From Siphonodentalium dalli (lineage: Eukaryota > Mollusca > Scaphopoda > Gadilida > Siphonodentaliidae): a DNA stretch of 64,000 bases. Positions within the stretch are counted from its first letter, which is position 1. Each line of letters begins with the position of its first letter. The translations under genes and the position numbers were made by a program. The DNA lies in assembly GCA_032622095.1 (NCBI GenBank), contig CP136065.1:21192134-21256133 (forward strand), in the 5' to 3' direction. Under the pieces are notes generated by a model. The model was given only the letters and a program-made list of their open reading frames with translations. It did no database searches and was not told the origin of the DNA. Shown here one piece after another: positions 1 to 64,000 of this stretch.

Positions 1-102
1 ATTTCCCACCAATTAACAGAATTCCTTCTGCACTTATAGTATCTTTTCGTCTGTCTGTCATCTGCTTATTTACCTGATCACCCCTAAAAATGTATAACTG
101 GA

Positions 103-281
103 AAGTAAGGACCACTTTCCTTGAGAGGATAGCATGGTGTCTTTTAGATATGTAGGGATATTTAATCTGACCATTAGGAACACTTTCCTGAGAGAGGATA
201 GTATGGTGTCTTTTAGATATGTAGTGGTGATATTTACCTGGCCGTGAGGAACACTTTTCTCGTAAGGATAATATGATGTCT
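103..281. repeat. Short tandem repeat, unit about 72-75 bp, about 2.5 copies
   Basis: Three successive blocks share an 'aggaacacttt' start, a 'gaggatagtatggtgtcttt' core and a 'tagatatgtag' end (near 108, 178 and 252). The third copy is diverged. No coding content is seen. Bases 282-780 hold no recognised gene; they look like the body of the element that carries the hammerhead-like motif at 793-849. Confidence 0.7.
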
Positions 282-792
282 TTGAATACAGCTAGCGTTG
301 ACAGCAGAAGGTTTATCATTCAGTGTGAGGCCACTAATTGCTTGCTTCTGGATAATTAACGGCTGCTTTACCTGACAAGATATTGTGTAAAAAAGACATT
401 CACTCAGCTGCCAAACGTCCAATGTGATAAGCTAACAACTTTAACAATAAAAATTGAAGGCGACTAATTAAAGTCCTTCTTGTTAGTGCCTACTGGTGGT
501 AGGGTGCGCGGAGAGTGAAGATCCGCGCTATCTCTCTCTTTATTTGCACGCTGAGGTGCTGTGCTGAGGTTTAGTGTTCCAGATTTGTGTGTGTGCATTT
601 AGTTCCCCTTTGTAAGTTGTCATCATGGATTACTATAGTGAGGGACACGTTGGTGTGGGGAAGTTGATGTCAACGGGTGTGACACTGGTGAGAGAAATAT
701 TCGTGGCCATATTTAATGTGATTGAGTTGTGAGTTAATAAATTCAAAAAGGCGAGGATGATCCTCCAGGGAGGTAATCTCAATCACTTGAAT

Positions 793-849
793 ATCCTAAA
801 AATGGTCTAGCGCTTTCGATACAAGTGTATCTTCTTCAGGACCAGGATG
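793..849 (-). ncRNA. Hammerhead-ribozyme-like motif (type I, minimal stem III)
   Basis: Read on the minus strand: box CTGAAGA (839-833), one extra A, stem II GATAC/GTATC with a 4-nt loop (831-818), then GAAA (817-814). A tiny self-complementary stem III, AGCGCT, follows and ends at a UA cleavage position. Stem I pairs GGTC (843-840) with GACC (807-804), and ATCCT with AGGAT further out. Hammerheads with very short stem III are known from Penelope-like elements and animal retrozymes. The extra A after the CUGANGA box departs from the consensus, so activity is unproven. The host element is not recognised by coding content. Confidence 0.5.
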
Positions 850-1638
850 GTGTAGATAGATGTGGATTTTGCCTGTCCTTTTATACTCTAGGTTGATTGA
901 GCGTGAATTTGATTGGTCAAAGGGTAGATGTTGGGTGTTTATGGACACAGAAGAGGTCTCAGAGTTGAGTGCAGGTATATTGCAGGTATGTGGTGCCTCG
1001 CGATTCCCGATAGTCTATGCGGGTAGTTTGTTGCTGCCCAGTCACTGTAGTTTAGTGCGGGTAGTTGTAGTTAACAGTTACGACAGTTGTCTGCAAAAGC
1101 TCCAGTTATTTCTGGACCTGATACAATAAACTTAAATATATGTATGGAGTTATTAAATTAATCATTCTTGTTTCGATTAAGTTTATCCAATTATAACCGA
1201 AAAGTTTGATGAGAAATTCAAAATCGTTCATAGTATGTTATAGATGTAGTAAGTTTGTTATCATACTTTTTGTTATAACTCATAAACTTAACCTGAACAA
1301 GAATTATGTTTTAGAATTTAATCTCAGTATTGGGCAAAAACGTCTTGTTTCCCCAATATAATTCCATAAAATTATTTTTTTGAAATCAACAAATATATCT
1401 TAGGAACAAACACCTGTCAATCATGCATTCAGTTCAAGAGAAACTTCATTTCCATCATTTTCATTGGGCAAATCAGTTGAAATCAACAATGGGTGGCATC
1501 TTTCCAAACACATATGCAGCTGCCCTGAAACTAGTTCGCATACCTGTGGTTTCTGGAATAGTGACTAACATTGATTAAGGTTATCGACGTATAACCTTAA
1601 TGGCTAGTTAAGCGACAACCAATCGTTTTACAGTATAT

Positions 1639-1799
1639 GGGCCTCAATAGTGATGGGTTAATGTTTCATGTTGTACAGACATGATGTTCATGGATGTCAA
1701 ATGAGCCTCTCTGGTGATGGGTTAATGTTTCAGCATGTTGTACAGACATATTGTTCGTGAATGTTAAATGGAATGCTCTAGCGATGGTTAATGTTCCAG
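1639..1799 (+). repeat. Tandem duplication (about 65 bp, 2.5 copies) that includes a 3' splice-site-like end
   Basis: Blocks start at about 1639, 1702 and 1769. Each contains a version of 'gatgggttaatgtttcag'. The last copy runs directly into the BACK-domain coding segment at 1800, so its terminal cag is the putative splice acceptor. The earlier copies carry the same or a nearly identical acceptor-like end. Confidence 0.6.
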
Positions 1800-1985
1800 G
1801 TGTTTGAGTGTGTCATTGAGTGGATTAAGAAGGACATTGATGATCGAAATGACCTAATCTCAGAACTCATGGTCCAGTATCTATCTGAGAAAGTGGTCAC
1901 AGAAGAGCTCATTAAAACTGCCTGCAGTGCATGTCAGTATCACAAAGCTACATACTCATACTGTCGAATACCATTGCTCAAGCCT
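1800..1985 (+). pseudogene. Kelch-like protein BACK-domain fragment
   Basis: The frame from 1800 reads VFECVIEWIKKDIDDR, then ISELMVQYLSEKVVTEELIK, then a CQYHKA segment. This matches the second half of a BACK domain, the linker of BTB-Kelch (KLHL) Cul3 adaptors: VF..V..W...D...R...L..L, then a YL segment, then C...YHK. The usual hydrophobic VRLPLL stretch between ELM and QYL is missing. The frame ends at a TGA inside a hAT-type MITE inserted at 1979. No BTB or Kelch repeats are seen nearby. It is a partial or decayed exon; a live gene extending left of the window is less likely. The family call is moderate. Confidence 0.5.
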
Positions 1986-2118
1986 TGAAATAGGGTGTGT
2001 GAGGTGTAAGCAGAATGAGGTCCCCAGAGGGTGAATTTGGTGATGCTACCCCGCTATACTAAATTTATCCTCTGGGGACCTCATTCTGCAAATGACAGAC
2101 ACCCTATTTCAAGGCTTG
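1979..2118. mobile_element. hAT-type hairpin MITE
   Basis: A near-perfect inverted repeat with ends CAAGCCTTGAAATAGGGTGT and its complement. The inner arms read gcagaatgaggtccccagag and complement. It is flanked by 8-bp near-duplicates CCATTGCT (1971-1978) and CCATAGCT (2119-2126). An 8-bp target duplication fits the hAT superfamily. It is non-autonomous. Confidence 0.7.
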
Positions 2119-2401
2119 CCATAGCTGCATTCAATCATTTAAAGATCCACTCAGGATTGTTCTGTTTAAAACCAAATATGAGTGTTAACTAAACCAAACA
2201 ATATCATTTGTTATTGAAAAACTAACAACTCTCGGTGTCCCATTAAAACATTGAAACGATGTGAAATAAATACATAGAAACTTCAATGTCAAATGTCTTT
2301 CATGTAGTACTTCTCGTGCCAAATATTCTATTTTATAGTCTAGAACCTATTAAAGTAAAAGTAAAATAGGTTGTATAAAAATTAGCCAATGGAGTTATTG
2401 C

Positions 2402-2846
2402 CATGCCCTAAAATAGTGTGTCTGACAATTGCAGAATGAGGTCCCCAGTGGGTGAATTTAGTGACACTACCTTGCACAGCGGGCTGGCATCACTAAATCC
2501 ACCCTCTGGGAACCTCATTTTGATTAGGCCTCAACTGCTATGGGAGATCAAGGATCAGATTGAAGTTCCCCAGTTGAAGTTGGTGATGTTCATCCATTAG
2601 ACACCTCGATTATTCATTTTATCTTCTGCAAATTAGGGGATATAGAAACTGAACAAAAGGGAAAAAGTAACCAAAATTTTTTTTAATTTGAGACTATAGA
2701 TACTTCCCAGAAGACGAGGTCTGAGCAGAATGAGGTCACCTGAGGATGAATTTAGTAATACTAGCCCACAGTGTCGGGTAGTGTCACTAAATTCAACCTC
2801 TGGGGACCTCATTCTGCTAATGACAGACACACTATTTGAAGGCATG
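2402..2846. mobile_element. hAT-type MITE with a hairpin at each end
   Basis: The ends catgccctaaaatagtgtgt and complement are a diverged version of the family at 1979. Each end holds a 'gcagaatgaggtc' palindrome (2432-2515 and 2730-2818), separated by about 215 bp of unique sequence. Flanking 8-bp near-duplicates are GTTATTGC (2394-2401) and GTTATTGT (2847-2854). A second, left-truncated copy with the same middle lies at about 20465-20835. It contains no transposase. Confidence 0.7.
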
Positions 2847-3238
2847 GTTATTGTCATATATACCTGTAATGATTCAGCTCCTATAACAGTAGCTTTCATA
2901 TAGTACTCAACATTCAGTCTCCACTTTAAGTGGCAACCACCACAAGCATAAAATGTACCTAGAAAAAATTATAAAGCTAAATTAACTATCGCCAACTTGA
3001 ATATATTATAAGCTTGAAGGTATCTAGTACTACTGTCTGAAGTAATGCAGACATCTGAAGGTGTACAATGTGTACATGTTTGTTTAGGCATATTTTATTG
3101 TCATATTCTGAATGATATATATGTAAGTAAGGCCTCCAGGGTATGTAGGCAGGTAGGAATTTTTTTTCCCCCACCGTCAGGAACTGTGTATTAAATTGGT
3201 CCAATTTCCACTAAGTGGTGATTATTTTGGGCAGATAT

Positions 3239-3650
3239 AACATCTACATCTACATCTACTTGATACTCCATCACCCTCAATGTGCTGAGGATTATGTGGA
3301 GGTCCAGGTGCTACCACGGCCGAGTAACTTTGTGGTGACTCCAGTAGCGTTCTTTAACGTGCATACACCGAGGCGTGTACATGGGTCAGCCATTAATGTC
3401 AGCACCCGATCAGACAGCGTACTGCACCCTCGACAACATACCTGGACAAGTGTTTTAATGGGGAAAGTCGGCATGTTGCAATCGGATCTTGATTCAGTGA
3501 TTTCGAATTAGACTTTTCAGCCTGACAAACTTGGTATCTGACCGAGTTATTATTTTTGTCAGAATACCCTGACCAGGTTGCGATCCCCGGTCCGATAGCA
3601 CGGGAGACCAGTACGCTACCTCTCAGCTACCGACTTCCCCTTAACATCCC
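3239..3650 (-). mobile_element. tRNA-derived SINE
   Basis: On the minus strand the head (about 3640-3560) is tRNA-like. An A-box-like GTAGCTGAGAGGTAGCG is followed by a B-box/T-arm-like CGGGGATCGCAACC. The body ends in a (tagatg)n tail (3258-3239), as expected of a SINE 3' end. The tRNA part is too degenerate to be a functional tRNA. The core family is not identified. Confidence 0.6.
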
Positions 3651-4365
3651 ACATACATAGACATCATATCTGCCATATTAAAATATGATTTAGAGTAACA
3701 GGACTCCTAACTGATTGTATTCCTGATTTCCTTGATATTTTAATTCCCAGTACTGACATTTAAAACAATAATTTAGTTGACATGTACAGTGTACCTGTGG
3801 TCCAAGGCTAATGATCTTTTTGATGTGTATATTAATTAGATACATGTATACATTATTGAAACAACATAATTAGAAATAGCCAAGTGGATAATTTGGCTGG
3901 TTTTCAATAACATTCTTGCCCTGAGAATGTGAGACCTGTATGCTATTTGAACTGTTCACAACTTATTCACTTATTCTGATTCAACAGTTTCTTTGAAATA
4001 GAAATCAAGACCAAGAGGTATTATAAATCATCGACACATCTTCATATAGGCTGAGTATGTTTCTGTATAGACTATAGACATTATATTTTTTTTTTTTTTT
4101 TTTATTCTTTTATTATTATTATTCTTAATTTTTTTTTTCTCTCATAAAATCAGCACAAAATTATGGCAGTTGGTGGTTTCGGACATGGGTCGGTCGGGTT
4201 AGCATAAACACAGGCCTAACAATTGATACAAATAGTGAGAGTGCCATCACTTAGGTATGTCACGCTCCTGTAAATGTTACACAGATAATTGTTTGATTAT
4301 CAATGGACGATATTGCAATCCATACAACAATGAACATTGTGGGTTTTAGTTCTTTATGTCATGTA
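3651..4365. other. No gene seen; T-rich low complexity
   Basis: AT-rich intergenic DNA. A poly-T/ATT-rich stretch lies at 4086-4138. Nothing else was recognised. Confidence 0.6.
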
Positions 4366-4765
4366 TTAACCCTTTACCCAACAGAAGGGCCCTGTGCCAA
4401 TGCATTCTCTTATATATGCGAGTCGACCATAGGTCGCCTCACATATATAAGAGAATGCATTGGCTTAACACATTAAAAATTGTAAAATTGTTAAAGAATG
4501 TAAGAAAAAATGGTAAAAAGTGTTAAAAAAAGATCTTTTTTAGGCCAATGCATTCTCTTATATATGCAAGGCGACCTATGGTCGACTCGCATATATAAGA
4601 GAATGCATTGGCACAGGGCATAACTGTAACTATCACAATGTGGTCAAGGAGCCGGTTCCAATGATATCCATATGTGTATGGTTCTATTGAGACAGACCGA
4701 AGATAATTTAGGCTGTTGAAGCTTTATTTGGCCGGTTGTGGCCGGTTTGTTGGGTAAAGGGTTAA
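4366..4765. mobile_element. piggyBac-type MITE with two internal hairpins
   Basis: The ends read TTAACCCTTTACCCAACA and complement. The TTAA at each edge (4366-4369, 4762-4765) followed by CCC is the piggyBac target and terminus pattern. Inside are two hairpins of about 67 nt (4397-4463 and 4545-4611), each with a 26-bp outer stem beginning ccaatgcattctcttatata. They flank an AT-rich spacer with 'gttaaagaatgtaagaaaaa'. An inverted, nearly identical copy lies at 44779-45176. There is no coding capacity. Confidence 0.8.
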
Positions 4766-5125
4766 ATGGGATAAAATCTGAACAATATCTCAAGGGAAAC
4801 AACTTGAAATAAACATTGAAAACTTGTTGATTCCCTGTTTGATACTCTGCACTGATAGCTATTGATGATGTCACCTATGGCTTTCTCTTTTTTTAACCCT
4901 AAAGTGCATATCAAAACCCATGAGCAGGCATGCAACCATAAATTGCAAGACAAATACATAAATTATTTTGCGGTGTAAGTGATACAATCATCACAAACCT
5001 GGAATGTCTGATAAAAGTGTGATCTTGAAAGGAAAAATATAGTTTCCCAGCATCAATAGATCTGAAATGAAAAAAAATTGACCACATGCACTATATTATA
5101 TGTTATTAAGTGACACGGCTTCATC

Positions 5126-5599
5126 CAGCCCTGGGAATTAGCCTAGGCAATAGGCAATGCCTAGGTAAAAGCAGAGGCAAAATCGGTTTGCCTAGGCAAT
5201 AATATTTCCTAGGTAAAACAAGTTCATTGGGTTACTAAAATTGATTTGTGTATAGCATCAGAAATAGAACCTCTTTAGCCAAAATGATTTCCTTAAATAA
5301 CTCATTACATATATTGTCCTACAATTGTGTCCATGGCACTGGGCCACTAACTAGCTACCCGTTATAAGGACACTTATTTTGGAGATGTTTTGTGGAATTG
5401 TACATATATGTTGAGTAATGGCCTGGAAATAATGTTCCGCAAAATAACTAGGCAATTCATGTTATTATTGAATCATATTGATTTGAGATGGCAATATTGT
5501 TGCAAAATTGCTTAGGTAAAATCTGTTTTTGCCTAGGCCGATTTCTTTCACCTAGGAAAATATATTGCCTAGGCAAATTTTCCTTAATTCCCAGGGCTG
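5126..5599. mobile_element. hAT-like MITE with CCTAGG subterminal repeats
   Basis: The termini are CAGCCCTGGGAATT and complement. A direct repeat TTCATC lies on both sides (5120-5125, 5600-5605). Inside each end are several gcCTAGGcaa palindromes (about 5140-5215 and 5510-5575). Such clusters are typical of transposase-binding subterminal repeats. There is no open reading frame of note. Confidence 0.65.
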
Positions 5600-5605
5600 T
5601 TCATC

Positions 5606-7489
5606 TATAACTCAATAAGAGTCAATATGCTCAGGTTTTCAAAGACATATAAACTTTGATCCATCTTTCTAAGACATTTAAAGTATATAAACACAAAATT
5701 TCAAGTAATATATGAATATGAGATATAGATGGTGCACAGGGGATTGGAACACAAGTTACAAAACTTAGTCGAGGTTCCTCTCCCATGGCTCGGAATAAAG
5801 CTCATATATAAATTCCAGGTTAAGAGATGGATTGAATGTAGGTAGACCGTGGATCTTGATCGTGTTGTAGTCTCAGGTTAAATGGATACGGATACAAGTG
5901 TGTGTGTAGAACTATAGAAATCAGTCCAGGAAATTTCCAGAATTGAATGATCTCAAAAAGTTTAATATTTCGCTCATTTATACTATAACATCGGATTCAA
6001 AAAAGTTCATATATTTATTGACTAAACTGACTGCTTCAATAGAACTTTCTCTTAACCTGTCCACCATCACATGACCATAGAACTTGTTGAGGCACATCAC
6101 AATGTGTAATGTAACATCCATAGTGACCCAGTACCACAATTTTGGGGCGCAATTGTAGCCTTTGTTGCTACAATATACTAGAATGTTATGAATTCCACAG
6201 CGATTTTTGTTGTTGTATTGTATCATTTAGAGGAAAAGAATCCCGCAGTATGTCAGGAATGAATAGCGTGTCGACGGGGATGTGGCTAGAGGGTCTCCAT
6301 TAAGAGTGTCCACCTCAGAATTTATTTCCAACTACAACACCGCCCCCTTGAACCAGACCAGACCAGGAATTTCCAATCTGAAAAACCATGATGGTTGGAA
6401 ATTTTTATAATTTTCCAACTGTTTTTGGTATTTTGGTCTAAAAACAAAACATTTCACACTAAATGAAGTGAAGCTTTCGAAACTGAAATAGAACTCTTAT
6501 ATACTGAGATCTTTCCTAGAGGCATACCATCGCTATCATCTGAAATAAATTATGAAATCATCAGAGTTACGAAATACTCTATACAAAAAGTGGTCATTTC
6601 AAACAATATACTATCCATTCAACAGCATTGTTAGCAAAAAAAATCACATGAAGCTCTTAGTTCGGTTAAAAATTTTTAAAACAGAGAGTAGTAGTACATG
6701 TACCAATCTTCTTTCTCTCACACACACACTATCTCTCATTCTCTCTCTGTCTCTATCTATCCTATATAGCATATTGCTCATGAGTATATCCCCCTATCCT
6801 TATTCCTTCATAACATTCTGCCTTCCACATATATTGCATACTCGCATGCATAGTTACAGAATATACCATCATTTCTTAAACCTATTGTTTCTTGAACTCA
6901 GCCACTCGCCATTTGAGCATTCTGTATTTCTACAATCTTTCTAGTTTCCCCTAGGAGACACTAGTAGCTAAACAATAGCAGATATCTGCTTGCTGCTAGA
7001 TACTTTTCCCCATTTTTTATTCTTCTTATGTTTGCATCATTAAAATGTTGCATTCAATCGAATCATAGTAAATCTTGAGATAAATAAATAGTGCTTAAAC
7101 CAAATAAAACTTGGTTTCACTTGACTTTATATAGCTGCAGAATGTCTGAGACCGTCACACTAATTTATAAATACAAATTACCTCTGTATCAAAAAGTATT
7201 CAAAAGATGGATTTTTAAGCATGATCTGTTTACCCCCATTCTGGTTGATACATTGCCATTTCGATAAGAACTGAGAATTTATTTGATCACATTGAAGCAA
7301 TGAACACTCATACTTAGCAAGTGCTTCAATATATCTGATACATAAACATACCATCTTGTGTATATAGCTTCAAGTCCTTGCAGTTGATACAGTCCCTCTT
7401 TCCAAAAACTTTATCCTCTTTTTGTTCACCATCTACTGTTTTATAGAACTCATAGAAGTCTATAACAAGAAGGATGAAACAACATCAGT
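5606..7489. other. No gene seen
   Basis: AT-rich intergenic sequence. Around 6355-6430 there is a 'ttggaaatttttataattttccaac' type inverted segment, related to repeats near 38230-38300 and 50750-50990. A ctctct-rich low-complexity stretch lies at 6712-6775 and creates a spurious 130-codon open frame. Around 7230-7345 lies one arm related to the inverted-repeat element at 51150-51385. Confidence 0.5.
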
Positions 7490-8083
7490 TAAAGATAGTC
7501 AATCTGATTTGATGGTCCCCATATCATCAGATTCCAACATTTTTTTTTTTTAAATGCCGCTTCAGTTATCAGAATCGATTAATTGCCCAAAAATAATGCT
7601 AACCACAGTCAACTATAGTTTCCCAAAAACTGTTATTTATCAACATTTTGTTCAACAAAATTTTTCCGGTTTGTCAAATATCTGACACTGAACATTTTTA
7701 TATAGGGGTATTTTGACTCGGTGAGCATTACTATACTATAGATTGTCATGGGATAGGCGCATTTGACCTCAGATGATATATTATATGAACAATAAAGAGC
7801 GTTTATTATCAGCACAGACGATGTGTGGTAAAATCTTTGCAAAAAAGTTAAATGACACGGGGACTGTCACATGATAGGTGGTGTTGACCTCAAATGACTT
7901 AAAGAGGCACTAATAATTAGCAATGAAGAAAATTTATTATCAACTAAAAAGATAAGAGTAACTTGATCTGGAGAGTCATGCAATAGGTTTACCCAAGATG
8001 ACTAATAATTATTTTGAAAGACTTGTAGGGCCACTAATAAGTTACGCAATCTTCACCCGAGCAATGCCGGGTACCCCAGCTAG
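7490..8083 (+). mobile_element. Helitron-like 3' end (non-autonomous)
   Basis: The right end shows a short hairpin ACCCG (8055-8059) / CGGGT (8068-8072), then 7 nt, then CTAG (8080-8083) followed by T. This is the Helitron 3' signature: hairpin, CTRR, insertion before T. Upstream are loosely repeated AT-rich blocks. The segment 7500-7650 matches part of the 480-bp family at 43650, 50200 and 58390. The left end is not defined. Confidence 0.5.
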
Positions 8084-8960
8084 TTATTAATGAAGCAAAC
8101 AATATCTAGATGACAACAATTGATGGAAGACTTGGCATAAGGACAAGAAAATTATAGGAATGATCAAGAATATTCATCACATCATTCACATGTAAATATT
8201 TTGAAAGGATATATATATATATCTAGTTCCAGCTTTATCTATTATTAGCAAAGAGCAACTTACAGTATTCAAATCCACATATATCCAAAGATATCCCTCT
8301 GCCAGATGTTGGGTGACAGATGTTCAGATAAACAGCCCTGCAAAAGTAATTTAACACAATAATATTCAATTGAATTCGAATTGAACTAAATTGCACTTCA
8401 GCATATTCAAAAGTATTTCTGCAGCACAATTCATGCTAAAATATGTTGAAGAGCAATATTAAAGATTACTACATTACCCCTTACACATGTGGTACCGGTA
8501 TGTGATTAACTTCAAACTGTAAATATTATATGCTATATACATACTAGTAAGGAATAATCTTAATTTTCTGATGTAATTATACTGCATAAATACATTAGGG
8601 CCGAATCACAAACATATAAATAGCGAAGCAGTATTCATACTGTTAAATTATATCTGGACTGAAGGATATTCCTCATAATTAAACATAAGTTAAAAATATC
8701 AACATAAAAATGAATTTTCAGTTTGACGTTGCTACTAAGTCACATGTTGCGGATGCAAAATTCCTAAACTCTGCCCTAATGTAATTATCCTATTTAAATA
8801 AATTAGCTTTTTTGGAAACTAATGGCAAAATGGAAACCACACTCGCAATGTCGCAACTAATACTATAGCCCCTATTATAGCCCCTGCTGTCATCTCAATC
8901 TGAAAGGTCATGCAAGAACTAATTTCCACCAGGGAGGATTTAGGTCAAATAGTTTGAACA
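8084..8960. other. No gene seen
   Basis: AT-rich intergenic DNA without a recognisable gene, hairpin or tandem array. Confidence 0.5.
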
Positions 8961-10145
8961 GGCCAAATTCACATTTAATAATGAATTGCGCTTAAGTGTA
9001 ATTGATTGTGGTAAAGTGCAATTGATTGTGCTTAAGTGCAAATAATTGCACTTAAGTGCAATGAGTTGTGCTTAAGCGCAAATACCACATATTGTGCTTA
9101 AGCACAAATAGGGCATTTATGCTTAATATTGTAATGAATTGCGCTTATTGCCGCTTAAGCACAATTAATTGTGCTTAAGTGAAATTAATAATGCTTAAGC
9201 ATAATTGTAACTACTATCTAACCTACCCATAAACTATTGGCATGACCTGGTGTATCACCTAGCAACAATGGGGAGCATTGGGCTAATTTTAATCTGTTTT
9301 AATTAGCCCGAGTACTCAACAGTCAACTGTGAGTATGTGTTCAACAATGATAATCCCTAATTACATATTATCAGCATCCCTATATCCAAAGAATTGATGT
9401 CTCCTTCCCGGAACTCTATTGATTTTTTATATAATTTTTAACAATGATAATCTCTAATTACCGTACATATTATCAGCATCCCTAAATGTATATCCAAAGA
9501 ATTGATGTCTCCTTCCCGGAACTCTATTGATTTTTTATATGATTTTTTAAAATATATTTTTGCACAGATTTGGGCCTATGGTCATTTTGATAAGAAGTTA
9601 GGCTAGCTCCCTACCCATCCAAACCAATGAAAACAAGAGGTACGTGATATGTCAATAGGAATTAAGGTTAAGTTATGGATAAACCTATTTCTTCACCAGG
9701 GCTGTTTAGTTACATATAACCATGAATTGCAATTAAGCGCAAATAATTGCACTTATTTCACTTAAGTGCAATAATTGTGCTTAAGTGCAATTGTCAATTG
9801 ATTACGCTTAAGCACAAATAATTACACTTAAGCACAATTGATTGCACTTAAGCACAATCCATTGTGCTTACTTTAAGCATAATTATTTGCGCTTAAGTGC
9901 AATCAATTGCGCTTAAGTGCAATTAAATATTAAATGTGAATTTGGCCTCAGCACAATTGAATTGTACTGAAGCGCAATTGAATTGCGCTGAAGCGCAATT
10001 GAATTGCGCTGAAGCGCAATTGATTGTACTGAAGCGCAATTGATTGCGCTGAAGCACAATTGAATTGCGCTGAAGCGCAATTGAATTGCGCTGAAGCGCA
10101 ATTGAATTGCGCTGAAGACAATTATTAATAAATGTGAATTTGGCC
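8961..10145. mobile_element. TIR element with dense CGCTTAAG / GCGCTGAAGCGC subterminal arrays
   Basis: It begins ggccaaattcacatttaata (8961) and ends with the complement at 9947 and again at 10145. The ends are filled with 'gcttaagtgcaatt' palindromic units (8990-9200, 9725-9935). A tight tandem array of 18-20 bp 'aattgcgctgaagcgc' units (about nine copies) lies at 9950-10120. The middle holds a tandem duplication of about 110 bp (9342-9545). It is non-coding: a minus-strand ORF through 9913-10101 only translates the array. It ends about 550 bp upstream of the CPSF4 start codon. Confidence 0.6.
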
Positions 10146-10696
10146 TCCCAGAGAATTTAGCGTCTCAAATGGGGTGTGACTTCAGGCTGAAGCGGAGACA
10201 CAGCTGTTGAGTGAATTGCAAGTACAGGTGAATGCAAATGTATTACCTTCAGTCCAATTATTTATAGATGTTAATTTACCATCCATAAGGTCTCGGCCCA
10301 CCGCCGCTCACCCTCTAAACGCGGACTCCGTGATTGGCGTGAAATATTCAACGGAATGTATACATATTACATCGAAATCAAGAAATTGGCGTAACTAAAT
10401 TTACCCATATATGTCTTCTCCAGAATTATATTCGCCCTTATTTGTTCTGAGGAGAATCTGATTCATGTTTTAACATTTCTAACACTATACAAATTGTGAT
10501 ACACGTGTCACGATGCTGCATTTATCAATTTCCTTTCGCGTTTCCTCATTCAAAATCGACAGAGAATTATCCGTCTTTCATTCCTAATTTTCAATTTTCT
10601 TTAAGGGAAAAGAACTTCCGGTTGTTTAACGCCGAAAATTTTCCTAATATTTTGTACAATATTTTTGGCTTTTTACAGCCAGTATAACAGATAATC
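10146..10696 (+). other. CPSF4 upstream region
   Basis: Between the repeat array and the CPSF4 ATG. It should hold the promoter and 5' UTR, but no TATA box or other defined element could be assigned. Confidence 0.4.
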
Positions 10697-10799
10697 ATGC
10701 AAGACATTGTAGCGCCAGTTTATCACATCAAATTCGACATCGAATCGTCGATAGATAACCAAATCGGTGCCTTACCACTGCCTTTTCCAGGAATGGACA
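10697..10799 (+). CDS. CPSF4: CPSF4 exon 1
   Basis: Residues 1-34 plus one base of codon 35. The start ATG gives MQDIVAPVYHIKFDIE, matching the conserved N-terminus of CPSF30. The exon ends GGAATGGACA followed by donor gtgag. Confidence 0.93.
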
Positions 10800-13700
10800 G
10801 TGAGTTGTAAAAAAAAAATAGGACAAAATTCTCTATTTTTTTTTATTGAATAATTTCTGAGCTAGAGAATCCATCACATTAAATTAATCTCTTCCCTGGC
10901 TGCGCCCGCAGATATATTCTATTCATATCCTATATTTGTGTGAACAGCAGAGGTTACATCTCTCCTACACGTATATCATATTTTCAAAATAAGTGTCCTC
11001 CCAGAGGGGTACTGCGTTATGCAGTAGGTCCCTAGATTTGCGTAGGTCTCTGTAGGTCACTCAATTCGCGTAGGTCCCCGCAGTAATGTAATATATAGTA
11101 GGTCTACATGATTTATTGACTGATAAAATGGATTGATACCACTAAATGATCATGTTATATGTTACTTTGCATATTTTTTTATAATTAATTTTCCCAAATC
11201 TGATGGGTTTGTTTGCTAAGTGATACTTAGACTAGAGGATGAAGCCTAACTAAAATTACGTAATTTCTGATCGGGAAAATAAGAGGATTAACTTGCTGGC
11301 TTCTGGATAAGATATTAACTGGAGGATAACTGATTGTATTTTTGCATTGATTTGTGTGGCTTTTGGAGCAGAAAATAAGAGGATTATCAGATTTCTCGAT
11401 TCATAACTATAGGTGAGTGGGCATGGATGCGTTAGCTAGGAGAATTTGATAATTTTCATAGTTTATTGAATATCAAAACATGCATCAAAACGTTTATAAC
11501 ATAATATGTAAATGACAGCACACAAAAATGAAGCACAAGCAACGGTATAAAAAAAAATATTTTTCATGGTAATAGGTAAGTTATATATATTTATTTTCTT
11601 GATATGGGATGTGATATTTTAGATTGCCTGTAGATAGCATTATGATTACTCGCCGATCCTTGGGATTTTTGGAATGGATGATGTTTTCGCTGTACAATTT
11701 CGTCGCAGTTAAAACAAGCCTATGTCCGTCCGTTGTCTGTTGCAGTCTATCGTGTGTCGGTCTGATTTGTCTTAAAAATTTCTCAAAATGTCGTCGCCGA
11801 ACTTCAGTCGATTTCTGGTTCCATATATCAATACTACATTATTTCCACAATTACACCGATTGAAGATGGTTTACAACTTAAATTAAATTGATATCAATAC
11901 TGATCGAGAATACTAATTAAGTATACTAAATAATTCACAATAATAAAATGGGGAAAACGAATTAATATAGTATCCGCCATCCTACTCAATATCTCATTTA
12001 AATATACACCAATACCGATCCGATGGAAACTTTAAATAATTAATTTTTATTGGAGTTGTTGAGACTGTATATGACATGTTATTAAAATAAAAGTATTACA
12101 AATAGTGGTAGTAATATACCAATACTGTTACAGAACGCTAAAATTTGTTAATTAGAATTAAAATTAATGTAAATAATCACAAAACCAAATAAATAATTTC
12201 TGCACAAAACTCGACATTACTATTTGACCAATCAGAACGCAGAGATGACCATTAGAAAAATATATGTCCAATCAAAACACGATCACTTAATTAGCCGGAT
12301 AATAATTATTCAACTTATGCTTCAGAAACATTTTTTATTCAGAAACAAAATGCGATGGATAAACGCTTTTCCGTTCAAATTGTATATAGAGGAAGTTTAA
12401 TCCACTCTGTTTATGCCACGATTTTTCCGTTCAAATTGTATGGCGAATTTTTAATCCACTCTGCGAAGTTTAATCAACAGTAGGCGCGTTTAATCAACAG
12501 GTGTTGATTACTTGTAAAATTTGAACAGATGGCTTTATTTATATAGTAAGATAGGCGATCGTGCATGGTAGTTACATTTGTATACAAATAAAATGGTAAG
12601 TATAACATTGAAATTTAATTATTTATTTGTCACTCATCTATGAGTAGGTGAAAAAGTACTAACACCAGTTGATAATTAGTCACCACCCTATCACAACAGA
12701 CATTGCCGAAATGAATCTTCAAAGAGGACAGATCCTTTTCGCAAAGAAAACACCCAGTCTCGCACACAATTTGATTAATGGTCACCCATGTAGCTGGGCT
12801 GTCTAAACTTACCATTCAGTTAAATAAGTTATGTTTAGTAACGTACTGATCACTTGTCAGTCCTAACTTAAACAATTAAATCTTAACATAACTTAATGAA
12901 CTGGATGGTAAATCTTTTTTTTTCATCTAAGCTAAACAAAATATATTATTAGATATTTAATTTAAAAAAAAAACAACGAAATATCATATACAATGTTCAC
13001 TAATTGATAATATTAGGCATTACTTATTCTATAAAGCATGCACTCTTGCATTACTACGGGAACCTAAATAAATGCAAAAATACAATCAGTTATCCTCCAG
13101 TTAATATCTTACCCCGAAGCCAGCAAGTTAATCCTCTTATTTTCCCGATCAGAAATCACGTAAATTTAGGTAGGCTTCATCCTCTAGTCTAAGTATCACT
13201 AAGCAAACAAACCCATCAGATTTGGGAAAATTAATTATAAAAAAAATATGCAAAGTAACATATAACATGATCATTTAGTGGTATCAATCCATTTTATCAG
13301 TCAATAAATCATGTAGACCTACTATATATTACATTACTGCGGGGACCTACGCGAATTGACAGACCTACGGAGACCTACGCAAATCTAGGGACCTACTGCA
13401 TAACGCGTCACCGCTCCCAGAGTCCCACCCCATCCCCCGACTGCGTTGTCGACAATGTCGCCATTGGCATTGGAACATCGATTTGACTACGTTGAAAAAT
13501 GACCATCAACGCGGTTCTAGTATGTAACGTAACGCAGTTTCATTGCTACTTAAATGTGGTTGCAATTTTCTTCAACACGGTGGAAATAACCAACAACGCA
13601 ACAAGGTGGACCGTGGAGGTGCATGGGCTTTAACAAAATGGAATGGTGCCTTAGCCTAGGTTCGACCAGTGATACTGTGACAGCGTGATGAACTGACAGT

Positions 13701-16700
13701 GACAGGCCTGTTTTGTCCAACGACATGCCCAGGGATGGATCCAGGGATTTTTTGGGGACACCTGTTTTGGGACCATGATATGCCGATGGGGGTAGGTACG
13801 GGGAGGGGTTGCCCCCTCCCTTATGTGCAGCATTAAAGATCCCGCATAAGAAAATGCACTGGCTTACAAGGTCAAGATAAAGGCCAATCATGTATTATAT
13901 TATATACATGTATGCAAGGCTCCTTAGATGGGAGACTCTCATTTATATAAGATAATGCATTGGCACAGGATTTTTGCAAAATTTCAAGAAGCCCCAGTCA
14001 TGAAAGGGTTAAAATATTTCTCACTGGACACTTGATTAAGAAAATAAAGGCTCTATATCAACTGTATATTGATGATTTGCATTGCATGTTGTTGAATTAT
14101 AATAGAAGATTTCCTTCAAAATATAGAAAATTCAGCTTTAATAAAACTAGCCACTTGCAATTTGGGGACATTTAGGCCACCAGAGTTTGGGCGCCCAAAC
14201 CTGTAACAGGTATCAAAAGAGCCCTGGATCCTTCCCTGGACATGCCTGCCTGCCGATATAACAACCAGATACAGACCTTCTCAAAATAAGTGGCCCTTTT
14301 AACGCGGTCATCAACGTGGTTGTAACACGGTCGTAACGCCAACGCAACGCGGTCTTTGCGTTGATAACGCGTTGGTGATGCGTTACGACCGCGTTGGAAA
14401 TCAACGGACCGCGTTGTAGTTTAACGCAGACTGCGTTGAAGTGTAACGCAGACGCGTTTACTTTAAACGCGTTGCGTTAAGGATCAACGCACACACGTTG
14501 GAGATTACAATCACCGCGCCGAAAAGTAAACAGATGATGAGTCACGTTATTTGGTTTTATACTGTTCAATATTTTTGGATTTATTTACGATGACCTACAT
14601 GTATGATTAATTTAGTGTAATTTCACCACTCACCGAAAATCACATATCTACGCATTCGTTCCAAAAAAGGCAGTTTATTTGCAGCTTTTGACTCGTGTTA
14701 GACTTTGTTTGTCATACATGTATACATTGTATACAGGTTATATGTCATTGTAATAGTGTATCGCGTGGAGCTGTCGTGTTTCACAATGTATATGGAGTAA
14801 AACACTACGCACGAAAGTATTGCCATACTGTATATGTCCGCTATAGAAATGCTGGCTGCTGGAGAGTAAACATACATGTACATGTATGTACATGTTGTTG
14901 CAAACGGAACAAAGAATATATCTAATAGGCTTATCAACAGTAAATAAACCACTATTAACTATCATTCTGGTTTCGTAGTCGGTTAACTTCGTCAACTACA
15001 TGTATAATAGATTTAAAACGCGCAATGTAAGCATGATGTTTGTCGTTTCTCCGCAGCAGTATGTCAGTCTCCGTTCAGGGTGTGAATCTGACCAATTAGA
15101 AGATCAATTTTCAAATGTGGGTGGAGTTACAGAAAAGTTATCTGGTAGTGGTGGTGTGTTTGTGTTTTTTTTAGCGGGACATTGAATTACCGTGGACATT
15201 TTTGTGTGTTTTCGCGATTTCTGTGATGGTGACTACATGTATATTAAAGATTTATTTCAACCCGAGATGCTAGAAAAAATACAATTTTGTCTAATTTGTT
15301 ATCGATTGCGTGGGACCGCGCTTGGATCTTCAAATGTATATATGTTTTCAAATATTTAAACAGAATTTAACTGAATTATTAAACTTATAATCTACATGTA
15401 GTATACTACGGTAAAAAGAAAGTTATTATTTATCATATGATTGTCTTTATATACAATAGCGGACAATTACTGAAACGTACATGAAGAACTCTTCGAAGCC
15501 GATTGAATACGATTTCATTCTTTCATCATCATGGAAATAACACGACCTCATCGAGTGGTAATTGTGATGCATGCTGCCCACTAGCCAACCAAAACCGACG
15601 AAGTTATTACAGCACAGTGTGTTCAATCGAGAATTCTGTTTGAGTCACGGTGTATCAATTTCAACTTTAGGCCCAGGTCATTTCCTGTTTGTAAAAATCG
15701 ACACGGGTGATTTACCGAAGACACGCCCCTATTGTGTTTGAGTTCATTGACACCGCTGTCAATCATTCACGGCAGGCGTTTGATCCGCGGTCTGTCAGTG
15801 AAAGTGACAAATCATTGGTTACCAAATCAGAGCGCTGTTTGTTTCACAGGAATTGCACAACACATGGATAATTAATATTTTAAATTATTTGCATCGATTA
15901 CCCACGTGCATGTACATGTGTGTTTTAGTGTACCATCACGAAGATTTCAAATGACATCGGACCCTTGGCATACAGGTTACCGACTATATTAAATATTCAA
16001 AGAATACATGTACGTTATGTACATTGCGACGTGAACTCAAATGTTTTGTTTGTTAGAAATGTCAATTGCATCTCTATTAATTCGCGAAGCGCGATCAATG
16101 TGATCTGCATTTATTTATTACATGTACATGTTTTTTTTGTTTTTTTTGGGGAAAAATTCTAAATGTAAATGTAAAACATTATCACCAATAAATCATGCAT
16201 TACCCAAGCCAAAAACATTGTATTAAATTGGCAACGTTCCTTTGGGAACCAAATGTTATCGTCTCGATTGATTACAATCGTTCCGTTTCCGATCAGAAAA
16301 TTGTATGAAACTAACATTGGTGGCCGTCGTTCATTTTCTCTCTTTAATTTTTTTTAATAAAATGAGCTCATGTCTGAAAGTTTGAATTCCCTGTGGTGAA
16401 TATTCTTGTTTGTAATGTTATTCAATAATTATTATTACAGTTGATAAGCTATTCTCTCGACCTCGTTTGTTGCGTTGACGGTTATCGCGACCGCGTGTGT
16501 TGCGTTGACGGTCATGCCGACCGCGTTATGTTGCATTGACGGTTACCTCGACCGCGTTGGAGTAACGTTACGACCGCGTTGGAGTAACGTTACGACCACG
16601 TTGGAGTAACGCGGTCGCAACGTTACTCCAACGCGGTCGTAACGCGGTCGGGAGGGCCATTACTTTTGAGTAGGTGTGTATATTGTCATATAACAGCGAT

Positions 16701-19700
16701 TTTTTATTCGTCTTGTTTGCTTATTAAGAAACTGGCCATACATTTGCATGATTCGGTGCTCGCATGAAACTAAATTAATTTTGAGTACGAACGTCCTCAT
16801 TGGTTGAGGTCCTCATGTAATTTCAATAAAGTATGTCAAGTCACTTTAGTCGCTTACGTACAGCGCGCTAAAACATTCCTTGAAAAAGCAACCACATGCA
16901 CGGATCTACAGTAATGCTGTAATTAATCGACTTCTTAACCACAGCAGAATTATGGGTAACTTTTCAGGATTTAGTCGGAAATATGGCTTGTTGCCATTCA
17001 CAACATGAATGGCAACAAGCCATATTTCCGACTAAATCCTGAAAAGTTACCCATAATTCTGCTGTGGTTAAGAAGTCGATTAATTAGAGCATTACTGTAC
17101 TTCGCTAGAGCTCTATTCATAAATTTAGTATAGATTATTTCAAGGGCATGTTTGAGTTACGTATATCTAGGGCGTCTTTGATGAAATTACATATTTGCTT
17201 TGTTGCAGAGAAGGTTTTTGGGTTCAGCACCATCTTGCGGTTGTTAATATTTTTTCCCAGTTGAAATATGTCATATTTTCTTCTCATGTCTTTATACATA
17301 GGACAATAGTATAAAAAGTGGATTTCGTCTTCAGTTTGTTTGGTACAAAAGTTGCACAATCTGTCAGAAATGTCTTTTTTTGGTCTGGTATATCTACCTG
17401 TTTCAATATGTATTAAGCCATGGGCACTAATCCTCAATTTAGTTAATTCTTTTTGATTCACCTTTGGGATGTTATATGTGAGTCTCACATATGGAATCAT
17501 TTATGGAATCATCAAACTCCAAGTCTATCTCACATTGTGAGATAGTCTTGGAGTTTGGTGATTCCATAAATTTTGCTGTAAAATCGTAGTTTACCTTCAT
17601 TGAGATTTAGCATTCTTTTATAGTCATTTTCAACTTTTAAGTTATATGTAGCTGTTATTAAGTTTTTTGTTCCGATCCATTCATAATTGTGAGTTTTTGG
17701 CCCACAAATTCTCTATTTGAGTCAATGAATTAGCCCATGACATTTTTGGCCTGATTTTCCTTATTAGGTTATCTTCATTGAATGCCGAGATTAATAATTT
17801 ATGTCTAGTTGAGTCCCCAGATTTACTGACCTCCATCAACCTCTTCTGAAATTTGAATGCTGAGTGAAACATTTTTAAGCATGTTGGTATAGTATTGAGT
17901 TCTGAGTATACTGCAATATTTGTAGCTTTACTGTTAACTAGTGGTCCGGACCGGGTGTCACTGGACCGGACCGGACTGCTTTTTGCCGCCGGTCCGGTCC
18001 ACTATTTTACTTCAGTTATAATAAACTATCGCGAATATTATTGCGTATTTGCCGTCATATCAATTAGCAACGATGTATTGACGCATTCAAGTGGTTAATA
18101 TCTATTAAACGTTTGATGCCACGAAAACAATGTATAGATTTACTTTCCTTATAATGTATTAATGTAACACTGGCCAACACTATGTAGCAGTAGCACCCTA
18201 TCAATGTGACAAACATGCAACTGAATGAGTATGGAACTATTTGTCATAAACAGTGTAACATGCATCAACTAATCAATTTGGATGGATATCGAATCGAGTA
18301 TTCTATTGTTTTTCACAGTTATAATTATCGAAGAAACATGCAAACCACATTACATAGTACATACACGAGACAGTCACATTAATCCAATAGTAGTTGTACT
18401 TAGGTATATAATTGTAATTGTCAGGACTATACAATCAGTATAGTTATTTCGTTAAATTTCAATTTAATGAAAATATGTTTTTACTTGAATTTGGTGATGC
18501 TAGCCTGCTGTGCGCAATAGCATCACTGAATTCACCCACTGTGGACCCCATTTTACACATGACAGACATACTATTTGCAGACTTGTTGGCAATGTCGCTA
18601 TTGTAACCTCTAGTCTAGGTTGATTTCTTTTGTCCATTGCAGATTTCACCAGAGCTCTGCATTTATCATTTATTTTCCAGAATCTGGAGCAGCCATCTGT
18701 AACTTTTTTCTACATCAGATGTGTAGCAAGGGTACAGCATGCCCATACCGACATGTTAAAGGTGACAGAAGTGTTGTTTGTAAACATTGGCTCCGAGGTC
18801 TGTGTAAAAAGGGAGATGACTGCGAGTTCTTGCATGAATATGACATGTCAAAGATGCCCGAGTGCTATTTCTTCTCAAAATTCAGTGAGTACACATATTA
18901 CCAAATATTCTTGTTAGTGATTTGACCTTATCCCAGTCTCAGAACATTTTACAATCCTGATAGGAATATTAGAGCCCATTTTATTCTGAATTCTGTTTGC
19001 CCACTCTTTGTGAACCATTACAGGGTTACCTTTGACCTTTAGTTATGAGCTACAACTATTCATGTAATTATGTTTCTTCCTATCAAGTAGAAACCAGTTA
19101 TCTTTCCACATTCCACAATCGTAGTCATAATCATCAGCCTGTTGATGGTGGACTGCACCTGTATGGTATATGGAAGAAGAAGGATTTTGAAATCCTCTTA
19201 TATCAACAGCTTGACACTTTATGCAAAATTGAATGGACAAATTTCATGGTGATTGTTCATATCATATTAGTTTTGGATGTTTCGTAGTATAGTACAAAAC
19301 TTTTGTATGAGCACAACTAAGTCGTTCATTGGCGATCAGATGCCAAAGGCAGGTGATTATGGTTAATTTGCGTAAGCCGTGATCTGGATTACTGAGTGAG
19401 ATAATGTTTTGAGTCACTTTAGCCAGTCTGGTCTCGCAAGGTGGACGTATCAAATTTTAATTTAAAATAAAAGGAAAATTTGGATATATCAAATGATTGG
19501 ACTTATATCTCTGTACCATGGTCTTGTATGCAAAGCAGAACATTTTCAGATATCTCTGCCATGAGTGGTCATCATATATTCTAAGCAACAGTCATAATTT
19601 GTCAGTTTGATAAATGACCGAAGTGTACATGTATATATTCTATTATGTAGAATTTTTTCATCTTGGAATTCAGTGCTGGAATCAAATTATTACGATTGAA

Positions 19701-22700
19701 AGACTTGCGTAGGATGTAAAGTGATCATGGTTATGTATACTTATAATGTAAGTTTGATAAATATTGTATGTTTTATGTACTGCATGAGTACATGTATACA
19801 GGCACGAGCTTTCAGTGTCGTTTTCTCCGCACAGTGGTTTTATCTCTGTTATAATGCCTGAATGACTTCTGTAAACGGCTGTCAGTTCAATCAAGTATTT
19901 TGAGCATCTCGGAATATAGAAGATATGTAACAACTGGGTATACTGTATTAACATATCAGACGGTATGAGAATAATAGTCATACTATTGTAAATGAAGTTA
20001 ATATTGAAATTAGTTTTCAACATGAGTTTGCTTAGCCAAAAGCATAATGTGTATAAGCTGTTGCTGAAATGCCTGTTTGCAACTATTCATCAATAAAGCC
20101 GTCGGCTATCTGCTACAAATGTGTTGTGTTTGTATTTAGTCTAGAGCAGACTTGTATGGCTATTTGTGTCTCCCTTCTTTGTCATATTAAAATGTTGCAA
20201 ATGTAAATATGCTGACTAGTTATATTTGTTGATATTTTCAGAGCAATGCAGTAACAAAGAATGTCCTTTTTTGCACATTGACCCAGAAAAGAAAATTAAA
20301 GACTGTGCTTGGTATGACAGAGGATTTTGTCGCCATGGTGAGTTATAATGATATATACAAGAGCCATCGATATGGGATCTAAAGCAGATTTCCACATTTT
20401 CTAGGCAGATGAATTGGTACAGCAAGGCCATTTGTCCTATGATTTGCATGAAATTTACAATTAACAATTACTAAATTCATCCTCTCGGGACCTCATTCTG
20501 CATGGCCTCATCTGCTATGGGATACCTAGACACAGATTTATGTTGGTGAAGATGGTGATGTTCACCCTGATTATGCATTGTTTCAGCTGCCAATTTGGGG
20601 ATGTAGAGAAACTAAACTAAAAAAGAAATTAAACTCTCTAAAGAAGCTAAAGAAACTAAAAAAACTTGTTAATTTGAGAATAAAGATAATTTCCAGATAA
20701 GATGAGGCCTAAGCAGAATGAGGTCCCCAGAGGATGAATTTAGTTATGCTAGCCTGCTGTGTCGGGAGCTTCACTATATTCACCCTCTGGGACCTCACTT
20801 TGCAAATGTCCAGCACCATTTTGTTAAGCAGTTATTTGTCATTGATTCTAGATTTATTGTTTTCAGGTCCTAACTGTAAGAACAGGCATGTTAGAAGAGT
20901 GGTCTGTCAGTGCTTCCTGAGTGGGTTCTGCCCGCTGGGGCCAAAATGCAAACACGTTCAGTGAGTAGAATGATAACAAGGTTTGGCTCTTTAACCCTTT
21001 CATGACAGGAGCTTCCCGATTTTTTGTGAAAACCCTGTGCCAATGCATTCTCTTATATATGCGAGTCGACCACAGGTCACCTCGCATATATAAGAGAATG
21101 CATTGGCCTAACAAATTTGATATTATTTTTTATAATTGTTAAAAAATGTAAGAAAAAATGATAAAAAATTTTATAAAAATTGTTCAAGAATGTAAGAAAA
21201 ATTGATAAAAATTATAAAATTGTTAAAGAATATAGAAAAAATGATAATTTTTTTTATAAATTGTAAGAAAAAATTATAAAAATTGTTAAAGAATGTAAGA
21301 AAAATTGATAAACAATTGTTAGGTCAATGCATTCCCTTATATATGCGAGGCGACCAATGGTTGACTCGTATATATAACAGAATGCATTGGAACAGGGTCT
21401 TAAATGTTGCCCCAGCGCAGCTCCCATCATGAAAGGGTTAAAGAGACCCAAGGCACTCGCAGTGGGTAAATGGGCAAATAATATAAAAGTCTGTAAAAAC
21501 ATTATGGAAACATATGGAGAATAAGATCAACTTTGTTCTTATGTTCATTAATGATAGCTCTCAATACATGAAATTTCATGTGTTGAAACCATTGTTAGGT
21601 AAACGAAATGTTGTGTGTTCAAACCACTGTTATGTAAAGAAAACTGTTACAGTAATTTTTCAACAAACATCGCTAATCGTGCAGTAAGTTAAAATATATT
21701 TAGTCTGAATATGATTTTCAGATTTATTTTCAATGCTTTGACCTTTTCCAATGCTTGCCGTCTCTAACTTTTCCACGTTAAGTGTACCTGAGTTTGTTTC
21801 TTAATTTTGCAGCCCGAAATTTGATCTTCCAACAATAGATCCAGCTGCACTGACAAAGAAGTTCATGGTCGTCTGTCATTACTGTGGTGAGCATGGTCAC
21901 AAATACGTGACATGCCACAAAATGCCTCAAGATCTTAAAGAGGCCCACCATGCACAACAACAACAGAAATACCAGGATTATCAGGATAAACTCAAACAAA
22001 TTCATCAGGTATATACTGATTCCACTGTGTTCTATGTTCAACTCCATGAATGTTCTGTTATTGTAACGGTGTGTGCCTATATCCTCACTGAATCTGTTTA
22101 TATGCAATGAAAATTTATTTCTTTCAGCAAAACATTAGTGATGTGGGTGGTACCCTATAACACATTTTAGTGGCATAATGATTTTTAATGTACATGTATA
22201 TATCAGATATGACCAACATCAATAATCTAGTTCATAGGTTTGTGAGGTCATTTCTTTGAAATATCATGAAATAGATATAATAATCCCATTTATTCATATA
22301 TGATGTCATTATCTTTTCATACAGGCCTATTTATATTAGTAGTGTCACCCACATCTATATTATTTGACCATTTATAACCTGATAAATCATTCTTGTGCAT
22401 TTCAGAATAACCTCAATGCCAGAACGCCAAACTTCCAAGAGCAATTCCGATCTCTGGATAAGATCACATGCTTCAAGGTTTGTATTATGCTTTGTATTTT
22501 GCTAACACAGTTCAAAGTTCGAAATATGTGCTCCTGAATTTTCCACATTACTAATTATGGAACTATAATTATCGCAAGAATCAATTTTCTTGTGGTCAAA
22601 TACAGAACATATATTCTTAGAAAAAAATGGCTCTCCTGTTAGGACACAGAAAATGGATTTTCAGAGTGGTACATAAGTTTATATTGTGGTGGATTGAGGT

Positions 22701-23670
22701 AACGTGGTATAATATTGTTGGCCTGGAGTTATATTTCCAATCCGAGTTGTGAAGTGAGGAAGTTGAACATAGGCTGCAAGCCGTGACATTAAGCCGTCAA
22801 TGTCACATCATGGTATTGTCAATCAACCACAATGATGTATATGTTCAGGAGACGATGTAATGGTTGTCTCAAGGGTTTCCCTTTTGTTCATGGCCTGAGA
22901 TGTAAATATGGATTTTACATGGCTTTCTGACCAATAAAGGATGTTATTTCATTCTGGAGGCGGAACATCTCCAGTATTGGATTCTATTCAGAGATAGTAA
23001 AATAGTAATCTTTCATATAATTATAAGGGGTGCTTGTTCATAGAGTCCTAAGTAAAAGTGTTATCTTTGGAGCTCCATGGTCCAGTGGTTTGTGTGTCAG
23101 ACTTAAAATTGCTGTCAACGCAGCAAGATGAGTTCGGAGCCCGTCGCTGGTCTTATGTGAGTTTCACACAGCAGTGGCTTGGTCGAATTGATCAACATGC
23201 AATTGTCAGATTGTGCTCTGTTCATATTTTGTGCTAAGTTGTGACCCTTAAGCAAGATCATTTGTACTGTGTCTGTTTCGCACCACCCATGTGTTGAAAA
23301 GGTCACCTGATTATGAGCAGTGGAAGATCTTGTCAGTATGCTAGCCTAGCCGAATTGTGGTTGTACCTCACCCTGTCTCTGGGGAGCAGTAGATGTTTAC
23401 TGGGCGTTCAGGCACATCAGGGCAATAATTGTCCCACGCATTGGAATGAGATACCTGTAGAATGCATGTAACAAATTGATTGATTATTATTTATTATCTT
23501 ATTTGCTATGATACTTCGTCAAGTTGTAACTTGTAATAAACTATTTCTTTGTTATTTCTTTTCAGTGTGGAGAGAAAGGTCATTATGCTAACAGATGTAC
23601 AAAAGGTCACCTCGCATTCCTCAGTGCTGCTCATCATAATCCACCAGATCATGAGGTGGCTGCAACGTAG
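10697..23670 (+). CDS. CPSF4: Cleavage and polyadenylation specificity factor 4 (CPSF30), complete gene
   Basis: Zinc-finger subunit of the nuclear pre-mRNA 3'-end processing complex that binds the AAUAAA signal. Coding exons: 10697-10799, 18681-18884, 20242-20337, 20867-20960, 21813-22008, 22406-22477, 23566-23670. All have GT-AG borders and compatible phases, giving 870 nt and 289 residues (human: 269). Five CCCH fingers lie at residues 41-59, 68-86, 96-114, 124-142 and 148-166. Two CCHC zinc knuckles lie at 187-200 and 253-266. Human CPSF4 has a single knuckle, whereas Drosophila Clipper has two, so this is the invertebrate form. The N-terminus MQDIVAPVYHIKFDIE and the SGAAICNFF block match the family closely. 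Intron 1 (7.9 kb) is packed with transposons. It is convergent with the sulfatase gene. Confidence 0.96.
11007..13413. mobile_element. Mutator-like element with TIRs of about 350 bp and a 9-bp target duplication
   Basis: The arms 11007-11354 and 13068-13413 are inverted copies, with ends near tgcgttatgcagtaggtccc. An exact 9-bp direct repeat CTCCCAGAG sits at 10998-11006 and 13414-13422. Long TIRs plus a 9-bp duplication fit Mutator-like elements. The interior (11355-13067) has small ORFs at 11624-11863 (+) and 12630-12815 (-), neither resembling a transposase. The second contains a CETGCFLCEKD cysteine cluster. A 'ttccgttcaaattgtat...aatccactctg' repeat lies at 12368-12465. It lies 207 bp inside CPSF4 intron 1. 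Confidence 0.75.
13423..14275. mobile_element. Decayed repeats: hairpin-MITE relic and CGCGTT-rich DNA
   Basis: About 13840-14012 is a diverged piggyBac-type hairpin MITE: 'aatgcactggcttacaagg', then 'gataatgcattggcacagg', ending in atgaaagggttaa with TTAA at 14009-14012. Bases 13490-13620 carry 'caacgcggt' motifs like those of the element at 14276. Nothing coding is seen. Confidence 0.5.
14276..16676. mobile_element. 2.4 kb TIR element with CpG-rich 'ACGCGGTCGTAACG' subterminal repeats
   Basis: The ends pair as inverted copies: ACCTTCTCAAAATAAGTGGC on the left and, reverse-complemented, ACCTACTCAAAAGTAATGGC on the right. Behind each end is a block of about 200 bp of degenerate 'aacgcggtcgtaacg' motifs in both orientations (14300-14520, 16450-16655). 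These are far richer in CpG than the surroundings and look like clustered transposase-binding sites. The 14530-16440 interior has only short ORFs without recognisable domains. No target duplication was identified and the superfamily is undetermined. Confidence 0.6.
16907..17099. repeat. Near-perfect foldback (inverted repeat of about 190 bp)
   Basis: The left arm starts tacagtaatgct and the right arm ends agcattactgta. The arms pair almost perfectly through 'acttcttaaccacagcagaa' to a 5-nt loop (caaca) between gttgccattca and tgaatggcaac. It looks like a young MITE or foldback in CPSF4 intron 1; a transcript would form a long hairpin. Confidence 0.85.
17135..17872 (-). pseudogene. Non-LTR retrotransposon (LINE) ORF2 3' end, broken
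   Basis: On the minus strand, 17872-17690 reads FHSAFKFQKRLMEVSKSG and on to SWANSLTQIENLW. 17500-17139 reads KELTKLRISAHGLIHIETGR followed by RLCNFCTKQTEDEIHFLYYC, the C-terminal CCHC knuckle (C-x2-C...H-x4-C) found after reverse transcriptase in many LINEs. A frameshift near 17705 moves the reading to a THNYEWIGTKNL frame. An inverted duplication at 17502-17569 cuts the frame again. Only the 3' end is present, as in 5'-truncated copies. The clade is not determined. Confidence 0.75.
17873..18680 (+). other. CPSF4 intron 1 remainder with GGTCCGGACC inverted repeats and a decayed hairpin
   Basis: At 17938-18006, copies of ggtccggaccgg and ccggtccggtcc form a CpG-rich inverted cluster. At 18484-18570 a decayed relative of the hAT-type 'gcagaatgaggtcc' hairpin can still be read ('aatttggtgatgctagcctg' ... 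'gcatcactgaattcaccc'). The rest is unremarkable. Confidence 0.45.
18681..18884 (+). CDS. CPSF4: CPSF4 exon 2
   Basis: Residues 35-102: fingers 1 and 2 (CNFFLHQMCSKGTACPYRH and CKHWLRGLCKKGDDCEFLH) and the start of finger 3. It ends SKF followed by donor gtgagt. Fingers 2 and 3 are those that contact AAUAAA in the known structures, and both are intact. Confidence 0.96.
18885..20241 (+). other. CPSF4 intron 2
   Basis: A 1.36 kb AT-rich intron. No exon, RNA gene or clear mobile element was recognised. Confidence 0.6.
20242..20337 (+). CDS. CPSF4: CPSF4 exon 3
   Basis: Residues 103-134: the rest of finger 3 (KQCSNKECPFLH) and most of finger 4 (CAWYDRGFCRH). Acceptor ttttcag, donor gtgagt. Confidence 0.95.
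20465..20835. mobile_element. Left-truncated copy of the double-hairpin hAT-type MITE
   Basis: It has the same order as 2402-2846: a half hairpin ('ttcatcctctcgggacctca'), a shared middle ('ggcctcatctgctatgggat', 'gatggtgatgttcaccc') and an intact right hairpin at 20714-20805. It lies in CPSF4 intron 3, about 30 bp before exon 4. Confidence 0.65.
20867..20960 (+). CDS. CPSF4: CPSF4 exon 4
   Basis: Residues 135-165 plus two bases: the rest of finger 4 and finger 5 (CQCFLSGFCPLGPKCKHV, completed by His at the next exon). Donor gtgagt. Confidence 0.95.
20991..21441. mobile_element. piggyBac-type hairpin MITE
   Basis: TTAA (20991) and CCCTTTCATGACAGGAGC at the left; GCTCCCATCATGAAAGGG and TTAA (21438-21441) at the right. 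It has hairpins at 21040-21106 and 21325-21390 of the 'aatgcattctcttatatatg' type. Several degenerate 'gttaaagaatgtaagaaaaa' repeats lie between them. It lies in CPSF4 intron 4. Confidence 0.78.
21813..22008 (+). CDS. CPSF4: CPSF4 exon 5
   Basis: Residues 166-231. It contains the first zinc knuckle (CHYCGEHGHKYVTC), absent from human CPSF4, then a Gln-rich charged linker (HHAQQQQKYQDYQDKLKQIH). Donor gtatat. Confidence 0.93.
22406..22477 (+). CDS. CPSF4: CPSF4 exon 6
   Basis: Residues 232-255: a short linker and the first Cys of the second zinc knuckle (ITCFK). Acceptor atttcag, donor gtttgt; exactly 24 codons. Confidence 0.92.
23064..23490 (+). mobile_element. tRNA-derived SINE in CPSF4 intron 6
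   Basis: The head reads ggagctccatggtccagtgg (A-box-like TGGTCCAGTGG) and gagttcggagccc (B-box-like). It is followed by a non-tRNA body ('ggcgttcaggcacatcaggg') and an attgattgatta tail. The anticodon arm is not tRNA-like enough for a functional gene. Confidence 0.6.
23566..23670 (+). CDS. CPSF4: CPSF4 exon 7 (terminal)
   Basis: Residues 256-289. It completes the second knuckle (CGEKGHYANRC) and gives the conserved TKGHLAFLS end, extended by about 15 residues (AAHHNPPDHEVAAT) before TAG. Confidence 0.95.
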   Translation, partial: CGEKGHYANRCTKGHLAFLSAAHHNPPDHEVAAT

Positions 23671-24115
23671 TGTTACTTTTGAACTCTAGACTGGTTCCAA
23701 GCCTCAACAAAGAGTTAACCATGGACTACAGACTGGTTTCCAGCTGCAACATAGAACTATCTATGGAATATAGACTGGTTCGCAGCCACAACCTAGAGTT
23801 TCCTATGAATTATAGGCTGGACATCTTCAAATTATTCAAAATCAATCTGTTGGAGCAGATACTCTTAGCGCGCTTATCTCGTTTTGGTTGAATTTATATC
23901 AGGTTAGACAGTCAAATTGGCACCTAACCTTCTGCTTGGGTTGAAAAGCAGTGCCATGTGGGTGTCTTGGCATTGCTATTGGGCATCTTTTTTGTTGCTA
24001 TGTACAAACTACAAATTGAGGTGACCAAATTAAAAACAGGAAGGGGTGCTAAATTTTGAAATCCTTGGTAAACCCTAACATGTCTGTTTTCAGACTTGGA
24101 TGATAGAGTTATTAT
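23671..24115 (+). other. CPSF4 3' flank / probable 3' UTR
   Basis: Short degenerate tandem units ('tagactggttccaagcctcaac') occur at 23690-23825. The only candidate poly(A) signal noticed is ATTAAA at 24029-24034; no AATAAA was seen before the repeat at 24116. The assignment is tentative. Confidence 0.4.
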
Positions 24116-26818
24116 TAGCTCAACTTACTTTGTAAGTTTGAGCTATTGCCATGGGTTGGCATCCGTGTGTGCATGTGTGCGTGTGTCCGTCAACAATTTC
24201 ATTTGGCGCGGGCTACAGGTCTTACCTTTGGTCTGATCTTTATGAAATTTGTCATGAATGTTGAGATTGACATGTAGATGGGAACGTGTCATTTTGGGGT
24301 CATTCGGCCAAAAAACATGGCCGCTGGTGGCCATCTTGGATTTCAAAATTCAATCCATTGGCGCGGGCTACAGTTCGTACTGTTCGTCTGATCATCATGA
24401 AATTTGTCATGGATGTTAATATTGACATGTAGATGGGAGCGAGTGATTTTGGGGTCGTTCGGCCAAAAAACATGGCCGCCAGCAGCCATCTTGGATTTTA
24501 CTCTTTGCATGGCTAAATCCTTTGGCGCGGGCTACATGTCGTACCTTTGGGCTGATCTTTATGAGATTTGTTATGAATGTTGACATTGACATGTAGATGG
24601 GAATTGTTATTTTGTGGTCGTTCTGCCAAAAAAATGGCCGCTGGCGGCCATCTTGGATTTCAAAATTAAATCCATTGGCGCGGGCTACAGGTCGTACTGA
24701 TCGTCATGAAATTTGTCATGGATATTAATATTGACATGTAGATGGGAACGAGTCATTTTGGGGTCGTTCGGCCGAAAAACATGGCCCCAGCAGCCATCTT
24801 GGATTTGACTCTTTGCATGACTAAATCCTTTGGCGCAGGCTACAGGTCGTAGCTTTGATTGGAACTTCATGAAATTTGTCATGGATGTTAGCAATGACAT
24901 GTAGATGGGAACGAGTCATTTTGGGGTCGTTCAGCCGAAAAACATGGCCGCCAGCAGACATCTTGGATTTTACTCTTTGCATGATTAAATCCTTTGGCGC
25001 GGGCTACAGGTCGTACCTTTGGTCTGATCTTTATGAAATTTGTCATGAATGGTGATATTGACATGTAGATGCGAACAAGTTATTTTGGGGTCATTCGGCC
25101 AAAAAACATGGGCCGCTGGCGGCCATCTTGGATTTCAAAATTAAATCCATTGGCGCGAGCTTCAGGTCGTACTGTTCGTCTGATCATCATGAAATTTGTC
25201 ATGGATGTTAATATTGACATGTAGATGGGAACGAGTCATTTTGGGGTCGTTCGGCCCAAAAAACATGGCCGCCAGCAGCCATCTTGGATTTTACTCTTTG
25301 TATGACTAAATCCTTTGGCGCGGGCTACAGGTCTTAGCTTTTGTCGGATCTTCATGAAATTTGACATGGATGTTAACAATGACATGTAGATGGGAAACGA
25401 GTCATTTTGGGGTCGTTCGGCCGAAAAACATGGCTGCCAGCAGACATCTTGGAATTTACTCTTTGCATGACTAAATCCTTTGGCACGGGCTACAGGTCGT
25501 ACCTTTTGTCTGATCTTTATGAAATTTGTCATGGATGTTAACAATGACATGTAGATGGGAATTGTTATTTTGTGGTCGTTCTGCCGAAAAACATGGCCGC
25601 CATCAGCCATCTTGGATTTTACTCTTTGCATGACTAAATCTTTGGCGCGGGCTACAGGTCTTACCTTTGGGCTGATGTTTATTAGATGGGAATGAGTCAT
25701 TTTGGGCTCATTCGGTCAAAAAACATGGCCGCTGGCAGCCATCTTGGATTTCAAAATTAAATCCATTGGCGTGGGCTACAGGTCATACTGTTTGTCTGAT
25801 CATCATGAAATTTGTCATTGATGTTAATATTGACATGCAGATGGGAACGAGTGATTTTGGAGTCGTTCGGCCAAAAAACATGGCCGCCAGCAGCCATCTT
25901 GGATTTTACTCTTTACATGACTAAATCCTGTTGTAGCTTTTGTAGGATCTTCATGAAATTTGTCATGGATGTTAACAATGACCTGTAGATGGGAACGATT
26001 CGTTTTGGGGTCGTTCTGCCGAAAAAAATGGATTCCAGCAGCCATCTTGGATTTTACTCTTTGCATGACTAAATCCTTTGGTACAGGCTACAGGTCGCAC
26101 CTTTGGTCAGGTCATTATGAGATTTGTCATGTCTGTTGAGATTGACATGTAGATGGGAACGAGTCATTTTGGTGTCATTCGGCCAAAAAACATGGCCGCC
26201 AGTGGCCGTCTTGGATTTCAAAATTCAATCCATTAGCACGGGCTACAGGTCGTATCTTTTGTTGGATCATCATTAAATTTGTCATGGATGTTAATATTAA
26301 TATGTAGATGGGAAACGAGTCATTTTGACGTCATTCGGCCAGAAAACATTGCCACCAGCAGCCATCTTGGATTTTACTCTTTGCATGACTAAATCCTTTG
26401 GTACAGGCTACAGGTCGCACCTTTGGTCAGGTCATTATGAGATTTGTCATGTCTGTTGAGATTGACATGTAGATGGAAACGAGTCATTTTGACGTCATTC
26501 GGCCAGAAAACATGGCCACCAGCAGCCATCTTGGATTTTACTCTTTTCATGACTAAATCCTTTGGCACAGGCTACAGGTTGTATCTTTTGTCGGATCATC
26601 ATGAAATTTGTGATGGATGTTAACAATGACATGTAAATGGGAACGAGTCTTTTTGGGGTCATTTGGCAAAAAAACATAGCTGCCAGTGGCCATCTTGGAT
26701 TTTACTCTTTGCATAACTAGGCCTTTCAACTTTCCACATTCCTAATCACTCTATTGACTGTAACACATGAAATTATTCCCTTTCCAAGTTGAGCTACAAT
26801 GTCATTGACACTTTCATG
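24116..26818. mobile_element. Large repeat element, copy 1: about 16 tandem units of about 160 bp
   Basis: It starts tagctcaacttactttgtaa, with a small hairpin AGCTCAACTT/AAGTTTGAGCT. It ends tttccaagttgagctacaat, so the two edges are inverted. Each unit carries 'gcgggctacaggtcgtacct', 'gaaatttgtcatgga', 'acatgtagatgggaacgag' and 'acatggccgcc'. Two unit subtypes alternate: one ends in 'ggattttactctttgcatga', the other in 'ggatttcaaaattcaatcca'. A frame-preserving period of about 162 creates spurious minus-strand ORFs. Confidence 0.8.
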
Positions 26819-28160
26819 TTCCATTATCAGGGTGCTGAAATACACAGAACTGGATCTGTTCCATAGTGCTAAAAATGAAAAGCGGAGTGGTTACTGACAC
26901 TTAAAATCTTACATTGTTCAAATAAATTGTTGCTTTAACTAAATTTCCAGAGAGAATTAGAATGTTAATAGCCAGGTTTAGCAACCTATACGTGTTCATT
27001 GTAATGTGTGTTGCTTTTGCCAATGAAAGTTACCTGACTCACGTGACCATTTCGTCTACACCTACAGTCATACCGTTTAGAAGTTTTGTATCCAACATGT
27101 GGCCCACTGAACTTATAGCAGGGATTAAATAATATAATCTTCTAATGACCAAATGAGTGACAAATGTTGTACAAGCTGTGGTAGAACGGGATTTGCCTGC
27201 ACGGAATGTTCTTATTTTGATTGCAGCCAATAAATGCATCCGTGGTCACAGTGTTGACAGCTTGTCCTTTACCACTGACTATTGTTTGCACATTTTTCTA
27301 TGCGTTGGGCCAATATCTAATAACAAGTAGGCTTGTTGCCATACAATCAAGCCTGAATATAAGCGGCCGGACATGGACATTGTCCGATACAAATTACCAA
27401 ATGTCCAATGGTTTTCAGTTTGCGTCTGCCGTTATGTCCGGCGGCATTTTATGTGTGAATGCGTCTTATAGGTTATATGTCAGAAATATACAAATTCAAT
27501 GTTTTATTTCCTATTAAAATAAACACAAAACTATCTAAATTTGTCAAACTATACCTGACTTTACCGGAAGTTTTAAAAATGCTCGTCTGATTTCCCCAAC
27601 AGTTTAATATATAGAACATATTTCTCAGAATACAAAATACGAAAGAAAAACTCAGAACGGAAATCATTGCGGAACGAAACGCGTGATTGGAATCGTATAA
27701 CGGACAGTAAATCATTTTATGGAATATAGTGGCACACATACATGTGCCGCATCTGCGTATTATTATTAAAATTATATTAAGTATAATTTAATTTACTGTT
27801 TTACTTACTCTAGCAAAGAGAATATAGTGACTTGATTGATCAATGATCGTGCATTAATTCAGCTTCAATTTTTGTTAAAAGCAAAACGTTTTCGACAAAA
27901 TGTCAGATGCATTTTTAAAAATGTCAGACAGACCTGTGTTAGTGCCTGACTTTTGTCAGGTGGTGAGCAAAAAATTTAATTCAGGCTTGCATACAATCAT
28001 GTCACTTTTCCCACTAAGTACGTCTCCAGACTCCATAGCAATACCATAGTAACACATGTTAGAAATTACACATGCATGTGGCTAAACCTGGTTATTGTCA
28101 TTTATGTAATATAATGTTTTTTCATGATGGGTGTGGATTGGTCGTTGTCCGTGCCATTAT
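26819..28160. other. Spacer between the two arrays; no gene assigned
   Basis: A unique-looking 1.3 kb. A 26-codon + strand segment (27153-27233) encodes CCTSCGRTGFACTECSYFDC, a zinc-ribbon-like cysteine pattern that could be the tail of a decayed transposase. There is no supporting sequence upstream. The ORF at 27221-27517 shows no recognisable domain. Confidence 0.4.
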
Positions 28161-30560
28161 TAGCTCAACTTTACTTTGTAAAGTTTGAGCTATTGCCATG
28201 GCTTTGTCGTCCGTCGTCCGTGTGTACGTGTGTGCGTGTGTACGTGTGTACGTAAGGCGTCAACAATGCAGTCTACAGGTCGTACCTTTGGTCGGATCAT
28301 TATGAAATTTGTCATAGCTGTTGACATCAACATTTAGACCAGAATGATTAATTTTGGGGTCATTCGGTAAAAAAACATGGCCGCCAGTGGCCATCTTGCA
28401 TTTCAAAATTCAATCCATTAGCACGGGCTACAGGGCGTACTGTTTGTCTGATCGTCATGAAATTTGTCATGGATGTTAATATTGACATGTAGATGGGAAC
28501 GAGTCATTTTGGGGTCATTCGGCCAAAAAACATGGCCGCCAGCAGGCATCTTTGATTTCACTCTTTGTATGACTAAATCCTTTAGCACGGGCTACAGGTC
28601 GTACCTTTAGTCCGATCATCATAAAATTTGTCATGGCTGTTGAAATTGGAATGTAGATGGGAACGAGTCATTTTGGGGTCATTCGGACAAAAAACATGGC
28701 CGCCAGCGGCCATCTTGGATTTCAAAATTCAATCCATTAGCACGGGCCACAGGTCGTACCTTTAGTCTGATCATCATGAAATTTGTCATGGGTGTTAATA
28801 TTGACATGTAGATGGGAACGAGTAATTTTGGGGTCATTCGGCCAAAAAACATGGCGGCCAGCAGCCTTCTTGGATTTTACTCTTTGTATGACTAAATTCT
28901 TTAGCACGGGCTACAGGTCGTACCTTTAGTCTGATCATCATCAAATTTGTCATGGATGTTAATATTGACATGTAGATGGGAACGAGTAATTTTGGGGTCA
29001 TTCGGCCAAAAAACATGGCCGCCAGCAGCCATCTTGGATTTTACTCTTTGTATGACTAAATCCTTTAGCACGGGCTACAGGTCCTACTTTTAGTCTGATC
29101 ATCATAAAATTTGTCAAGAATGTTAATAATGACATGTAGATGGGAACGAGTCATTTTGGGGTCAATCGGCCAAAAAACATGGCCGCCAGCAGCCATCTTG
29201 GATTTTACTCTTTGTATGACTAAATCCTTTAGCACGGGCTACAGGCCGTACCTTTAGTCTGATCATCATAAAATTTGTCGTGAATGTTAATAATGACATG
29301 TAGATGGGAACGAGTCATTTTGGGGTCATTTGGCCAATAAACATGGCCGCCAGTGGCCATCTTGGATTTCAAAATTTAATCCATTAGCACGGGCCACAGG
29401 TCGTACTGTTCGTCTGATCATCATAAAATTTGTCATGGATGTTAACAATGACATTTAGATGGGAACGAGTAATTTTGGGGTCATTCGGCCAAAAAACATG
29501 GTCGCCAGCAGCCATCTTGGATTTTACTCTTTGTATGACTAAATCCTTTAGCACGGGCTACAGGTTGTACCTTTAGTCTGATCATCATAAAATTTGTCGT
29601 GAATGTTAATAATGACATGTAGATGGGAACGAGTCATTTTGGGGTCATTCGGCAGAAAAACATGGCCGCCAGCAGCCATCTTTGATTTTACTCTTTGTAT
29701 GACTAAATCCTTTAGCACGGGCTACAGGTCGTACCTTTAGTCTGATCATCATAAAATTTGTCATGGCTGTTGAAATTGGAATGTAAATGGGAACGAGTAA
29801 TTTTGGGGTCATTCGGCAGAAAAACATGGCCGCCAGCAGCCATCTTTGATTTTACTCTTTGTATGACTAAATCCTTTAGCACGGGCTACAGGTCGTACAT
29901 TTAGTCTGATCATCATAAAATTTGTCATGGCTGTTGAAATTGGAATGTAAATGGGAACGAGTCATTTTGGGGTCATTCAGACAAAAAACATGGCCGCCAG
30001 TGGCCATCTTGGATTTCAAAATTTATTCCATTAGCATGGGCAACAGGTCGTACTGTTCGTCTGATCATCATGAAATTTGTCATGGTTGTTAATATTGGAT
30101 TTTACTCTTTGTATGACTAAATTCTTTAGCATGGGCTACAGGTCGTACCTTTAGTCTGATCGTCATAAAATTTGTCTTAGATGTTAATAATGACATGTAG
30201 ATGGGAACGAGTCATTTCGGTGTCATTCGGCCAAAAAACATGGCCGCCAGCAGCCATCTTGGATTTTACTCTTTGTATGACTAAATTCTTTAGCATAGGC
30301 TACAGGTCGTACCTTTAGTCTGATCGTCATAAAATTTGTCTTGGATGTTAACGATGACATGTAGATGGGATACAATCATTTTGGGGTCATTCGGCCGAAA
30401 ACATGGCCGCCAGCAGCCATCTTGGATTTTACTTTTCTCTTCATGTCTATAAACTAGTATTAGACAGTCAACTTTCCACATTCCTAATCGCTCCATTGAC
30501 TGTAATACATTAAATTATTCCCTTTCCAAGTTGAGCTACAGTGTCATTGACACTTTCATT
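28161..30560. mobile_element. Large repeat element, copy 2: about 14 tandem units of about 160 bp
   Basis: Same orientation and edges as copy 1 (tagctcaactttactttgta ... ttccaagttgagctaca). A (tgtgtacg)-rich leader lies at 28218-28250. The units are more uniform than in copy 1, and most read 'agcacgggctacaggtcgta'. The right flank 'cattcctaatcgctccattg ... tgtcattgacactttcat' is shared with copy 1, which shows a common element end. Confidence 0.8.
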
Positions 30561-30627
30561 TACGACGTCATTGCATCAAATTTTAAAGTGCAGACATCAC
30601 AGACTTGTGTGAGTATAATGCTGTGGC

Positions 30628-30881
30628 CAAGCCTTGAAATAGGGCGTCTGTCATTTGCAGAATGAGGTCCCCAGAGGGTGAATTTAGTGATGCTACCCCG
30701 CATAGCGGGCTAGCATTACCAAATTCACCCTCTGGGGACCTCATTCTGCTTACACCTCAGCAGAATGAGGTTCCCAGAGGGTGAATTTGGTGATGCTAGC
30801 CTGCTATGCGGCGTAGCATCACTAAATTCACCCTCTGGGGACCTCATTCTGCAAATGACAGACACCCTATTTCAAGGCTTG
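30628..30881. mobile_element. hAT-type double-palindrome MITE with perfect 8-bp target duplication
   Basis: The ends are CAAGCCTTGAAATAGGG and complement. Two 'gcagaatgaggt' palindromes stand side by side (30658-30750 and 30760-30852). An exact 8-bp repeat GCTGTGGC flanks the element (30620-30627 and 30882-30889), supporting hAT-type insertion. The internal arms are almost identical, which suggests recent activity. Confidence 0.8.
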
Positions 30882-31071
30882 GCTGTGGCTATATTTATAG
30901 CACTGTAAACGGAGACACATTGATTGTCACTTGTAATGTACCATATCAGTCATTAAATGACATTCTATATGAGAAGGCAACTTTGTTTTTCAATTCCAGC
31001 TGCACGGCCTTAAAACATGCTGCATAGAGCCAAAAAAAAAAAAAAAATTATCTCTCAGGCACTATCTATGT

Positions 31072-31362
31072 TTAACCCTTCCATGACTGGAGCTTCCTGA
31101 AATTTTGTGAAAACCCTGTGCCAATGCATTCTCTTATATATTTGAGCCTCCCGTAGGAATCCTCACATATAAAAGAGAATACATTGACCTAATAATATTT
31201 ACATTGGCCTTGTAAGCCAGTGCATTCTCTTATATAACAATTTACCAATGCATTCTCTTATATATGTGAGTCTCCCATATGGAGCCTCACATATATAAGA
31301 CAATGCATTGGTAAAGGATCTTTAATGTTGCACCAATGCAACTCCCGCCATGAAAGGGTTAA
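31072..31362. mobile_element. piggyBac-type hairpin MITE
   Basis: TTAA at both edges (31072-31075, 31359-31362), with CCCTTCCATGACTGGAGC on the left and ATGAAAGGG on the right. It has hairpins at 31121-31186 and 31245-31311. It is followed by further decayed family sequence to about 31490. Confidence 0.7.
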
Positions 31363-31553
31363 TGCAAACATTCTTAATCTAACCCCATAGGGAGCTTGGG
31401 TTATATAAGAGATTGCACTGGCTTTACAAGGTCAAGGTAAATATTGTTAGGTCAATGTATGTTCTTATATATGTGAGGCTCCCATTGTGAGACCATACCA
31501 GCTGCTATCATGAAATCAACAAAGAATATTCGAATGGATGGTTGGCTTTAATC

Positions 31554-31559
31554 TTTATT
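31554..31559 (-). promoter_or_regulatory. Poly(A) signal AATAAA of the sulfatase gene
   Basis: AATAAA on the minus strand about 160 nt after the stop codon at 31720, a normal distance for a short 3' UTR. No closer signal was noticed. Confidence 0.5.
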
Positions 31560-31719
31560 TCAGATGGCAGCCTCAGAGGTAGATTGATCATATGAATTTC
31601 AGCATAATGGACAGTCAAAATATAACGAAATACATAAACAACATAAACTCATTTCCTCGATTTTGAAATTCAGCTGCCCCCAGGCTGCAGTTAGAAATTC
31701 ATAAGTTAAAGACCTCCCC

Positions 31720-32066
31720 CTAGCACCATGTATACCATCTTGATAATAAATTGAAAATTACAAACAAGTATACAGGAACAGACTTTGTTGAAGCAGCATT
31801 TGAAAGTCCAATCCATGGACCAAAAGCACCATCATGTTTTTGAGGGTCAAAGTTTGGATCAGCCCATGGATAGAATGGTGACACTGCTGTACTGTTATAG
31901 AACGCCAGTCTGTCCAGCATTGACTTCACAATCCTCGGGTACCGATCAGATAAATCGTGTTTCTCATAAGGATCATCTGTTATGTTAAAGAGCCACACGT
32001 TCTTATCTTCCAGTCTTTTTTCGAATATTGTGTCTTTCTGATCAATTGCTATCCAGCTCCCGTTCC
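31720..32066 (-). CDS. Sulfatase exon 8 (terminal)
   Basis: It begins [12 protein letters not shown] and continues through [20 protein letters not shown] to FGPWIG, the conserved sulfatase C-terminus. A hydrophobic stretch ([15 protein letters not shown]) before TAG could be a GPI-like or membrane tail, or simply a divergent end. Confidence 0.9.
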
Positions 32067-35000
32067 CTGCAGAAAAGAGACATGAGAATATGGTTGTGTC
32101 ACTTTAGCTGCAAGTGCATTCACAACAGTCTGTGTATACATACACCACTCACTCATACTGGCCACTATTACATGTACATGTATATATGAGACTGCATTCA
32201 CAGCACTTTCAGAAGAAATTTAACCCTTCCATGACTCGAGCTTCCTGAAATTTTGCGAAAACCCTGTGCCAATACATTCTCTTATATATGTGAGTCTCCC
32301 ATAGGGAGCCTCACAAGGCTCACATATATAAGAGAATACATTGGCCTAACAATATTTACCTTGACCTTGTAAGCCAGTGCGTACTCGTATATATACTTGT
32401 TCGGGTGCATGAAATTGATAAGTTAGTACTCAGGTGCTATGCCAACATGGGGAATGTAGCATTCTACTAACACCACTGAAAATTTCAAAGAAATCGACCA
32501 TACCACTCAATAGAAAACATCGTCTGAACTATGCCCAATTGTAAATATTTACATCTCGATTCGGGACGCAACTGTTGGCGATAATCTAACACAAATTATT
32601 TCACCATCGAGAGTCATTGCATTGAATTAATATATAAGAATGACAGTGTGTGTATCATCAATTTGGATTAATATTCATAACAAATAACTACTTTGTGCAA
32701 GATTATTCTCGATTTCTATATCCGGAGTGTTTCACATCACTTTAACTGCGAGTGGCTTGGGTCCCTTTAACTAATTAATTTATGTCGCTTTCCAATGTAC
32801 ATTATATCTGTCTACAAGTATTTCTCAGTCTATTCAGACCACCTCAAATGTCACAAAACCAAGAATTGATTTGATGCTTGATAATAAAATATCACATTAA
32901 TGGTCTAGCCGCACCTACCCATTCTCCCAGTTATCAACTTCATGTCACCAATCCTGAGAGCAGATTGTGTGTCTGTTAAGAATGTCCCATCGTAGAGTGG
33001 TGTGCCAACCTTGCCGCTTAGTGGGTCAATATTGTGCAGTATTTCATTTCTAAGACTCCTGGTTCCTTCACTGCAGAGTAAAAATGGTTTAATTTTTTGA
33101 GGAACGTGTCCATGTCTAAATGGTATGCCTTTGTTCTCACAGTATGACTGACTGTATGCTCAAACATTTCTGTTCATTTTCATATCTATATACCATAGAA
33201 GAGTTGTATTTGTTATGCCTCTGAGTATTGGGTACAGTAAAGACATCCAGAGCATACAGTGTACCAAGAAGGACAACTCTTATCTCGTTATCAGCCTTAA
33301 TCACGGTAGATTGTATTTTAACTAAATTTACCATGATCGAAACACTCGGCTTTATTATGCCTTTATTTACACATAGTATAGTAAGTACACATAGTCTTCA
33401 GTTTTGTCTTTATTTTACTCACAAAATAGCTATTTGTAGTCTTGAAATCGAGATTTATATTAATGATGTTGTTGTAATTGTGGCCGAGAAGAGATTTACC
33501 ATCTTTAAAAAGTGCATGAGCCTGGTTTGAATACTCTTATAAGTGAGATCACTAAGTTGTGGCCATATTGGATTCATCCAATCCCCATTTTTTTTAAATT
33601 CAACACTCTGGTGCAATCAGGGAGTTGGGGTGAAAATTTCACACCTACCATAGATTGAAATTGGTTTTGTAGTTTGATTTTGCAACGATTTTGCAATTAA
33701 CAATTAGTCTGGAATTTGTTGCTATTAGACCAACAGTTGTATATTTTCCTTCTTTTTGTCAGAATTTTGGACTGAAATATGGCCATCAGTTGAAATATAT
33801 CCAACCTTAGGGGGGGTGCCAGGTCGGTAATTTACAATGTTTGGAGAGCTTAAATTAAGGCCAGTCTAGATGCTAGGATTTTGCAGTTTTCTCGGTAGAT
33901 TTCAAAATGTACTCTCACTGGAGTGAGGGGTCCTGGTCCCTTCCCTATGGCTAGTCAAAAACTGCTAATGAGTTAAAAAAAAATTGAGGCCTGAATTTGC
34001 CTGGAGTTAGACCTCTCGATGCTATGATTTTGCAGCTTCATGTTCAGATTAAAAAAACCACGGTCGGTCCTGTTGGTCTCCTCCCATCCAAGTGCCCAGA
34101 CAAAGACTAATAAGCACTGCGAGGTACCAGTTGGAAAATTTCAAACCATGGGGAGCAATTGGAATCGCACAAACTTGGGAGTTTCTCCTGGTTTAAAGGG
34201 GGTGGGGTTCAGTTGGAAATTCCAAGGTGGACACGCCCCACCCCATGGAGATCTTTAGCCACGTCCCTGTGTGTAAAACATGTGTATATGCATACATTTC
34301 TACTTTATCTGTATCCAACATTCGCTTGTGCCGACTGCCTGTGTCTGCACATTTGGAAGCTTTCAGACCAAATGTATGGTGTCTCTTATAAATGTTCTAA
34401 CAGTTGGAAAACTTTTCTTACACAAGAGAAGAATGAGAGGTGTAACTGAAATGTGCAATTTCCAAGAGTTTGGAGTTTTATATGGTTCAAGGGGTGGTGC
34501 AGTCGCGATACCCAAAGTTGGACATCATTGAACAAATAAAAGACCAAGCTACATCCCTGTGACATACCTTATGGTTGCCCACTGGTCAAATCCGTCCAAC
34601 GGCTTTGTTCCATTCAAGCTGCCCTCAGCCAGACCAATTAGTGTAGGGTACCAATCGCTCACGTGTATCATCTCTTTCGAAATTGTCCCCCGTTGTTTCA
34701 GCATGGGACTGTTGACAAAGCCGACGCCCCGAACCCCTCCCTCCCACAGAGTCCCCTTGTTTCCACGCAGAGGCCAGTTGCTTCCTCCATTTAAGACTTG
34801 ACCGCCATTATCTGTGAACAGAGCGAAGTTCATAATCAAATTCATAATTTTCATATCGGTCATGCACAACCGCATATACGCATGGTTGTGGATATGTTAT
34901 TGAAAATAAAAACAAAAGCAAATAAATAAAAATGTTCACTCTTTGAGTTTTCATTAAAGACTGACTTAAAATGAAATAAGAGCACCGCTTGGTCATGGCT

Positions 35001-38000
35001 ATAAATATATATAAATAGGGCAAATTATAAGTCGAAAAAATCCAATAACTCATGCAAAAATAACTTGACCTCACCCGTGTTCGAACATGATATGTACATT
35101 TGGTTGAGAAACACACATTTCAACTGTAGCTCGGATAAAATTATAAAACTGGAGTCATCGGTCGGATATCATGTTACCAAATCAGGTTACTTGTAATATA
35201 AGTCAAAAATGGTCTGTAAACTCATGAAAAAGTCATTGGACTAAACTCATATTATATATTGATCTGATTTTTTTGGTTAACAAACACACACACTTTGGTC
35301 CTGGTTAAACAAACCACACTGAAAGCAAAATGTTATCAAATCAGGTAATTTATAAGTCGAAATTTCTAATTTCTCACTCCACATATTTAAATCTGATTGG
35401 GTAAAGGTGTAGCACGGTGCCTATAAATTAACCTACACCTATACTGACACGTACATAAATGCTGCAATTCCCTATTAAGTTTCTTATAATTTAGGTAACT
35501 TACCAGCTGAGAATATAATAACTGTATTGTTCCAGATTCCCTTCTTTTTAAGGCTCAATGTGATATTCCCGATGGCTTCGTAACCATGGCTAAATAATAA
35601 TAATAAAAAAATAATTAATATTAAAACGGTTTCTAGGTAAAGTATTCACATGAAGTCAAATAAGCTTGTGAAACTAAAAAATCCTGAAACTTTTAATGGA
35701 GATCGAACGCGGATACCATAGGTCGCCTCGCATATATAATAGAATGCACTGGCCTAACAATTTTAATAATTTTTTCTTGTATTCTTTAACAATTTTATAA
35801 TTTCACCCATACAGAGCCCCAGACAAACATGAGCAGACGACACTCTTCTATATGCTTCTATATATGTGTGGGGCTCCCTGCAGGGTAATGGATGTTTTTT
35901 ATTTTATGTCCTAAAACTTGTCAGAAACATTTATTTAAAACAAATTTATAAAAAATTGTTAGGCCAATGCATTCTCTTATATATGCGAGGCGACCTATGG
36001 TCGACTCGCATATATAAGAGAATGCATTGGCACAGGGTAAAAAAAATCCCGACTTACGACTGGATTTGATATTGCTGGGGTTCAGTGGTGCTACAGAGTC
36101 GTCTCGTTTGCGATTTTTATTCCGACTACGTGTATACGGATTTGTTGTTATTTTTCGGCCAGTTTGATTGTGGAAAACATACGTTGTCGAGTGAAAATTG
36201 TTATGGCAAGTATGAAATAGTGACGATTTCGTCCCATTTGTTCGGAACGAGATGAATGTACACATGCAGCACCTATACCATTAAAGTGATGTGAAACACT
36301 CCGACAGGGTGGTCAAATAGAAATGGAGAATAATCTTGCTCAAAGTAGTTATGTTTACGAATATTAATTCAAATTATAAACAGACCGTCATTCTGATATA
36401 TAAATAAAATACATTGACTCTCGATGGCGAAATAATTTGTGTTTCTTTATCGCCGATAGTTGCGTCTCGAATCGAGATGTAAATATTTACAATTAAGTGT
36501 AGTTCAGACGATGATTTCTATGGAGTGGTATGGTCGATTTTAGGAGAATGATACAACCCCCAGGTTGGCATAATCCTGAGCACTATCTTATCAGTTTCAC
36601 TCACACGAACAAATCAATAATATGTCTTTAAAGTGATGTGAAACACTCCGGTATGGTGATCAACTAGAAATGGAGAATAATATCAGAGTAGTTATTTTTA
36701 CAAATATTATATCCAAATTGGCAACACATGCCGTCATTGTTATATATTAAATGCATTGACTCTCAAAGGTGAACTCGTTTTCGTTAGTTTATCGCCGACA
36801 GAAGCGTCCCGATTCGAGTAGCAAATATTTACAATTGAGCGTAGTTCGGACAATGTTTTCTATGGAGTGGTACGGTCGATTTGCTTGAGATTTTCGGTGA
36901 GGTTTTTAGAATGCTACATTCCTCCAGTTAACCATCACCTGAATACTAAATTACCAGTTTCACGCACCCGAACAAGTACATAACATGTCTTTAAGTTTCG
37001 AATACCAGATCACATTATATACAACATATACCATAGTACCGGTATATACAATTGAAAGAGAAAGCTCCAATACATCGTATATTATCAACTTATCTGGTCG
37101 ATTAATCTCTGAACATCTTATTTGTGAATTGTGATGCATTCTGGGGGTAAATAAAGTGGAGAAGTCTTGGTGTGAATCTGAGAATCTGTCACTTGGTGGA
37201 AACTTCTAGGCCAAAGCTTTTCCCCATTCCGGTGGATATATATTTTATGTGGTTCCTCTTCCAAACGGTATATAATATAGAATATGTTTTATTTAATGTG
37301 ATCTGGGCATTCGAAAATCAAGTGGCCCTTTAATAAGATGATCGATAGAGGCGTCTTGGTTTGTCCATACGATCAGCGATGTATATACGTCCATGATACG
37401 ATGAGGCGATCAGCCAGATTTTTCCTTGAATTTCTTAAATTCCAACTTCGGCATCAGTGCTGAGATGGGATAAGCCATGCCAATTAACTGAGATGGAATA
37501 AGCCATGCTAATTATCTGAGTTGGAATAAGCCATGCTAATTAACTGAGATGGAATAAGTCATGCTAATTAACTGAGATGGAATAAGCCATGCTAATTAAC
37601 TGAGATGGAATAAGCCATGCTAACTAACTGAGATGGAATAAGCCATGCTAATTAACTGAGATGGAATAAGCCATGCTAATTAACTGAGATGGAATAAGCC
37701 ATGCTAATTACCTGAGATGGAATAAGCCATGCTTAATTAACTGAGATGGAATAAGCCATGCTAATTAACTGAGATGGAATAAGCCATGCTAATAAACTGA
37801 TATGGAATAAGCCATGCTAATTAACTGAGATGGAATAAGCCATGCTAATAAACTGAGATGGAATAAGCCATGCTAATTAACTGAGATGGAATAAGTCATT
37901 CTAATTAACTGAGATGGAATAAGCCATGCTAATTAACTGAGATGGAATAAGTCATGCTAATTAACTGAGATGGAATAAGCCATGCTGTCCGGTTCCGTGG

Positions 38001-41000
38001 TTTCATAGATTCATCCAGCCCCGGTTCCGTGGTTTTAGTGCTACAGGTAAATGTTTTGGAGTAGCATTTCCATATATGGAGCTTTTGAATTATTCAGGAC
38101 TTCCATATATGGAAAGCTAAGTAAAAACCAAGGAACCGGACCTGGTGGATCCAATATGGCCACGAGTTGGTGACAGGGCGTATTAGTGGCGAATTTGTTG
38201 TTTTAGGATAGTTTTCTACATTGAATTGACGTTGCTATATGTTGGAAATTTTCCAACGTTATGGGGTGTCAGGTTGACAATTCCCAACATTTGGAAAGTT
38301 TGAGGTACCAGTTGGATAATTCTAACCCATGTGGGGGGGGGGGGGGGTGCAAATATTCTACAAACATGGGGGAATTTTCCTTCACTCTTTCTATACTAAT
38401 TATTCATTTACGAGTAGTTACCTAAAGAAATGTTCAGATAATAGGTTCAACAAATGACCATAGGCCGCTTGTTTACTTATTATCTGAACATTTCCCACCC
38501 ATGAGTATTAACCCTTCTCTACCCTTGTATTATCTGTTTGTCTGTCTGTCGGCTGCTGTTATTACCCGAACACCCATTCAGATGAATATTACACCATTCC
38601 AATGCACACTTTTGTAGCTGAATGGGAGAATCCATTCAGTATAGAACTGTTTAAATTTTAGGCGAGCTTACTGTGTGTGTACTAGTACATATTTGCATGA
38701 AACATTGTAATAAAGCATATTATGAATTCAATTATTGTCGGTAATTTTGCGAAATCTCTTATAATAATAAAAAATGGCTAATCACGCCCGATGTCTACAA
38801 ACTTAACCTGCATATATTCTCCTGTTGTAGTCTGTTATATTCTCATACATAGTAACATACTCATCTGGCGCTTGAAGTGAGGAATGCGGTGCTTGGAACG
38901 GCAAATATATGAACATTGGCTGAAATGACAACATAATTATGGCATCATGATTATATATAGACGGGAAAGCTTGTTTTCGATAAGATTTAAAGGTCCACTT
39001 TATTTTCGAACCCCCAAAATATATGCCATATTATATACCATTTGAAAGAGGAAGCTCCAAATATTGTATTATAAACTTATTCCGTGTAATAAACTGTGAA
39101 CATGTTGTTTTTGTTGAAATATCGACGTGTGTTCTGTGCTCAAGTTTCATTATTTTATGGCAAATAGATTGTTATTAAAACCGTGTATCATGGCACTATA
39201 AACAATAATCGGTGACTCAAAAATTAAATGGGACTTTAACTGGCGAAATTATCTGACATATTTTCATTGATTTCTTCATTTCTGGCAATCTTTTGCACAA
39301 ATTTGATCAGTTTTGGAATGACAGAATGGGTATATTCGATTGTTTTATTGCTTATTGCGTCGATGAAATGATTCTTACAACTATAGATTGTTATTAAAAT
39401 GTGTGTATCAAGGCATGTAAAATGATTTGCGTCGATGAAATGCCACGAGTTACTGCGTGATTGATTCTTGCCATATAATGGACCCGTCTGATGAATAAAG
39501 AAAGGTTTTTCAAGGTTTTACAGTTAAAAAGTTCGCTTAAAGGCCCACTTAATTTTCGAGTTTTATAGTGACTTGATATACGGTTTTAATAACAATCTAT
39601 GCCATACAATATGATTAAAATACTATAATTCATCACCATTTGAAACATCTGTGTCTCAGAAGTTGTGCCACAGAGAAATAGAAAACTGCTGAAATCATAG
39701 AATGACTTTTCCTCCTTGACACCCAGAATGCAACAGAATTCAAACTTTTTCAATGGAAGGGGAAGAACTCTATCTTTAATATATAGAGTTATTCCCCCTG
39801 CATTAAAATAATACTGATTTTTACTTCAGTCTTGATGACAAAACGCGTTGGCAACTCAATAAAAACAACATGTCCACAGTCTATAACTCCGGATAAGTTG
39901 ATAATACAATGTCTTGGAGCTTCCTCTTTCAAATGGTATATAATATGGCATAATGTATTAGAATAAGTTCACTGAACATGCTACTTAAAAGGGTTATTTC
40001 GATTATATAGTCGAACCTCTAAGTTAAAGGACCACTTAATTTTCGAACACCCAAATCACATTATATAAAATATATGCCATATTATATACCATTTGAAAGA
40101 GGAAGTTCCAAAACATTGTAATTTCAATTTATTCGATGTAATAAACTGTGAACATATTGTTTTTGTCGAGATATCGACGTCTGTTCTGTGCTAATGTTTC
40201 TGCACAAAGTCGATTATTTTCCATGGAAGGGGAACAACTCTATATATTTAGAGATATAATTATTCCCTTCCATTGAAAATAAACTAGTTTGAATTCTGTT
40301 ACATTCTGGGAGCCATAACGGGGGAATTATTTTATGATTTCAGCTATTTTCTATTACTCCATGTGCACCTGCTGAGACACAGACGATCCAAATGGTGGTG
40401 AATTATAGTATTTTATGGCATAGATTGTTATTAAAACCGTATATCAAGTCACTATAAAAAGAAAATAATCGGGGCACGAATATTAATGGGCCTATATTAA
40501 CATGTGTACGTATACAGTGTTATGGAATGCCACATCTCACCCGCTTTTCATCACTTTCCTCGATTATCTTTATAGCCCGTTCCGCGAATAGAATCGTCGA
40601 GTACCCTGTCTCGTTCCGGAGAACGTCCCAGTTATCTCTGAAATCCACTCCGCAGTATTGTTTCTCGCTGCGCGGTGCAGCCTGTGGGGAGAGTTCCAAG
40701 CAGCGTGAGTGATTCCAGTGATCCTCCGCGCCAATGAGGAAGCCTGAATAATTATAAGAGGTAAAGCAGCCAATACACGCACGATTTGATAGCGAAAGAT
40801 ACTTAATCGGGTTTCACGATTAGATAGCGATTTATATTAAATCATAATAACACGTGGCACGCGGTGCTTATACCTAAGGAAGGTGAATGACGTCATTTAA
40901 ATTTTTCTATATCCGTCAGCGAATTTTCAAGAACGCGGGTATAGATTTTGGAGAAATTGTCACGTGACTTCCGGTTAGCAACCGTGTGGAGATTGCAAGT

Positions 41001-41023
41001 TCACATGTAATTTAAGTCTATTA

Positions 41024-41114
<91 letters not shown>

Positions 41115-44100
41115 CCCCGCCATGACCACTGCATGATGTTACATAAATTATTCTTAGCGTTATGTCGGCGAAAAAAGGCAATTTTTTGAGGCACATCATG
41201 TGTGGTTGCTCCACTACGTGTCACGTACGATTCATATTATAAGAGATATATAGTGCTCGAACGAGAAAGCTGAATAGAAAAGTTATAGTGATATACAATG
41301 CGTATAAGCTGAATTTTAGAGGTGTGGTGCTGCAATGTGTAACTTGAGTTCAATATAAGAGGTACAAAGTCATAGCGCTGGTGAATATGACCCATATAGT
41401 GTAACGAAATTCCTGCAACAAAACGAATTTGAATTTAAGATCTTATATTGACCGTCACATGATTTACAATATATTCCTAACATGTGATTCAGTACCTATT
41501 AATTATCCGCTAGAGGTTATATAATTTGTTATTTAACTTGTCAGACTTATTAGTGAAGGACATTTTTATTTATGTCACCAAGTCAGTCAAAATTTCTTAA
41601 GACATTTTTCAGCTTAATAACATTGAAAATACTTGCGATCATTGGAATTTCATTGGAAGTGCATTTGTCTAACAAACAATCAAAATACATTTAGAACTTC
41701 GTCTTTTGAAAGTCTATACTTCAGACATTAAAACATTAATATCGTATGCATCAGTGACTTATGCAATAAATCAATCAATCAATCAATCAATCAGTGGGGA
41801 GTGACCTCTACCGAATTCGTTTTACTCGGGGTAACATTTTATCGTGAAAGCTGAACTATATAGCAAATTTACGTGTGTGTGATTATATAAGACCAGGGGA
41901 GGGTTAATTTCACTTTGATGTTCCTTTATAAATATACATATACAAAATACCATACCATAGTGAGTGTCGAAGCCTCTATTAGTCGGCATGTATTCAGACC
42001 TATAGAATCCTATGTGCCATTTGCCCACGGCATGAGTATCGTACCCTGCTTCCTTCAACTTGTCCGCCAATGTCGGGCTGTCCAAGGGCAGACCACTCGG
42101 CTGGGCAGGTTTGATGATGGAATGTTGCAGACCGAGATGAATCTGAAATTATGAAGGTTTAAAGCTGCTCGATTCCTGACAGCATGCTCCGCATTTCTAT
42201 CTCATGTTGTCACATAGATGTATAACTACCAAGTAATTCCATTGTCACAGAGGACGCGTTGGCGTTCAAAGCCACTTTGTCAAAGATTCAAGGTCACGCG
42301 GGTTGCGGCATTAAAATATCATTAAAACATTTCCAGATTGCTTTGTGTTAGTTTTTTTAATTTATATCTTTAGTGTTAGAATATAAAACACACGCACTGT
42401 TTGCAATATACCGTACTCGGGGTGGGGTAAAGTTCATTTAATAAAATGCAATTGCCACATATAGTTCATCTTTGTGCTTGCTTATACCGCATGCAGGTAG
42501 GGGAAATAATTGCATCGGCTCATACATGTAATATCGTATTATTGTGTTTAATTAGGTCAGACCCATACCACACGAATCGCTGTAGTCATGTGCATTATAC
42601 CATCCAATTTAACAAAGCACAGATTCATTCAAATGAACAATTATATTTTATAAAATGGTTTTCTTATATCCTAAAGTCATATGAATAACGTAATGTTAGA
42701 ATGAATTAGGTCGACATTTTCCACATGGGTCTTCTATACACCTTAAACAGGAGCGCGCCTGAAGCAACCAATGATACGGTGTGCACTTTTTCGAAGGTGA
42801 TGGCATAAATGTGACCCGCCATATCAAATCCAGTCGGAAGTCGGGATTTTTTTACCCTGTGCCAATGCATTCTCTTATATATGCGAGTCGACCATAGGTC
42901 GCCTCGCATATATAAGAGAATGCATTGGCCTAACAATTTTTTACAATTTTAATAATTTGTTCTTGTATTCTTTAACAATTTTATAATTTCACCCATACAG
43001 AGCCCCAGACAAACATGAGCAGACGACACTCTTCTGTGTGCTTCTATATATGTGTGGGGCTCCCTGCAGGGTAATGGATGTTTTTTTATTTTATGTCCTA
43101 AAAATTGTAAGAAACATTTATTTAAAAAACATGATTAAAAATTGTTAAGCCAATGCATTCTCTTATATATGCGAGGCGACCTATGGTCGACTCGCATATA
43201 TAAGAGAATGCATTGGCACAGGGTAAAAAAAAATCCCGACTTCCGACTGGATTTGATATGGCGGGTCACAAATGTGGAAAATGCAAACTCTTGGTATACA
43301 GCGAGTTAATGCATTTCCAGGACCAAGCTCATATTCACATACTATAATGGATATACTTGTCGTTAAGGACATTATGACACAATAGGCATACCAAGCCATA
43401 TCAAACCATACCAAGCCATATCAAACCATACCAAGCCATATCAAACCATACCAAGCCATATCAAACCATACCAAGCCATATCAAACCATACCAAGCCATA
43501 TCAAACCTTCGCGGATCGCGGATGAAACATTGTGTTGCAGCAAACAGTCATGCTAAGTCCATCTGCCTAATATGGGTAACTGTTATTCCCGTTGACATAT
43601 AACGTGAACATTAAAGAATCGAATGCTAGCTTGAAATACCTGTATAGTAATGGTACTCAATCCGATCAGACGGTCCCCATATCATCAAGTTACATCAACA
43701 ACAACAACAACAACATTTCTTTAAAATACTCTCTTGTTATCAGAATCGATTAATTACAAAATATAATGCTAACCACCGTCAACTATGGTATAAAATTTCC
43801 CAAAACAAGTTATTTATCAACATGTTGTTCAATGAAATATGGCCGTATCATCACTTGAGTATCACGAAATTTGGCCGTATTACCACTTGATTTTAGAGTT
43901 ATCCATCTTCATCCGCAATTTTGTCATAGGCCGCCGGTTTGACAACTTTTTGCCAGGCCACAAATAAGTACACATTTCGAGAAATAAAAAATTTCAAAAA
44001 TCGATATCGGATCACTCTGAGCTTTGATGGTGGGTTCCTCGACTCGAATCAAATATTTTTACCCCCCCCCCCATCCGAAGCGAAAGAAACAGTAATTTTA

Positions 44101-47100
44101 GAGCGTTAATTCGGATTATGCATCTTTAACTTTATATGCACCGAAACGAAAAGTCTAACTGAAGTGATAGAAAGTAATCGGCAGTAATTTAATCATGAGT
44201 TTTCAATTCACGGAATATTATAAAACAATTGGTTGTCACACATTTATCCATTATTATATGGTTATATCTCGATAACCTAAATTTCTTGATTACTTTCCGC
44301 TAAAGAAATGACAACAGCATCGAATGATATGACCGCGCCTATACACCACGTGATATGACCACGCCTATATATACCACTTGTCTACAAAGTATTCGATAAT
44401 TCCTACGGTATAACATGGAGTTTCTATGTTGCATCATGCAGATTTCTTTCGGGTAGGACTGTCCTGCCAATAACCGTACAGCTAACTCTCCGTTCACAAG
44501 TACCTAGATAAATCAACAAGACTTGCTACAAAGAAATGAAATGGAAACTAACAACTGTTACAGCCGAAGTATATCGTGAAGTGCACTCGCAATTGCGTGA
44601 TTACTTGCCATGCACTAGCCAATCAAAAACGATGAATTGATGACGCCACTTGATCAATCAATAATTAGATGTCTGAGTGACAGCGTGTCAGTTTCAACTT
44701 TATTGTGGCTTCCCAAGAGATGTTCGCTCGTTTTACATCTACAGTATACTTATGGAGGTTCCCCTGCGAACTGACGGATTAACCCTTTACCCAACAAACC
44801 GGCCAAAACCGGCCAAATAAAGCTTCAACAGCCTAAATTATCTTCGGTCTGTCTCAATAGAACCATACAAATATGGATATCATTGGAACCGGCTCCTTGA
44901 CCACATTGTGATAGTTACAGTTAGCCCAGTGCCAATGCATTCTCTTATATATGCGAGTCGACCATAGGTCGCCTCGCATATATAAGAGAATGCATTGGCC
45001 TAAAAAAATCTTTTTTTAACACTTTTTACCATTTTTTCTTACATTCTTTAACAATTTTATAATTTTTAATGTGTTAAGCCAATGCATTCTCTTATATATG
45101 CGAGGCGACCTATGGTCGACTCGCATATATTAGAGAATGCATTGGCACAGGGCCGTTCTGTTGGGTAAAGGGTTAAATGTTAAGAAATAACTCTTGTTTA
45201 GATTAAAGTTATGAGTTATAACGGAAAAGTTTAAAGACAAATTTATTATAACGCGCTATGCGCGGTATAGAAATTGTTTTCAAGCTCTGTTTGACAGTGA
45301 TTTGATCGGGACGATCGAAAGTCTGTTTGTATACATCTTTGCGTATTCGGGTGTTGTGTTTTTTTGCGAAATGACACAGCCAATATTTTGACAGTATTAG
45401 TTAAATTATGATTTCTTCAAATTGAGTAGTGGTCGAGTCGTGAAATATCGGTTTGATATACTTCAATAAGCACGTAGTAATAGTATATATGTTAAGCTAT
45501 GAAATAGTAGTATTTCTGCATCAAGATAAAAACCGTTATGCATATCGATATATCACTCGTATCCAATCCATCCGCGCTAAAATTAAAAGTGATTCGTTTC
45601 TAGGTGAGTTAGCAATCGCTTCGCCACATTGAACTAGAGTTGAACTAATTGTAATATGTGATAAATTAATGTTTTGTTTGTTAAACATATAATGATGTCA
45701 GCCCATTTATCCCTCAACCAATCTGTCTGAAAAATGGTTCTATTATATGCACAAGATCATTACCATGGCTGTGCTTGGGTATACAAATTTGCACTTTTTA
45801 CTCTTCTTTCGAGTTGAGTCAGGCATTGGGCCAACCTAGCGGAGCATATAATAAACAGAAGGACTATATATGGTAATCTCATAATAGTGACAGTCGCTCT
45901 GGGGCATAGTGCTTCGGTAGATATCTGAGGCGTTCTGAGTCATATATAGTCCTTCTGTAGATATTCAAGTCGTTTGATGCATAGAGTCCTTATGTAGATC
46001 GATATGTTATGTATTTCCCTCGGATGTTTGAAGCAAACGATTCCTGCGTGGTTTAAGTTGAGGCTTGAATATTGAATATTTCACAAGGAGTACCAAAACT
46101 TACTGGATATCATTTACAACACTTTGTGTTCCGCACAGCTAATGGATTCATATATGATATATAGATCACTGGAATGACATGCAGACACCATTGGCCTGTA
46201 ACTACGAACTTATGTAATGTTTACTCGCCATAAGTACGAACTTGAGCTGTCGACCTGTAACAAATGCTGAGTAATGTTTCGCGACCTTAGGCGTCCTTTA
46301 CGCAGGGTAATCTGGATAGATAGACAAATAAGATTTGCATTTACGCAAGACTCTCCTTGACGTCTTAATTAATTCCGGAATGTATATGTAAGACATAATG
46401 ATATGTCCTGTTAGTTTTAATGTATATGTAAGACACAATGATATGTCCTGTTAGTTTTAATGTATAAAGTTAGTTGTCTTCATATTTTACTGCAACCACA
46501 GCCAACCATATCATTTTTCACCCTTCAAGTGAACCTAGAAATTTTTCACTTGTGTGGCATTCCGTTGATTAATAGCTAGCTATTAAATATTGATTTTATT
46601 TTTGGAATGTTATAGTTATATAGCTGAAGCTTATAGGGGTCACTCTCACCAGGGGGGGGGGGTCATTCACTTTTTCCATACAGTAGGCCGGGGTGGGTGG
46701 GTGGTTCAGCTGCGAAAAAAAGTCACTTTTTCCAAGTGGTCACAGTTTTTTCCTCTTTCAACATTTCTGCAATATAATTGCCTCAAAGTGTTCAGCATCA
46801 TTGTTATAGTATGTATGACACTTAGGTCAGGGCTTAGGGGGGTATAGGATATAGGCATAAGGCTTCTCAGAAATCCCAGTTACAAACCAACACTCACAAT
46901 TTTGTCTTTTGCATCAGATCACATTGTCAAGTACCAACGCCACTGGTTCAAGATGAAAATGGACAGTTATGACACCCATTATTAAAGTACATAAAAATGA
47001 ATAAAGCTATTCATTTATATCATTAATGTTTACTCATTAGACCTGATCAGACAGCATAAGAGGCAAAAGGTTACAATACACCAAATAATTTACATAGGCC

Positions 47101-49501
47101 TCAGTGTTAACAAATCCCGCTGGCCTGTATTCGCAGGAAAGCTTTGACCCTGCACGAGTATTTGAATTAACGAACGTCCTTTTAGACACACAGAAATGTA
47201 CCCAAAAGTACTTGTAAACGTGGTAAATCACACTGCAGCTTGACAAACGTCACACTATACCCTTAAAATTGAGAAAAAATGACATCGAAAAAAACACAAA
47301 CACCTCCCATAAATTATTCGCCATTTGCACAGCCATAACCGTTTACCATGTGGTTATATTTTATGTTTCTCGACTGGAAACACATTTGTGCATTTTTTCG
47401 TACACTTTTCATCCATGTATCATTGACCATTCAGCTGCCAGAAGTTTTTTTATGCTGATCCTAGCTTGGTAGTGCCAGGGGAAATCACTCTACTAATTTG
47501 TATTTGGTGTATTGTAACCAAAACATGGAAATCTCATCATGCTAGAAAGTATTGAATGCTATTTAAAGCCACAATCCAGATTTTTTTTTTTTAACACAAT
47601 TTCACATCAAAGCCATATGAATGCTGATCAATCTGTTAAACGCCATGTTGTCAGATAGTATAAGATCGTGTGGGTCCATTACTATTTAGCATAAATGTTT
47701 TGCCTAAATTTTTATTTTATATTTTCGATACAGTTGTATTTGAAGTGATTACAGACAAGCATTGGAAATATGGTAAAATGTTCATATAACTTGTTTACAA
47801 GTCATGAGTCAATTGATAAACAAAAACAAACAGGATAACAATTTAAATGGGTGCTGCAGGTTTATACGATTCTTATCTGTTCTCAGACTTTATAACTGAA
47901 ACAAATACCAAGCCTAAATGGTGTGAGACTACAGATTTTAGGTAAAACGTGGGTGGGTACCCTGCATGAAATTGGAAAAAAAATCCTTCAAATAAGGGGT
48001 GATTTGGCTGGATTTGGAGGTAAAAAGGGGGTGGGTACCCCGCATGAAATTGGAAAAATATTTTTTCCTTCAAATAGGGGGGTGGTGGGTACACAAGAGG
48101 CGGAACAAAACTTTCAGCCTACTGTCATGACACTTTTTTCCGACCCCCCCCCCTGCTCTCACACAAAAAAAGTGATGAAGGGTGCACAGGTTTCGAAATC
48201 TCGTTCTAACTGACTTTTAGTTTTCATGTCTGACATGATTTCTGTAAGAGAAAAATTTCATGCGTGCCAATGAAAATTAAAATGAACTGAAAACAAACTG
48301 CTGATGCATGGGCGCAAGACTTTCAGGAGCAGAGTCGAAGTAACTGCATTATACTGCCGATCACAAACCCTGCATGTGTATCCTTCAGCACATTTTCAAA
48401 CTCTGTGTACCCTTCAGCACTTTTCAAACCCTGTGTACCCTTCAGCAGTTTGTTTTGTGAGAATGACCCCTTCAGCTATAATATACATACGATCAATTTG
48501 GGACATTTTAGGCGTTCGTTGGGAGCTTATAGCATGCCTGATAACACTATCTAAAATTTATAAAAATACTAACGAAATATATAAGAAAATACCCACAATA
48601 TAAAAAATATCAATTGATGGAATCGTTACCGGGCAGGTGTCTGCAGACAGTGGACGCTCTTAAGTGTTTCGTGCCGATTTTGTTTCTAAACTTATTCTTT
48701 TAAATATGGTAAAATCCATATAAAAGTATTTCTCACATTTATCGCCCTATATTGTTGTCCCCGAATTTCGAAATCGGTCCGGAATGTGACACATACAAGC
48801 GGGCATTACATGTGTGATGTCGATTGGGTGTCAATTTAAAGATGCCCTGTCCGTTCGACACCATTAAAACACTATTCTGTACGTTGTGTTTGCCAGAAAT
48901 AAAATAGGAGGCTTAGATCGCCATAATTATTTCGACTTTCAAAAAGTGGAATTTTTCACCGTTTTGAATGTTTGTCAGCCTAACAAACAAAAATCAACGA
49001 ACGATCGTCTCTTTTAAACAATGTCAATGCGCCCCCAAAGTGATATATAATAAAGAACTTTCTTAATTGTGATATACTGTACTACTTTTCGACGTAAAAC
49101 TCCATAATTGATGATTTGTTTTTTTTTCCGCGATTACGGTATACGAATGATGGTGATTGTAAATTTGACTAATTTCAATCAACTACGATTGGGGGTGGGC
49201 ATAATATTCCCACTGCAAGCAGGTGCGCGAAAATAGAATGCAAACTTAGTGTAAGGTATACCTGATATCTCCCGGACATAAGTTGTAGCCGGGTGGGGCT
49301 GCATATAGGCTGTACGTAATAATTCTCCAATATAACCCCTTCCCTGGCCAGAAGGTCCATGTTGGGTGTCCTGATTTCAGATCCGTGATATCCGATGTCG
49401 TTATATCCATAATCGTCCGCGAGAATGAATACTATGTTTGGCCTGGAAGCAGTGGCTGCCACCCAAACAGCGATGGAAATGTAAACCTCTAACAGCAGCA
49501 T
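31720..49501 (-). CDS. Arylsulfatase B/I/J-type sulfatase gene with a frameshifting deletion in exon 5
   Basis: Secreted or lysosomal sulfatase. Family members use a formylglycine made from Cys to hydrolyse sulfate esters of glycans. Coding exons (transcript order): 49501-49262, 42142-41956, 40743-40541, 38919-38808, 35589-35504, 34811-34568, 33070-32919, 32066-31720, all GT-AG. Features: signal peptide (1-19), metal-binding DD (29-30), CSPTR with the modifiable Cys67, GKWH (K121, H123), PFQAPH (exon 4), DNGG and NWPLRGNKG (exon 6), HNIDP (exon 7), WLFNI (exon 8). The eight-exon layout and motif order match ARSB. The CDS totals 1571 nt, which is not divisible by three, because exon 5 lacks a few codons around MVT/EAIGN (see that exon). 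The C-terminus has a hydrophobic tail ([15 protein letters not shown]). Subfamily B versus I/J is not resolved. Confidence 0.9.
32220..32770. mobile_element. Truncated piggyBac-type hairpin MITE joined to a copy of a repeat of about 350 bp
   Basis: TTAACCCTTCCATGACTCGAG at 32220 and one hairpin (32269-32344) belong to the hairpin MITE family; its right end is missing. From about 32397, 'ttgttcgggtgcatgaaatt' to 'ggagtgtttcacatcacttt' is an inverted copy of the repeat found twice in tandem at 36280-36990. Confidence 0.6.
32919..33070 (-). CDS. Sulfatase exon 7
   Basis: It encodes [16 protein letters not shown], then [17 protein letters not shown]. The HNIDP block and the 'A.R.G..KL..G' block are hallmark C-terminal sulfatase motifs. 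Acceptor ctgcag, donor gtaggt. Confidence 0.9.
33071..34567 (-). other. Sulfatase intron 6
   Basis: 1.5 kb. It contains G-rich 'gggggtgccaggtcggtaat' and 'ttccaac' style degenerate repeats (33780-34540), related to those at 38200-38390 and 50700-51000. No exon is recognised. Confidence 0.5.
34568..34811 (-). CDS. Sulfatase exon 6
   Basis: 80 codons plus split codons: [59 protein letters not shown]. It contains the metal-binding DN pair and the active-site Lys of NWPLRGNK. This is the best conserved exon of the gene; donor gtatgt. Confidence 0.94.
35504..35589 (-). pseudogene. Sulfatase exon 5, carrying a frameshifting deletion
   Basis: Spliced from exon 4 in the correct phase it reads A-M-V-T (ATG GTT AC), as in the family's YA(G/A)MVT/MLS motif, then shifts. 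The next family-like residues, [20 protein letters not shown], lie in another frame. Relatives have about three more residues (x-L-D) between MVT and EA, so roughly 10 nt appear to be missing at about 35581. The phase-correct frame hits TGA at 35557-35555. Splice sites (tag acceptor, gtaag donor) are intact. Explanations: a null allele, a pseudogene or an assembly/sequence error. Confidence 0.8.
35700..36071. mobile_element. Left-truncated hairpin MITE (ATATCAAATCCAG family)
   Basis: A half hairpin (35715-35756), the middle 'cccagacaaacatgagcaga', an intact hairpin (35964-36030), and the right end aatcccgacttacgactgga. It is the same family as the complete copy at 42811-43269, in the same orientation. 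It lies in sulfatase intron 4. Confidence 0.7.
36280..36990. repeat. Two tandem copies of a repeat of about 350 bp
   Basis: Each starts 'aaagtgatgtgaaacactcc' (36284 and 36631) and continues through 'gtagcaaatatttacaattg' and 'ttctatggagtggta' to 'cacgcacccgaacaagtaca'. A third, inverted copy is at about 32397-32745. No coding capacity; the type is unknown. Confidence 0.65.
37450..37985. repeat. 28-bp minisatellite, about 19 copies
   Basis: The unit 'ctgagatggaataagccatgctaattaa' is repeated with few changes (occasional aagtc, aataa). It lies in sulfatase intron 4, between exon 4 and the broken exon 5. Confidence 0.92.
37986..38807 (-). other. Sulfatase intron 4, exon-4-proximal part
   Basis: Short inverted copies of 'ccatatatgga' and 'ggttccgtggtt' (38000-38130), a 'ttggaaattttccaac' motif, a G12 run (38335-38348) and a gtctgtctgtc stretch at 38538. 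No exon is seen. Confidence 0.5.
38808..38919 (-). CDS. Sulfatase exon 4
   Basis: Encodes [20 protein letters not shown], then a YNRRIYA end. The FQAPH His matches the family's active-site His. It ends GCAG with donor gttaag, phase 1. Confidence 0.9.
38989..40496. repeat. Three copies of a 250-480 bp repeat, both orientations
   Basis: Direct copies at 38989-39245 (partial) and 40024-40496, and an inverted one at 39538-39965. They share 'ttaattttcgaacccccaaa', 'ataccatttgaaagaggaag' and 'gagacacagacg'. A further copy is at 52050-52520 and a relative at 37010-37330. It lies in sulfatase intron 3. The neighbouring inverted copies could pair in RNA. Confidence 0.7.
40541..40743 (-). CDS. Sulfatase exon 3
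   Basis: [20 protein letters not shown], then [20 protein letters not shown] and [16 protein letters not shown]. It corresponds to the ARSB LLGSEDYYSH...CALDFRDG...Y region. Phase 1 in, phase 0 out, donor gtgaga. Confidence 0.9.
41029..41111. repeat. (TC)n microsatellite
   Basis: About 40 uninterrupted TC dinucleotides, ending in a C run. It yields spurious poly(Arg-Glu) ORFs on the minus strand. It lies in sulfatase intron 2. Confidence 0.98.
41956..42142 (-). CDS. Sulfatase exon 2
   Basis: [52 protein letters not shown]. It contains the catalytic Lys and His of GKWH and the family's RGFD block. Phase 0 in, phase 1 out, donor gtatgg. Confidence 0.94.
42811..43269. mobile_element. Complete hairpin MITE (GTGACCCGCCATATC family)
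   Basis: TIRs of about 45 bp: gtgacccgccatatcaaatc and complement. Two hairpins (42862-42928 and 43150-43216) are nearly identical to those in the piggyBac-type TTAACCC elements, although these TIRs are unrelated. The middle contains its own inverted segment (gagccccagaca ... tgtgtggggctc). There is no ORF. It lies in sulfatase intron 1. Confidence 0.8.
43389..43507. repeat. 20-bp minisatellite, about 6 copies
   Basis: The unit 'ccaagccatatcaaaccata' is tandemly repeated almost without variation. It lies in sulfatase intron 1. Confidence 0.95.
43645..44130. mobile_element. 480-bp MITE-like repeat, copy 1
   Basis: It starts 'ggtactcaatccgatcagac' and ends 'ggattatgcatctttaac'. The ends form an imperfect inverted repeat (TTAAAG..C..AATCCGA). 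Other copies are at 50198-50640 and 58385-58832, with a fragment at 7500-7650. A C10 run lies at 44062. Non-coding. Confidence 0.65.
44131..44778 (-). other. Sulfatase intron 1, no feature recognised
   Basis: No exon or repeat was recognised here apart from short duplicated phrases ('gatatgaccacgcctata'). Confidence 0.45.
44779..45176. mobile_element. piggyBac-type hairpin MITE, inverted copy of 4366-4765
   Basis: TTAA (44779-44782) CCCTTTACCCAACAAACC ... TGTTGGGTAAAGGG TTAA (45173-45176). Hairpins at 44932-44998 and 45079-45145. Nearly identical to the copy 40 kb away but in the opposite orientation, so recently mobile. It lies in sulfatase intron 1. Confidence 0.82.
45177..49261 (-). other. 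Sulfatase intron 1, first 4 kb of the intron: small duplications only
   Basis: Noted: a 43-bp tandem duplication ('atgtatatgtaagacataat', 46379-46465); a G10 run with 'gggtgggtgggtgg' (46650-46705), a family also seen at 58930 and 59300; three related 'gtgggtaccc...catgaaattgga' units (47945-48095); short 'cccttcagca' repeats (48380-48450). No exon was recognised. Confidence 0.5.
49262..49501 (-). CDS. Sulfatase exon 1
   Basis: 80 codons from ATG at 49501. Signal peptide [19 protein letters not shown], then [31 protein letters not shown] and [19 protein letters not shown] is the formylglycine motif (C-x-P-x-R), with Thr instead of the common Ser at position 4. An upstream in-frame TTG is not a plausible start. 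Phase 0, donor gtatac. Confidence 0.94.
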
Positions 49502-50197
49502 TGCGACCAGAGTGTGTTCCAATTATTAAATATCGCCGAGCAAAACAGCCTCTTGAACTGATAGTAGATAAAGTGTAAAAACCCTTCAATGGAAAGTGAT
49601 CTGTACTATGTTCGCTGATATTTCTCTGGAGCAAATTGCCGTCGTAGCGATTATGATTTATTGACAAAATAATTGTTTAACTGATAAAATAACGTTTAAG
49701 AAAAAATGTAGAAAACAGACCTCCCAACACATTCGCGAACTCTTGTAGAAAACCTATTTAATCCTGGTTGGAGATTGCATAGAGCTATAAACTCCAGGGC
49801 ATGTTGTTACAATTTGACAATGGTCGTTATATTATTGATGTGAGCGATTCCGTGCGGCAGCTTTAATTGTTGTCATACCCCAACTTTTCGAAGAAAATGG
49901 GACGGGGCGTAGTATATTGACTTTATCCGTCCGGTCGTCCGTCTAGCCGTCCGGCAGTCCATCATTCCCTCCGCCGTTCATTGTTGTATTCGGGTAATAA
50001 CTTTAATTCTACGGAACCTAATGGACTGAAATTTGGTTTGTATCTTCAATATCACAAGACACATGTCAAGCGACACCCCTTTGTTGACATTGGGGCTCAA
50101 TTTTCATGTTAACCGAATGGAATTATATTTTGGTATGAATGTTTACAAACATATGTTGTCTTGATATATCCTTGAGATCACCTCTGATACCAGGGCA
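49502..50197 (-). other. Upstream of the sulfatase; simple-repeat-headed element
   Basis: The promoter is expected just above 49501 but no motif was assigned. At 49900-50190 a 'gtccgtccggtcgtccgtc' stretch leads into 'ataactttaattctacggaa', resembling the simple-sequence-headed repeats common in marine invertebrates. Confidence 0.4.
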
Positions 50198-50640
50198 GTT
50201 AAAGGTACTCAATCCGATCAGACGGTCCCCATATCATCAAATACAACAATAACACTTCTTCAAAATAGGCTTTAGTTATGAGAATCGATTAATTACAACA
50301 AAATAATGCTAACCACTGTCAACTATGGTATAAATTTTTCCAAAAACGTGTTATTTATTAATAGTATCACTTGAGCATCACGAAATTCGACCGTATTACC
50401 ACTTTATTTTAGAGTTATCCATCTTCATCCGCAATTTTGTCCGAGACCGTCGGTCTGACGACTTTTTTCCCAGGCCACAAATAAGTACACATCTCGAGAA
50501 ATAAAAAAATTCAAAAATCGATATCTGATCACTCTGAGCTTTGATGGGTGGGTGTATCGACTCGAATAAAATATTATTTAGCCCCGAAGCCAAATAAATA
50601 GTAATTTAGGAGCGTTAATTCGGATGTGCATCTTTTAGTT
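50198..50640. mobile_element. 480-bp MITE-like repeat, copy 2
   Basis: 'gttaaaggtactcaatccga' at the left; 'attcggatgtgcatctttta' at the right. Same family and orientation as 43645-44130. Confidence 0.65.
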
Positions 50641-51140
50641 CACAATTTTGAACAAAAGTATAGGAAAATAATGTTTTCTTAAAGTAATTAGCAGTTTTTG
50701 ACAGACCACGGCGGGGGTCATGAGGGATCAGGAACAAGCTTCCCAAGTGTTGTAAATTTCCCAACCTAACACCCCATGAAGTTGGAACATTTCCGAATGA
50801 TGGCCATTTCAGTCAAAATTTTTGACCATTAGTAGGAAAATATGCAAATGTTGGTCTAAAAAAAAATCAAATTCCCGACAAATTAATTGTTGGCAGATCA
50901 AATTACAAGAACATTTTCAACCAATTTCCAACTAATAATATGACCGTTCAGACTGTTGAAAATTGTTACCAAAGTTGGGGAGACCCCAATCGATCTACAA
51001 GTCATTTCTTAAATAAAATTACCATGCACGACTCAATGTACCATTCCGATCTATATATAAATTACCACATCTCAATGTACCATTCCGATCTATATATGGT
51101 CGTTTCTTAAATAAAATTACCACATCTCAATGTACCATTC
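50641..51140. other. Degenerate repeats; no gene
   Basis: 'ttcccaac' and 'ttggaa' rich sequence (50740-50990), then three tandem units built on 'tctcaatgtaccattccgat' (51010-51155). Confidence 0.5.
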
Positions 51141-51149
51141 CGATCTATA

Positions 51150-51388
51150 CATGGTCATTTCGATAAGAAATGATAATTTGTTCCCGTTCACTGAAGCAAG
51201 CACATTTGAAGCAATGGACACTCATATACTGAGTCCGTGCCTCCATGCATCTGATATATATATATAAAAATCTTATATAGATTAGATTAATGGAGGCACG
51301 GACTCAGTACGAGCGCCCACTGTGTCAAATGTGCTTGCCTCAGTGAGCGTGAACAGAGTCTCATTTATTATTGAAATGACCATGTATA
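51150..51388. mobile_element. Imperfect inverted-repeat MITE
   Basis: The arms 'actgaagcaagcacatttga'/'actgagtccgtgcctcc' and 'ggaggcacggactcagt'/'tcaaatgtgcttgcctcagt' pair around an AT-rich centre near 51265. A related single arm lies at 7230-7345. Confidence 0.6.
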
Positions 51389-51395
51389 GTTAAGC

Positions 51396-51980
51396 AATTA
51401 TTTCATGTGTCTTTTGGGAACAGTCAACATTGTTGTCCCGAGGTATCAGGAATGGCTATCGAACTGTTCCCCAAGGCCGAAGGCCGAAGGCCGAGGGCAA
51501 CAGTTCGATAGTCATTCCTCATGCCGAGGGACAACACTTTTGCCTGTTCCCAAAAGACACATGAAATAATTGCTTTGTTACCCAATACATTTACTTGTAT
51601 ATAATCAGGTCATTGCTAATTAATCACACTCTTTAATAGTGACAGTTACAATGCGGAAATCCGGTATACATTAAAAAACGAAACCGGAAATTTCCGGAAA
51701 TAGCCGAAACGTCACGGAAATTGCAAACCATGTAACAGTTCGTTCGGGCCAGTCAACAGTTCGCTCGGAGCCAGTCAACGGACCCGTCAACAGTCAACGG
51801 GTCGGGCAACAGTTCACTCGTGACGTCACGAAAGCTGACCGTGATTGCAAACCGGGCAACAGTTCATTCAGGGCGGGCAACAGTTCGTTGTGGCGTTACG
51901 AACGCGAATTTGGGGTTAACCAGTTAATTCTAAATCCCAATGATTTACGAAGTAAAACTCTACTATTGGGTAACAAATCG
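51396..51980. mobile_element. Palindromic TIR element with 'gggcaacagttc' repeats
   Basis: An inner palindrome 51396-51583 (caattatttcatgtgtcttt ... aaagacacatgaaataattg), with the centre made of 'aggccgaaggccgaaggccg'. A wider TIR is suggested by ttgttacccaata (51584) and tattgggtaacaa (51965). Between them lie repeated '(g)ggcaacagttc(g)' and 'agtcaacgg' motifs (51735-51895). Non-coding. Confidence 0.6.
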
Positions 51981-52049
51981 GAATGTCACATCGAGTGTAC
52001 CTCAATTCAGATCAAGTCCGACAATCGGTCCCGATTCTCGCCATATCGG

Positions 52050-52520
52050 GGTTAAAGCCCACTTAATTTTCGAACCCCCAGATCATTTGTATATAAAATA
52101 ATTGCCATGTTGTATACCATTTGTAAGAAGAAGCTCCAAAACATTGTATTATCAACTTATAAGCTGTGAACATGTTGTTTTTGTTGAGATTTCGACGTGT
52201 GTTCTGTGCTCAAGTTTCAGTATTTTCAATGGAAGGGCAATAAATATATATCTTAAGATATGGAGTTATTCCCCTTCCATTGAACTTACATTTTTAGTTT
52301 GATTTCTTTTGCATTATGGGAACCATAACGGGGAAAATGTTTCTATTATTTCAGCTGTTTTCTATTTCTCTATGGGCACCTGAGACACAGACGTTCCAAA
52401 TAGTGATGAACTATAGTATTTTAATCCCATTTGATGGCATATATTGTAATTAGAACCGTATATCAAGGCACTATAAAAAAAATAATAATCGGTGACTCAA
52501 AAATTAAATGGGCATTTAAA
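52050..52520. repeat. 480-bp repeat, copy of the 40024-40496 family
   Basis: 'cttaattttcgaacccccag' to 'ggtgactcaaaaattaaatg'. It shares all landmarks with the copies in sulfatase intron 3. Confidence 0.7.
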
Positions 52521-52732
52521 ACCCGCGTCAACCCCGACTAACACAGCAAACGGCGATTATCTTATCAACGGCGTATACCGGCCTTTAGTGTTACGGCCAA
52601 CTTTATGTCAGGCACCTGTGTTCTGTGCCACCTAAATGACTTATACGCACTCAGAGCTCGGTCAATAAAGGCAAACAATAATATATGGTCGGAGACGTAT
52701 ATATATATACATGTAAATAGCGCGTGCTACAC

Positions 52733-52738
52733 TTTATT
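52733..52738 (-). promoter_or_regulatory. Poly(A) signal AATAAA of the 315-codon gene
   Basis: AATAAA on the minus strand 76 nt after the stop codon at 52816-52814. This supports 52814-52966 as the terminal exon. Confidence 0.6.
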
Positions 52739-52813
52739 TGTATATATGTAGTGTCAGTTTGGCCCATTCAACTGTGAACGCGGGAGAAATGAACTGATTC
52801 CGATTCTGAGTAG

Positions 52814-52966
52814 TCAGCTGATTCCTTGCAGAGCAATCTTATTCCATTTGTCGCCAAGGTGCCACTGGTTCGACACATTTTGCCAAATATTTCTGTCAAA
52901 CTTCGCAACTGGTTCCACCCACATTGTCTCTGCGTCATCTTCGTCCTCCTCTTCGATAGACTTGCC
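52814..52966 (-). CDS. Unknown gene, exon 4 (terminal)
   Basis: Residues 266-315: GKSIEEEDEDDAETMWVEPV, then FDRNIWQNVSNQWHLGDKWN and a KIALQGIS end. Acceptor ttatag; TGA 76 nt before an AATAAA. Confidence 0.75.
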   Translation of the reverse strand, partial: GKSIEEEDEDDAETMWVEPVAKFDRNIWQNVSNQWHLGDKWNKIALQGIS

Positions 52967-55900
52967 CTATAAAGACACCGAAAACTTCACAACTATACAG
53001 GTTTGATTTGGTTTATTGGACGCTATTGGCCATATCACAGATATTTTTTGTGGATGGAGGAAAGACCGCGCATTTTGTCAATTTCACTGGGAAATTACTC
53101 TATATTGCACATAGAAACAACCGAACAACCGGGTAGCATCTGGTAAACATGCCCAAATGCTCGAATCAAATTACCAAACAAATCGAGGTAATCGGGATTA
53201 GGGAAACAGCTTCGCTATAAATGTCCGGTTGTGTTGGCCTAATCCAACATGTCACCGCGGGCACACATGCACATTTACAGGCATTTGACTATATATATAT
53301 ATATATAGTAACTAATATAAAAGTAAATCATTAGTCCTTTAAGTCATACTTGGTTTATGTCAAATTTACTTTAGATTTCCATACGAAATGACTCGGGGGG
53401 GGGGGTTACGAGTTGACTCAGCTGGAGGTTACGGGTTGACTTATAATCGGGTTGACTTTTTTCGGAGGGTTCGAGCTGGTCAGGGTACGAAATGGCTTTC
53501 TGCCCTTTAGTGCACATATTGATCGTGTTCAGTAAATCTATATTATGTACACCCGACTCTCAGCATGCGGAAAAAAAAACTATAGATATAAGCATGTCAG
53601 TCCATGTCGATAATCGATAGTGTAAATCAAATAGCAGGGAAATAATACGAGGCTAAAACTGATTAGTCACTAACAAAATGTACTACTGAATAACACGAAA
53701 TATCAACAAAATAAGCCTTGATATTGTTTAATGATGTATAATAACCATGACTGGTATAAATTTACCTTGGTAAGCAATACTAAGCATAGCATAATCCAAA
53801 ATAAAAAAACATTATATCCAATTCCTACACTGAACTCCCATATTGAACATGTGGCATAACAGGTGATGAATGTGATGTCATGAGGCAGTGACCAGGTCAA
53901 GGGTTACATGGAAAAGTATCAGGCCATGTTATTGGTCAAAAGGTGGACATTCCCCCTAGATTCCCTGGGACTTAACCTGAAGACCCCGGATTTCACAAAA
54001 CATGTTATGTCTTTTCTTGGATTCTTATGTTTTAATTGGTTACACAATTTCAAGGAAATCTCGGTTTGTTTGCATTATGAATGTTTGATTCCGATTACAC
54101 GATCAGAATCAGAATCCAGATTACAACGAAATAACGATTACGGTCTGTTCGTTTACCGATTCTGGGCTGTTTGTGCGGAGTGTAATCCGTAATCTGAATC
54201 GAGATTCTCCCACGAAATAACGACTCTGCCGAAGCCAAACAAAAGAGGTCGCGTGGGCGTTGACGTCATACTCCGAGGGAAGACCTGTGTGTGTATATAT
54301 AGCGGTGGAAATACGAAGGTCGGCCACCCCAAACGAAGAACGTCCAGTCCAATCACACAGACGACAGGAAGACGCACTCAAATTATGAAGAAAAGCCGAC
54401 GAAAATCCTATCGTATGTACGTCTCTATATTTGTGGACTCAAATTAGTTTCTGTATTGATGGGATTCCCTCCATTTCATTGGAGAGTACGTGGCGCGCAA
54501 TTTCATTGGTTAATGACGTAACAGATAACTTCAAAGATCAGAGGTCAATGACATGTTGACAATATTGTCAAACACAACTATTGTTGTACAACTGAATACG
54601 ATATATTCATAGTCCATTATACTCATCGCAATACAGGAGACATCATCTTCGAGTTTTTACCAGTCAACGATATTCACAACTCATTGTTCCTTCGCATCTT
54701 GTTGTATTTATAACTATTTCTTAATACTACGATTCCCACAAACATTTACTGCATGCCCCAGGAATGCATTCCATATTTGGAAATGATTTATTACGCCATG
54801 TTGAGAAATCCGCGTTGTCGTAGAAATGAAATATAATGGAGAGATCTAGAGACGTACATGCGATAGGATTTTCGTCGGCTTTTCAAAGAGACTGCATGAG
54901 CCATGCCCCTAGTCCCTGTTTAGCACGCCCATAACTCACCAGCACTGTTCTGGCACTCGCCGCACGTATCAGCGGGGGAGCCATTCCTCTCTTCGAGCAG
55001 CACTCTTCGACCGCGGTGATTTCATCAGGAATGCTCTCATCATCTTCTATTGTCTCCGTATATGAGACGCTTCGTATGTCGAAGAACTTCTTTGTCGTTA
55101 TGCCGGCAGCCGTCGCGAATTCCTGCAAGTAGGAAATAAACACGAATCATTGTTTATGCTTCATCCACACTGGACAAATATGTCCTGATAAAATTACATT
55201 CTTCACAGATGACCAGTATGTAAAAGCAAATGACAAAACTGCCCAGAATTAATAATAATGGTAACTGTTAAATTACATATACACTTCCACACGAGACACA
55301 ATTAAATCAAAATAACAAACATATATAACACTGTTAACAATAATGGAATATAATATATACAATATATATATTCCTAATTATCTCATTATTATACCAGTAA
55401 AATTTGACCTATCTTTGAAAACAATTACGGAACATGTTGCATATTATGCTATGTTGCATGTTTGTGGTTAGTCATTTTTCAATATATATATATGAATTTT
55501 AGGCTATCACTCAATCTAATAAAATTACCACTCTTTTACGCATCTTATCATAATTATGTGTTGCAGCGTGTTACAAGTGCATGTTCTTCATTCTCAATTT
55601 CATGTTAAATTTCCAACAAATTATTTCGTCGAGTGGCACTTTTGGATGTTTGTGACCATTTTCAATTTCCGATTATGTTTACTAATACTTAGTTTACAGA
55701 ACATCTTAGTGTGGATAATCTGGACTATATTCAGGTACGGTCCTTTTTTGTATTGCTGTTTGACTACACGATACGTCCTTGTTAAAATGTTAATATATCT
55801 ATAGCAGATGATGTGTGTTTGAATGATGAATTCCTACATCAACACGATTCCTAAGTGTTAAAATGGTGAACACCTATACCTCAACATGATTCACACGGGT

Positions 55901-58900
55901 CAGAATGCTGAACACCTATACCTCAACATGATTACTAAGTGTTAGAGTGCTGACGGCCTACCTCAACACGATTCATAAGTGTTAGAATGATGAAGAACTA
56001 CCTCAACGTGATTCCCAAGTGTTAGAGTGCTGACGGCCTACCTCAACACGATTCATAAGTGTTAGAATGCTGAAGACCTACCTCAACATGATTCCTAAGT
56101 GTTAGAGTGATGACGGCCTACCTCAACATGATTACTAAGTGTTAGAATGCTGACGGCCTACCTCAACACGATTCATAAGTGTTAGAATGCCGAAGATCTA
56201 CCTCAACATGATTCCTAAGTGTTAGAGTGCTGACGGCCTACATCAACGTGATTCCCAAGTGTTAGAGTGCTGACGGCCTACATCAACACGATTCATAAGT
56301 GTTAGAATGCTGAAGATCTACCTCAACATGATTCCTAAGTGTTAGAATGCTGACGGCCTACCTCAACATGATTCATAAGTGTTAGAATGCTGAAGACCTA
56401 CCTCAACATGATTCCTAAGTGTTAGAATGATGAACACCTACCTCAGCATGACTCCCATGTGTTAGAATGATGAACCATACCTCAATATGATTCCTAAGTG
56501 TTAGAATGGTGAACACCTATACCTCAACATGATTCCTGAGTGTTAGAATGGTGAACACCTATACCTCAACATGATTCATGAGTGTTAGAATGGTGAACAC
56601 CTATACCTCAACATGATTCATAAGTGTTAGAATGGTGAACACCTATACCTCAACATGATTCATAAGAGTTAGAATGGTGAACACCTATACCTCAACATGA
56701 TGCATAAGTGTTAGAATGGTGAACACCTATACCTCAACATGATGCATAAGTGTTATAATTATGAACACCTACCTCAGCATGACTCCCATGTGTTAGAATG
56801 CTGAACCATACCTCAATATGATTCATGCGTGTTAGAATGATGAACACATACCTCAATATGATTCCTAAGTGTTAGAATGATGAACACATACCTCAGCATG
56901 ACTCCCATGTGTTAGAATGCTGAACCATACCTCAATATGATTCATGTGTGTTATAATTATGAACACATGCCTTAATATGATTCCTAAGTGTTAGAATGAC
57001 GAACACATACCTCAACATGATTCATAAGTGTTATAATTATGAACACCTACCTCAGCATGACTCCCATGTGTTAGAATGCTGAACCATACCTCAATATGAT
57101 TCATGCGTGTTATAATGATGAACACATATGCCTTAATGTGATTCATAAGTGTTAGAATGCTGAAGACCTACATCAACATGATTTCTAAGTGTTAGAATGG
57201 TGAACACCTATACCTCAACATGATGCATAAGTGTTAGAATGGTGAACACATATACCTCAGCATGATGCATAAGTGTTAGAATGGTGAACACATATACCTC
57301 AACATGATGCATAAGTGTTAGAATGGTGAACACCTATACCTCAACATGATGCATAAGTGTTAGAATGGTGAACACATATACCTCAACATGATGCATAAGT
57401 GTTAGAATGGTGAACACCTATACCTCAACATGATGTATAAGTGTTAGAATGGTGAACACCTATACCTCAACATGATGCATAAGTGTTAGAATGGTGAACA
57501 CCTATACCTCAACATGATGCATAAGTGTTAGAATGGTGAACACCTATACCTCAACATGATTCATAAGTGTTAGACTGGTGAACACCTATACCTCAACATG
57601 ATTCCTGAGTGTTAAAATGATGAATACCTACCTCAACATTATTCCTAAGTGTTAAAATGGTGAACACCTACCTCAACATGATTCCTAAGTGTTAAAATGA
57701 TGAACACCTACCTCAATATGATTACTAAGTGTTAGAATGGTGAACACCTACCTCAACATGAATGATTCCTAAGTTTTAGAATGGTGAATACCTACCTCAA
57801 CATGATTTCTAAGTGTAAGAATGGTGAATACACATACCTCAATATGATTCCTAAGTGTTAGAATGCTGAAAACCTACCTCAACATGATTTCTAAGTGTAA
57901 GAATGGTGAATACACATACCTCAATATGATTCCTAGATGTTAGAATGGGGAACACCTATACCTCAACATGATTCCTACTTTTTAGAATGATGAAAACCTA
58001 CCTCAACACAATTCCTAAGTCCAGCAGCATCCAACCCAACGGTTTCTGGGAGTTCCATCAGAGTACCAACTTTCCTGTAAGCTGCCGATTCGTATTTCCT
58101 CATTTCTACCTCAGTGTTCACCTTCGATGTGAACTTCCTTGAGTTCGCTGCATAAAGCATAGAATGTCCATCGTCATAAACTATAGGTGTGATCTTTCTC
58201 ACGTCCTGAAATGGTGTAGCGTGCATGAGGTGAGATATTGAACGCTCAGATCAGAAACAGGTTGATACAGTATTTCTTTGTTCACATGTGTCAGGAGGAC
58301 TGTTACAAATGCAGATCAATCAGAACCAGGACCTACATCACCATCTATAAAGTCTTTGGTTAAAACACACTCTTTAAAAAAACGCTCTTTAAATGTGCTC
58401 AATCCGATTCAATGGTCCCCATATCATCAGATTCCAACAACATTTTTTAAGATGCCGCTTCAGTTATCAGAATCGATTAATTGCTCAAAAATAATGCTAA
58501 CCACTGTCAACTATGGAATAAAATTGCCCGAAACGTGTTATTTATCAACATGTTGCTCGACAAATTTGGCCTTATTGTCAACAGAAAGCCTCTTGATTTT
58601 AGAGTTATCCATCTTGATCCGCAATTTGGTCCGAGGCGGTCGGCTCGTCAACTGTCTACTGGGCCACTTATAATTCTCGATTGTGAAAAATAATATTAAA
58701 AAAAAAATCGATATCTAATAACTCTGAGCTTTGATAGGTGGGTTCCTCGACTCGAATCAAATTTTTTTTTTTACCCCCGAATCCAAATAAATAGTAATTG
58801 ACGAGCGCTTAATCGGATTATGCATCTTTAAAACACACTCTTTAAAAAAATAATGCTTTTAAAAATAAAACGCTCTTTTACAATTTGTTCACTGATTTGT

Positions 58901-61320
58901 TACTAATTTTTTTTATATTTCTGCATATCTCAGGGGGGGGGGGGGGGGGGGGGGTTGGAAGAAAAAAAAATTCCGGGCACGTATGCCGGGGTGGGTGGGT
59001 GGTCGATAGGACCAACAAACAATTTTTTCCGCAACTCAAAACAATTTTTCCTGCAAGTCTTTTTGACTGTTTTTGCAATGAGTTTGGCTTAAAACACATA
59101 TATATGTCAATATTAACATAACAGACAAACAGTATAGCCTGTAGCCCATGCTAATGGATTGAATTTTGACCGAATGACCCCAAAATGACTTGTTCCTATT
59201 TACATGTCAATGTTAACATCCATGACTAATAGTATGCACAGAAATTCATATACAGCTGTTTACTGTGAATTTCCCCACGCATATCTGTTTTAGTGTTAAA
59301 AGGGGGGGGGGGTGGGTGTCAAAAAATGGTCGGAAAAAACTGCCAAAAACGGAAAAAATTTGGACGCGGGGGTGGGTGGTTCCCAACAAGGGTCGAAAGT
59401 CAAAAATCAGCATACGTGACTGCACATTTTTTCCGACCCCCCCCCGCATATCTCCGCTATTTAGTCAATATAATCGCCCATGCACCTTCGATTAAACTTC
59501 GATACTCATTTTGAAACACAATGCTGACATTGCGTGGCACCTGTTACACGGATTGAATACCAATCTCTATTTAATCGTGAATCCCGATTATATTGTTTTA
59601 TATCTAATAATTGGCGTAATGGCTGACAATATAGATGTTAATACAGAATGGACTTACATCAAATACTTTTTACTGCAAGATAATTTACAATTGAGAATAA
59701 GTTTCGTCTATAAATGAATGGTCACTGTAGCTTACGGTGCACATAGGCTTTCATAGTGCCATGAAGTGCTTTCAGTCAAGATTGAGAATGGGCATATATG
59801 ACTCATAGTGTCGTCTGTTTGTAACGTTAGCTCTATCATGACGGGAGCTGTGCTAGGGCTGATGCAGCATTGAAGATCCTGTTCCAGCATATTCTCTTAT
59901 ATATGCAAGTATCCCCCCCCCCGGGAAGCCTCGCATACATAAGAGAATGCACTGGCTTACAAGGCCATGGTGAATATAGTTAGGCCAATGTATTCTCTTA
60001 TATATGCCAGGTTCCCTATGGGAGACTCGAATATATAAGAGAATGCACTGGCACAGGGTTTTCGCGTAATTTCAGGAAGCTGCAGTCATAGAAGAGTTAA
60101 TAACAAATAAACATTTCTGGACAAATAACACAAAATAAAATGTACAAAAGTGATGTAATAAAATAAGACGTATTTAGTTTATGAAATGTGATAATCTTCT
60201 AAAAGTGTATGTAGTACTAGTAGACATATCATGGGAATACTATCCAATAATATAAAATGATTTATTAGCTCATTCCATAGCTTTCGGCCATAGGCCTTCG
60301 TCAGTAGAAAACGATCAACACAGTAAAGTCTACATGTTGCTCTGACATCAACTCATTCGTAAAATGGAATGAGCTAATAAATAATTTATATCAATGACAA
60401 TTGGTCCCATTATCTGGATTTTATACATATAATTATCCAATAATATATTGGTATAATCATAGAGCTACCAAATTCTAATTAGTGTATTAATTTATTGAGG
60501 TTGTATAATAATTAGTCATAGTTGAACGGCTAAACTGGAGTATATAATTATGAATAACAAAAGATGTTTATGCAGTCTTTACATTCCCGGCATTTTTGCA
60601 TATAATACATTCTCTTCCTACGACGTTTACTTGATTCCCATAATCACATTTTAGCCCTTTGCCCTCACGAAGTATATAGTCGAAACTGACCCAGTACCAG
60701 ACATCCAGTCTGAACGCAAAATTTAACCACGTGTACCCTTTCCCACTTTCGCTAAATCGTGTGTAACCTTAACCACTCTCTGCCAAGCCTCTGCCATTTT
60801 CCAGTTTTTGTTTGGTGAAAGCGGCCCATCTAGAAGTACTGTATTCACGAATGCAAACACACACATACCCTTTGACCAATGGCGAACGTTCTCAGAACAA
60901 ACACACACATACCCTTTGACCAATGGCGAACGTTCTCAGGACATCAGTCGACAATTGTTTTGAACACGTAAGTGGTTTCGTAAATACTGGACGGGAGCTG
61001 GTAGAATCATCCCGTCTCTTCCTCATCGGTAACCGTCGGGGTGTGTTGCGCGCTTCCAATGAGCGTCGGACGCTGGGAGTTAACATAGAACGTGACCTGT
61101 CCTCCGATAAGAGTTTATCGAACACCGAAGTGAAAACGAGATCAGTTGAGTTCTGTGTAGTACGTTTGTCCAATCTAACAACCGGCTTGGTCGATTCGTA
61201 AGTTTCTCGATCTGTGAGCATCGCGCTACTTAGTGGAGTGTTTAGCGAGATACAACCAAGTCTAGACAATTCTCGCGAGAATGGGGGAACAGTCCCAACT
61301 CTGTTACCTGAACGAACCAT
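52814..61320 (-). CDS. Unrecognised four-exon gene, 315 residues
   Basis: Exons in transcript order: 61320-60913 (136 codons), 58205-58002 (68), 55122-54940 (61), 52966-52814 (50 plus TGA). Every junction is GT-AG and phase 0. The ATG is preceded in frame by a stop. Seen: a Ser/Thr/Arg-rich basic N-terminal third (RRLPMRKRRDDSTSSRP); a mixed middle (VRKITPIVYDDGHSMLYAAN, YRKVGTLMELPETVGLD); a segment with a CC pair; an acidic run (IEEEDEDDAE) and a Trp-rich end (WVEPVAKFDRNIWQNVSNQW). There is no signal peptide, membrane segment or known catalytic motif. I do not recognise the family. The style, with short conserved blocks in a basic disordered chain, would suit a structural or cytoskeletal/ciliary protein, but that is a guess. 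Confidence 0.8.
52967..54939 (-). other. Unknown gene, intron 3
   Basis: Apart from the inverted repeat at 54390-54884, it holds an (AT)n run near 53291, a G11 run (53395-53407) and no recognisable coding sequence. The ORFs at 54121-54447 overlap each other on both strands and look incidental. Confidence 0.5.
54390..54884. repeat. 38-bp inverted repeat pair separated by about 420 bp
   Basis: 'gaaaagccgacgaaaatcct' (54390-54427) recurs inverted at 54847-54884, with one or two mismatches over 38 bp. It could be the TIRs of a MITE. The right arm ends 56 bp from exon 3 of the unknown gene. Confidence 0.7.
54940..55122 (-). CDS. Unknown gene, exon 3
   Basis: Residues 205-265: EFATAAGITTKKFFDIRSVS, YTETIEDDESIPDEITAVEE, then CCSKRGMAPPLIRAASARTV. 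Acceptor cttgcag, donor gtgagt. Confidence 0.8.
55838..58002 (-). repeat. About 50-copy minisatellite (40-42 bp unit) derived from an exon/intron junction
   Basis: On the coding (minus) strand a unit reads ...CTTAGGAATCATGTTGAG|GTAGGT, then gttcatcattctaacac. This matches the end of exon 2 (CTTAGGAATTGTGTTGAG|GTAGGT, then tttcatcattcta) base for base except a few sites. Variants carry GTATAGGT, GTATGTG or GTAGGC after the GAG. The array starts exactly at the donor and fills the first 2.1 kb of the intron. Confidence 0.9.
58002..58205 (-). CDS. Unknown gene, exon 2
   Basis: Residues 137-204: DVRKITPIVYDDGHSMLYAA, NSRKFTSKVNTEVEMRKYES, AAYRKVGTLMELPETVGLDA, then AGLRNCVE. Acceptor atttcag, donor gtaggt. 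The donor is the first of about 50 near-identical donor-like sites downstream. Confidence 0.82.
58385..58832. mobile_element. 480-bp MITE-like repeat, copy 3
   Basis: 'ctttaaatgtgctcaatccg' to 'atcggattatgcatctttaa'. Same family as 43645 and 50198. It lies in intron 1 of the unknown gene, 180 bp upstream of exon 2. Confidence 0.65.
58920..59490. repeat. G-run / 'gggtgggtgggtgg' repeat pair
   Basis: A G22 run at 58933-58954, followed by A-rich and 'ggggtgggtgggtggt' sequence. A related unit (G10 at 59301-59310, 'ggggtgggtggttcccaac', ending in a C9 run) lies at 59290-59450. A third relative is at 46650-46740. Confidence 0.6.
59829..60100. mobile_element. Diverged piggyBac-type hairpin MITE
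   Basis: Left 'ctatcatgacgggagctgtg'; hairpins at 59887-59954 and 59985-60051; right 'tttcaggaagctgcagtcat' and gagttaa (TTAA 60097-60100). A C10 run sits in the first hairpin loop. Confidence 0.65.
60260..60382 (-). ncRNA. Hammerhead-like motif inside a short stem-loop element
   Basis: Minus strand: box CTGACGA (60304-60298), one extra A, stem II GGCC/GGCC with a 3-nt loop (60296-60286), then GAAA (60285-60282) and a minimal AGCT stem III ending at UA. An 18-bp stem closes the unit: atttattagctcattcca (60260-60277) with its complement at 60365-60382. It has the same layout and the same extra A as the motif at 793-849. A retrozyme or Penelope-like relic is likely. Confidence 0.5.
60854..60940 (-). 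repeat. 44-bp tandem duplication spanning the exon 1 splice donor
   Basis: 'ggcgaacgttctcag' plus 'aaacacacacataccctttg' occurs twice in direct succession. Each copy holds a GGTCAAAGG|gtatgtgtg donor. Only the upstream donor (exon end 60913) keeps the reading frame; the second would add 44 nt and run into TGA. Confidence 0.85.
60913..61320 (-). CDS. Unknown gene, exon 1
   Basis: Residues 1-136: MVRSGNRVGTVPPFSRELSR, SSAMLTDRETYESTKPVVRL, DLVFTSVFDKLLSEDRSRSM, then the basic RRLPMRKRRDDS segment and LSTDVLRTFAIGQR. The in-frame TGA 12 nt upstream and the phase-0 donor fit exon 2. Confidence 0.75.
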
Positions 61321-62350
61321 TGCGTTTGATTTTCAGTCGAAAGATATTTTAGTTTCAGCGTCACCAAATCCAACTGCCTGAATAAACCTGTTGCGTATAG
61401 TAGATATCCTTCATCCCAGGGTGGTTCATAACAATAGCGAAGATCATTCACATCCGATCAAAGAATACGGAGATACGGGGATTTCAGATACCAATTTACA
61501 CTTCGAAACAACCTCTTGCTTTCCTCCGATTATTCCGTGAATCCTTTTTTGATACACATTTTCTTGTACATAGTTGAATCTCATCTGTTTATTTTTTTAA
61601 TCAGGTCATTGTCAGCTTTATAGTCCCGATCTGATGAATGTAACCTCGCGTGGCTCACGTTAAGTATCCGAACCATATATGATTTATTCTGGTATATATA
61701 ATGTTAATGTTGTTGCCAATACACAGGCAGAAAATGCTATCGGTCCGATCATATGACCACTGAACGTGCATGTATTCTAAACCCACGCGTTAATATCTTA
61801 GATTTACGATATATTGTGGCTAATCCGATTAAAGGATTAAGCCAACTAATACTAGGTGTTAGACTGTATAATCTACCCTGGGTTTCTCAGGTGACGTCAG
61901 GGCTTACGGCTCATGCACCTCGGTACCTATAAGAGTAATAAGACTCTACAAAAATCGACATTGCCAGAACATATATGTGCAATAGAAAAACCTTAAGTCT
62001 CTTTAATCCCAGAAACAATTACAATTTTAAACATGTGTTGGCGAGTGAGAGGAGCAAGTTTTCAACAAGAAAAAACAGACAAACGAAACAAGACAAATAA
62101 AACAAACAAAAGGCGTCTCATACAATTATTTCCAGGAGTTTATGAGCAGACGTTTATTATGAGCAGACGTTTATTATGAGCAGACGTTTATTCATTATTC
62201 ATTTGAGACCTACGTACACGTTTCGCATAAATCCAAGCAGGAATTGTGACGAATTTTCACCAAATCATTTCTGTTGATATACACAGACAATTCTTGAATC
62301 CCACATGACATCTTCATTACAACATATGTATATAATATATGCAAAGTTAT
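61321..62350. other. Upstream of the unknown gene; no feature
   Basis: It should contain the promoter of the - strand gene. Only a short 'gagcagacgtttattat' triplication (62140-62192) was noticed. Confidence 0.45.
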
Positions 62351-62480
62351 TTAATCCTTCCATGACTGGAGCTTCCTGAAATTTTGCGAAAACCATGTAC
62401 CAGTGCATTCTCTTGTATATGCGAGTCTCCCATATGGAGCACGCATATATAAAGATTACATTGGCCTAACAATACTTATG
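62351..62480. mobile_element. Truncated piggyBac-type hairpin MITE
   Basis: TTAATCCTTCCATGACTGGAG at the left and one hairpin (62400-62463). It is cut off by the next repeat. Confidence 0.55.
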
Positions 62481-62489
62481 TTGTAAGCC

Positions 62490-62515
62490 AGTGCATCTAT
62501 ATCTATATTTGCGAA

Positions 62516-62558
<43 letters not shown>

Positions 62559-64000
62559 GTTCTATAGAAATTAACAGGGGACCATCTAGATGATGTCAAA
62601 GGGGTCTACTATGAGTAACTTTTTACGAGAAAGATAATGGTCGGGGGTAAAATTTTCTAAAGTGACGCCGTTGTTGTCAGGGGCAGAAAAGGGGGAGGGG
62701 CAGAAAATAAATTTGTCAGCGATTGCCACGAAACTTATATATAATCATCCCCATAATATGAGGAATCTAATGGTGTGTTTTAAATATGGCAAAAGTCACG
62801 CCGTTCGCGTCAGGGGTACCCGGAAGGGGGAGGGGCAGAAATTTTTTATGTTGCCGATTGCCACGAAACTTACATATAATCATCCCCATGATATGAAGGA
62901 TCCAACGGTGTGGTTTAAATATGTCAAAAGTGGCGTCGTTCGAGTCAGATTTGCACGAAAGGGGAGAGGGGCACCAAAATTGATAAAACTAATTTTAGCG
63001 CCGATTTCCACCAAATTGATATATATTCTTCTTCATGATACAAGGAATCTAATTGTGCGATTTAACAACGCCAAATTGTTGTCGTTTGGATGAGAGATTG
63101 GGAGGGGGTGGACACTAAATTTGATAATTGGTTTAGTCGCCGATTGCCACCACACTTATACAAAAGCATCCCCATGGTATGAGGAGTCGAATGGTGTGGC
63201 TTATATCTGTCAAGAGTGGCCTCATTCGAGTCAGGGGTGTATTGAAAGAGACAGGGGCACCAAAATTGATGCACAATTGTTTTGGCGCCAATTTCCACCA
63301 AATTGTACGTTCTTATCCATGATACGAGGAATGATCGTGTGATTTAAAGACGCCATAGTGGTGCTGTTTAGGTGAGAGATGGGGAGGGAGGGATTTATAA
63401 AAAAAACATTGTTTAGTCGCCGATTATCACCAAACTTATAAACAATCATCTCCATGATATCAGGAGTGTAATTGTGTGGTCTAAGGATGTCACAAGTGGG
63501 GCCATTCGAGTCAGTGGTGTATAGGGATGAGAGGGACATTATATCTATATGTTTAGTGCCAATTTCCACCTGATTGATACATATTCTTCTCCGTGATACG
63601 AGGACTCTTATCGTGTGGTTTAGACACAACAAATTGGTGCCCTATGGGTGAGAGATATGGGGACCTTCAATTTGATACGAATTTGTATACTCGCCAATTT
63701 TCACCAATTTCATATATATGCATCTCTATATTTTTGGTACCAATTACCATCAAATTCAAACACGTTCTTCTCAAATGATACAAGAAATCAAATTGTGCTG
63801 TCTGTCTGTCTTTCTGTCTGTCTGTGTGTTCTATATATAACTTCACGCGGTACAATCGAAGAGGCAAAAGCTGATACAAATATATTTGGCACTAATTGCC
63901 AACAAATTCATACATGTTTTTATCTAATGATATACCATGAATTAAATGACATTTGGTGTCGTTTGCGTCACGGATGGCGAGCGGATATGCACTATCATAG
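62490..64000. repeat. Degenerate repeats of about 140-170 bp with gtctgtctgtc heads
   Basis: (gtct)n runs at 62516-62557 and 63799-63825. In between, at least six units are built on 'gtcgttcgagtcag', 'gggaggggcagaaa', 'gccgattgccacgaaactta' and 'atcatccccatgatatgagg'. The (tctatat)(gtct)n start resembles non-autonomous Helitron 5' ends, but no CTRR end is visible before the window edge. The ORFs across it are repeat translations. Confidence 0.55.

Follow-up and report, generated by a model that had tools for sequence, protein, structure and literature searches.

The predicted gene that carries the array

The window, that is, the whole 64-kb stretch of DNA analysed here, contains a predicted gene on the minus strand in which three successive exons were recognised. 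Predicted exon 1 (60913-61320, 408 nt) starts with an ATG at 61320 and stays open for 136 codons up to its phase 0 end at AGG|GTATGT; predicted exon 2 (58002-58205, 204 nt) has an AG acceptor, an open frame with phase 0 at both ends and the donor GAG|GTAGGT; and predicted exon 3 (54940-55122, 183 nt), likewise in phase 0 at both ends, lies between an AG acceptor and the donor CTG|GTGAGT. Joined in phase 0, the three encode 265 residues. The search for homologues of the predicted protein covered Pfam and PDB; the joined 265 residues had no Pfam match and the product of exons 2 and 3 had no PDB sequence match. The window had no Rfam match at gathering thresholds. Predicted intron 2 (55123-58001, minus strand, 2879 nt) is taken up over 2187 nt (76%, from the coordinates) by a minisatellite, which is the subject of this analysis.

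Just past exon 3 (about 54390-54890), some 20 bases were seen by eye to recur on both strands, 450-500 bp apart, and the pair resembles a small inverted-repeat element. Farther along the minus strand, Pfam Sulfatase matches were found in the open frames 49178-49522 (E 2.5e-12) and 41825-42148 (E 1.5e-10), which are probably exons of an arylsulfatase gene lying downstream of the array-bearing gene.

A minisatellite of 54 units crosses the predicted exon 2 border

The minisatellite occupies 55815-58020 on the minus strand, and these limits were given alike by TRF (40-bp unit, 54.0 copies, score 2484) and by an independent wrap-around alignment, in which most of the 54 units measured 39-42 bp and one measured 44 bp; the first unit is partial, and a 5-base remnant is present besides. 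A sequence-only reading of this DNA had described a minisatellite that copied a 5' splice site about 50 times, which both methods confirmed, and its unit of 40-42 bp was about right, although the actual range is wider. The bounds that it gave, 55838-58205, do hold an array, but they begin 23 bp short of the true start and take in the whole of exon 2 at the other end, where 58021-58205 is unique exon sequence outside the array.

The unit consists of the end of exon 2, the donor and the first intron bases. The edge of the array lies 19 nt inside predicted exon 2, rather than exactly at the junction as had been proposed, and from there the array crosses the donor GAG|GTAGGT into intron 2, the last 19 nt of the exon forming the first, partial unit. 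Seventeen of these 19 bases are identical to the unit consensus in the wrap-around alignment, and the 24-mer at the exon 2/intron junction differs from the 40-bp unit by 3 mismatches. The earlier description of a unit that repeats some 18 bases of the exon end together with the donor and the start of the intron is thus upheld; alignment of the unit to the exon 2 border had been named as a point on which that description could fail, and a match was found.

A dispersed repeat was considered as a candidate and rejected within the 64-kb window: one 24-base stretch of the unit, searched across it with up to 3 mismatches, gave 19 matches, the junction 24-mer among them, all inside the array (0.00 expected from shuffles), and no copies outside it. 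A search of viral contigs with an exact 21-mer from the 42-bp unit found 0 matches, which is of little weight.

Donor copies and their strength

The sequence GTAGGT at 57996-58001 (minus strand), presumed to be the true donor of exon 2, has a PWM score of 9.02 and a U1 duplex energy of -10.4 kcal/mol; these values, and all other donor scores and U1 energies given here, depend on the donor PWM and the U1 end that were adopted. With the true donor counted, the GT is retained in 52 of the 54 units, and the remaining two have GC. The three donor classes that the sequence-only reading had listed are real, but the list was incomplete, as ten classes occur at the homologous site across the 54 units: GTATAG (16 units), GTAGGT (12, including the true donor), GTATGT and GTAGGC (5 each), GTATGG and GAT|GTAGG (4 each), GTATAT (3), GTAGAT and AAG|GCAT (2 each) and GTAGTT (1). 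A PWM score of at least 7 was reached in 26 of the 54 units, namely by the true donor, by eight of the nine units numbered 2-10 and by 17 of units 11-54; dozens of look-alike donors do lie downstream, as the sequence-only reading had stated. With itself included, the true donor's score is equalled or exceeded at 12 sites of the array, a density of 5.4 per kb; over the rest of the window such sites occur at 0.15 per kb per strand. Eight array copies pair with U1 at -12.3 kcal/mol, more strongly than the true donor does. If strength were the only factor, the first donor could not be counted on to be used exclusively, since eight of the nine neighbouring units are strong and eight copies have better U1 pairing.

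Read-through beyond the true donor of exon 2 meets an in-frame TAG after 8 codons, and hence transcripts spliced at any later donor would carry an early stop. The proposal that the array could provide many alternative exon 2 ends found no support here, as any downstream donor brings the stop after 8 extra codons and would therefore be unproductive.

The exon 1 donor lies in a two-copy duplication

TRF also detected a 44-bp tandem duplication over the exon 1 donor (60854-60943, minus strand, 2.0 copies, 97%). Forty-two bases are identical between the copies, 27 of them exonic and 15 intronic, with a 24/24 match around the donor and a donor copy 44 nt downstream, and read-through beyond AGG|GTATGT leads to a stop after 6 codons. 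This anatomy, which is that expected of a starting array, suggests that the duplication may be one.

We examined seven predicted borders, two of which were sulfatase donors placed by eye, for their best copy within 500 nt. Only the exon 1 donor (24/24 at 44 nt) and the exon 2 donor (21/24 at 124 nt) had a copy of at least 21/24, and the remaining five had best copies of 13-15/24; the best same-strand copy of the exon 3 donor within this distance was 14/24. Unit 2 being divergent, the best match of the exon 2 donor fell to 15/24 when the range was 120 nt. Among 3000 random points, a copy of at least 21/24 was found within 120 nt for 89 in one run and 91 in another (of the latter, 43 had a perfect copy) and within 500 nt for 324 (106 perfect). 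Given these rates, the border test alone did not show an enrichment of duplications at exon borders, since random points reach such matches too, and the exon 1 duplication by itself is statistically weak; it is the anatomy that carries the suggestion of a starting array.

Turnover within the array

Edit distances between units averaged 5.35-5.58 at lags 1-3, as against 7.3 overall, and blocks of units have variants in common. Both patterns are as expected if the array had grown through local duplication. From its neighbour, unit 2, the junction unit differs by 9 edits, and from units 4, 7, 10, 40 and 48 by only 4. At one site the exon has TTGTG, 35 of the 54 units have TCATG and five units (43, 46, 49, 51 and 54) have TCGTG, a distribution that would fit an ancestral CpG decaying separately in the exon and in the array.

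Conservation of the donor core and folding of the units

The 7-column donor core has a conservation of 0.978, compared with 0.885 for the rest of the unit, and ranks highest among the 31 windows listed; in parsimony steps it is tied with another window. In column shuffles the value for the donor core as a pre-set window was 0.051, and 0.69 of the shuffles had some window equally good. Any sign of selection on the donor core is therefore suggestive for the pre-set window and gone when all windows are taken into account.

We also considered whether the donor copies could be masked in hairpins. The median local folding accessibility of array donors was 0.003 (48 GAG|GT sites, the true one counted), that of the true donor was 0.025, and the median for 9-mers across the region was 0.020. 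Stems of up to 11 bp can form in some units, and the unit with the true donor folds weakly, at -1.6 compared with a median of -3.9 kcal/mol for 53 segments. When class consensus units were compared with tiled dinucleotide shuffles, four of the five classes gave z values of 0.30, -0.84, 0.86 and 0.17; a z of -3.0 (0.003 of shuffles) was obtained for the remaining class, GTATGG (4 units), but this class had been folded as adjacent identical copies, an arrangement that is absent from the array. True neighbour units folded better than random re-pairings (-4.75 vs -4.17, 0.002). Units shifted by one to three positions either way folded about equally well (-4.45 to -4.78), which argues that block similarity suffices to explain the folding of neighbours; one of 52 circular shifts attained the actual value. 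The lower accessibility of the array donors favours a donor-masking hairpin, but the shuffle and shift controls lend it no support, and such a hairpin must be regarded as unproven.

In the class of 42-bp units with an extra TA (units 11-20 and 32-37, about 56500-57620), stems of up to 11 bp are possible, longer than those that most 40-bp units can form, and this capacity may be related to the spread of the class.

Probable growth from the exon 2 border

From the anatomy of the array, its donor copies, the stop beyond exon 2 and the two-copy counterpart at exon 1, we infer with considerable confidence that the array is a large mirage-type minisatellite that grew from the border of exon 2, is neutral, and leaves its first donor in productive use. 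Slippage or unequal exchange would have made a tandem copy of a segment of about 40 bp that comprises the last 19 nt of exon 2 and about the first 21 nt of intron 2, and further local duplications would have raised the number of units to 54. New copies would all have been placed in the intron, leaving the original exon end, the first donor and the reading frame unharmed. Growth from the exon border, which had been proposed from the start, remains the best reading, because the edge of the array lies within a coding exon and because the exon 1 donor has a two-copy duplication. With two copies at one exon and 54 at the next, the duplications in this predicted gene seem to show one and the same process at an early and at a late stage. 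Productive splicing most likely takes place at the first donor, which is exon-proximal, defines a short exon and alone avoids the in-frame stop; use of the later copies would yield unproductive transcripts. The array itself is most likely a neutral product of slippage. For the question of how donors are chosen, it offers a natural test on a large scale: a presumed 5' splice site is followed on one transcript by 53 copies, of which 51 have the GT and eight surpass it in U1 pairing.

Boundary repeats of this kind are already known from lancelet genes, and the present array, with 54 units, is probably a further example of the kind. In amphioxus globin genes, exon/intron boundaries are described as duplicated in tandem in the manner of minisatellites (PMC3087553); such repeats are called mirages, a name that comes from work on Adh3 (Canestro et al. 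2002, as cited in PMC3087553). The globin paper reports a BflGb6 mirage with 6 units in one haplotype and 3 in another, concerted evolution of the globin mirages, and edge units said to escape homogenisation in BflGb6; it notes that mirage copies could serve as cryptic splice sites and proposes mirage growth as a route to intron gain (PMC3087553). The array resembles these mirages in its tandem unit, which spans an exon/intron boundary (the exon here being a predicted one), in its intronic copies, many but not all of which carry splice-site dinucleotides, and in local homogenisation with divergent edge units, the latter seen here at the exon-side edge only, where the distance of the junction unit from its neighbour recalls the edge units of BflGb6. 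It differs in having 54 units rather than 6 and 3, and its unit is about 40 bp, whereas the units of globin mirages are 150-160 bp and those of Adh3 10-72 bp. The donor side is duplicated here and in BflGb9, the acceptor side in BflGb6. For Adh3 and the globins, the authors' data, including RT-PCR, are reported to suggest that regular splicing is undisturbed (PMC3087553). Tandem repeats over splice sites are also reported for lancelet PGBD5, with Adh and troponin C cited alongside; that paper states that no aberrant mRNAs were reported for Adh and troponin C, and its authors infer the same for PGBD5 (PMC3902484).

The minisatellite of human IFI6 (6-16, G1P3; Turri et al. 1995) likewise offers several splice donors, and the IFI6 mRNA is said to use two of the downstream repeat units as donors; in contrast, the later donors of the present array would add a stop, which makes their productive use unlikely. 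Introns that arose from tandem repeats (Zhuo et al. 2007) and tandem repeats at exon-intron boundaries of human genes (treated in PMC2812944) also involve boundary repeats carrying splice signals, but tandem-repeat-born introns are new, whereas here a predicted existing intron has been filled with donor copies. Among the literature matches listed, we found no precedent closer than these systems.

Alternative explanations

It is quite improbable that exon 2 is not an exon and that the array is just a common minisatellite of an intergenic region or an intron: although the lack of a Pfam or PDB match for the predicted protein would agree with this, three successive open phase 0 segments, with an ATG start, AG acceptors, GT donors and 265 codons when joined, argue against it. 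Another history would have a repeat from elsewhere land at the end of the exon, the coding end and the donor now being part of its first unit. Repeat sequence makes up the final 19 coding bases, as expected under either history, and within a single genome an array of outside origin that had come to serve as an exon end could not be told from one grown in place; nonetheless, we regard capture as very unlikely, given that all 19 matches of the unit 24-mer in the 64-kb window fall in the array and given the in-place duplication in exon 1.

Other explanations would give the array a function. The donors might serve as decoys that capture U1 snRNP, so that some transcripts are diverted into stop-containing forms that nonsense-mediated decay destroys, or removal of the intron is delayed, with array length tuning expression. 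The excess of donors that match or surpass the true one, the strength of eight of the first nine downstream units, the stop brought by every later donor and the reported use of repeat units in IFI6 all speak for this idea. Against it stand the lancelet mirages, reported without splicing disturbance (PMC3087553, PMC3902484), and the conservation of the donor core, which is highest of the 31 windows listed and yet tied in parsimony and matched somewhere in 0.69 of shuffles, and we consider decoys unlikely. Alternatively, U1 sites following the exon could suppress premature intronic polyadenylation (telescripting) or hold nascent RNA on chromatin, and splicing from these sites would not be needed. 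U1-pairing sites are dense in the array, and suppression of polyadenylation is reported as an established activity of U1 (PMC3826338), but there is no selection signal beyond look-elsewhere chance, and such a platform seems extremely improbable. It is also decidedly unlikely that the array is kept by function as a whole, its 25 strong intronic donors forming a U1-loading track by exon 2, allele length setting the balance of productive and stop-containing transcripts, and a second track forming at exon 1.

Other repeats in the window

TRF found large satellite-like arrays at 24202-26719 and 28273-30433, with a unit of about 164 bp and 79-93% matches, and a minisatellite at 37460-37986 with a 28-bp unit (18.8 copies, 94% matches). 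At 30657-30852, a 103-bp unit is present in about two copies, and its consensus, judged by eye, resembles a long inverted repeat.
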